Shown here: positions 1-37,753 of the stretch, piece after piece | Position numbering within the stretch: position 1 is the stretch's first letter | How the letters are laid out: each line of letters opens with the position of its first letter | DNA from: Dokdonella sp. | GTDB lineage: Bacteria; Pseudomonadota; Gammaproteobacteria; Xanthomonadales; Rhodanobacteraceae | Assembly (NCBI RefSeq): GCF_019634845.1 | Contig: NZ_JAHCAQ010000023.1 | Coordinates: 1 to 37,753 of the forward strand | Length of the DNA stretch: 37,753 bases | Direction of reading: 5' to 3' | Notes under the pieces: model-generated | The model's database searches: none | Told to the model about the DNA's origin: nothing | Seen by the model: the letters and a program-made list of their open reading frames with translations, nothing else | Program-made: the position numbers and the translations under genes

Positions 1-16
1 CACCGGCCCGCAGGGA

Positions 17-151
17 TGCGGGACGAACCCACCAGGGACGTGAGTCGGTCTTCGCAAAGAAGCCAACGATCGAATCAGCGCCCAAGCCAACCGGCGCATG
101 CCACCTCACGACTGCGGAACAAACCCATCAACAACGTGAGTCGGTCCCCGC
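17..151. repeat. Diverged direct repeat pair, about 39 bp each, 96 bp apart
   Basis: Positions 17-55 and 113-151 align without gaps. Both contain tgcgg near the start and the identical core acgtgagtcggtc near the end, with 31 of 39 positions matching. The flanks downstream of each copy look weakly similar too, so the true unit may be the whole 96-bp period. There is no convincing gene in 1-255. The repeat may continue left of the window; its function is unknown. Confidence 0.45.
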
Positions 152-255
152 GACAAACCAACCGAGACTCCCCGGCGCAAGCGCCCGCCAACAAAGCACG
201 AGCGCCGCCGGACACGATGAGCCCCTCGGCACGGCGGGCAATGCCCGCGCGGCCA

Positions 256-1092
256 TCAGCTGCCGAAGTTGTAGACCAGGTTGGTGGTCATGAGCTGGTC
301 GGTCTTCTTGGCGCCGCCCGGTGCGTCGGTGTTGTGACGCAGCTGGTAGCCGACCTTGAGCGCGAGCTTCTTGTTGATGTCGACCTGCAACCCGGCGTCG
401 TTCTGCACGAACGTGTTGCTGCTGCCGGCTTCGACCAACAGGGTGTCGACGAACGAAGTGTTGGCGCTGAAGGCATGCTTGTAGGCGAGCAGGCCACGGC
501 CGATCACCTCGCCTTCCGAGCCGAAGCGGTACACCACCGGTTGGCCGCTCAGCGGATCGGTGCCCAGCTCGTCGTTGCGGCGGAAGCGCTTGTAGCCGGG
601 ACCGGCTTCGACCGACAGCTCGTCGCTCGCGGTCTTGAGCACGGTGTAGCCGTAGCCGACCGACACGGCGGCCTGGTACTCGTAGGGCGAGAAGTCGTCG
701 TTCTCGTAACGTGCCGCGCCCACCACATAGCTGCGCTCGTCGAACTTGTAGCCGATCGCCGCGCCCAGCTCATAGCGATTGGCCGTGGTGTCGTAGCTCT
801 TGAGCGTGTTGATGATGGGCTGGCCATTGGCATCGACGCCCGGCACCTTGGTGCTGACTTCGCCCTTGGCGCGCAGTGCGGTGAGGTAGAAGGTGTCCTT
901 CCAGCGCTCGTCTTCCTTCTTGAAGGCGAGCTTGGCGTTGAGGTTTTCCGACTTGGCATTGCCGCGTGCGGCAGCGAAGCCCAGTTCGCCGGTGCCCGAC
1001 CATTCGCCATTGGCGGCGGTCGCATCGTCGGCGCGGGCGGTCAACGGCAGGGCGAGCAACAGTGCCGCCACCAGCAGTGCAGACTGGTTCAT
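256..1092 (-). CDS. DUF481 family outer-membrane protein (YdiY-like)
   Basis: The product is 278 residues. It starts with a typical Sec signal peptide (MNQSALL, hydrophobic core, then LTARA-DDA) and continues as alternating-hydrophobicity beta strands (for example YELGAAIGYKF, RYENDDFSPYEYQAAVSVGYGY), ending in LVYNFGS. The pattern, the N-terminal WSGTGELGF strand and the length fit DUF481 salt-stress/YdiY-type outer-membrane beta-barrels. Their role is poorly defined. I chose the ATG at 1092 because ggagaa lies about 9 nt upstream and the signal peptide begins there; an in-frame ATG at 1158 would add 22 basic, unlikely residues. It stands alone, 138 bp downstream of the SLC13 transporter gene on the same strand. 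The family call is fairly sure; no substrate can be inferred. Confidence 0.85.
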   Translation of the reverse strand: MNQSALLVAALLLALPLTARADDATAANGEWSGTGELGFAAARGNAKSENLNAKLAFKKEDERWKDTFYLTALRAKGEVSTKVPGVDANGQPIINTLKSYDTTANRYELGAAIGYKFDERSYVVGAARYENDDFSPYEYQAAVSVGYGYTVLKTASDELSVEAGPGYKRFRRNDELGTDPLSGQPVVYRFGSEGEVIGRGLLAYKHAFSANTSFVDTLLVEAGSSNTFVQNDAGLQVDINKKLALKVGYQLRHNTDAPGGAKKTDQLMTTNLVYNFGS

Positions 1093-1230
1093 CTTGTGAT
1101 TCTCCGGTGGGATAGGAATGGCGCGGGCGATCGCTGGTCGCTGGCCGCGGCGCGCCATGGTAGGTGGCCGCGTTGAATTCGCCGTGAATGGCGGGCGCGC
1201 CGGGCGGTGATCAATCGTGACGCGGCGGCC

Positions 1231-2991
1231 CTACTGCAGCGGCCAGAAGCGCGGAATGAGGATCATCGACAGAGCGCAGAACAGCGCGATCAATGGGATG
1301 CCGACCTTCATGAAGTCGGTGAAGCGATAGCCGCCGGCGTAATAGACCATGGTGTTGGTCGGGTAACCGACCGGGGTCGCGAACGAGGTCGCCGCCGCGA
1401 ACGCCACCGCGATCACGAACGGGCGCGGGTCGGCATGGGCGGCATGCGCCACCGACACCGCGATGCCGGCCATCAGCACCACCGAAGGGTTGTGCCCCAT
1501 GAGCTCGGTCAGTAGGGCGGTGAGCAGATACACCATCAACAGCGCCGCCAAGGCGCTGTGCGCGCCAACCAGGCGCATGCCGGCATCGACCAGTGCCTGT
1601 GACAGGCCGCTGTTCTCGATCGCCGTGCCGAGCGGCAGGATCGCCGCCAGCAACACGATGATCTTCCAGTCGATGCCCTTGTAGAGGTCGCGGCGGCCAT
1701 AGCAGCCGGCGGCGGCCATCGCCACCGCACCCGCCAACGCGGCGATCGGAATCGGCAGCCAGCGCAGGCCCGACACCACGATCACGCCGAGCATGATGAG
1801 CGCCGCGGCGAGCGCCCGACGCGGCGTATGGCGCGTGTCCTCGCGCTCGTGCAGCACCACGAAACGGTCATCGGCGCGCAGCCCGGCGGCGTCGCCGCTG
1901 GTCAGCAGCAACAGCACGTCGCCGGCAATGAGGCGCACATCCTTGAGCGCATCGCGCAGTACCTGGCCGCGGCGGCGGATCGCCAGCACGCTGGCATCGT
2001 GCGCGCGCTGCAGGTTGAGCTCGCCGAGCGCGCGGCCTTCGATCGGTGAATCGGGCCGCACCATGACCTCGACCAGCAGGCGCGTCTTGCCGTTGCTCGC
2101 GCCGTAGTGGCTCTCGGGGTTGATCTCGAGCTCGGCACGCATGCGCATGTCCTCGATGCGTTCCCATTCGCCGCGCACCAGCAGCACGTCACCGGCTTCG
2201 ATGTTCTGCTCGCGCGGCGCCCACAGGTGCTGCTCGCCGCGCAGCAGTTCGAGCGGGTACACGCCATACGCCTCACCCAGCCGCGCGCTGGCAATGGTGC
2301 GCCCGACCAGCGGCGAACCCTTCTTGACGCGCAGTTCGGTGACATAGCTGCCCGACTCGCTCGGGTTCGGCAGGTCGGCTTCGCTGCCTTGGGCGAGCAG
2401 CCAGCGTCCGATCAGCATCAGGTAGACGATGCCGACCACGGCCAGGATCGCGCCGAGCTTGGTGAATTCGAATACTCCAAACCCGGTCAGGCCGTATTTG
2501 CGCGCAAGCGAGTCGGCAAGCAGGTTCGACGAGGTACCGAGCAGGGTGCATACCCCGCCCATCTGCGCCGCGAAGGCCATCGGCATCAGCACGCGACTGG
2601 GCGAGGTCCGGGTACGCGCGCACACGCGCAAGGCCAGCGGCAGGAACATCGCCACCAGCGCGATGTTCTTGATGAACGCACCCATCGGCGCGATTGCCAG
2701 CATCAGCGCCAGCGTGAGCAGCCACGGCCGGCGGATGCGCGACAGTTGCCGGATCAGCGGGTTGAGCGCGCCCGAGCGTTCGATGCCGAGGCTCAGCGCG
2801 AACATCGCCGCCACCGTCACGGTGGCTTCGTTGCTGAAGCCGGCCAGGGCCTCGCTCGGCGTCACCAGCTCGAACAGCACCAGTGCGACCAGCACGATCA
2901 GTGCGACGATGTCCACGCGCACCTTCTCGCTCGCGAACATCGCGATCGCGCCCAGCACGATCGCCAGCGTGCCCCAGGCCGCCAGGCTCAT
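1231..2991 (-). CDS. SLC13/DASS-type anion permease with two RCK_C domains
   Basis: The 586-residue inner-membrane protein has N-terminal membrane segments (residues about 5-200), then a soluble middle with two RCK_C/TrkA-C-like domains (about 215-390; the RTIASARLGEAYGV and EGRALGELNLQ stretches are typical), then more membrane segments to the C terminus. The two family signature loops are present: GTSSNLL at 152-158 and TPVGYPTN at 539-546, which in DASS carriers form the Na+/substrate sites. Family members carry sulfate, dicarboxylates or other divalent anions; the RCK_C insert is typical of the sulfate/SAC1-like bacterial branch, but the substrate cannot be read from sequence. The start at 2991 gives a first membrane helix at once; the upstream in-frame ATG at 3102 would add an Arg-rich 37-residue leader. 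No strong Shine-Dalgarno is visible. Confidence 0.88.
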   Translation of the reverse strand: MSLAAWGTLAIVLGAIAMFASEKVRVDIVALIVLVALVLFELVTPSEALAGFSNEATVTVAAMFALSLGIERSGALNPLIRQLSRIRRPWLLTLALMLAIAPMGAFIKNIALVAMFLPLALRVCARTRTSPSRVLMPMAFAAQMGGVCTLLGTSSNLLADSLARKYGLTGFGVFEFTKLGAILAVVGIVYLMLIGRWLLAQGSEADLPNPSESGSYVTELRVKKGSPLVGRTIASARLGEAYGVYPLELLRGEQHLWAPREQNIEAGDVLLVRGEWERIEDMRMRAELEINPESHYGASNGKTRLLVEVMVRPDSPIEGRALGELNLQRAHDASVLAIRRRGQVLRDALKDVRLIAGDVLLLLTSGDAAGLRADDRFVVLHEREDTRHTPRRALAAALIMLGVIVVSGLRWLPIPIAALAGAVAMAAAGCYGRRDLYKGIDWKIIVLLAAILPLGTAIENSGLSQALVDAGMRLVGAHSALAALLMVYLLTALLTELMGHNPSVVLMAGIAVSVAHAAHADPRPFVIAVAFAAATSFATPVGYPTNTMVYYAGGYRFTDFMKVGIPLIALFCALSMILIPRFWPLQ

Positions 2992-3345
2992 CGCTCGACC
3001 CCGGGCGCCGGCAGCGCGCCGCCACGGCCACCGCGCATGCACACGCAGGGCGCAGTCGTTGCAGGATGCGGGCTGGCGGCGGCGAGGCTCATCGCGCCGC
3101 ATGGTAGCCGATGCCGGCGCGCCGCCGCACAGTCCTCATGTGGCGCCGCGGCATATCCTGAGAGCGCACCGACTGTTGCACCGACGCGACGCCGCGCTCG
3201 ATGCGCAAGTGCTTGATCCGTTGACAGGCACGCTGGCCGGTCGCGCTCGCGGCCGTGCTGGCTGGCGCACTCGCCGCGCGCGCGGGAGCGGTTTTCGCCT
3301 ACGCTAGGCACACCCGGACACGCCCTGCCCCAGCCGACGGCCCAC
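2992..3345. other. Divergent intergenic region, 354 bp
   Basis: This region separates the start of the SLC13 permease (minus) from the AI-2E-family gene (plus). A TACGCT -10-like hexamer at 3300-3305 could serve the plus-strand gene, but no matching -35 is visible. I see no RNA gene, palindromic operator or protein-like frame with sensible start and composition. Confidence 0.4.
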
Positions 3346-4362
3346 ATGGCTTCGTATCCCCTGCCGCGTCACACCACGACCGCCTGCATCCTCGCCGCGC
3401 TGGCGCTGCTGGTCACGTTGTACCTGCACCTGCTGCCGGCCTTGCTCGCCGGCCTGTTCGTGTTCGCGATCATCGATTCGCTGGCGCCACGCCTGCAGCG
3501 TTACGTGCCACGCCGCACCAGTGCGCATGGCATCGTCGTATTCGGCCTCAGCGTGATCGTGATCGGCCTGCTGACACTGGCCATCGTCGCGACCGTGGCA
3601 CTGATCCGGCGCGAGATCGGCGACCCGCATGCGTTCCTGGAAAGCCTCAACCCGCTGCTCGACCGCGCCCGCGGCCAACTGCCCGCCTACGTCGTCGACC
3701 ATCTGCCCGACAACATCGACGACATGCGCGATGGCGCGCTGGCCTGGCTGCGCGACCACGCCGGCGCGCTGCAACTGGCCGGCAAGACCGCCGCGCGTGT
3801 GTTCGTGCACCTGCTGATCGGCATGGTGCTCGGCGCGATGATCGCCCTCAGCGCCAGCCGCACGCGCAACGGCCACGCCACGCCGTTCGTCGAGGCGCTG
3901 CTCGCGCGCTGCCGCAACCTCGTGCAGGGCTTCCGCGACATCGTGTTCGCGCAGGTCAAGATCTCGGCCGTCAACACGCTGCTCACGGGCATCTTCCTGC
4001 TCGTGCTGCTGCCGCTGTTCAGCACCCCGGTGCCGTTCGCCAAGACCTTGGTCGTCGTCACCTTCATCGTCGGCCTGCTGCCGGTGGTCGGCAACCTGAT
4101 CTCGAACACGCTGATCTTCGTGGCTGCGCTGTCGGTGTCCTTCGGTGATGCGGTGGCGGCGCTGCTGTTCCTGATCGTGATCCACAAGCTCGAATACTTC
4201 CTCAACGCGCGCATCGTCGGCTCGCAGATCCGCGCGCGGGCCTGGGAGCTGCTGATCGCGATGCTGCTGCTGGAATCGGCCTTTGGCATGGCCGGCCTCA
4301 TCGCCGCCCCGGTCTACTACGCCTTCCTCAAGCGCGAACTGGCCGAGGCGGCGCTGATCTAG
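3346..4362 (+). CDS. AI-2E family (PerM/TqsA-like) membrane transporter
   Basis: The 338-residue protein shows the family pattern: paired N-terminal hydrophobic segments (ILAALALLVTLYLHLLPALL, GIVVFGLSVIVIGLLTLAIV), a soluble stretch rich in amphipathic helix (about 85-150), then four or five C-terminal membrane helices containing FIVGLLPVVGNLISNT and the ending GMAGLIAAPVYYAFLKREL. PF01594 members include the autoinducer-2 exporter TqsA and Na+/H+ antiporters; the name does not establish the substrate. The ATG at 3346 is favoured because the hydrophobic segment follows directly. The preceding sequence lacks a clear ribosome binding site. It is transcribed alone and converges on rep. Confidence 0.87.
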   Translation: MASYPLPRHTTTACILAALALLVTLYLHLLPALLAGLFVFAIIDSLAPRLQRYVPRRTSAHGIVVFGLSVIVIGLLTLAIVATVALIRREIGDPHAFLESLNPLLDRARGQLPAYVVDHLPDNIDDMRDGALAWLRDHAGALQLAGKTAARVFVHLLIGMVLGAMIALSASRTRNGHATPFVEALLARCRNLVQGFRDIVFAQVKISAVNTLLTGIFLLVLLPLFSTPVPFAKTLVVVTFIVGLLPVVGNLISNTLIFVAALSVSFGDAVAALLFLIVIHKLEYFLNARIVGSQIRARAWELLIAMLLLESAFGMAGLIAAPVYYAFLKRELAEAALI

Positions 4363-4511
4363 CCGCCGCCTCGTGCGGCACCGTGCTCGACGCGCGCCGC
4401 CACCGACAGCGGCGCGGCTGGCGCACGGTCGTGGCTGGCAATCGCAGGCGTCACGGATGCATCAGGCGCCAGGCGACATCGCGGGGGCAGCGCGCGCGGC
4501 GCACGATGCAT

Positions 4512-6488
4512 TCACTCGGCCAGCATCGCCGCCAGCCGCGCCAGGTGGGCGCTGGCCATTTCCTGCTTGCGCGCCGCGTCCTGCGCGGGGTCATGGCCAA
4601 CGCGATGCAGATCGTCGGCGGGCAGTTCCTTGAGGAACCGGCTCGGTTCGTTGGCGATGATTTCGCCGAACCGCTTGCGGCGTCTGGCATACGACAGGGT
4701 GAGGAACTCCTTGGCGCGCGTGATGCCGACGTAGAGCAGGCGCCGCTCCTCTTCGAGACGCCCCTCCTCGAGGCTGCCCTCGTGCGGCAGCGTCGTGTCG
4801 TCGACGCCGACGAGGAACACGCAGCGGAACTCGAGCCCCTTGGCGGCGTGCAGCGTCATCAGCCGCACCGCATTGCCCGGATCGTCGCGGTCGCCGTGGG
4901 TCAGCAGTGCGAGCTGCGCGGCAAGATCGCCCGCGCCGTGGCTGGGCATGGCGCGCATCCACTCGACGAGCTCGCGCAGGTTGGCCAGGCGCCGCTCGCG
5001 CAGCGCCGCGTCCTTGACCTGGCCGGCGACATGCTCGGCGTAGCCGATGCGCTGCATGAGTTCGTCGACGAGATCGGCGGCCGGCATGCGCTGCGCGCGC
5101 GCGGCGAACTCGCCGATGAGCTGGCCGAAGCGCACCAGGCTGGCCGCGGCACGCGGCGTGAGCGGAGTCAGCAGCGCGTCGTACTGCAGCGCACGCAGCA
5201 TCGACAGCCCGCGCGTGCCGGCCAGTTCACCGAGCCGCTCGAGCGTGGTGGCGCCGATGTCGCGACGCGGCAGATTGACCACGCGCAGGAAGGCCGCATC
5301 GTCGTCGGGATTGGCGATCAGGCGCAGGTAGGCGAGCAGATCCTTGACTTCGGCGCGATCGAGGAAGGCGGTACCGCCACTGACGTGGTAGGGCACGCCG
5401 ACCAGCCGCAATGCCTTCTCGAACGCGCGCGACTGGTGGTTGCCGCGATAGAGGATCGCAAATTCGCTCCACGCCACCTTGTGCTGCTGGGCGAGGTGCA
5501 CGACGGCAGCGGCCACGCACTCGGCCTCGTGCTCGTCATCGCGGCACTCGGTCACGCGGATCGGCGCGCCTTCGCCCTGCTCGCTCCACAGCCGCTTGTC
5601 GAACAGGTGGCCGTTGTGCGCAATCACCGCGTTGGCGGCGCGCAGGATGCGCCGCGCGCAGCGGTAGTTCTGTTCGAGCTTGACCACGCGCAGGGCCGGA
5701 TAGTCGCGCGCCAGTTCGTTGAGGTTGTCGGGGTTGGCGCCGCGCCAGGCATAGATCGACTGGTCGTCGTCGCCAACCACGGTGAACGCGCCCCGCTCGC
5801 CGGCCAGTGCCTTGATGAGGCGGTACTGGGCGGCATTGGTGTCCTGGTATTCGTCGACCAGCAGGTAGCGCAGGCGCTCGCGCCACGCCGCCCGCACCTC
5901 CTCGTCCGCCTCGAGCAGGCCGAGCGGCAGGCGGATGAGGTCGTCGAAGTCGACCGCATTGAATGCGGCGAGGCGGCGTTGGTACGCGGCGTAGATCGCC
6001 GCCGCCTCGTGCTCGCGCACGCTGCCCGCGCGGGCGGCGGCCTGTTCGGGCGTGAGGCCGTCGTTCTTCGCGCGTGACAGCAGTGACTGCAGCGCAAACA
6101 GCGCGTCGGGCTTGCTGTTGGCCGGCGCGAGCTCCTTGATGAGGCCACGCGTGTCGTCGGCATCGAGCACCGAGAAGCCGCGCCTGAGCTTCGCGCGCTC
6201 GTGTTCGAGCTGCAGGAAGCGCAGGCCCAGCGCGTGGAAAGTGCACACGGTGAGGCCATCGGCCGCGTCGCCACGCAACAGGCGACCGGCACGTTCGCGC
6301 ATCTCGCGCGCCGCCTTGTTGGTGAACGTGATCGCGGCGATCTTGCCCGGCGCAAGGTTGCGCCGCCCGATCAGGTGCGCGATCTTCTCGGTGATCACGC
6401 GCGTCTTGCCCGAACCGGCCCCGGCCAGCACGAGCAGGGGCCCGTCGCAGTAATCGACGGCGGCGCGTTGTTGGGGATTGAGTGACAT
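4512..6488 (-). CDS. rep: ATP-dependent DNA helicase Rep (UvrD/Rep superfamily 1)
   Basis: A 3'-5' superfamily 1 helicase of 658 residues, close to the 673 of E. coli Rep. Visible motifs are Walker A GAGSGKT (23-29), motif Ia AITFTNKAAREM, motif II DEYQDT (212-217), motif III VVGDDDQSIYAWRGA, motif IV EQNYR, motif V VRLMTLHAAKGLEF and motif VI RLLYVGITRAKE. Rep clears proteins from DNA ahead of replication forks through contact with DnaB. Against UvrD, the Rep call rests on length, the MSLNPQQRAAV start and the FLDRAEVKDLLAYLRL stretch. It is downstream of yajQ on the same strand, but a terminator-like hairpin lies between them. Confidence 0.93.
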   Translation of the reverse strand: MSLNPQQRAAVDYCDGPLLVLAGAGSGKTRVITEKIAHLIGRRNLAPGKIAAITFTNKAAREMRERAGRLLRGDAADGLTVCTFHALGLRFLQLEHERAKLRRGFSVLDADDTRGLIKELAPANSKPDALFALQSLLSRAKNDGLTPEQAAARAGSVREHEAAAIYAAYQRRLAAFNAVDFDDLIRLPLGLLEADEEVRAAWRERLRYLLVDEYQDTNAAQYRLIKALAGERGAFTVVGDDDQSIYAWRGANPDNLNELARDYPALRVVKLEQNYRCARRILRAANAVIAHNGHLFDKRLWSEQGEGAPIRVTECRDDEHEAECVAAAVVHLAQQHKVAWSEFAILYRGNHQSRAFEKALRLVGVPYHVSGGTAFLDRAEVKDLLAYLRLIANPDDDAAFLRVVNLPRRDIGATTLERLGELAGTRGLSMLRALQYDALLTPLTPRAAASLVRFGQLIGEFAARAQRMPAADLVDELMQRIGYAEHVAGQVKDAALRERRLANLRELVEWMRAMPSHGAGDLAAQLALLTHGDRDDPGNAVRLMTLHAAKGLEFRCVFLVGVDDTTLPHEGSLEEGRLEEERRLLYVGITRAKEFLTLSYARRRKRFGEIIANEPSRFLKELPADDLHRVGHDPAQDAARKQEMASAHLARLAAMLAE

Positions 6489-6524
6489 GGGAGCGCGATT
6501 GTGCCGCGGCGCGGCGCGGGCGCG

Positions 6525-6556
6525 AAAGGCCCGCGGCGGTCGCCACCGCGGGCTTG
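6525..6556 (-). terminator. Putative intrinsic terminator after yajQ
   Basis: Read on the minus strand, an 8-bp perfect stem (gcccgcgg / ccgcgggc, plus-strand arms 6529-6536 and 6546-6553, loop of 9) is followed by cctttcg. The U-run is short, so termination may be weak. It lies 22 nt downstream of the yajQ stop and just ahead of the rep start. Confidence 0.55.
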
Positions 6557-6577
6557 ACGGCGCCGCTCGAGTCCGCC

Positions 6578-7060
6578 TCAGTCGCGGAAGTTGTCGTACT
6601 GCAGCGGCAAGCCGAACTCTTCCTTGCGCAGTAGCGCAATCGCGGCCTGCAGGTCGTCGCGCTTCTTGCCGGTCACGCGCAGCTTGTCGCCGTTGATCTG
6701 CGCCTCGACCTTGAGTTTGGCGGCCTTGATCGCGGCGACGATCTTCTTGGCGATCGCCTGTTCGATGCCGTGCTTGACCGTGATCTTCTGCCGCGCGCTG
6801 GCGAGGTTGATCTCGGGCTCGGCCACATCGAGGCAGCGCACGTCGATGCCGCGCGCGATGAGCCGTGCGCGCAGGATGTCCTGCATCTGCTTGAGCTGGA
6901 ACTCGCTCGGCGCCGCCGCAGTGATCACGTACTCGTCGAGCGTGAACGAGGCGTCGACGCCCTTGAAGTCGAAGCGGTTGCCGAGTTCGCGGTTGGCCTG
7001 GTCGAGCGCGTTGCCGAGCTCGTGCTTGTCGACCTGCGAGATGACGTCAAACGAGGGCAT
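6578..7060 (-). CDS. yajQ: YajQ family nucleotide-binding protein
   Basis: A 160-residue protein, the family's usual length, starting MPSFDVIS and ending LPLQYDNFRD, both family hallmarks. It contains the characteristic NRFDFKGVD, GIEQAIAKKIV and RVTGKKRDDLQ blocks of the two-ferredoxin-fold architecture. Family members bind nucleic acids and, in Xanthomonas campestris, a YajQ homologue is a cyclic-di-GMP receptor affecting virulence gene expression; whether that holds here is inference. The start codon lies 3 nt after the stop of the upstream DUF2167 gene, so the two are probably co-transcribed and translationally coupled. Confidence 0.93.
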   Translation of the reverse strand: MPSFDVISQVDKHELGNALDQANRELGNRFDFKGVDASFTLDEYVITAAAPSEFQLKQMQDILRARLIARGIDVRCLDVAEPEINLASARQKITVKHGIEQAIAKKIVAAIKAAKLKVEAQINGDKLRVTGKKRDDLQAAIALLRKEEFGLPLQYDNFRD

Positions 7061-7063
7061 GGC

Positions 7064-7969
7064 TCAGGCCTTGCGCCGGAACAATCGCGTGAGCGCGCCG
7101 CCGGCCACGGCCAGGCCCACGAGGATCAGCTTGAAGAACTTGGCGAAAAAGGCCGCCGCCACGGCCAGCAGGCCGAGCTTCTTGGCGGCCACGCCGCCGA
7201 CCAGCGCGGCCAGTCCGTAGGCCGCGGCCTTGTCGGTGGTGGCGTCGTACTGGGCGTAGCGCTTGCCATCGTTGTAGGCGATCGCGGCGAGAAGCTGGTG
7301 GGCGAGCGGCTTCTGCCGCGCGATGTCGGCGCGCGAAGTGATGAGGTTGAGCGAGATGTAGCCCTCGCGCCCCAGCACGTAGGTGTTGTAGTTGACCGTA
7401 TTGTCGGCATCGGCCGGCGCGCCCTTGTCGCGACCCTCGATCGACCACACCAGGCGCTGCGTGGCCGCGTCGTAGGCCGGCGGCTCGATCCAACCGACCA
7501 CCTCGAGCGGCGCCACGCCGACCTTCTCGCGCTCGGCATTGGCCGCCTCGGTGCCTTCCTTGAGGTTGTGCAGCAGCTCGTCGGCGCTCCAGCTCCTGGC
7601 GTCATCGTCGGCGATGTAGCCGGCCGGATCGAAGTCGACCGACACCATCCAGCTCTCGGCCGCCGCGTCCTCGTCGTCGAAGAACGACGCGGGCAGGATC
7701 AGGCCGATGAAGTTGTCGTCGACCGAGTTGCCCATCGCGGCCATGAGCGCGCTCGCCTCGCGGGTGGGCAGGTAGCCATGGCCGGCCGGCAACTGCAGCG
7801 TGGCCTGGTCGCGCAGCGCGATCGTCGCCGGGCCCTGTCGCAGCGCCGCCACCAGCGCGGCGTAGCCGGAATCGTCGTCGTCGGTAGGGTCTTGCGCCCA
7901 CACCGGGGCCCACGCCAGCAGCGCCAACAGGACGACGATGAACACGGACAATCGGTGCTGGCGTGACAT
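7064..7969 (-). CDS. DUF2167 family membrane protein
   Basis: The 301-residue product has an N-terminal signal peptide or anchor (MSRQHRLSVFIVVLLALLAW, then APVWAQ), an acidic DDDDSG stretch, and a globular region containing LPAGHGYLP, the VSVDFDPAGYIADDDA segment and VVGWIEPPAYD, all typical of DUF2167. It ends in a run of small-residue hydrophobic segments (AAYGLAALVGGVAAKKLGLLAVAAAFFAKF, in two or three spans) and a basic tail LFRRKA. Family members are predicted inner-membrane proteins of unknown role. ATG 7969 is chosen over the in-frame ATG at 8212 because of the signal peptide; a ggggaa lies about 12 nt upstream. It faces tdk across a 293-bp divergent region (7970-8262) in which I recognise no defined site. 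Confidence 0.85.
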   Translation of the reverse strand: MSRQHRLSVFIVVLLALLAWAPVWAQDPTDDDDSGYAALVAALRQGPATIALRDQATLQLPAGHGYLPTREASALMAAMGNSVDDNFIGLILPASFFDDEDAAAESWMVSVDFDPAGYIADDDARSWSADELLHNLKEGTEAANAEREKVGVAPLEVVGWIEPPAYDAATQRLVWSIEGRDKGAPADADNTVNYNTYVLGREGYISLNLITSRADIARQKPLAHQLLAAIAYNDGKRYAQYDATTDKAAAYGLAALVGGVAAKKLGLLAVAAAFFAKFFKLILVGLAVAGGALTRLFRRKA

Positions 7970-8262
7970 GGAGCATTCCCCGGAACGGATGAAAGGATCG
8001 CGCGGCCCACCGGCAGGCGGCGGCGCAAGCGCCGATCGCATGCGTGCGCGCAACGTGCAAGGCAAGCTCGGCCGCTCGCGGCGGCCGCCGCGGGCCTTGG
8101 CGCGCAATGCGGCGCCGCGAGTGCCAAGTCTACCGGCATGGGCCGCCGCTGACAGCTTCGGCGCGTGCGCGGCGCACCGCTCGACGACCGGCGGCGGGGT
8201 GCTGTGCGACACTTGCCCGCCCAGGCGTGCCGCAACGCCATCCTGCCCGCACTCCGCCGCCC

Positions 8263-8943
8263 ATGGCCAAGCTGTATTTCTATTATTCGGCGATGAACGC
8301 CGGCAAGACCACGACGCTGCTGCAGAGCGCGTACAACTATCACGAGCGCGGCATGCGCACGCTCATCGTCAAGCCCGCGATCGACACGCGCGCCGAGGAC
8401 TCGCCGCAGGCGCCCGAGGCGGACGAGGCCGTGCCGCTCGGTGTGGTGGCCTCGCGCATCGGCCTGCGCGCGCGGGCGCGTCGCTTCGCTCAGGACGATG
8501 ACCTGTTCGCGATCGTGCGCGCCGATGTCGCCGCCCGCGGCAAGCTCGACTGCGTGCTGGTGGACGAGGCGCAGTTCCTGCGCAAGGCACAGGTGTGGCA
8601 GCTCACCGACGTGGTCGACGCGCTGCAGGTCCCCGTGCTCGCCTACGGCCTGCGCACCGATTTCCGCGGCGAACTGTTCGAAGGCAGCCAGTACCTGCTG
8701 GCCTGGGCCGACAACCTCATCGAGATCAAGACGATCTGCCACACCGGCCGCAAGGCGACCATGGTGGTGCGCGTGGACGAGCATGGCCGCGCGGTGACCG
8801 ACGGGCCGCAGGTTGAAATCGGTGGCAACGAGCGCTACGTGTCGGTGTCACGCCCCGAGTTCAAGAAGATCATGGCGGGCGAAGGCCGCGTCGAGCTGCA
8901 ACAGGCGGTGCTGCCGCTGGACATGCCTGGAGAGACTCGATGA
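8263..8943 (+). CDS. tdk: Thymidine kinase, type II
   Basis: A 226-residue cytosolic enzyme that phosphorylates thymidine to dTMP with ATP in the salvage pathway. It shows the type II hallmarks: [18 protein letters not shown] with the P-loop near the N terminus, LVDEAQFL with the Walker B Asp and catalytic Glu, the [19 protein letters not shown] block, and [15 protein letters not shown], the substrate-binding lasso region. The zinc site looks degraded. E. coli Tdk has CFCG and SVCRKHY at these places, whereas here they read CHTG and SVSRPEF. An insertion relative to E. coli ([17 protein letters not shown]) follows the IDTR segment. The ATG at 8263 begins the family N terminus. The stop overlaps the next start (ATGA). 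Confidence 0.93.
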
Positions 8944-9707
8944 CGACACCCCATTGGCCGCGTGGACGCTGGCAGGACAGCGGCGGCGAAGCATTCTGGC
9001 TGTGGTTCGTGTTCGGCGATTTCGCCGCCGACCTGCGCATCGACGCCCAGCGCTACCGCACCGGGCCGCCACCGACCGGCGTCGAAGCCGTGCGCTACCG
9101 CAACGCCGCGCTCGCGCAGTGGGACGGCTATCCGCTGGCCGGCACGCTCGGCGCGATCTTCGAGGAGGAAAACCCGCGCCTGCTCGATGCCGCGCGCAAA
9201 TCCACCGAGTGCTGGATGCTGCGCGGCAGCCTGCGCGACCCAGCCGATCTCGACGGCCTGCGCAACATGATCGGCACCATCAGCGCGCTGTGTGACCAGG
9301 GTGCGGTGGCCGTGGTCGATCCGCAGATGCTGTCGCTGTTTGCAGCGGACGAATGGCAGCGGCGCTACTTTGCCCGCGACGCTTTCCATGCGCGCGACCA
9401 CGTGCTGATCCTCGCCGACACCGACCCCGCCGATGCCTCGCGCATGCGCGTGCACACGCGCGGCCTGCGCAAGTTCGCCCGCGCCGACCTCGACATCCGC
9501 AACGTGCCGCCGGCGCTGACCCAGCACGCCGGCGAGCTGGCGCAGGGCTTCGTCGAGTTTCAGTGCGACGGCGGCGTGGTCGCCGATGGTCACGCGGTGG
9601 CGCTCGGTGACGACGGCCAGCAGCTCGTGGCCACGCTCATCGACGATGCCGGCGATGCCGATTTCAACAACCGTCACCTGCGCCTGCGCTGGCCCGAGCG
9701 GGACTGA
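8940..9707 (+). CDS. Conserved hypothetical protein, translationally coupled to tdk
   Basis: I do not recognise this 255-residue protein with confidence. It has no signal peptide or membrane segment and looks like a soluble, acidic alpha/beta protein. Distinct blocks are [18 protein letters not shown] (about 75-92), [20 protein letters not shown] (about 120-140), [20 protein letters not shown] (about 170-189), and the end [14 protein letters not shown]. The [10 protein letters not shown] and HTRGLRKF blocks recall DUF4261-type proteins, but this is only an impression. Its ATG overlaps the tdk TGA as ATGA, so it is made from the same message. Codon use matches its neighbours. Confidence 0.75.
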
Positions 9708-9779
9708 CTGGACTCACGGCCGCTCAGGTCGGGTAGGCTTGGCGTCCACTCGCCCATTCGCCCACCGGCCGGAGAACCC

Positions 9780-12008
9780 ATGCGTGCGCTGCTGTTGCTT
9801 GCCGTCCTGTCCTGGAGCTGCGCCGTGGCTGCCGAACGCCTGACCATCGAACGCATGTTCGGCGATCCGGACCTGGCCGGACCGAGTCCGCGCGCACTCA
9901 AGATCGCGCCCGATGGTCGCCATGTGGCGTTCCTGCGCGGGCGCGACGACGACCAGAACCAACTCGACCTGTGGCTGCACGAGGTGCGCAGCGGCAAGGC
10001 CCATCGACTCGTCGACTCGCGCGCGCTCGGCGGCGAACACGAACTGTCCGACGCCGAGAAGGCGCGCCGCGAGCGGGCGCGGATCGCCGCCAGCAAGGGC
10101 ATCGTCAGCTACCTGTGGTCGCCCGACGGCAAGCGCCTGCTGTTCACGCTCGACGAACGGCTGTGGCTGTACGACCTGACCGCCCCGCGCGACAAGGCGC
10201 TGCGCGCGCTGACCGAGCGCGGGCGCGAGGTGGCCGATCCCAAGGTGTCGCCGCGCGGCGGCTTCGTCAGCTACGTGAGCGGGCAGAACCTGCACCTGAT
10301 CGATCTGCGCAGCGGCCAGTCGACCCAGCTCACCCACGATGGCGGCGGCACGATCCACAACGGCGAGGCCGAATTCGTCGCACAGGAGGAAATGGACCGC
10401 CACACCGGCTACTGGTGGGCGCCCGACGACAGCGCGCTCGCGTTCGAGCGCTACGACGAGTCGGGCGTGGACGAGGTCGAGCGCAGCGAGATCTACGCCG
10501 ACCACAGCGCCACGCTGCGCCAGCGCTACCCGGCCGCCGGTCGCGCCAACGTGGCGGTGCGCTTGGGTGTGGTGGGCAGCGACGGCCGCGCCACGCATTG
10601 GCTCGACCTCGGGCCTGACCCCGACATCTACCTCGCCCGCGTGAACTGGTTGCCCGATGGCAAGCGCGTTGCGTTCCAGCGCCAAAGCCGCAACCAGCGT
10701 CGCCTCGATCTCGTGGTCGCCGCTGCCGACGGCAGCAGCGCCGACAACGTGCTGACCGAGACCAGCACCACCTGGATCAACCTGCACGACGACCTGCGCT
10801 TCCTGCGCGGCGAGGATGCGCTGCTGTGGGCGTCCGAGCGCAGCGGCTACAAGCAACTGTACGTGTTCGGTCTCGACGGGACGTTGCGGCGCCAGTTGAC
10901 GCAGGGCCCGCACGACGTCGACAAGCTGCTCGCGCTCGACGAAAAGCACGGCCTGGCCTACTTCGCGGCCGGGCGCGAGGATCCGCTGCAGGTGCAGGTC
11001 TACGCGGTGCGCCTCGACGGCAGCGACGCGGCGACACCGCGCCGCCTCAGTGAGGGCGAGGGCATCCATGACGCCGTGTTCGGCGATGATGCGCGGATAT
11101 GGATCGACACCTGGTCCAGTCCGACCACGCCGCCGCAAGTGTCGCTGCGCAAGGCCGATGGCACGCGCCTGGCCTGGATCGAGCGCAACGAGCTCAAGGC
11201 CGGCCACCCGTTCTGGCCCTACCGCAGCGACTTCATCGCGCCGCGCTTCGGCACGCTCAAGGGCGAGAGCGGCGAGGATCTTCACTACCGTCTGCACCAG
11301 CCCGCGGGTTTCGACCCGGCCCGCAAGTATCCGGTGTTCATGACCTACTACGGCGGCCCCGGCAGCCAGTTCGTGCGCAAGAACTGGGGCAACTACTTCG
11401 AGCAGTACATGGCGCAGCGCGGCTATGTGGTGTTCGCGCTCGACAACCGCGGCTCGCCGCGCCGCGGCCGGCACTTCGCCGATGCGATCTTCGGCCAGCT
11501 CGGCAACGCCGAGCTCGCCGACCAGCTCACCGGCGTGGCCTGGCTCAAGGCGCAGCCGTGGGTCGATGGCGACCACATCGGCATCTTCGGCTGGAGCTAC
11601 GGCGGCTACCAGACACTGATGCTGCTGGCCAAGGCCGGATCGCAGTTCGCGGCCGGCGTGGCGGTCGCGCCGGTGACCGACTGGCGGCTGTATGACACGC
11701 ACTACACCGAGCGCTACCTCGATACGCCGCAGGCCAACGCCGCAGGCTACGAGCAGTCCGGCGTCCTGCACTGGCTCGCCGGCATCGAATCCGACAAGTT
11801 GCTGCTCGTGCACGGCATGGCCGACGATAACGTGCTGTTCGCCAATTCGACCCAGCTCATGGCGGCGTTGCAGAACAAGGGCGTGCAGTTCCGCCTCATG
11901 GCTTATCCCGGCGCCAAGCATGGCCTGTCGACGCCGGCGCTGCGCAAGCATGTGTACACGCTGATCGCGGCCTACTTCGACGACAAGCTCAAGCCCGCCG
12001 CGCGCTGA
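9780..12008 (+). CDS. S9 family (dipeptidyl-peptidase IV-type) serine peptidase
   Basis: A 742-residue exported peptidase. Residues 1-18 are a signal peptide (MRALLLLAVLSWSCAVAA), residues about 40-480 form the DPP IV N-terminal beta-propeller, and the rest is the alpha/beta hydrolase domain. The catalytic triad is visible as Ser606 (GWSYGGY), Asp682 (HGMADDNV) and His714 (GAKHGL). The double-Glu motif that binds the substrate N terminus in DPP IV is present as E203-E204 (FVAQEEMDR). A dipeptidyl-peptidase cleaving after Xaa-Pro or Xaa-Ala in the periplasm is therefore likely, feeding peptide scavenging as in Xanthomonadales. A ggag lies about 8 nt before the ATG, and a TAGGCT -10-like box sits at 9734-9739, suggesting its own promoter. 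Confidence 0.94.
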   Translation: MRALLLLAVLSWSCAVAAERLTIERMFGDPDLAGPSPRALKIAPDGRHVAFLRGRDDDQNQLDLWLHEVRSGKAHRLVDSRALGGEHELSDAEKARRERARIAASKGIVSYLWSPDGKRLLFTLDERLWLYDLTAPRDKALRALTERGREVADPKVSPRGGFVSYVSGQNLHLIDLRSGQSTQLTHDGGGTIHNGEAEFVAQEEMDRHTGYWWAPDDSALAFERYDESGVDEVERSEIYADHSATLRQRYPAAGRANVAVRLGVVGSDGRATHWLDLGPDPDIYLARVNWLPDGKRVAFQRQSRNQRRLDLVVAAADGSSADNVLTETSTTWINLHDDLRFLRGEDALLWASERSGYKQLYVFGLDGTLRRQLTQGPHDVDKLLALDEKHGLAYFAAGREDPLQVQVYAVRLDGSDAATPRRLSEGEGIHDAVFGDDARIWIDTWSSPTTPPQVSLRKADGTRLAWIERNELKAGHPFWPYRSDFIAPRFGTLKGESGEDLHYRLHQPAGFDPARKYPVFMTYYGGPGSQFVRKNWGNYFEQYMAQRGYVVFALDNRGSPRRGRHFADAIFGQLGNAELADQLTGVAWLKAQPWVDGDHIGIFGWSYGGYQTLMLLAKAGSQFAAGVAVAPVTDWRLYDTHYTERYLDTPQANAAGYEQSGVLHWLAGIESDKLLLVHGMADDNVLFANSTQLMAALQNKGVQFRLMAYPGAKHGLSTPALRKHVYTLIAAYFDDKLKPAAR

Positions 12009-12098
12009 GTGCGGCCCGCGGATGCCGCGCAGCACCGGTGCTTGCGGTGCGCGCCCGCATGGCCCAGCCTAGGCGTCACCGTTGCCCGGGGAGCCGCC

Positions 12099-12530
12099 AT
12101 GCCGCTGCGCGAACACTGGATGATCTATGCGCTGGGTTCGGCGCTGTTTGCGGCGCTGACCGCATTGTTCGGCAAGCTCGGCGTGGCGGGCATTCCATCC
12201 AACCTCGCCACCTTCATCCGCACCGTGGTCGTGCTGGGCGTCACCGCGGCCATCATCGCCTGGCGCAACGAGTGGCGCGCGCCGGCCAGCATCGAGGCGC
12301 GCACCTGGCTGTTCCTCGTGCTGTCGGGCATCGCCACCGGCTTGTCGTGGCTGTGCTACTACCGGGCGCTGCAGCTTGGCCCGGTGAGCAAGGTCGCGCC
12401 GATCGACAAGCTCAGCGTCGCGCTCGCGATCGTGCTAGGCGTGGTGTTCCTCGGCGAGAGCTTGAGCTGGCCCGTGGCGATCGGCGGCGGTCTCATCGTG
12501 CTCGGCTCGATCGTGATGATCGTGTTCTGA
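12099..12530 (+). CDS. Small EamA-domain membrane protein (DMT superfamily)
   Basis: A 143-residue inner-membrane protein with about five hydrophobic segments and a single EamA unit. It starts WMIYALGSALFAALTALFGKLGV, has the conserved CYYRALQLGPVSKVAPIDKLS block of the family (in full-length members this is YxxAL...V), and ends LIVLGSIVMIVF. Most DMT transporters have two EamA repeats in tandem; single-domain forms of this length occur widely and probably dimerise. The substrate is unknown. ggggag lies 5 nt before ATG 12099; the upstream in-frame ATG at 12009 would add a non-family leader. It may be co-transcribed with the S9 peptidase gene 90 bp upstream. Confidence 0.85.
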   Translation: MPLREHWMIYALGSALFAALTALFGKLGVAGIPSNLATFIRTVVVLGVTAAIIAWRNEWRAPASIEARTWLFLVLSGIATGLSWLCYYRALQLGPVSKVAPIDKLSVALAIVLGVVFLGESLSWPVAIGGGLIVLGSIVMIVF

Positions 12531-12558
12531 GCCCTGGCGGGCCGGCGCGCGCGTCGGC

Positions 12559-13416
12559 TCAGAACCTGCCGGCCTGATAGTCGCGGATCGCCTCGACGAT
12601 TTGCTCGGGCGTGTTCATCACGAACGGGCCGTACCGCGCGACCGGCTCATTGAGCGGCTGGCCGGCGACGAGGATGAAGCGCGCACCGTGCGCGCCGGCG
12701 GCGAACTCGACGGCAGTGCCGCTGCGCTCGAACACGGCCAGCTCGCCGCTGGCCAGGGTGCGCGCCGCGTCGCCCCCACCGAACGTCGCCGCGCCCTCGA
12801 ACACGTAGGCAAACGCGGTGTGACCCTCGGACAGCGGCGCCGCGCCGCGCGCGTGTGGCGCCAGCTCGATGTCGAGGTACAGCGGCGCGATGGCGATGCC
12901 ATTGACGGGACCAACGGCGTCACCGTAGCGCCCGGCCAGCACGCGCACGCGCACGCCGTCACCGGCGTCGACCCGCACGATGCGTTCGGCGGCGATGTCC
13001 TGATAACGCGGCGCGATCATCTTGTCGCTCGCCGGCAGGTTCACCCACAACTGGAAGCCGGCCATGCGGCCGTGTTCCTGTTCGGGCATCTCCGAATGCA
13101 CGATGCCACGCCCGGCCGTCATCCACTGCACGCTGCCGGCCTCGAGCAGGCCCGAGTTGCCGTGGTTGTCGCGGTGGCGCATGCGCCCTTCGAGCATGTA
13201 GGTGACGGTCTCGAAACCGCGATGCGGATGATCGGGAAACCCCGCGAGGTAGTCGACTGCCTCGTCGGCACCGAACGCGTCGAGCAGCAGGAACGGGTCG
13301 AGCATGTCGAGATCCGGCTGGCCGATGACGCGCGTGAGCTTGACGCCCGCGCCGTCGGCAGTGGCGATGCCGCGCATGACGCGTGCCACGCGGCGACTGG
13401 CGGTAACGGTGCTCAT
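12559..13416 (-). CDS. Pirin family protein
   Basis: A 285-residue bicupin. The N-terminal cupin carries the metal ligands of pirins: His63 and His65 (DHPHRGFETVTY), His107 and Glu109 (GRGIVHSEMPE). The C-terminal half has the usual EGHTAFAYVFEGAATFG strand pair and the ending YGPFVMNTPEQIVEAIRDYQ. Bacterial pirins include quercetin 2,3-dioxygenases and redox-sensing regulators; the sequence does not tell which. The start at 13416 has ggag 12 nt upstream and matches the usual pirin N terminus; an upstream in-frame start at 13551 would add an Arg/His-rich leader. It is 155 bp downstream of the UPF0149 gene, so an own promoter is possible but not visible. Confidence 0.9.
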   Translation of the reverse strand: MSTVTASRRVARVMRGIATADGAGVKLTRVIGQPDLDMLDPFLLLDAFGADEAVDYLAGFPDHPHRGFETVTYMLEGRMRHRDNHGNSGLLEAGSVQWMTAGRGIVHSEMPEQEHGRMAGFQLWVNLPASDKMIAPRYQDIAAERIVRVDAGDGVRVRVLAGRYGDAVGPVNGIAIAPLYLDIELAPHARGAAPLSEGHTAFAYVFEGAATFGGGDAARTLASGELAVFERSGTAVEFAAGAHGARFILVAGQPLNEPVARYGPFVMNTPEQIVEAIRDYQAGRF

Positions 13417-13571
13417 GAATGCAACTCCGTGGTGGCTGATGCGCGCAACATGGACGTCGCCATCGAGGCGCACAAGCCGCGCGCGGTGAACACTGCGTTG
13501 CCGCGCTGCGTGACGGCGCGGCGGCGGCGTGCGGTCGGCAGCGGACCGCACGCGCCTGTCTGGCGGCAGGC

Positions 13572-14228
13572 TCAGTGCACCCAGCGGCCGCCGCGACGCC
13601 GTGGCGGCGTCCGCGCGCCCGCGTCGTGGCGCGCGAAGTCACCGTCCTCGAGCGGATGCGTGCGCCAGTACTCGGCCACCGCACCGACGGCATCGGGGAT
13701 CTGCGCAAGGCATTCGTCGTAGTCTTCCTCGCCCAGCGGAGCGAAGTCGCCGTCGCTTTCGAACACGCCATCGTCGATCGCCAGCGCGATGATCGGCGAC
13801 AACAGTTCCATGAGCTGGGCATCGTGGCCCAGGCGCCCTTCCCACGACGGCGCGCGCAGGTCGATGCCGCGCGAGAAGCCTTCGCACCAGCCGCGCGCGG
13901 TGAACACGGGCGGCGCACCGTCCTCGACGTCGAGTTCGCCGAGGATCGGCTCGTAGCTGCCGGTCTCGAGCTCGGGTGCGATGGCATCGTTGAGTCGCGC
14001 CAGCAAGGTCAGCACGCGCTCGCCCTCCTCGGCGTCGCTGAACGGCGCGTGGAGGATCTCGGGCAGCCACTCCTCGGGCTTGGCCGGTGCCGGGCCGATC
14101 GCCAGCGCGGTCAGAAAGCCATGCACGCCGTCGAGCAGCATGTCCTCGTCACCGGCATGGGCGCGCAGGAAATGGTCGAGCTCCTCGAGTTCCGAGTCGT
14201 CGGGAGAAGCGAGCCAGTCAGATGCCAT
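13572..14228 (-). CDS. UPF0149 (YecA/YgfB) family protein
   Basis: A 218-residue acidic soluble protein. The family blocks are ELEELDHFLRAHAGDEDMLLDGVHGFLTALAIGP at the start, then PEEWLPEIL, RGWCEGFSRGIDL and the helical C-terminal part ELLSPIIALAID, with a positively charged tail RTPPRRRGGRW. UPF0149 proteins have no settled function; some carry a SEC-C zinc motif at the C terminus, and none is visible here. The gene overlaps the 3' end of xthA by 11 nt (14218-14228), which implies translational coupling. No independent ribosome binding site is evident apart from sequences within xthA. Confidence 0.85.
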   Translation of the reverse strand: MASDWLASPDDSELEELDHFLRAHAGDEDMLLDGVHGFLTALAIGPAPAKPEEWLPEILHAPFSDAEEGERVLTLLARLNDAIAPELETGSYEPILGELDVEDGAPPVFTARGWCEGFSRGIDLRAPSWEGRLGHDAQLMELLSPIIALAIDDGVFESDGDFAPLGEEDYDECLAQIPDAVGAVAEYWRTHPLEDGDFARHDAGARTPPRRRGGRWVH

Positions 14229-14991
14229 CGTCGATGTCCAGCAAGGCGGGGGTATGGTCGGAAGCGCGTTCCCAGCCGCGCGGTTCGCGGTCGATGCCGG
14301 CCGCGCGACAGCGTAAACGTAGCGCCTCCGACACCAGAATCAAGTCGATCCGCAGACCCAGGTTGCGGCGGAACGCGGCCTGGCGGTAGTCCCACCACGA
14401 ATAGTGCCCGCCGTCGGCATGGAACAGGCGGAAGCTGTCGACCAAGCCGATCGCGAGCAGGCGCGCCAGCGCCTCGCGCTCGGGCGTCGAACACAGGATC
14501 TGCTCGTGCCAGGCCTGCGGATCGTGCACGTCGCGGTCATCGGGTGCGATGTTGAAATCGCCCAGCACCACGAGGCGCGGATGGCGGCGCAATTCCTCGC
14601 CGAGCCAGGCCGTGACGCGCGCGAGCCAATCGAGCTTGTAGGCGAACTTGTCGCTGCCGACGGCCTGGCCGTTGACGACATAGAGGTTGACGATGCGCAC
14701 GCCGTCGACCGTGGCCGCGAGCACGCGCCGCTGCGGATCGTCGAAGCCGGGAATGCCCGCCTGCACGTCGACCGGCTCACTGCGCGCGAGGATCGCCACC
14801 CCGTTGTAGGTCTTCTGGCCCGAGAACACGCAGCGATAGCCCGCCGCCGCCAGCTCGGCCACCGGGAAGCGGGCGTCCTCGAGCTTGGTCTCCTGCAGCG
14901 CCAGCACATCGGGCCGCGCCTGCGCACACCACTGCTCGACATGCGGCAGGCGCACCTTGAGCGAGTTGACGTTCCAACTGGCGATTTTCAT
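14218..14991 (-). CDS. xthA: Exodeoxyribonuclease III
   Basis: A 257-residue Mg2+-dependent AP endonuclease/3'-5' exonuclease of base-excision repair. The metal and catalytic residues of the EEP fold are present: Asn7 (SWNVNS), Glu34 (LQETK), the NLYVVNG block, Asp145 and Asn147 (LGDFNIAP), and Asp245-His246 (SDHTPAL). The PDDRDVHDP segment is also typical of the bacterial XthA subgroup. The start MKIASWNVNS is the canonical N terminus. The upstream leader runs into the low-GC gap from 14992. A tatct hexamer lies close upstream of the ATG, but no clear Shine-Dalgarno is seen, so initiation may be weak or leaderless. Confidence 0.94.
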   Translation of the reverse strand: MKIASWNVNSLKVRLPHVEQWCAQARPDVLALQETKLEDARFPVAELAAAGYRCVFSGQKTYNGVAILARSEPVDVQAGIPGFDDPQRRVLAATVDGVRIVNLYVVNGQAVGSDKFAYKLDWLARVTAWLGEELRRHPRLVVLGDFNIAPDDRDVHDPQAWHEQILCSTPEREALARLLAIGLVDSFRLFHADGGHYSWWDYRQAAFRRNLGLRIDLILVSEALRLRCRAAGIDREPRGWERASDHTPALLDIDDGI

Positions 14992-15605
14992 GTGCGAGAT
15001 ATCAACTTGCTTCTATTGGAGTCCATGTCAGGAAGCTGGTTCAGATACCCCCGCCAATACCCCCCGATCAATCCGGCAGCGCGAATATCCACAACGGACA
15101 ACGAAACCTGTCCACTTACATCTCGGCCCATGTGCATCCATCGTACTCCAAGCGACACCACCGCAGCCCCGGAGGGCGGACCGCATGACACCGAAGCACG
15201 CCAAGTCAAATGGAACCAAGATCCACACGTGGGTTGTCGATGACCTGACGGAGGCAGGTCGGTCCGTCTCTCAGCCTGGAGTTTCCCAAGCTCCGTGCTC
15301 GTCGATCGAGATGGACGGGCGCACCGCCCTCGCGTACTGCAGAGCCTGTGCGCGCGGCCCCATGTCGAGCAGCGACGGAAAGACATCGTACGGGTGCGCG
15401 CAACGGATTTGGCCAATGCCGGCATCGCGATCGAAGCGGCGGCCAGCGCTGACCAAGGTCACGACCACCGGGGCCGCGGTCGACACCTTCGGTTCCCTCT
15501 CCAATCCATCGTCGAGCACCGGCATCAATGCGGCGCCGCGTGCGGCGCGAGCGAGCGGCGCATCGCGGTACGCATCGACGCCGTTGCAAGCGCGTCCGCT
15601 GCGCT
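14992..15605. other. Gene-poor, lower-GC stretch
   Basis: This 614-bp gap is compositionally distinct. About the first 250 bp look visibly lower in GC than the rest of the window, with AT-rich clusters near 15000-15020 and 15090-15130. I find no tRNA or rRNA. The best coding candidate is the minus-strand frame 15271-15525, listed separately. The gap may be a decayed gene or an old insertion; no flanking duplication or inverted repeat was found. Confidence 0.45.
15271..15525 (-). CDS. Doubtful small ORF in the low-GC gap, possible gene remnant
   Basis: An 84-residue frame beginning MPVLDDGLEREPKV, with a hydrophobic stretch APVVVTLVSAG and the end ISIDEHGAWETPG. I recognise no family. In its favour, residue composition is protein-like rather than Arg/Ala-only as in shadow frames. 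Against it, about 22 percent of third positions are A or T, higher than the neighbours, there is no clear ribosome binding site, and the open frame continues upstream without an obvious start. It could be the 3' end of a decayed gene. Confidence 0.25.
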   Translation of the reverse strand: MPVLDDGLEREPKVSTAAPVVVTLVSAGRRFDRDAGIGQIRCAHPYDVFPSLLDMGPRAQALQYARAVRPSISIDEHGAWETPG

Positions 15606-15908
15606 TCAGGGCAGGCGGATACCGGACTTGATCACTACCTGGTGGGTCCCCGGCTCGCGCAACCACACATAGGCGATCGACGCATACGGCAGGCACAAGG
15701 TGTTGCGTGCGGAGCGACCACAGAAATGATCGCTGCCGACCGTGTCGACGCTCAGATCGAGTGGGCGGTCGGCCATGAGTTTGACGTGCTGGCCGCGCAG
15801 CGACGCGAACAGCGCCGCCAGGTCGGTGTAGCCGGGCGGCGGCGCGGGTTCCGCCGCGGCGGCGAGGCCGGCAAGACTGGCGAGCAGGACGATGGCGATC
15901 CGGTTCAT
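15606..15908 (-). CDS. Small secreted hypothetical protein
   Basis: A 100-residue protein with a clean signal peptide (MNRIAIVLLASLAGLAAAA), leaving a mature part of about 80 residues. The mature part contains a likely disulfide pair (DHFCGRSARNTLCLPY) and a beta-rich end (YVWLREPGTHQVVIKSGIRLP). I do not recognise the family. ATG 15908 is preferred over ATG 15920 because a ggag lies about 8 nt upstream of it and between the two. It is divergent from the MerR/copper ATPase operon, separated by the MerR-type operator, but nothing shows it is metal-regulated. Confidence 0.65.
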   Translation of the reverse strand: MNRIAIVLLASLAGLAAAAEPAPPPGYTDLAALFASLRGQHVKLMADRPLDLSVDTVGSDHFCGRSARNTLCLPYASIAYVWLREPGTHQVVIKSGIRLP

Positions 15909-15981
15909 GGCGGGCTCCACATGGGTCGTCGCACCGTAGCGCCGCGGCCACCGTGCGGCAACACGCCCGCTGACGGCAGCC

Positions 15982-16013
15982 TTGACTCTGGACCCGGCTC
16001 CAGGGTTTAGGCT
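15982..16013 (+). promoter_or_regulatory. MerR-family operator/promoter driving the regulator and ATPase genes
   Basis: A -35 TTGACT (15982-15987) and a -10 TAGGCT (16008-16013) are separated by 20 bp instead of 17. The spacer holds a dyad, actctgga (15985-15992) and tccagggt (15999-16006), with 6 bp between and 7 of 8 positions symmetric. The long spacer with a central dyad is the signature of MerR-activated promoters, and the arms match those of the E. coli zntA operator. Transcription would begin about 16020, some 25 nt before the regulator gene. Confidence 0.85.
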
Positions 16014-16044
16014 GTACGCCTGAACTTGTCGCCGGAGCCGCCTG

Positions 16045-16455
16045 ATGGCTGCCTACACGATCGGTGAAGTCGCGCGCCATGCCGGCGTCGGCGTCGACAC
16101 CGTGCGCTACTACGAACGACGCCAGTTGCTGCCACCGCCGGCGCGCCGGCTGTCGGGCTATCGCGAATACGACCACCACGACGTGCGCCGGCTGCGTTTC
16201 ATCCGCCGTGCCAAGGCGCTCGGCTTCGCACTCGATGACATCCGCGCCCTGCTCGACCTGTCGGCCGATCGCGAGCGTGGCGTGCATGGTCTGCGTGCGC
16301 GGGCGCAGGCGCGCCTGGCCGACGTCGAGGCGCGCATCGCCGAGCTGCAGAAGATGCGCCGCGGCCTGCGCAAGCTCGTGGCCGCCTGCCCCGGCGATGG
16401 CGCGCTCGACCACTGCCCGATACTCGCCGCGCTCGACGGCAAGGAGTCCACATGA
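16045..16455 (+). CDS. MerR family heavy-metal-responsive regulator
   Basis: A 136-residue dimeric activator. Residues 4-70 are the winged helix-turn-helix ([20 protein letters not shown]), residues about 80-112 the dimerisation helix ([19 protein letters not shown]), and the metal loop has Cys115 and Cys124 ([14 protein letters not shown]). Eight residues between the cysteines is ZntR-like spacing; CueR has seven. At the position that separates monovalent (Ser77 in CueR) from divalent (Cys79 in ZntR) sensors there is Val80, followed by His81. The gene lies behind its own operator, so it is probably autoregulated, and its stop overlaps the ATPase start (ATGA). The target ATPase is Cu(I)-type, which favours copper as the signal. 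Confidence 0.9.
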
Positions 16456-18956
16456 ACCATTCCAACCATCCCGCGGGCTGCTGCGGTGCGCACCGGGCCG
16501 CCATGCCGGCATCCGCGAAGGATCCGGTGTGCGGCATGAGCGTGGATCCGGCCACTGCCAAACACAGCGCCGAGCACGCGGGGCAGACCTGGTACTTCTG
16601 CAATCCGCGTTGCCGCGAGCGCTTCCTCGCCGAGCCGGCGCGTTATCTCGCGAGCGCCATGCCGGCATCCGCGAAGGATCCGGTGTGCGGCATGAGCGTG
16701 GATCCGGCCACGGCCAAACACAGCGCCGAGCACGCGGGGCAGACCTGGTACTTCTGCAATCCGCGTTGCCGCGAGCGCTTCCTCGCCGAGCCGGCGCGCT
16801 ATCTCGATCCGGGCGCCGCCGCCGCAGTGCCTGCCGCGCCGCCCGGCACGCTCTACACCTGCCCGATGCATCCGGAGATCGAGCAGGTCGGTCCGGGCAG
16901 TTGCCCCAAGTGCGGCATGGCGCTCGAGCCCAAGGACTTTGCGCTGGCTGAGGATGATGGCGAACTGCGCGCGGTGCGGCGCAAGGCGCTGCTCGCCGCC
17001 GTGCTCGCGCTGCCTCTGCTGCTGGTGGCGATGCTGCCGCACCTGGGCCTCTGGCATCCGGCGCCCGCGCTGGCCCACGCGCTGCGCGCGAGCGAATTGC
17101 TGCTGGCGGCACCGCTCGTGCTGTGGGCCGGCCTCGACTACTACCGCCGCGGCTGGCTCGGCCTCGTGCATCGCTCGCCCAACATGTACACGCTGATCGG
17201 CACCGGCGTGATCGTGGCGTTCACCTACAGCCTGGTGGCGATGTTCGCGCCCGGCTGGTTCCCGCCGGCGATGCGTGACGCGCACGGCACGGTCGGCGTG
17301 TACTTCGAGGCCGCCGGCGTGATCATCGCGCTCGCGCTGCTCGGCGAATGGCTCGAACTGCGTGCGCGCGGCAAGACTTCGGCCGCGCTGCGTGGCCTGC
17401 TCGACCTCGCCCCGCCGCTTGCCCATCGCGTCGATGCCCATGGCGCGGACGCCGACGTCGCCCTCGATCAGGTCGGCATCGGCGACCTGTTGCGCGTGCG
17501 TCCGGGCGAACGCGTGCCGGTCGACGGCCGCGTCGTCGAGGGCAGCAGCAGCATCGACGAATCGATGCTCAGCGGCGAGCCGATCCCGGTGGAGAAGCAG
17601 GCCGGCGACCGCCTCGTCGGCGGTACGCTCAACGGCCGCGGCAGCTTCGTCATGCGCGCCGACCGCGTCGGTCGCGACACCGTGCTGGCGCGCATCGTCG
17701 AGCTCGTGGCCAGCGCGCAGCGCAGCAAGGCACCGCTGCAGCGACTGGCCGATCGCGTGTCGGCGTGGTTCGTGCCCGCGGTGGTCGCGGTCGCGGTCGC
17801 GACCTTCCTGATCTGGTGGAGGTTCGGACCCGAACCGCGCCTGGCCTACGCCGTGGTCAACGCGGTGGCCGTGCTCATCATCGCCTGCCCCTGCGCACTC
17901 GGACTGGCCACGCCGATTTCGATCATGGTCGCGAGCGGGCGTGGCGCCGAACACGGCGTGCTGTTCCGCGAGGCCGCCGCGATCGAGCGCCTTGCCCAGG
18001 TCGACACGCTTGTGCTCGACAAGACCGGCACGCTGACCGAAGGCCGGCCGCAGCTCGCCGAGGTCATCGCGGCCAGTGGCCATGACGAGGCGCAGGTGCT
18101 CGGCTGGGCCGCCAGCCTCGAAGCGGTGAGCGAGCATCCGCTCGCGCACGCGGTACTGGCCGCGGCCGCCGCGCGCGACATCGTGGCGCAGCCGGTGCTG
18201 GATTTCGTCGCCGAGGTCGGCCGCGGCGTGCGCGGTACCGTCGGTGGCCACGCGATCGCGCTCGGCAATGCAGCGCTGCTGCGCGAGCTCGGCATTGCGC
18301 AGACGACGCTCGACGCGCTCGCGGCACCGCTGCGCGAGCAGGCCCGCTCGCTCATGTTCGTCGCGGTCGACGGCGCACTCGCCGGCGTGCTCGGCGCGCA
18401 CGATCCGCTCAAGACCGGAGCGCGCGAGGCGCTGGCCGCGTTGCGCGCGGACGGATTGCGCCTGGTCATGCTCAGCGGCGACAACGCGGCCAGTGCCGAA
18501 GCGGTCGGCCGGGCACTGGGCATCGACGAAGTGCAGGCGGGGCAATCACCGGCGGACAAGGCAGCGTGGGTGCAGGCGGCGCGTGCCCGTGGCCGGCGCG
18601 TGGCGATGGCCGGTGACGGCATCAACGATGCGCCCGCGCTGGCCGCGGCCGATGTCGGCATCGCGATGGGCAACGGCACCGACGTGGCGATGGAGAGCGC
18701 ACAGGTGACCCTGGTCAAGGGTGAGCTCGGCGGCATCGTGCGTGCACGTGCGCTGGCAGGCGCAACCGTGCGCAACATCCACCAGAACCTTGCCTTCGCG
18801 TTTCTCTACAACAGCCTCGGCGTGCCGCTCGCGGCGGGACTGGCGTGGCCGTTCACGGGCTGGCTGCTGAGTCCGATGGTCGCCGCGCTGGCGATGAGCC
18901 TGAGTTCGGTGTCGGTGATCAGCAACGCGCTGCGCCTGCGCCGCGTCGCGGTGTGA
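16452..18956 (+). CDS. Cu(I)-type P1B ATPase with duplicated YHS domain
   Basis: An 834-residue inner-membrane metal exporter (CopA/CopB-like). From the N terminus: a Cys/His-rich head ([10 protein letters not shown]), two near-identical YHS domains (about 18-66 and 70-118, each with [10 protein letters not shown] and FCNPRC), a heavy-metal-binding YTCPMHPEI...[10 protein letters not shown] motif (135-161), then the membrane part. Catalytic motifs are TGE-type SGEPIPVEK, metal-site CPC (479-481), phosphorylated Asp523 (DKTGTLTEG), the HP motif SEHPLAHA and GDGINDAP (721-728). NLAFAFLYN...P (779-792) and [11 protein letters not shown] (815-825) match the TM7/TM8 Cu(I) motifs (NX6YNX4P, MXXSS). 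It exports Cu(I) or Ag(I) from the cytoplasm. Confidence 0.93.
16503..16806 (+). repeat. Recent in-frame tandem duplication of the YHS domain
   Basis: Unit 1 (16503-16650) and unit 2 (16659-16806) are 148 bp each, offset 156 bp (52 codons), and identical except at two positions: T16556 versus G16712, and T16643 versus C16799. Both changes are synonymous. Near-identity at silent sites means the copy arose very recently or is kept by gene conversion. Confidence 0.95.
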
Positions 18957-18981
18957 GCGCACCGCGCGCGACGCCGGCGGC

Positions 18982-19548
18982 TCAGAAGCTCGAGCCGGGC
19001 TCGCGCAGGAATGCCAGCTCGGCTGGCGTCGAGACGCGGCCGAGCGCGGCATTGCGATGCGGGTAGCGCCCGAAGCGGTCGATGATGGCCTTGTGGCGCA
19101 ACTCGAAGTCGAGGTTGTCGGGCAGCCCGAGCGCCTCGAACAGGCCGACCGCGAGCGTGTGGATGCACGGCGATTCGCTGTGCATGAACGGCAGGTACAC
19201 GAACAGGCGCTGCGGCGTCGGCAGGGTCAGGTCATGGCCGCCGGCAATGGCCTCCTGCGCCAGCGCCAGCGCCATCGGGTCGGCGGCGAACGCCAGCGCG
19301 GTGCCGCGATGGAGGTTGCGCGAGAACTGGTCGAGCACGATGAGCTCGGCCAGGCGTCCGCGGGCATCGGAGCGCCAGCCATGCAGCTCGCCCTGCACGG
19401 CCGCACGATGCAGCTCGCCGAAACGTGCGCCGATCTGCGCATCGAAGGCCGGATCGGCGCGCCACCACTGCGCCGGCTCGATCTCGTCGAACCAGAACTC
19501 GAGCACGCTGGCGCTGGAGGGCAGCGTCGCCATCGCCGGCTCAGGCAT
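18982..19548 (-). CDS. DUF924 family protein
   Basis: A 188-residue soluble helical protein. Family hallmarks are VLEFWFDEI...QWWR near the start, LAELIVLDQFSRNLHRGTALAFAADPMAL in the centre, RLFVYLPFMHSES and the end HRNAALGR. The ten or so helices resemble TPR arrangements; no biochemical role is established. The ATG at 19548 overlaps the stop of the DUF465 gene (19541-19543); an ATG at 19533 (MATLPSS) gives the more usual N terminus for the family and has gag about 8 nt upstream, so either start is possible. It is the last gene of the exporter-DUF465-DUF924 run and converges on the copper ATPase. Confidence 0.87.
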   Translation of the reverse strand: MPEPAMATLPSSASVLEFWFDEIEPAQWWRADPAFDAQIGARFGELHRAAVQGELHGWRSDARGRLAELIVLDQFSRNLHRGTALAFAADPMALALAQEAIAGGHDLTLPTPQRLFVYLPFMHSESPCIHTLAVGLFEALGLPDNLDFELRHKAIIDRFGRYPHRNAALGRVSTPAELAFLREPGSSF

Positions 19549-19747
19549 CGAGGTCGGGAATGAGCCGGCTCTCGAGCCAGGCGATCATGTCCTTGAGCCG
19601 CAGCTTGCGCTTCTTCATGCGCGTCAGCTGCAGCTCGTCGCAGCCCGGATCGGCACGCAGGCGCGCGATCGCATCGTCGAGATCGCGATGCTCGATCTTG
19701 AGTTCGGTGAGTTTGCGCACGAGGGCGGCGGGATCGTCGGGAGCCAT
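19541..19747 (-). CDS. DUF465 family protein (YdcH-like)
   Basis: A 68-residue helical-hairpin protein. The DUF465 pattern is plain: LKIEHRDLDDAIARL, then DELQLTRMKKRKLRLKDMIAWLES. Proteins of this family are short coiled-coil hairpins of unknown function that resemble SlyX. The start MAPDDPAAL at 19747 has only a poor ribosome binding site. Its 3' end overlaps the 5' end of the DUF924 gene. The exporter gene stops 66 bp upstream. Confidence 0.88.
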   Translation of the reverse strand: MAPDDPAALVRKLTELKIEHRDLDDAIARLRADPGCDELQLTRMKKRKLRLKDMIAWLESRLIPDLDA

Positions 19748-19813
19748 GGCCGTGGACGCAGTCTAGCAAGAGGTCGGCGCCGAAGGCTGCCGGCGCGATC
19801 GACCGGCGTGTGC

Positions 19814-20371
19814 TCAGCGCAGCGCCACCCACACCGCCAGCAGCACGAACAGCACCGCCGCCGCGGCATGCGCGCTGCGCATCGGTAGCCGCGCTGCAAA
19901 GCGCGCACCGAGCCACACCACCGGCACGTTGGCCAGCAGCATGCCGAGCGTGGTGCCGATCACGACCTGCCACAACGGTTGGTACTGGGCCGCCAGCACG
20001 AGCGTGGCGACCTGGGTCTTGTCGCCCATCTCGGCGAGGAAGAAGGCGAACACGCTGGCGACGAACACGCCATGCCGGCCCGAAGACGCCGCCGCATCGT
20101 CGTCGATGCGGTCGGGGATCAGCATCCACACGCCCATCGCCAGCAGGCTCGCGGCGACGATCCACTTGAGCAGTTCGGGCGTGAGCCAATGCGCCAGCAG
20201 CGCTCCGGCGCCACCGGCCAGCGTATGGTTGAGCAGCGTGGCGGTCAGGATGCCGAGGCAAATCGGCAGCGGTTGCCGGTAGCGCGCGGCCAACAGCAGC
20301 GACAGCAGTTGGGTCTTGTCGCCAATTTCCGCCAGCGCGACGGCGGCGGTCGACACGAACAGGGCCTGCAT
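19814..20371 (-). CDS. UPF0016/TMEM165-family manganese exporter (MneA-like)
   Basis: A 185-residue inner-membrane protein with six predicted membrane segments in two homologous halves. Each half carries the family motif ExGDKT: AEIGDKTQ (14-21) and AEMGDKTQ (113-120). Family members (human TMEM165, yeast Gdt1, Vibrio MneA) are cation/H+ antiporters moving Mn2+ and Ca2+; bacterial ones export Mn2+. The upstream leader (20442-20569) holds a yybP-ykoY manganese riboswitch, which supports a manganese role directly from the sequence. ATG 20371 has ggag 7 nt upstream; upstream in-frame starts would read through the riboswitch and are rejected. Confidence 0.93.
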   Translation of the reverse strand: MQALFVSTAAVALAEIGDKTQLLSLLLAARYRQPLPICLGILTATLLNHTLAGGAGALLAHWLTPELLKWIVAASLLAMGVWMLIPDRIDDDAAASSGRHGVFVASVFAFFLAEMGDKTQVATLVLAAQYQPLWQVVIGTTLGMLLANVPVVWLGARFAARLPMRSAHAAAAVLFVLLAVWVALR

Positions 20372-20441
20372 GGGTACTCCGGTCGGACCAGGACAAGCAC
20401 GCGATGGCACACGCGCGCGGTCCCGGCCCGGGTCTCGCGGC

Positions 20442-20569
20442 GTGCACCAAAGGTCTTGCCACGCGGCAGGCCGATGCCGCCGCGGCGCGCGCCATGGCTG
20501 GTTCGCCAAGCATGTTGACGCGCGCGACACGACCGCGGCCGTGCCCGACTACTCCCCGATGGAGTGCGC
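20442..20569 (-). ncRNA. yybP-ykoY manganese riboswitch
   Basis: On the minus strand, in the leader of the UPF0016 exporter gene, the conserved blocks of this class occur in order: cggggagtag (around 20549-20558), cgtcaacatgctt (20508-20520), and ggcaagaccttt (near 20449-20460). These are the two Mn2+-binding internal loops (GGGGAGUAG and GCAAGACC) and the conserved CAACAU of the second arm, joined by GC-rich helices. About 70 nt separate the last block from the ATG. That segment includes ggtccgaccggag, where the Shine-Dalgarno could pair with upstream bases, so control may be translational. High manganese would turn on the exporter. Confidence 0.9.
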
Positions 20570-20696
20570 GCAGTGTAGAGGTCCGCCGCGGCCGCGTCAT
20601 CCCGACCGGCGCGCAGCGCACCGGTCACGCCTCGATGTCGCGACCGCAGCGCCATCGTTCGTTATGGTTCGGAGCGGCCATGGGTGGACGACTCGC

Positions 20697-23033
20697 ATGA
20701 AGGTGCACTTGTTGTTGGGAACGATCTGCAAGCTTGGCATCGTGGCCGGCGCCGGGATTGCTTCGGTGCAGGCTGCGCTGCCGGTTCGCATCAACGACAG
20801 TGGCCAGACGCGGTGCTATGCCGGCGCCGGAGATACCACGGTCGTGGTGACGGCCTGCAGCAACACGCAGTGGCCCGGCCAGGATGGCGCCAGCGGACGC
20901 GACGCGGGCGGCGTGACCAAGCTCGGCGGCGGCGCGGCCGGCTTTGATTTCAGCAAGATCGCCAACAACGGCAGCGAACTGCCGGCCGGCGCGGCCCCCG
21001 GCAGTGCGCCGACCGACTGGGGCTGCACGCGCGACAACGTGACGGGATTGTTGTGGCGCATCGTGCCCGACACCAACCTGAGCTGGAGCGGCGCGCAGGT
21101 CGCCGCTCGCGGGCTCGCCGCCGGCGCCAGCTGCGGCCGCTCCGACTGGCGGTTGCCCGACCACCACGAGCTGCTCGGCATCGTGCACTACGGAGCGAAC
21201 TCACCGGCGCTCGATGGCAACTATTTCCCGGCTCTCGCCGCCGGCTTTCACTGGACGCGCGAGGCCGACCCCACGGCGCCGCCGCAACGCGCGCGCGTGG
21301 TCAACCTCATCGGTGGCTTCGTGCACGGCATCGACGCCGTTGAAGCTGCCGACGCACTGTATGTCAGTGGCGGTAACTACCATGGCGCGCCCGTGCGCAA
21401 TCCCGATGGCAGCGTCAGCGACCCGCATACCGGCCTGCAGTGGGATGCCTGCGCGCTGGGCGAGGATGCCGCCAACCAGTGCAATGGCACCGCGCTCAGC
21501 TACAACTGGCAGAACGCACTCAAGGAAGTGCGCACGCGCAACCAGCAGAACTGGCACGGGCATGGCGACTGGCGACTGCCCAATGTCAAGGAACTGGCCA
21601 GCCTCATCGAGATCGGCAGCGCCTGGCCGGCGCTCGATGCCACGACGTCGCCCAATGCGCCCCCGACCGCGCATTGGAGCTCGACCACCGACGACAAGGC
21701 ATGGCGCATGGCCTGGGCTGCGTTTTTCGGCACCGGCAACGTGTTCGCCAAGGACAAGGCGACAACGGCCGCTCTGCGGCTGGTGCGCACCGCCACCGCT
21801 GCCGCCACCGGCACGGCCCGCGACGGCCTGTTCGAGGACGGCTTCGACCTCGTCGCGCTGCCACCGGCGCCGGCTGCCGCCGCACTCGCCCTCGTCAGTG
21901 TCGTGACCGACGGCGGCGTGCCGATCGATCGTAACAACTACGTCACCGGCAGCATGGTGATCACGCGCAGCGACGGCAGCGTGGACTACGCCGGCACGCT
22001 GCAGATCCGCGGTCGCGGCAACTCGACCTGGAACATGCCCAAGAAGCCCTACCGCATCAAGCTCGACGCCAAGTCGAAACTGCTCGGCATGAATTCGAGC
22101 AAGCACTGGGCGCTGCTGGCCAACTACGCCGACAAGTCGCTGCTGCGCAACTCCATCGCGCTGTCGCTGGGCCAGGACATGGCGATGGCCTGGTCGCCCG
22201 ACTCGCGCATGGTGCGGGCCGAGCTCAATGGTCAGTACATCGGCATCTACCAGCTCATCGAGACGATCCGCGTCGACTCCGACCGCGTCGACATCACTGA
22301 GATCGAACCGGGCGACGTGGCGCTGCCCGAAGTCAGTGGCGGCTACCTGTTCGAGATCGACAAGAGGCGCGACTGCGCCGCCAACGTGCTGCTGGAAACC
22401 ACGCGGCACGTGCCGATCTGCATCGACACGCCCGACGAGGACGCCATCGTGCCGCAGCAGTACGCCTGGATCGGCAGCTACATCCAGGGCATGGAGGACG
22501 CGCTCTACGCGCCCGACTTTGCCGATCCGGCGCAGGGCTATCGCGCCTGGCTCAATCCCGACAGCTTCATCGACTGGTATCTCGTCAACGAGCTCACGGC
22601 CAATGTCGATGCCGCCGACTTCAGCAGCATCTGGAACTACAAGGACCGCAACGGCCTGATCGAGCGCGGTCCGCTGTGGGATTTCGACCTCGGCACCGGC
22701 AACGCCAACTATTGTGCATGCGCCAATCCGCAGGGCTGGTGGGTACACGGCGGCACCTGGTACGAGCGCCTGTTCGCCGACCCGTGGTTCGCGGCACGCG
22801 TGCGCGCGCGCTGGGACGCGCTCAAGCCGGGCCTGCTCGATAGCTTGCCGCAACGCATCGACCAGCTCGCCGCACCGCTGCGCGGCGCGGTCGATGCCAA
22901 CTTCAACCGCTGGCCACTGCTCGATGGCTACACCTGGCCCAACGTCATCGTCACCGGCTCGTGGCAGGGCGAACTCGCCTACAACCGCGACTGGCTGCGC
23001 CAGCGCATCGATTGGCTCGATGCCAATCTCTAG
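20697..23033 (+). CDS. Secreted DUF1566-CotH kinase fusion protein
   Basis: A 778-residue exported protein. Residues 1-26 are a signal peptide (ending ASVQA). Two DUF1566/Lcl-type lectin-like repeats follow, about 100-235 and 245-365, each with SDWRLPDHHEL or GDWRLPNVKEL and TGLLW or TGLQW blocks. A linker GLFEDGFD (377-384) matches the FxDGF tag common in secreted proteins of Dokdonella-like bacteria (from memory, not checked). The rest is a CotH-kinase domain: RGRGNSTWNMPKKPYRIKLD from 438, HWALLANYADKSLLRNSIAL, NELTANVDAADF and WDFDLGTGN from 661. CotH family members are atypical protein kinases with a metal-binding Asp near the end. ATG 20697 begins the signal peptide; weak gggtgg lies upstream. 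Confidence 0.88.
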   Translation: MKVHLLLGTICKLGIVAGAGIASVQAALPVRINDSGQTRCYAGAGDTTVVVTACSNTQWPGQDGASGRDAGGVTKLGGGAAGFDFSKIANNGSELPAGAAPGSAPTDWGCTRDNVTGLLWRIVPDTNLSWSGAQVAARGLAAGASCGRSDWRLPDHHELLGIVHYGANSPALDGNYFPALAAGFHWTREADPTAPPQRARVVNLIGGFVHGIDAVEAADALYVSGGNYHGAPVRNPDGSVSDPHTGLQWDACALGEDAANQCNGTALSYNWQNALKEVRTRNQQNWHGHGDWRLPNVKELASLIEIGSAWPALDATTSPNAPPTAHWSSTTDDKAWRMAWAAFFGTGNVFAKDKATTAALRLVRTATAAATGTARDGLFEDGFDLVALPPAPAAAALALVSVVTDGGVPIDRNNYVTGSMVITRSDGSVDYAGTLQIRGRGNSTWNMPKKPYRIKLDAKSKLLGMNSSKHWALLANYADKSLLRNSIALSLGQDMAMAWSPDSRMVRAELNGQYIGIYQLIETIRVDSDRVDITEIEPGDVALPEVSGGYLFEIDKRRDCAANVLLETTRHVPICIDTPDEDAIVPQQYAWIGSYIQGMEDALYAPDFADPAQGYRAWLNPDSFIDWYLVNELTANVDAADFSSIWNYKDRNGLIERGPLWDFDLGTGNANYCACANPQGWWVHGGTWYERLFADPWFAARVRARWDALKPGLLDSLPQRIDQLAAPLRGAVDANFNRWPLLDGYTWPNVIVTGSWQGELAYNRDWLRQRIDWLDANL

Positions 23034-23131
23034 GAATGTCGGGAGCGCCCACGCGACGGGCTTAACCGACGGAATTACAACAACAATAGTGTCATCGGCA
23101 GGACCCGCGAGGTGACGTTGCGGCACCGGCT

Positions 23132-23165
23132 TGACGTGCAAATGCGACGCATTATCATTTGCACG
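23132..23165 (+). promoter_or_regulatory. Promoter of hemP with overlapping Fur-like operator
   Basis: A -35 TTGACG (23132-23137) and -10 TATCAT (23155-23160) are 17 bp apart, with a start near 23167. A perfect inverted repeat, gtgcaaatg (23137-23145) and catttgcac (23157-23165), brackets the -10. The right part gcattatcattt resembles the Fur half-site AATCATTATC. An iron-repressed promoter for a heme-uptake gene is a sound reading of known HemP regulation; the Fur assignment is inference. Confidence 0.65.
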
Positions 23166-23185
23166 TCTTCCAGCGGAGCTGCGCC

Positions 23186-23380
23186 ATGTTCGATTCGATC
23201 GCCTCGCCCTCTGTCGCGGAATCCACCGCCTGCCCGCTCGACCCGGTTGCGCCAGGCCGCGCGCCGCGCATCGGCAGCGGCCAGTTGCTGGCGGGTGCGC
23301 GCGAACTCGTCATCGAACATGCGGGCCAGGAATACCACCTGCGCCTGACCCGCAACGACAGGCTCATCCTCACCAAATGA
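23186..23380 (+). CDS. hemP: Hemin uptake protein HemP
   Basis: A 64-residue protein. The C-terminal 40 residues match the HemP/HmuP family: SGQLLAGARELVIEHAGQEYHLRLTRNDRLILTK, ending exactly as family members do. HemP proteins are small basic factors needed for hemin uptake; in some species they act as positive regulators of the heme receptor gene together with Fur. ATG 23186 has ggag 7 nt upstream and begins after the mapped promoter; an upstream in-frame ATG at 23159 lies inside the promoter. The downstream gene of unknown function is probably in the same unit. Confidence 0.88.
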   Translation: MFDSIASPSVAESTACPLDPVAPGRAPRIGSGQLLAGARELVIEHAGQEYHLRLTRNDRLILTK

Positions 23381-23428
23381 GGCCGCTGGCAGCGCTGCCA
23401 CGCGCAGGCGGCGTGACGCTCGCGCAAG

Positions 23429-23446
23429 CCCGCCTCTCGAGGCGGG
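23429..23446 (+). other. Stem-loop between hemP and the next gene
   Basis: Arms cccgcct (23429-23435) and aggcggg (23440-23446) form a perfect 7-bp stem with a ctcg loop, just before the ribosome binding site of the next gene. Only ttcg follows, so it is a poor terminator; attenuation, RNA processing or stabilisation of the short hemP message are alternatives. Confidence 0.45.
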
Positions 23447-23464
23447 TTCGACAGGAGCATGGCG

Positions 23465-24103
23465 ATGATCGACTGTGATGACAGCCTGGCTGGCGTGTTG
23501 GCCGAACCCGACCTGGAGCCGTCAGCCGGTGTCGATGCCCTCGTGACGCGCAGCGCGGGATCGTTGCAGCAGCGGCTGGCCGACCTGCTGTGCCAGCTCG
23601 GTCCGGTGCTGTGGCTCGAGCGGCCGCTGCCGCGGGCCGGTGGTACACCGCTGCCGGGCCCGGGCGCGCTGTACGCGCCCGACCTGCCCGCCTTCGGCGC
23701 CTGCGCGCGGCTCGATGCCCACGTCACGATGACGACGGCCGGCCCACGCGAATGGCTGTGCCTGTGCGATGCCCAGGCGCGCTGCGTGGCCAGGTTGTTC
23801 CTGCTGCCCGACAGCGACTGTTTGGCCTGGGACCAGATGCTCGATGCCTGCGGCCTGGTGCCGGTGCACGGCGCGGCCGAACGCCGGCGCAATGCCTGCG
23901 ATGCGCTGCTGCGCAGCCTGCGCGCACGCGGCAACCTGGCTTGGCGCGCGCGCGTGTTGCGCTTCCGCATGCGGCACCGGTCCTGGCGCCGTGAGCTGAC
24001 AGCCGAAGCGCCGCTGCGCCTGTCGCTGCTCGGCCATGAACTGGCCAGCCACATCACGCGCGATGAAGGCGCCGAATGGGTGAGCGCGTTTCGCCTCGAA
24101 TGA
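23465..24103 (+). CDS. Hypothetical protein downstream of hemP
   Basis: A 212-residue soluble protein of unknown family. It has several cysteines (LLCQLGPV, LCLCDAQARC, DACGLV), a central hydrophobic stretch (VTMTTAGPREWLCLCDAQARCVARLFLLP), and a very basic C-terminal region (RSLRARGNLAWRARVLRFRMRHRSWRREL), followed by LGHELASHI. No signal peptide or membrane span is seen. aggag lies 7 nt before ATG 23465; the ATG at 23459 is only 1 nt from it and so less likely. The position behind hemP suggests a role in heme or iron use, for example heme handling in the cytoplasm, but I see no HemS/ChuX signature. Confidence 0.7.
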   Translation: MIDCDDSLAGVLAEPDLEPSAGVDALVTRSAGSLQQRLADLLCQLGPVLWLERPLPRAGGTPLPGPGALYAPDLPAFGACARLDAHVTMTTAGPREWLCLCDAQARCVARLFLLPDSDCLAWDQMLDACGLVPVHGAAERRRNACDALLRSLRARGNLAWRARVLRFRMRHRSWRRELTAEAPLRLSLLGHELASHITRDEGAEWVSAFRLE

Positions 24104-24232
24104 GGCGAGGCGTCCGCGTGCCGAATCGGAGCGGCGGCGCAACGGCGGCGGCCGCACTGCGCCATCGCTCCGGCTGCAAGTCGTGGCCGCGATGATGCAG
24201 CGATCGCGCCGTCACCGGCGCGTGGCGTGCGC

Positions 24233-25231
24233 TCAGGCGCCGCGATCGCTGCGCAGTGCCTGCTGGCGCCGCCGGTCGCCGGCGGCACCGCGCCCGACCA
24301 GCATGCCGAGCGCAACGATGCCGACCACCACGAGCAGTGCACCGACGGCCGACCCGCCGCGCGGCATCGACTCGCCCAGCAGCAGCACCCCGAACGCACT
24401 CGTGAACAGCAGTTCGGCGGCTTGCATCGCCTCGACCGCGCCGAGTGCCGCCGGCTGGTCGCGCACGAGACCGGTGGCATGGAAGAACAGGATCGTCGCG
24501 ACCACGCCCGTCAGCAGTGCCACGCCGGCCGCCAGCGTCATCTGCAGCGGCGGCGGCGGTCCGGCCTGTTGCCAGGCGTAGACCGCGACCAGCCACCAGA
24601 ACGGCTGGCTCGCCAGCGTCATGCCGAATACGCGCTCGGTGGCGTCGAGGGTCTCGCCGCTGCGTTCCAGGTGCAGCAGGATCGCGCGATTGCCCAGCGG
24701 ATAGAGCGTGGCCGACAGCGCCACCAGCAGCAGCGCGAGCCACGCATCGCGATCGAGCTGACCATGGAAATGCGCGCCCTGCATCAGCGCCACGCCAAGC
24801 ACGATGAGGGCGCCGAGCGCGAGCGCCGCGCGTGGCAGTCGCGCGCGCTCGTCGCGGTACAACAGCGGACCCAGCAGCATGCCCGCGACCACGGTGAGCT
24901 GGAAGGTGCCGGCCACCAGCCAGGCCGGCGCGTGCGCGGCGCTCCAGGTCAGACACACGCAGAACAGGCCGAAGCCCACCGTGCTCCACAGCAGCCAGGC
25001 GCGCGGCTGCGCCCGCAAGGCCGACCAGACGCGGGCGAAGCTGCCGCGCCAGCCGATCACCAGCCACAGCAGCGGCAGCGTGAACAGGTAGCGCAGCGCC
25101 GCCGACCACGCCCAATGGCCGCCGGCGCTGGCCATGGCGCGATTGAGCACATAGGTCGAGGTGAAGAACAGCGCGGAGGCAAGGCCGAGCAGCACGGCTT
25201 GCAGTTCCCGCCGCGGCGCGCGTCCGCTCAT
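24233..25231 (-). CDS. EmrE-like multidrug efflux family transporter (DMT superfamily)
   Basis: A 332-residue inner-membrane protein with about ten hydrophobic segments in two EamA-like halves (for example LLGLASALFFTSTYVLNRAMASAGGHWAW, LWSTVGFGLFCVCLTWSAAHAPAWLVAGTFQL, and VEAMQAAELLFTSAFGVLLLGESMP). This pattern fits the multidrug resistance efflux transporter family PF13536 (EmrE-like); DMT members carry metabolites and drugs. Its ATG overlaps the bioC stop as ATGA, making it the last gene of the biotin run. It could move biotin, a precursor or an unrelated compound; nothing in the sequence decides. Confidence 0.85.
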   Translation of the reverse strand: MSGRAPRRELQAVLLGLASALFFTSTYVLNRAMASAGGHWAWSAALRYLFTLPLLWLVIGWRGSFARVWSALRAQPRAWLLWSTVGFGLFCVCLTWSAAHAPAWLVAGTFQLTVVAGMLLGPLLYRDERARLPRAALALGALIVLGVALMQGAHFHGQLDRDAWLALLLVALSATLYPLGNRAILLHLERSGETLDATERVFGMTLASQPFWWLVAVYAWQQAGPPPPLQMTLAAGVALLTGVVATILFFHATGLVRDQPAALGAVEAMQAAELLFTSAFGVLLLGESMPRGGSAVGALLVVVGIVALGMLVGRGAAGDRRRQQALRSDRGA

Positions 25232-26103
25232 CGACGCACGCGACTGCCACGCAGGCTGGCCAGCGAAAAGCTCGCCACGTCGACGCCGGCATTGCGCACG
25301 GGATGGCCCGGATCGGGCGCCAGCGCACGCGCATACACGACTTCGTAGGTGGCCGGCAGGCGACCGCCGACACGGAAACGCTCGTAAGCGGCGGCGACGC
25401 GCTCCAGATGCTGCTTGCCGGTCAGCTGCCGGCTGCGCTCGCGATCGGCGTTGGTGGCGCCGATCGCGCGCAGGTCGCACATCAGCGCGTGCAGGTCGCT
25501 GTAGGTCAGCGTCAGATCCTCGCGTCCCATCACCGGATCGCGGAAACCGCTCATCAGCAGGCCATCACCGATGTCGTGCATGTCGATGAAGCGGCTCACA
25601 TGCGGCATCGCGTCGACCGCCGCGAACGCGCTGCGCAGCTCGTGCAGCGTGTCGGGGCCAAAGGTCGAGAACACGAGCGTGCCGCCCGGGCGCAGCACGC
25701 GACGGAACTCCGCCATCACGCTGCCGGGGTCATCGCACCATTGCAGGCACAGGTTGGCGTGGATCAGGTCCACGCTGGCCGCCGCCAGCGGCAGCGCCTG
25801 GGCATCGCCCGCCACGCAGGCATAGGCCTGCGGCGCGCCGGCGCGGCCTGCGGCCACGCGCAACATCGGCAGCGCGATGTCGAGCGCGATGACCTGCGCC
25901 AGCGGCCAGAGTTCGTGCAGGGCCAGTGCGCCGGCCGCGGGACCGCAGCCGACATCGAGGATCAGCTGCGGCTCCAGCGCGGCGTCGAGCTGTTCGCGCA
26001 GACGGCGACCGATTTCGGCCTGCAGCACCGCATTGGCCTCGTAGCGGGCGGCAGCGCGGCCGAATGCGCGCCGCACCTGCCTCGGATCGAGTCCCGCACT
26101 CAT
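25228..26103 (-). CDS. bioC: Malonyl-ACP O-methyltransferase BioC
   Basis: A 291-residue SAM-dependent methyltransferase that masks the free carboxyl of malonyl-ACP, so the fatty-acid enzymes can build pimeloyl-ACP for biotin. Class I SAM motifs are clear: motif I LILDVGCGPAAGAL (about 50-62), the acidic VIALDIALPML, then AGDAQALPLAAASVDLIHANLCLQWCDD and the LRPGGTLVFSTFGP block that is typical of BioC. The N terminus VRRAFGRAAARYEANAVLQ is the BioC signature. Start and stop both overlap neighbours as ATGA (bioH upstream, the DMT transporter downstream). Confidence 0.93.
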   Translation of the reverse strand: MSAGLDPRQVRRAFGRAAARYEANAVLQAEIGRRLREQLDAALEPQLILDVGCGPAAGALALHELWPLAQVIALDIALPMLRVAAGRAGAPQAYACVAGDAQALPLAAASVDLIHANLCLQWCDDPGSVMAEFRRVLRPGGTLVFSTFGPDTLHELRSAFAAVDAMPHVSRFIDMHDIGDGLLMSGFRDPVMGREDLTLTYSDLHALMCDLRAIGATNADRERSRQLTGKQHLERVAAAYERFRVGGRLPATYEVVYARALAPDPGHPVRNAGVDVASFSLASLRGSRVRR

Positions 26104-26867
26104 GCCGCAAGCTCCTTCGTGAACTGGATGATCGCCGCGGCGATCGCCTCGGCATGACTGATGAATGGCGCGTGGCTGCTGTTGAGCTGCAGGTAGTGTG
26201 CCCGCGGCGCCTGCTGCGCCGCCCATTGCATCGCTGCCGGCGGCACCAGCCGATCACGCCGCGCCGCCAGCCACAGGCTCGGCATCACCAGCATGGACAG
26301 CTGCTGGCGCAGATCGACGGCCTCGAGGATGCGCAGTCCATCCTGCAGCGCGGCCAGGCTCGGTACGCCGCGCTCGAACACCTGTGCGCGCAAGCCGCGC
26401 AATTCTACCTGCGCCTGGGCCGAACCGAGCGTCTCCAGGGCAAGGAAACGCTCGATCACGCTGCGGTAGTCGAGCGCCAGTTCGCCGGCGAAACCATGCA
26501 GCACGTCGGCCGACACGCCATGCGGCCAGTCGGGCGCCGCCACGAAGCGCGGGCTCGATGCGATCAGGCCCAGGCCGCGTACCTGCGCGGCATGCGCCAG
26601 CGCCGCGTGCAGCGCCACGCTGCCACCGAGCGACCAGCCGACCCACACCGCGCGCGGCGTGGCGGCGGCAATCGCGCCGGCGGTGTCGGCCAGCTCGAAT
26701 CGACCCAGCGCATGACTGTGGCCATGTCCGGGCAGATCGACCACGTGCAGGCGGAAGTGACCGGCCAGCGCGTCGATGAGCGGACCGAAGATGCCACCAT
26801 GCATTGCCCAGCCGTGCAGCAGCACGAGATCGGGACCATCCCCCAAGGTGGCGATGTACGGCTTCAT
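26100..26867 (-). CDS. bioH: Pimeloyl-ACP methyl ester esterase BioH
   Basis: A 255-residue alpha/beta hydrolase, the length of E. coli BioH (256). It removes the methyl group from pimeloyl-ACP methyl ester, ending BioC protection. The triad is Ser79 (VGWSLGG), Asp205 (ARRDRLVPP) and His232 (NSSHAPFISH). The oxyanion loop LLHGWAMHGGIF is the typical BioH variant. It lies between the DUF7079-like gene and bioC with ATGA overlaps on both sides. Confidence 0.94.
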   Translation of the reverse strand: MKPYIATLGDGPDLVLLHGWAMHGGIFGPLIDALAGHFRLHVVDLPGHGHSHALGRFELADTAGAIAAATPRAVWVGWSLGGSVALHAALAHAAQVRGLGLIASSPRFVAAPDWPHGVSADVLHGFAGELALDYRSVIERFLALETLGSAQAQVELRGLRAQVFERGVPSLAALQDGLRILEAVDLRQQLSMLVMPSLWLAARRDRLVPPAAMQWAAQQAPRAHYLQLNSSHAPFISHAEAIAAAIIQFTKELAA

Positions 26868-27268
26868 GCAGCGCCCTCTGCCGCCGGCCGCGACTCGACC
26901 GCGGCCGCGGCACGGGCGCGCTCGATGCGTGGCGCCAGCAGGCGCCACAGCAGGCGCACGAAACGCCGGCCGCAGAATGGCCACGGTCGCAACCCGCGCG
27001 CGCGCCTGCGATTGGCGATGATGCACTGTTCCAGCCAGCTCTGGTCGAAGCGATCCCACACCCCCGCGGTCGCGCACAGGTTGAGCACGAGCACGGGATG
27101 GATCTCGTCGAACAGGATCGCGCGCAGCTCGTCGAGCGAGTAGTGCGAGCACGCAAGCGTACGCGCGGTGCTGCGCACCAACGGCCGCCACGGCACATCC
27201 AGATACAACTCCGAAAGCGCCTCCCACACCGGCCGGCGCGCCACCGGATCGAACCCCTCGCCGCTCAT
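26864..27268 (-). CDS. DUF7079-like protein inside the biotin operon
   Basis: A 134-residue soluble protein. The RRPVWEALSELYLDVPW start, the SHYSLDELRAILFDEIHPVLVLNL middle and DQSWLEQCI segment match the small DUF7079 family as I recall it. The C-terminal third is a basic extension (RRRARGLRPW, then RRFVRLLWRLLAPRIERARAA). The function is unknown. Its ATG overlaps the bioF stop and its stop overlaps the bioH start (both ATGA), so it is translated together with the biotin enzymes. It might be a regulator or accessory factor of biotin synthesis, or simply carried in the operon. Confidence 0.8.
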   Translation of the reverse strand: MSGEGFDPVARRPVWEALSELYLDVPWRPLVRSTARTLACSHYSLDELRAILFDEIHPVLVLNLCATAGVWDRFDQSWLEQCIIANRRRARGLRPWPFCGRRFVRLLWRLLAPRIERARAAAAVESRPAAEGAA

Positions 27269-28449
27269 GCAAGCACCTTGCGCAGCGTATCGAGCAGCTG
27301 CTCGACCTGTGCTTGCGTATGCAGCGCCGACAACGTGACGCGCAGCCGCGCCTGGTCGCGCGGCACGGTCGGCGGTCGCACCGCGGGCACGTGGAAGCCG
27401 GCCTCGCGCAGGCGCGCGGCAGCGCCGAGCGCCGCCTCGCTGCTGCCGACCCGCAGCGGCTGGATCGCGGTGGGCGAAGCGAGCACGGCCAGGCCACGCG
27501 CGCGCGCGCCGGCGCGGAACTGCTCGATGCGCGCCGCCAGCGTGCTGCGCCGCTCCGCATCGCCGCGCGCGAGATCGATCGCCACGCAGGTCGCGGCAGC
27601 CAGCGCGGGTGGCAGCGCGGTGGTGTAGATGAACGAGCGCGCCTGCTGCACGAGGCCGTCGATGAGCTCGGCACTGCCGGCGACGAAGGCGCCGAACGTG
27701 CCCAGCGCCTTGCCGAGCGTGCCCATCAGCACGGGGACTTCGCGCTGACCGAGCCCGGCCCAAGCGAGGCTGCCGCCACCGTCGGCGCCGAGCACGCCGA
27801 GCCCATGCGCATCGTCGATCATGCACAACGCGGCCTGCGCCCGGCACAGCGCGGCCAGTTCGCGCAAGGGCGCGATGTCGCCATCCATGCTGAACACGCC
27901 GTCGCTGGCCAGCAGGGCGGCGGCCTGCGGCTGCGCGTCGAGTTGGCGTGCGGCGCCTTCGACATCGGCGTGCCGGTAGCGGCGCAACGTGCAACCGGCC
28001 AGCTGCGCGCCATCGATGAGGCTGGCGTGGTTGAGCCTGTCCTGCACGCACAGGTCGCCGCGTGCGAGCAATCCCGCCAGCACGCCGAGATTGGCCATGT
28101 ATCCGGTCGAGAACAGCAGCACCCGCTCGCGACCGAGCCACTGCGCGAGACCGTGCTCGAGCCGTGCATGTTCGTCGCGGTGGCCACCAAGCAGGTGGGC
28201 CGCGCCAGCGCCGACGCCGACAACGCGCGCGGCGCGGCCCAGCGCCTCGATCAGCGCCGGATGACGCGCCAGACCGAGATAGTCGTTGCTGGCGAAATCG
28301 AGCAGGCGGTGGCCGTCATCGACCACCCATGCACCCCCCGTCGCGACATCGACATCGAGCACATGCAGGCGGCGCAGCAGCTGCGCGGCGGCGCGCTCGC
28401 GCTGGCGCGCGGCGAGGCGCTCGAGCAGATCGGCGCGAATCACGGTCAT
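27265..28449 (-). CDS. bioF: 8-amino-7-oxononanoate synthase BioF
   Basis: A 394-residue PLP-dependent alpha-oxoamine synthase that joins L-alanine to pimeloyl-ACP in the first ring-forming branch of biotin synthesis. PLP-binding Lys247 lies in GTLGKALG, and the FASNDYLGLA, GGHRDEHARLE and DDAHGLGVLG motifs are in order. The start codon (MTVIRADLL) lies 5 nt beyond the stop of the upstream kinase gene, so the two are probably on one transcript, and no separate promoter is evident. Downstream it overlaps the DUF7079-like gene (ATGA). Confidence 0.95.
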   Translation of the reverse strand: MTVIRADLLERLAARQRERAAAQLLRRLHVLDVDVATGGAWVVDDGHRLLDFASNDYLGLARHPALIEALGRAARVVGVGAGAAHLLGGHRDEHARLEHGLAQWLGRERVLLFSTGYMANLGVLAGLLARGDLCVQDRLNHASLIDGAQLAGCTLRRYRHADVEGAARQLDAQPQAAALLASDGVFSMDGDIAPLRELAALCRAQAALCMIDDAHGLGVLGADGGGSLAWAGLGQREVPVLMGTLGKALGTFGAFVAGSAELIDGLVQQARSFIYTTALPPALAAATCVAIDLARGDAERRSTLAARIEQFRAGARARGLAVLASPTAIQPLRVGSSEAALGAAARLREAGFHVPAVRPPTVPRDQARLRVTLSALHTQAQVEQLLDTLRKVLA

Positions 28450-28454
28450 CGGCG

Positions 28455-30923
28455 TCAGCGCTGGGGCGCGGCGCCGCGTCGGACCGCGGCGTCCTGCGCG
28501 GTCAACGCGGCGTGCACGCGCGCGGGACCGCTGCGCAACAGGGCCACGGCTTCCTGCGCGTCGTCGTCGAGCATTTCGGGCACCAGTGCGACCTGCGCCG
28601 CAGCCTCCTCGAACAGGCGCAGTGCATCGTGCAGCAGGGTCAGGCGCATGGCCGCGGCCACATCGCGCTCGCCACTGCGGCGTAGCTCGAACTCGGCCTT
28701 GAGCGTGTCGAACCAGGCGCGCGTGAGGTGGAACTGTCGCTGCCGCGCGAGCTCGGCCGGCAAACCTTCGAACAATCGCGCCACCTCCGCCAACGCCTGC
28801 AGCTGCGGCGCGGCCGGCGAGCCGGCGCGCGCCTCCATCTGCACTTCCTGCAGCCGCGCGACGATGCGGTTCACCGCGGCGATGGGCTGCGCCGGATCCA
28901 GGCGCAGCAGCTCACGATCGATCTCGCGCCGTCGTTGGTAATGGGCGCGCGCCGCGTCGAACTGGCCACTGCGCTCGGCCATGCGCGCCGCGATGCCGGC
29001 GGCGCTCGCGGCGTTGACCAGGTGGCGCAGGTCCTGCGGGTGGCGCGCCAGCAACGATTCCTGCACCTGCAGCCCGCGCTCGGCTGCGACCAGTGCCTTG
29101 GCCATGTGCTCCGGGTCGGCGTCATCGCCGGCGTGACTGTAGGCGCGGAAGCTCAGCGCGCTTGCGAGCAGGCCGTCAGCGGCCACGCGCTCGGCCTCGG
29201 TCGAGGCGAGTGCACGCGCCCGTTCACAGGCGGTGCCGGCTTCGGCATACAGCGCCGCGCTCTGCGCTGGCGACAGGGCCGCATCCGCCGCGCGCGCCTG
29301 CACGTAGAGGGCCCCGCCGCGCGCGATGGCAAGCGCAAAGGTTTCGTCGGCCGCAGGCGCGGCGCGCGCGAGTGCCGCCGCACGTGCGAGCGTGGCTTGC
29401 GCCGCGGCACCCTGCTGGGCATCGGCCTGCGCGTCGCCAAGCTCGGTCAGCGCGCTCAGTCGCAAGGCCTGCGCATGGGCTTGCGGGGCGACGAGTCGAT
29501 CGGCATGGTCGACCGCCGCCAGCGCGCGTTCGGCCGTCGCGATGCGCTCGGCGGGAGGCGCGTACATGCGCTTGCGGATTTTGGCCAGCGAGGCGTAACC
29601 GGTGGCGATGTCGAGCAACAGCTCGGGATTGTCGCCGCTGTCGGCGGCGAGCCGATCGAGGTACTCCACGCCGGTGTCGAGCAGGGTGCGCTGCGCCTGG
29701 CTGGTGCCCGGCACGTCGACGATCTGCTGGAACACGGTGCCGATGAAGCGGTTGGCCAGATCCCGCACGCCGGCGAAATGCCGCGCCGCGCGCGCGGCCT
29801 GGAGGCGCGCCTCGTGGGCCTGTTGCAGCGCATAGCTCCAGCTCGCCAGCATGATGCCGACCGCGAGCGCCGCCAGCGCCACCGCGCCGCGATGGCGGCC
29901 CACGAACTTGCGCATCCGGTACCACCGCGTCACGCGCGCGGCACGCACCGGGCGCCCTTCACGATAACGCTCGAGGTCCTCGCGCAGCGCGCTGGCGCTC
30001 GCGTAGCGGTCCGCGGGATCGGCCGCGGTGGCCTTGACGATGATGCCGCCAAGCTCGGCATCGAGCGGCAGCGCGGCTGGTGCGTCGCGACCGACCCCCT
30101 CACCGGCGATGAGTTCGCGCAGCAGCACGCCGAGGCTGTAGATGTCGCTGGCCGTGGTGATGGCGCGGCCTTCGCGCTGCTCGGGACTCGCGTAGCCGAG
30201 CGTGAACACGCGCGTGGAGGTGTCGCGGCGCGCCTGCCCGGTATCGAGGTCGAGCAGGCGCGCAATGCCGAAGTCCACCAGCTTGACGTCACCGCCCGTG
30301 GTCACGAGGACATTGGCCGGCTTGATGTCGCGGTGGATCACGAGCCGCTGGTGAGCGTGGCCGACCGCATCGAGCACCGCATCGAACAACGCGAGGCGTT
30401 CGCGCAGCCGCGGCGCATGCGTCGCCGCATGGGCCAGCAGCGGCAGGCCGTCGACGTATTCGAGTGCGAGCCACGGCTGGCCATCCGCCGTCTCGCCGCC
30501 ATCGAGCAGGCGTGCGATGTGCGGATGATCGAGGTCGGCGAGGATCTGCCGCTCGTGGCGCAGCCGCTGCAGGCCCTCGCGGGTGGGAAAGCCGCGCAGC
30601 AGCTTGATCGCCACGCGTTGCGCAAAGCCTCCATCGACGCGCTCGGCGAGAAACACCGTGCCCATGCCGCCGACGCCGATCTCGCGCAGCAGGTGCCACG
30701 GCCCGAGGCGCTGCACGCGCGTGGCCATGAGATCGCCGGCGCTGTCGGCCAGCACTTGTGCCAGCGGGTCGCCGGCGTCGGTATCGGCCGTGAGCAGGTC
30801 GCGCAGCAGATCGCGCTCGCGCGGCGACAACGGCAGTGCAGCCAGCGCCGCCTCATGCTGCTCCAGCGGCAGCAGCCGCAGCCGCTCGAAGTGCTCGGCG
30901 TAGCGGTCCAGCGGCGTATTCAT
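28455..30923 (-). CDS. Transmembrane Ser/Thr protein kinase, copy 1
   Basis: An 822-residue membrane kinase. A helical head (1-70, with RYAEHFERLRLLPLEQ) precedes the Hanks-type kinase domain (about 77-321): GVGGMG glycine loop, VAIK Lys107, HRDIKP catalytic Asp199, DFG Asp217 and YASPEQ, all intact. One membrane helix (about 347-366) follows, then a long C-terminal, mostly helical region (370-822) with TPR-like alanine-rich repeats, probably periplasmic. The VRDLANRFIGTVFQQIVDVPGT block is shared with the other copy. Start overlaps the sigma factor stop (ATGA); bioF follows 5 nt after the stop. Substrate is most simply the partner ECF sigma factor, which is inference. Confidence 0.92.
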   Translation of the reverse strand: MNTPLDRYAEHFERLRLLPLEQHEAALAALPLSPRERDLLRDLLTADTDAGDPLAQVLADSAGDLMATRVQRLGPWHLLREIGVGGMGTVFLAERVDGGFAQRVAIKLLRGFPTREGLQRLRHERQILADLDHPHIARLLDGGETADGQPWLALEYVDGLPLLAHAATHAPRLRERLALFDAVLDAVGHAHQRLVIHRDIKPANVLVTTGGDVKLVDFGIARLLDLDTGQARRDTSTRVFTLGYASPEQREGRAITTASDIYSLGVLLRELIAGEGVGRDAPAALPLDAELGGIIVKATAADPADRYASASALREDLERYREGRPVRAARVTRWYRMRKFVGRHRGAVALAALAVGIMLASWSYALQQAHEARLQAARAARHFAGVRDLANRFIGTVFQQIVDVPGTSQAQRTLLDTGVEYLDRLAADSGDNPELLLDIATGYASLAKIRKRMYAPPAERIATAERALAAVDHADRLVAPQAHAQALRLSALTELGDAQADAQQGAAAQATLARAAALARAAPAADETFALAIARGGALYVQARAADAALSPAQSAALYAEAGTACERARALASTEAERVAADGLLASALSFRAYSHAGDDADPEHMAKALVAAERGLQVQESLLARHPQDLRHLVNAASAAGIAARMAERSGQFDAARAHYQRRREIDRELLRLDPAQPIAAVNRIVARLQEVQMEARAGSPAAPQLQALAEVARLFEGLPAELARQRQFHLTRAWFDTLKAEFELRRSGERDVAAAMRLTLLHDALRLFEEAAAQVALVPEMLDDDAQEAVALLRSGPARVHAALTAQDAAVRRGAAPQR

Positions 30924-31486
30924 GCCTCGAGCGCGGTCTTGAGCCAGGCGCGTGCGAGGCGCAGGTCGCGGTCGACCGTGCTTTCCGACAGATCGAGCGC
31001 GGCGGCGACCTCGAGCCGACTGAGACCGCCGAAGTAGACCAGCTCGATGATCTGCGCGCGGCGCGCATCGCTGCTGGCCAGGTCGCGCAGCGCGTCGTCG
31101 ACACGCAGCAGTTGCCGGTCGCTGTCGGGCGTGGCGACGGCCGATGCTTCGTCGAGCCGGACGCGTTCGACATCGCCGCCGCGCTTGCCGGTGAGGCGCT
31201 TGCGCGCGGCGTCGACCAGCACCTGGCGCGTGGCCTGCGCGGCGACATGGAAGAAATGGCGCCGGTCGGCCAGCGCGAGTTCGCTGCCGAGCAGGCGCAG
31301 CAGTGCCTCGTGGGCGAGGTCGGTGGCGCTGAGCGTGGCACCCGGCATCGCCCGCAGCGACTGCGCGGCGATTGCGCGCACGTTGGCATAGACCCGTTCC
31401 ACCAGCCGCTCGCGGGCCTGCGCGTCGCCCGCGTGCCAGGCGTCGAGCAGTTGCGTGATGTCGTGGTCGGCAGGCGGCTGGGTCAT
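30920..31486 (-). CDS. ECF sigma factor, copy 1 (SATD type)
   Basis: A 188-residue ECF sigma factor with sigma-2 and sigma-4 domains. Region 2.2 reads LSATDLAHEALLRLLG, where SATD (53-56) replaces the acidic DAED of standard ECFs, with Thr55 at the Glu position. Sigma-4 reads IIELVYFGGLSRLEVAAALDLSESTVDRDLRLARAWL. It resembles the TIGR02999-type ECF family linked to Ser/Thr kinases. The start MTQPPADH (31486) fits the other copy; no Shine-Dalgarno is visible and TAGAAT lies 7 nt upstream. The stop overlaps the kinase start (ATGA). Confidence 0.92.
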   Translation of the reverse strand: MTQPPADHDITQLLDAWHAGDAQARERLVERVYANVRAIAAQSLRAMPGATLSATDLAHEALLRLLGSELALADRRHFFHVAAQATRQVLVDAARKRLTGKRGGDVERVRLDEASAVATPDSDRQLLRVDDALRDLASSDARRAQIIELVYFGGLSRLEVAAALDLSESTVDRDLRLARAWLKTALEA

Positions 31487-31493
31487 GGCAGGG

Positions 31494-31499
31494 ATTCTA
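31494..31499 (-). promoter_or_regulatory. -10-like TAGAAT directly upstream of sigma copy 1
   Basis: TAGAAT on the minus strand ends 7 nt before the ATG, in a cgctagaat context shared with sigma copy 2. Transcription from it would begin at or near the A of the ATG, giving a leaderless message, which fits the missing ribosome binding site. No -35 match is visible 17 bp upstream. Confidence 0.45.
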
Positions 31500-31533
31500 G
31501 CGGTGGGTTCGCCGCGCCGGCGCGCGACGGTCT

Positions 31534-34104
31534 TCAACGCTCGCCCAGCGCGGCGAGCGAAGCTCGCGCCCGCGCCGGGCCGGTGTGCAGCAGGTCGAGC
31601 ATCTCGGGGGCGGCGCCATCGACGAGTTCGGGCACCTGTGCCAGCAGCACCTGCGCCTGCTCGAATGCGGCCAGCGCGGTGCGCGCAAGCGCGCGACGCT
31701 CGTTGCCGGTCAGGTCCGGCTCGGCGCTGCGGCGCAGGCTGAACTCGGCCTTGAGCGTATCGAACCAGGCCCGCACCGCGACTCCCTGGCGCTGGTCGAG
31801 CAGACCCGCCGGCAACGCCGCGACGAGCGCGTCGATCTGCGCGACTTCGACCAGTTGCGCGCGCGGCGCGGCCCCGGCCAGCAGCTCCATCTCCAATTGC
31901 TCGAGCCGTCGCGCCAAACGGTTGATCGCCGCCGTGGGCTGGTCGGGGTCGCGCAGCTGCAGCAGCTCGTCGTGGTGACGCGCCTTGGCGTAGTACTGGC
32001 GGGCCAGCGCGTACTGCCGTTCCTTGCCAGCGATCGACGCCGCCGTGGTCGCAGCCAAGGTTGCATTGACGAGCCCGCGCAGATCATTGGGCCGATGTGC
32101 CAGAAAGGTTTCGTACGCCTGCAGCGCCTGCCCGGCAAGCTGCAGCGCCTTGACGCGGTGCTGCGGGTCGGCGACAGCCTCGGCCTGGGCGCGTGCCATG
32201 AACAGCAGGGCGTTGGCATCGGCGTTGGCGACTGCATCGCGCTGGGTCGGCGTGAGCGTGTCGGCCAGCATCGCCGCGTATCCGGCGCGCGCGCGTTCGA
32301 ACAGCGCGAGACTGTCGGTCGGTGTCAGGCCGACATTGGTGGCCTTGGCGTACTCGACCAGCGCGTTGGCCAAGGCGCCGCGCGCCATGACCGTGGTGGG
32401 CGCCCCCACCTCCGCCGGCGGCGCGGCGATGGCCGCCCTGAAATGGCGGGCGGCGGCGTCGAACTGCTGGGCATCGGCGTTGCTGCCGGCGAGCGCGACG
32501 AGGGCATTGCGCCGCATGGCCCAACCATCCTCGTCGGCTGGCGCGAGACGATCGGCACGATCGAGCAGAGCCAGCGCTTGTTGCGCACTGGCGGCACGCT
32601 GCGCCGGGGTGACAAACATGCGTTCCTGGATGCCCGCCAGCGTGATATAGCCGCTGGCCGCTTCGAGCAGCAAGGCATGATTGCCCTCGGTATCGACGAC
32701 GAGCCGGTCGAGGTACTGCAGACCGGTATCGAGCAGCAACTGCTGGGCATCGGCGGTGCCCGGCACGTCGACGATGCGGTCGAACACTTCGCCGACGAAG
32801 CGATTGGCCAGCATGCGCACGCTGGCAAAGTGTTGCTCGGCGCGTGCGGCCTGTCGGTCGGCCAGTTGCGCCTGGCGTAGCGCATACGCCGACAACGCGA
32901 GCAGGGCCAGCACCGCGACGCTGCCGAGCGCGACGCCGAGGCGATTGCGCGCGATGAACTTGCGCAGGCGGTAACCCGCGCTCGGCACGCGCGCGTGGAC
33001 GGGCCGGTTGGCGAGATGGCGACGGATGTCCTCGGCCAGTTGTGCCGCGCTGGCGTAGCGTCGCGTGGGCTCCTTGCGCAGCGCCATCAGCACGATGTTG
33101 TCGAGGTCGCCGCGCAGCTCGCGCTGCAGGCGCCGCAGATCCAGTGCCGATGGATCGCCCGCGCCGGTCACGGCCGCGCGCGAAGTGAGACTCTGGCTCG
33201 GGCGCAGCGGCGGGGTCGTCACGATTTCACGCACGAGCTCGGCCAGCTGCGTCTTGTCGGCCTGGTACGGACTGCGCCCACTCAGCATGCGGTACAGCAG
33301 CACGCCAAGCGAGTAGATGTCGCTGGCCGTGGTGATCGGCGCGCCGTTGACCTGCTCGGGGCTGGCGAACTCGGGCGTGAAGGCATTGAGCGTGACCGAC
33401 TCGGCGGCGGTGGCCGGATCGGTGAGCCGCGCGATGCCGAAATCGAGCAGCTTCACGTTGCCGCTGGCGTCGACGAGGATGTTGCCGGGCTTGAGGTCGC
33501 GATGCACCACCAGGTGCTGGTGCGCGAACTGCACCGCGGCGCAGACGTCGAGGAACAGCGCCAGCCGTGCCGGCACGCCGAGTCCGTGTTCGATGCAGTA
33601 GCGGTCGATCGCCACGCCATCGACGTATTCCATCACCAGATAGGGCACGCCGGCGGCGCTGGCGCCGCCATCGAGCAGGCGGGCGATGTGCGGGTGGTCG
33701 AGGTTGGCGAGGATCTGGCGTTCGCGTTCGAAACGCTGCACCGCTTCGTGCCCGACCAGGTGGCTGCGGATCAGCTTGATCGCCACGCGCTGCTCGAAGC
33801 CACCTTCGACGCGCTCGGCGAGCAACACCGTGCCCATGCCACCGCTGCCGAGTTCGCCGACCACGCGATACGGTCCGATGCGCTGCGCAGCCGTATCGGT
33901 CACCCCGGCCGCACCGAGTCCGACCACGCGCATGAGCGGATCGTCGAGCTCGGCGGCGGCATCGGCGGCGAGCAGGCGGCGCAGCGTGGCGCGATCGGCC
34001 TCATCGAGCGGCAGCGCGGCCAGCGCCGCCTCGCGCGCATCGACCGGCAGGCTGCGCAGGCGCTCGAAATCGTCGGCGTAGCGATCGAGCGATGCGGCGG
34101 TCAT
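31534..34104 (-). CDS. Transmembrane Ser/Thr protein kinase, copy 2
   Basis: An 856-residue paralogue of the other kinase. Head (1-78, RYADDFERLRSLPV), kinase domain (about 79-365) with GSGGMG, VAIK Lys110, HRDLKP Asp203, DFG Asp221 and FASPEQ intact, membrane helix (about 388-408), and a C-terminal helical region (410-856) beginning QAARAEQHFASVRMLANRFVGEVFDRIVDVPGT. An extra segment (about 288-335) absent from copy 1 lies within the kinase C-lobe. It is translated from the same message as sigma copy 2 (ATGA overlap). Catalytic residues suggest an active kinase; the extracytoplasmic part may sense a signal. Confidence 0.92.
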   Translation of the reverse strand: MTAASLDRYADDFERLRSLPVDAREAALAALPLDEADRATLRRLLAADAAAELDDPLMRVVGLGAAGVTDTAAQRIGPYRVVGELGSGGMGTVLLAERVEGGFEQRVAIKLIRSHLVGHEAVQRFERERQILANLDHPHIARLLDGGASAAGVPYLVMEYVDGVAIDRYCIEHGLGVPARLALFLDVCAAVQFAHQHLVVHRDLKPGNILVDASGNVKLLDFGIARLTDPATAAESVTLNAFTPEFASPEQVNGAPITTASDIYSLGVLLYRMLSGRSPYQADKTQLAELVREIVTTPPLRPSQSLTSRAAVTGAGDPSALDLRRLQRELRGDLDNIVLMALRKEPTRRYASAAQLAEDIRRHLANRPVHARVPSAGYRLRKFIARNRLGVALGSVAVLALLALSAYALRQAQLADRQAARAEQHFASVRMLANRFVGEVFDRIVDVPGTADAQQLLLDTGLQYLDRLVVDTEGNHALLLEAASGYITLAGIQERMFVTPAQRAASAQQALALLDRADRLAPADEDGWAMRRNALVALAGSNADAQQFDAAARHFRAAIAAPPAEVGAPTTVMARGALANALVEYAKATNVGLTPTDSLALFERARAGYAAMLADTLTPTQRDAVANADANALLFMARAQAEAVADPQHRVKALQLAGQALQAYETFLAHRPNDLRGLVNATLAATTAASIAGKERQYALARQYYAKARHHDELLQLRDPDQPTAAINRLARRLEQLEMELLAGAAPRAQLVEVAQIDALVAALPAGLLDQRQGVAVRAWFDTLKAEFSLRRSAEPDLTGNERRALARTALAAFEQAQVLLAQVPELVDGAAPEMLDLLHTGPARARASLAALGER

Positions 34105-34667
34105 GCCCGCAATGCCGTCTTGAGCCAGGCTCGCGCCAGGCGCAGGTCGCGATCGACCGTGCCTTCCGACACCGCCAGCGCCAGCGCCACCTCGCTGCGG
34201 CTGAGGCCGCCGAAATAGACCAGCTCGACGACCTGCGCGCGGCGCCCATCGTCAATGGCGAGCTCGTGCAGCGCCTCGTCGATGCGCAGCATCTGCTCGT
34301 CACGCTCGGGCGACGGCAGTCCCTGTGCATCCTCGAGTTCGACGTGCAGCGCGCCACCACCGCGCTTGTCGGCCAGCCGCCTGCGCGCTGCGTCGACCAG
34401 CACCTGACGCGTGGCCTGCGCGGCGACGCGATAGAAATGCTGGCGATCGTTCCAGCCCAGCTCGTTGCCGAGCAGGCGCATCAGAGCCTCGTGGGCGAGA
34501 TCGGTGGCACTGAGGGTGGCCGACGGCATCGCACGCAGCGACTGCGCGGCGATCGCGCGCACGTTACGGTACACGCGCTGCATGAGCACCTCGCGCGCAT
34601 GCACGTCACCTTCGCGCCAGGCGGCAAGCAGGTGGGTGATCTCATGATCGCCGGGAGCCGCACTCAT
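34101..34667 (-). CDS. ECF sigma factor, copy 2 (SATD type)
   Basis: A 188-residue paralogue of the other sigma factor with the same length and numbering. Region 2.2 again reads LSATDLAHEALMRLLG, with Thr55 in SATD; sigma-4 reads VVELVYFGGLSRSEVALALAVSEGTVDRDLRLARAWL. The two copies differ mainly in the linker (residues about 95-130). The start MSAAPGDHEITHLL (34667) has no ribosome binding site but has TAGAAT 6 nt upstream. It begins 90 bp after the bioB stop and overlaps the kinase gene (ATGA). Confidence 0.92.
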   Translation of the reverse strand: MSAAPGDHEITHLLAAWREGDVHAREVLMQRVYRNVRAIAAQSLRAMPSATLSATDLAHEALMRLLGNELGWNDRQHFYRVAAQATRQVLVDAARRRLADKRGGGALHVELEDAQGLPSPERDEQMLRIDEALHELAIDDGRRAQVVELVYFGGLSRSEVALALAVSEGTVDRDLRLARAWLKTALRA

Positions 34668-34673
34668 GCGCGC

Positions 34674-34679
34674 ATTCTA
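34674..34679 (-). promoter_or_regulatory. -10-like TAGAAT directly upstream of sigma copy 2
   Basis: TAGAAT on the minus strand ends 6 nt before the ATG, inside the nine bases cgctagaat shared with the other sigma gene. As there, a leaderless transcript is suggested. No good -35 is visible. Confidence 0.45.
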
Positions 34680-34721
34680 GCGTCCTGGCCGTGTCGCCCG
34701 GGTGCGCGGGGCCACAGCGGA

Positions 34722-34741
34722 CCTGTGCGCTGGCGCACAGG
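34722..34741 (-). terminator. Stem-loop after bioB, possible weak terminator
   Basis: Arms cctgtgcg (34722-34729) and cgcacagg (34734-34741) form a perfect 8-bp stem with a 4-nt loop, 16 nt downstream of the bioB stop on the minus strand. No U-run follows, so it may stabilise the bioB 3' end or pause polymerase rather than terminate efficiently. Confidence 0.4.
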
Positions 34742-34757
34742 CGCCGGCGCCCCAGTT

Positions 34758-35765
34758 TCACGCCGCGGCACTGCCGCAATCACAGCCGCAGGCCCCAGCG
34801 GAGGCGGCTGCGTCCGGCCCCGGCAGGGCATGCACGCCGAGCCGGGCGAACAGGGCGCGGTCGCGCTCGATGGCGGGATTGGCAGTCGTGAGCAGCCGCT
34901 CGCCGTGGAAGATCGAATTGGCACCGGCGAACAGGCACAGAGCCTGCAATTCGTCGCTCATCTGCTCGCGGCCCGCCGACAGGCGCAGCATCGAGGCCGG
35001 CATGAGGATGCGCGCCGCCGCCACCACACGCACGAATTCGAACGGATCGAGCTCGACCTGCCCGGCCAGCGGCGTGCCGGCGACGCGCACGAGACGATTG
35101 ATCGGCACCGAATCCGGGTGCGCCGGCAGCGTCGCCAGCGCCTGCAGCAGGCCGGCGCGTTCGGCGCGCGTCTCGCCCATGCCGATGATGCCGCCGCAAC
35201 AGGTCCGGAGGCCGGCCTTGCGCACGTGGCCGAGGGTGTCGAGCCGGTCCTGGAACCCGCGCGTGTGGATGATCTGGCCGTAGTACTCGGGCGCGGTGTC
35301 GAGATTGTGGTTGTAGTAGTCGAGGCCGGCCTGCTTGAGCGCATGCGCCTGGGTCTGGCTCAGCATGCCAAGCGTGGCGCAGGTCTCCAGGCCCAATGCC
35401 TTCACCGCGCCGATCATCGCCGCCAGCTTGGGGAGGTCGCGGTCCTTGGGTGAACGCCATGCCGCGCCCATGCAGAAGCGCGTGGCGCCGGCGGCCTTGG
35501 CCGCGCGGGCGTTGTCGAGCACCCGCTCGAGTTCCATCAGCGCGGTCGCTTCCACACCGGATTGGTAGCGCTGCGCCTGCGGACAGTAGGCGCAATCCTC
35601 GGGGCAGCCGCCGGTCTTGATCGACAGCAGGGTCGACACCTGCACCGCATTGGGGTCGTGATGCGCGCGGTGCAGCGCGTGGGCGCGCGCGAGCAGGTCG
35701 GCAAACGGCAGGTCGAGCAGGGCGAGGATCTCCTCGCGCGTCCAGTCGTGGCGAATCTCGGCCAT
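34758..35765 (-). CDS. bioB: Biotin synthase BioB
   Basis: A 335-residue radical-SAM enzyme that inserts sulfur into dethiobiotin. The [4Fe-4S] cysteines are C54, C58 and C61 ([13 protein letters not shown]). The [2Fe-2S] ligands lie in [16 protein letters not shown] and [12 protein letters not shown], and the Arg of the cluster in the [12 protein letters not shown] block. The [10 protein letters not shown] motif is diagnostic. The C terminus has an unusual cysteine-rich tail (GACGCDCG). ATG 35765 gives the usual N terminus; ggaag lies about 7 nt upstream. It is divergent from comF and lies just upstream of the two sigma/kinase pairs. Confidence 0.95.
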
Positions 35766-35877
35766 GGGCGGCTTCCGGCAGGTTACAGTGGCGGCGCGAG
35801 CGCAGCGGTGACCCCTGCCGCCACCACGCGGCGCAGGCGGCGCCGGCGCGGCGCGAGTCTGGGGCGGCACAGGAGGG

Positions 35878-35911
35878 CTGTCAACTTGACAGGCATCAGC
35901 AAGGTTGACGC
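35878..35911. promoter_or_regulatory. Candidate BirA operator between bioB and comF
   Basis: ctgtcaact (35878-35886) and ggttgacgc (35903-35911) are separated by exactly 16 bp, as in the E. coli bio operator TTGTAAACC-N16-GGTTTACAA. Each half agrees at 7 of 9 positions with the relaxed BirA pattern TTGTMAACC/GGTTKACAA. The left half lies within a separate 15-base palindrome, ctgtcaacttgacag (35878-35892), and the site covers the comF start codon. BirA binding would repress bioB at high biotin; this is inference. Confidence 0.55.
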
Positions 35912-36608
35912 GATCGCGGGCCGTGCGCTGCACCTGCTGCTGCCGCCACGCTGCCTGCTCTGCGGCAGTGCCGGCGCCGCCGGCCTCGACCTGTGCGCGG
36001 CCTGCCGGGCCGATCTGGCGCATAACGAACCCTGCTGTCCGCGCTGCGCGCTGCCGCTGGCGACACCGGCCGCCAGCTGCGGCAACTGCTTGCGCCATGC
36101 ACCGCCGTTCACGGCCGCATGGGTGCCACTGCGCTACGCGCACCCGCTCGATCTGCTCGAAGCGCGGTTCAAGTTCCATGGCGATCTAGCCGCCGGTCGC
36201 GTGCTCGGCGCACTGCTGGTCGCTGCGGCCAGTGCGCAGGCGCCGCTGCGGCCCGAACTCATCGTGCCGATTCCGCTGCACCGCGCGCGTCTGCGCCAGC
36301 GTGGCTACAACCAGGCGCTCGAACTCGCGCGACCGTTGGCGCGCGAACTCGGCGTGGAGGTGGCCGGCGACCTGCTGCGGCGGGTGCGGGCGACGCCAGC
36401 GCAGACCGGCCTCGATGCCGCCGCGCGCCGGCGCAACCTGCGCGATGCGTTCGCGCTGGCGCCGGCGGCGCGCCTGCCCGCGCATGTGGTCGTGTTCGAC
36501 GACGTGATGACGACCGGCGCGACGCTGCGCGAGGCGGCGCGCTGCCTGCGCCGTGCCGGCGTGGCGCGGGTGGACGTGTGGGCGCTGGCTCGCGCACCGT
36601 TGCGCTGA
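35886..36608 (+). CDS. comF: ComF family phosphoribosyltransferase-like protein
   Basis: A 240-residue protein. The N-terminal zinc-binding region has CxxC pairs ([36 protein letters not shown]). The PRTase fold follows, with [29 protein letters not shown] and the PRPP-binding loop [21 protein letters not shown]. ComF/GntX proteins act in DNA uptake during competence or in DNA utilisation. The TTG at 35886 is chosen because aggagg lies 9 nt upstream and no in-frame ATG or GTG occurs nearby. It diverges from bioB, an arrangement that I recall as common in Xanthomonadales. Confidence 0.88.
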
Positions 36609-36638
36609 GCCGGCGCGAATTGGCGCGGGTGGGCGCGC

Positions 36639-37753
36639 TCAGCGCAACGCAACCGCAAACAGCAGGCCGAACCAGAGCACCAAGCCGACACGGTTGTTGC
36701 CACGCAGCGCCGCCAGGCAGGCGAGCGGCGCGCGCTCGCGCATCTGCCACCACTGGCGGACCAGTTCGGCGCCGGCAACCGCAACGCCGACGAACCACGG
36801 CCAGTGCAGTTGCGCGCGCGTGCCGGCCAGCGCCAGCGCCAGCAGCAACGCGGCCATCAACACGGCGACGATCGCGCGGTCGGCATCGCCGAACACGCCG
36901 GCCAGCGTGCGACGACCGGCATGCAGATCGAACGCGCGCGTGACCAGTGCGCGTTCGCTGTCCTGCAGCACACCGAACACGATCGCACCGACATACAGCA
37001 GCCAGCACAACGGCGACAACGCCGATCCGGCGGCGGCGAACGCCAGCGGCACCCACCATGCGCGCAGCGCCGCGCACGTGACCGGTGCGAGGATCGCGCT
37101 GCGCCGCGCGACCAGGTGGGTGACTGCCAACGGCACCGCAAGCGCCGCCAACGCGAGCACCTGCACCGCCGCCGCCAGCACGAGCAGACCCAGCACGAGT
37201 CCACCGGCAAGCGCCAACGCGCGCCGCGGGCCAAAGCGTCCGAGCACGGCAACGTCGGTGTCCGCGGCGAGGGCGAGGCGCGGCCACCGTCGCTGCAGCA
37301 GGTTCGCGCCGAGCGCCGCGACGCCCTGCGCAAGCCAGACCCCGAGCGTGACGGCAACGAGGCTGAGCGGCGGCGGGAAGTCGTTGGCGGCGAACCACAA
37401 CGCCCACAGCGGCGGCCACAGCAGCAACAACGTCGCCAGCGGCCGATCGGCGTGAACGAGGACGAGGGCGTCGCGCAGCAGCGGCTGCGCGCGCGGCGGC
37501 AGCAGGCCGCAGACCGCATCGATCATGCGCGTGGCACGCGCGTTGGCGGCAGCGGGGTCGATGCGTTCGCCGGCACGCGGTGGCGCGCTGGCGGTACGTG
37601 CGAACGAGGGCACGAAGACGGGCGCGCTGGCGGCCGAGGTCGGTGCCGCACCGGCGACCGGCTTCGCTGGCGCAGTTGGCGCAGTTGGCGCAGTTGGCGC
37701 AGTTGGCGCAGTTGGCGCAGTTGGCGCAGTTGGCGCAGTTGGCGCAGTTGGCG
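36639..37753 (-). CDS. UbiA-like membrane protein with lost catalytic motifs, 5' end outside window
   Basis: The membrane part (ATG 37526 onward, 295 residues) aligns with E. coli UbiA over its length: ADRPLATLLLLWPPLWALW at the start and GNNRVGLVLWFGLL at the end. Yet the first metal motif NDxxDxxxD is replaced by ANLLQRRWP (37281-37310), and in the second (DTQYAMVDRDDD in UbiA, here DSERALVTRAFD) two to three acids are gone (36926-36967). It is probably a non-catalytic relative. No stop occurs upstream of 37526: the frame reads through a Pro/Ala-rich linker and an (Ala-Pro-Thr)n repeat to the window edge. The ATG at 37526 has no ribosome binding site, so a longer protein is likely, though a start there is possible. 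Confidence 0.75.
   Translation of the reverse strand, partial: PTAPTAPTAPTAPTAPTAPTAPTAPTAPAKPVAGAAPTSAASAPVFVPSFARTASAPPRAGERIDPAAANARATRMIDAVCGLLPPRAQPLLRDALVLVHADRPLATLLLLWPPLWALWFAANDFPPPLSLVAVTLGVWLAQGVAALGANLLQRRWPRLALAADTDVAVLGRFGPRRALALAGGLVLGLLVLAAAVQVLALAALAVPLAVTHLVARRSAILAPVTCAALRAWWVPLAFAAAGSALSPLCWLLYVGAIVFGVLQDSERALVTRAFDLHAGRRTLAGVFGDADRAIVAVLMAALLLALALAGTRAQLHWPWFVGVAVAGAELVRQWWQMRERAPLACLAALRGNNRVGLVLWFGLLFAVALR
37668..37753 (-). repeat. 9-bp tandem repeat encoding Ala-Pro-Thr
   Basis: Nine perfect copies of tggcgcagt and a further 5 bases run to the window edge, so more copies probably follow. In the frame of the UbiA-like gene each unit reads gcg-cca-act (Ala-Pro-Thr). 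Because the unit is a whole number of codons, copy-number change alters length but not frame. Confidence 0.95.

Follow-up and report, generated by a model that had tools for sequence, protein, structure and literature searches.

Sigma-kinase genes within the biotin operon

The window, i.e. the whole stretch of 37,753 nucleotides of Dokdonella sp. DNA that was analysed, contains two sigma factor genes, each followed by a gene for a transmembrane kinase. The gene order is bioB-[sigma1-K1-sigma2-K2]-bioF-bioH-bioC, in which the two sigma-kinase pairs split the biotin operon (Table 1). This splitting was absent from the preliminary description of the locus. As stated there, the sigma1 and K1 genes and the sigma2 and K2 genes each overlap by 4 bp (ATGA). 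This is the commonest spacing among sigma-kinase pairs (28 of 62), a count biased upward because, among possible starts, the one giving an overlap closest to 4 bp was preferred. Residue numbers of sigma2 start at the ATG at 31486 and not at the TTG at 31537 of the mechanical ORF list.

Table 1. Features of the sigma-kinase module and the flanking biotin genes.
Feature	Position	Strand	Basis
bioB, biotin synthase, start inferred	34758..35765	-	TIGR00433 393 bits
TAGAAT box 6 nt before sigma1 ATG, candidate leaderless-type -10	34674..34679	-	sequence pattern
sigma1, ECF43-type sigma factor, 188 aa	34101..34667	-	TIGR02999 180.5 bits, PF07638 147 bits
SATD of sigma1 (S53-D56), predicted phosphosite Thr55	34500..34511	-	translation, alignment
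K1, transmembrane Hanks kinase, 856 aa: A-type N-extension, B-type catalytic core, beta sensor	31534..34104	-	PF00069, PDB match 9EED, mosaic analyses
K1 residues 1-107: A-type N-terminal extension and start of N-lobe	33784..34104	-	identity comparison
K1 membrane helix and beta-type periplasmic domain, from residue 391	31537..32934	-	hydropathy, sensor comparison
TAGAAT box 7 nt before sigma2 ATG, candidate leaderless-type -10	31494..31499	-	sequence pattern
sigma2, ECF43-type sigma factor, 188 aa	30920..31486	-	TIGR02999 180.4 bits, PF07638 150 bits
SATD of sigma2 (S53-D56)	31319..31330	-	translation, alignment
K2, transmembrane Hanks kinase, 822 aa: A-type N-extension and catalytic domain, beta sensor	28455..30923	-	PF00069
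K2 membrane helix and beta-type periplasmic domain, from residue 348	28458..29882	-	hydropathy, trees
bioF, 5 bp past K2 stop	27265..28449	-	TIGR00858 442 bits
bioH, start inferred	26100..26867	-	TIGR01738 277 bits
bioC, start inferred	25228..26103	-	TIGR02072 212 bits

The pattern TANAAT-N5-7-RTG was found at only two sites in the window, before sigma1 and sigma2, where a mean of 0.22 is expected; it was chosen after the sites had been seen, and at least 1 of 50 simulated windows also reached two. The sigma genes would be transcribed from these housekeeping -10 boxes of their own, with transcription reading through into bioFHC. Alternatively, bioFHC could use an internal promoter.

The sigma factors and the SATD motif

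Both sigma factors score about 180 bits against TIGR02999 (cut-off 126 bits), a family which we take to be the ECF43 group, and their PF07638 scores likewise far exceed the cut-off. They are identical at 130 of 188 residues. With region boundaries set by hand, 29 of 32 residues agree in region 2.2, 21 of 27 in regions 2.3-2.4, and 24 of 29 in the helix-turn-helix of region 4.2. The linkers have merely 7 of 23 residues in common, and regulation of the two sigma factors may therefore differ. In the sigma tree, neither a sister relationship between sigma1 and sigma2 nor a single clade of the sigma factors of the biotin locus could be established or rejected. Sigma factors and kinase domains are under purifying selection, with dN/dS values against the genome G002 of 0.14 and 0.20 for the former and 0.22 and 0.18 for the latter.

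Phospho-activation of ECF43-type sigma factors by kinases has been published for EcfP/PknT of Vibrio parahaemolyticus and EcfK/PknS of Xanthomonas citri (PMC8999054, PMC13147305). EcfK is phosphorylated at T51. SATD was confirmed at residues 53-56 of both of our sigma factors. Relative to the acidic DxxD/DAED motif, the first D is replaced by S and E by T, but D56 is retained in both; an acid is kept there in 15.8% of ECF43 sigma factors (PMC13147305). The assignment to ECF43, next to PknS-like kinases, is supported, and the alignment proposed in the preliminary description placed Thr55 at EcfK T51. SATD resembles QATE of EcfK in that Thr is followed by an acid (E52, corresponding to D56); hence the claim that the sigma factors need a negative charge at SATD was overstated. 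Furthermore, sigma1 and sigma2 align with EcfK without indel from the motif to the linker, and Y33, R37, and H59 correspond to Y29, R33, and H55 of EcfK. The motif of EcfP, given as STTA in PMC8999054 and compared by motif alone, likewise has Thr at the third position and contains no acid, whereas SATD has D56.

Thr55 is present in all 37 clade sigma factors spanning that position (34 of 34 in a first set and 3 more), and the 12 other ECF43 sigma factors of the source genome all have Thr at the position of EcfK T51. A clear difference from EcfK lies in the linker. The positions of its four linker phosphosites, T104, T106, S108, and S110, are occupied by H/E/E/A in sigma1 and R/R/D/A in sigma2. 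None of the four is Ser or Thr in either protein, which departs from the two-site activation of EcfK and would leave Thr55 as the sole known phosphosite remaining in sigma1 and sigma2.

The proposal that Thr55 is the switch thus stands as far as its alignment with EcfK T51 and, by motif only, with the phosphorylated Thr of EcfP is concerned, but is weakened by the finding that EcfK T51A is still functional (PMC13147305). The latter would also fit sigma factors that are constitutively competent via D56 and acidic linker residues, with the kinases tuning them through another site or acting on another protein. Position 56 is D or E in 34 of 34 clade sigma factors and in none of the 12 paralogues of the source genome, and the position of EcfK T106 is E or D in 26 of 34, as such competence would suggest. 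We nevertheless regard it as improbable, since Thr55 is invariant while positions 53 and 54 vary and since EcfK T51E raised target expression in a kinase-null background (PMC8999054).

Mosaic structure of the kinases

The catalytic motifs are intact in K1 (GSGGMG 86, AIK 108, HRDLKPGN 201, DFG 221, TPEFASPE 243) and in K2 (GVGGMG 83, AIK 105, HRDIKPAN 197, DFG 217, TLGYASPE 241), in agreement with the preliminary description. Together with a membrane helix derived from hydropathy and a periplasmic domain in the predicted orientation, they identify both proteins as Hanks-type receptor kinases. The best PDB match of K1 was 9EED (E 3.4e-49, K1 residues 6-364 including the N-extension), a structure of PknS 1-364 (PMC13147305). 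As in EcfK/PknS, the sigma gene directly precedes the transmembrane kinase gene, and K1 and K2 share an N-extension with PknS. In contrast, three TPRs are given for PknS in its published description, whereas the periplasmic domain of K1 had no Pfam match, and EcfK/PknS belong to a type VI secretion cluster instead of two tandem pairs in a biotin operon.

By sequence comparison, K1 and K2 are mosaics. In K2 the usual catalytic domain of the clade is fused at the membrane helix to a foreign (beta) periplasmic domain, with the breakpoint after residue 347 in one analysis and 352 in another. K1 combines the usual N-terminal extension with a different catalytic core (B) and the same foreign sensor type as K2. 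Residues 1-76 of K1 are 52-63% identical to five A kinases with alpha sensors (G004, G009, G010_Ka, G011, G019), 45% to that of G015, and 30% to that of G029, compared to 17-24% for three g9 B kinases; an AU test did not reject, at the 0.05 level, a grouping of the N-extensions of the K1-type rows and those of the g9 B rows (p 0.059). Single pairs in Dokdonella and Tahibacter records belong to the same sigma clade and have the K2-type N-extension and catalytic domain, but carry alpha (TPR) sensors and occur as one pair per place outside the biotin operon.

The preliminary description had assumed a closely matched duplication. This suits the sigma factors better than the kinases, which are identical at only 92 of 166 core and 222 of 462 sensor residues and are mosaic. 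Simple tandem duplication of one pair was rejected, as K1 and K2 have kinase domains from different starred clades and the K2 sensor lies among 9 beta rows separated by a 100/100 branch from 12 alpha rows. The sensor identity also disfavours a recent copy of the K1 sensor in K2. Duplication of a G010-like unit followed by two deletions is only one possibility for the origin of the module. The order among beta sensors is not firm; in the unrooted tree a weak branch (73/79) places K2 on the same side as the alpha rows, which we attribute to attachment of the long alpha branch (3.13) close to K2, and a constraint keeping K2 together with the remaining beta rows was not rejected (p 0.30). A common family for the alpha and beta sensors was rejected (profile comparison probability 2.5%). 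The idea of beta as a wholly new domain was weakened: of 398 genomes, 27 contain matches, which in 22 of them are partial, mostly cover its first ~50-200 residues, and are located in other long open frames. A full-length beta sensor was found in 5 of the 398 genomes and in G008.

Sigma-kinase pairing and possible domain exchange

We consider it likely that the module in the biotin operon represents two ECF43-type phospho-switches whose sigma factors come from one clade, whose inputs are related, and whose outputs overlap. Each kinase probably turns its paired sigma factor on by adding phosphate. The cytoplasmic N-terminal extension and Hanks domain would be linked by one membrane helix to the periplasmic domain; on presence of a signal, the kinase would phosphorylate Thr55 in region 2.2, and the added charge next to D56 would allow the sigma factor to bind the beta' clamp of RNA polymerase. 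Since both sensors are of the beta type and the sigma surfaces are nearly the same, the two pairs probably respond to related signals and overlap in the promoters they drive, with some cross-phosphorylation between them.

It had been proposed instead that each kinase activates its own sigma factor. Two such insulated channels, in which a kinase phosphorylates solely the partner encoded by the overlapping gene, would agree with the 4-bp overlaps and the divergence of kinase cores and linkers. However, the near identity of region 2.2 and the N-extension type shared by K1 and K2 make cross-phosphorylation at least as likely, and G010 has one such sigma factor with two kinases at the same place. 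Insulation therefore appears unlikely.

The kinase builds found beside the sigma clade are, in the order extension-core-sensor, A-A-alpha, A-B-beta, and A-A-beta. Because these three builds adjoin one sigma clade in related genomes, they constitute a natural domain-swap experiment that could allow sigma choice, catalysis, and sensing to be assigned to individual parts. A speculative reading, to which we assign a low probability, is that the N-extension is a sigma-docking module that stays A-type next to this sigma clade while, at the biotin locus, cores (A/B) and sensors (alpha/beta) are exchanged behind it, so that new sigma-kinase wiring is gained by domain exchange and bioFHC, the pimeloyl branch, was captured as a co-expressed output. 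A mirror-tree analysis of 49 non-redundant pairs (from 96 sigma ORFs and 62 pairs) gave correlations with the sigma factor of 0.81 for the N-extension and 0.84 for the kinase, with partial values of 0.49 and 0.62 (each 0 of 2000 permutations), and did not single out the extension.

The biotin locus

The core idea of a kinase-activated ECF43-type sigma factor is already known; what looks new is the mosaic kinase architecture and the position within the biotin operon. No publication on a sigma-kinase module inside a biotin operon was found in the open-licence PMC literature. The locus may link a vitamin pathway (biotin, B7) to a phospho-switch.

It is also quite possible, if somewhat doubtful, that the location reflects a neutral insertion devoid of regulatory meaning. 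Other genes have entered the bioB-bioF gap in G004 and G011, and in other genomes the same pair lies between hemF and polA, plausibly its ancestral site. In G003, G006, G009, and G014 hemF is located beside polA without the pair, and no copy was seen at the biotin locus there. On the other hand, a kinase gene is positioned immediately upstream of bioF in 7 of 13 bioF-bearing Dokdonella genomes, and in 5 of these 7 the kinase stop and the bioF start overlap or are 5 bp apart, a tight spacing kept among genomes with BioF identities as low as 70%.

Organization of the locus

The two sigma/kinase pairs lie within a biotin gene cluster on the minus strand, in the order bioB, sigma1, K1, sigma2, K2, bioF, bioH, bioC, with gaps of 90 bp between bioB and sigma1, 47 bp between K1 and sigma2 and 5 bp between K2 and bioF. 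The overlap of sigma and kinase genes reported in the preliminary description amounts to 4 bp in both pairs. This is also the most frequent spacing, seen in 28 of 62 sigma-kinase pairs, although the start codon closest to a 4-bp overlap was given preference in the counting.

Features of the window and opposite-strand genes at two related loci
Feature	Sequence	Position	Strand	Remark
bioB	window	34758-~35765	minus	
sigma1	window	34101-34667	minus	
K1	window	31534-34104	minus	
sigma2	window	30920-31486	minus	
K2	window	28455-30923	minus	
bioF	window	27265-28449	minus	
Opposite-strand gene, NADH dehydrogenase-like	L002	1854-3585		between bioB and sigma; by eye
Opposite-strand gene, DNA methyltransferase-like	L004	383-2745		between bioB and sigma; by eye

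Each pair combines an ECF43-type sigma factor with a Hanks kinase. Both sigmas matched TIGR02999 with 180 bits (cut-off 126) as well as PF07638. As described before, SATD occupies residues 53-56 of both sigmas, and the glycine loop, Lys, HRD, DFG and SPE motifs are intact in both kinases. A Thr ahead of SPE is also present in both; that of K1, at 243, carries the same number as PknS Thr243 of the Xanthomonas citri EcfK/PknS system in PMC13147305. The top solved-structure match of K1 was 9EED (364 residues, titled 'Kinase domain protein'), an entry named in that paper, which describes a structure of PknS 1-364. The module belongs to an expanded sigma/kinase set: PF07638 matched 15 times in the same genome, in 14 cases with at least 115 bits, and there are 24 kinase matches, one of which is under the cut-off.

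A further expansion site in this genome (L024, G000:C6:9500-23500) holds two ECF43 sigmas and three kinases in 14 kb. Elsewhere in the window, a Rep-type DNA helicase (4512-6488; TIGR01074, 881 bits) and a DASS-family transporter (1231-3102; 122 bits) scored under their cut-offs of 951 and 199, and eight further open frames had no match in the NCBIfam scan at 1e-8.

Phosphosite and linker of the sigma factors

We aligned 34 sigmas of the clade to which sigma1 and sigma2 belong (clade sigmas), 12 other ECF43 sigmas of the window's genome and an EcfK orthologue. The orthologue came from a genome with a kinase matching the 9EED sequence at 99% identity, and its residues agree with the published numbering (Y29, R33, Q49, T51, E52, H55, T104, T106, S108, S110). 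In this alignment a Thr stands at the place of EcfK T51 in 34/34 clade sigmas and 12/12 of the others, and an acid directly follows it in all 34 clade sigmas (24 D, 10 E) versus none of the 12 paralogues. Four clade loci outside this set and added later (L057, L065, L071, L074) showed Thr plus acid in 3/3 covering the motif. Sigma1 and sigma2 have retained Thr55, the predicted phosphosite, with one fixed acid alongside. The earlier view of both as sigmas devoid of the acidic motif was half right. According to PMC13147305, an acid is retained at this place in 15.8% of ECF43 sigmas, and the T51A mutant of EcfK is functional; the EcfP mechanism is described in PMC8999054 and PMC8103513.

At the EcfK linker sites T104, T106, S108 and S110, sigma1 has H, E, E, A and sigma2 has R, R, D, A, so neither protein can use these sites. 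At the T106 place E or D was found in 26 and S in 2 of the 34 clade sigmas, and E in all four added loci. A lone ECF43-like sigma adjoining a Hanks kinase in another genome (L042 of G036, 8545-9150) carries the motif DSTE, in which the Thr is flanked by an acid on both sides.

The biotin operon and the hemF/polA site

Among 16 genomes of the genus, including the window's own (G000), BioF was found at a minimum of 61% identity in 13, with none in G001, G009 and G014. A kinase immediately precedes bioF in seven of these 13 (G000, G002, G004, G005, G008, G010, G011), and in the remaining six (G003, G006, G007, G012, G013, G015) bioB lies ahead of bioF within about 320 bp. No sigma was seen at the G008 locus because the contig ends shortly beyond. 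By our reading of the start codons, kinase stop and bioF ATG overlap by 1 base in G004, G005 and G011 and are separated by 5 bp in G000 and G002 and by about 40 bp in G010 and G008. The bioB-sigma gap measures 3.9 kb in G005. In G011 and G004 it contains the opposite-strand frames listed in the table, which makes read-through from a bioB promoter unlikely in these two. Having acquired unrelated opposite-strand genes, the bioB-bioF gap resembles a spot prone to insertion.

A pattern of TANAAT, 5-7 bases and ATG/GTG, picked after the sites had been seen, has two occurrences in the window with both strands counted, one ahead of each sigma gene. In 50 first-order Markov windows the pattern occurred 0.22 times on average, and the highest count in any of them was 2. 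This putative promoter box also lies 6-7 bases ahead of the sigma start in G002 (both sigmas), G004, G005, G009, G010 and G011. It precedes one of the 12 paralogous sigmas of the window's genome (on C26) and is absent before the second kinase of G010 and in both D. fugitiva loci.

G012 and G013 carry a sigma-kinase pair between hemF and polA (genes named by eye), and both flanks of this site are common to G007, G015 and two MAG records. hemF adjoins polA without a pair in G010 and G011, which are of the biotin type, and also in G003, G006, G009 and G014, where no biotin-locus copy was seen; no polA was found within the stretch fetched for G000, G002, G004, G005 and G008. This distribution makes a transfer of the pair from the hemF/polA site into the biotin operon plausible.

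G010 has one sigma with two kinases, in the order bioB, sigma, kinase with A core and alpha sensor (G010_Ka), A/B kinase with beta sensor (G010_Kb), bioF. Duplication of a G010-like unit followed by two deletions could have produced the order in the window; the biotin-locus sigmas have no firm branching order in the sigma tree.

Mosaic kinases and periplasmic sensors

In the kinase-domain tree K1 groups with G010_Kb, the G008 kinase and the g9 kinases, which have B cores and beta sensors (100/98), and K2 with the A kinases (100/97). Resemblance of K2 switches from A to B after residue 347 or 352, where the membrane helix begins, and that of its G002 counterpart after 348. In K1 the switch follows residue 106 or 109 and in G010_Kb 107, at VAIK; for G002_K1 the best split was 149, although A and B identities are close from 111 onward. 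Residues 1-76 of K1 share 52-63% identity with five alpha-sensor A kinases, 45% with that of G015 and 30% with that of G029, versus 17-24% with three g9 B kinases. Over the core (110-270), K1 is closer to g9 B, at 68-70% identity, than to the A kinases compared, at 54-57%. AU tests rejected placing the K1-type core with A (p 0.028) and the K2 core with B (p 0.008); placing the K1-type N-extension with g9 B was not rejected (p 0.059).

In a tree of 21 sensor rows that excluded G008 and G029, a 100/100 branch splits 12 alpha from 9 beta rows, with K1 and K2 both beta. All four alpha sensors scanned are TPR domains (PF13424, E 8e-26 to 5e-17). At an E threshold of 1, Pfam gave no match for the K1 beta sensor; the strongest TPR match of any of five beta sensors was 0.012, and profile comparison of alpha with beta gave a probability of 2.5%. 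Six of the 81 genomes compared encode beta sensors. At all three g9 loci the B kinase with its beta sensor lies at least 1.5 kb from the nearest sigma. Another pair, in G008 (C187, L041, 2446-5513), has a sigma with the motif QPTE and a kinase in which a core outside the A and B clades is followed by a beta sensor; this represents one more domain exchange within the genus.

Selection and functional divergence

Between G000 and G002, dN/dS was 0.14-0.22 for sigmas and kinase domains and 0.22 for bioF, indicating purifying selection. Constraint was weakest on the sensors (0.41 for K1, 0.63 for K2); hence inputs diverge faster than outputs. Identity of sigma1 to sigma2 is 29/32 in region 2.2, 21/27 in regions 2.3-2.4, 24/29 in the helix-turn-helix and 7/23 in the linker. 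From these sequences, overlapping regulons and some cross-phosphorylation would be expected. In a comparison of the window with L001, from two close species, the periplasmic domain of K2 (28458-29882) has changed faster than that of K1 (49% versus 70% identity), although the kinase domains are similarly conserved (85% for K2 versus 87% for K1).
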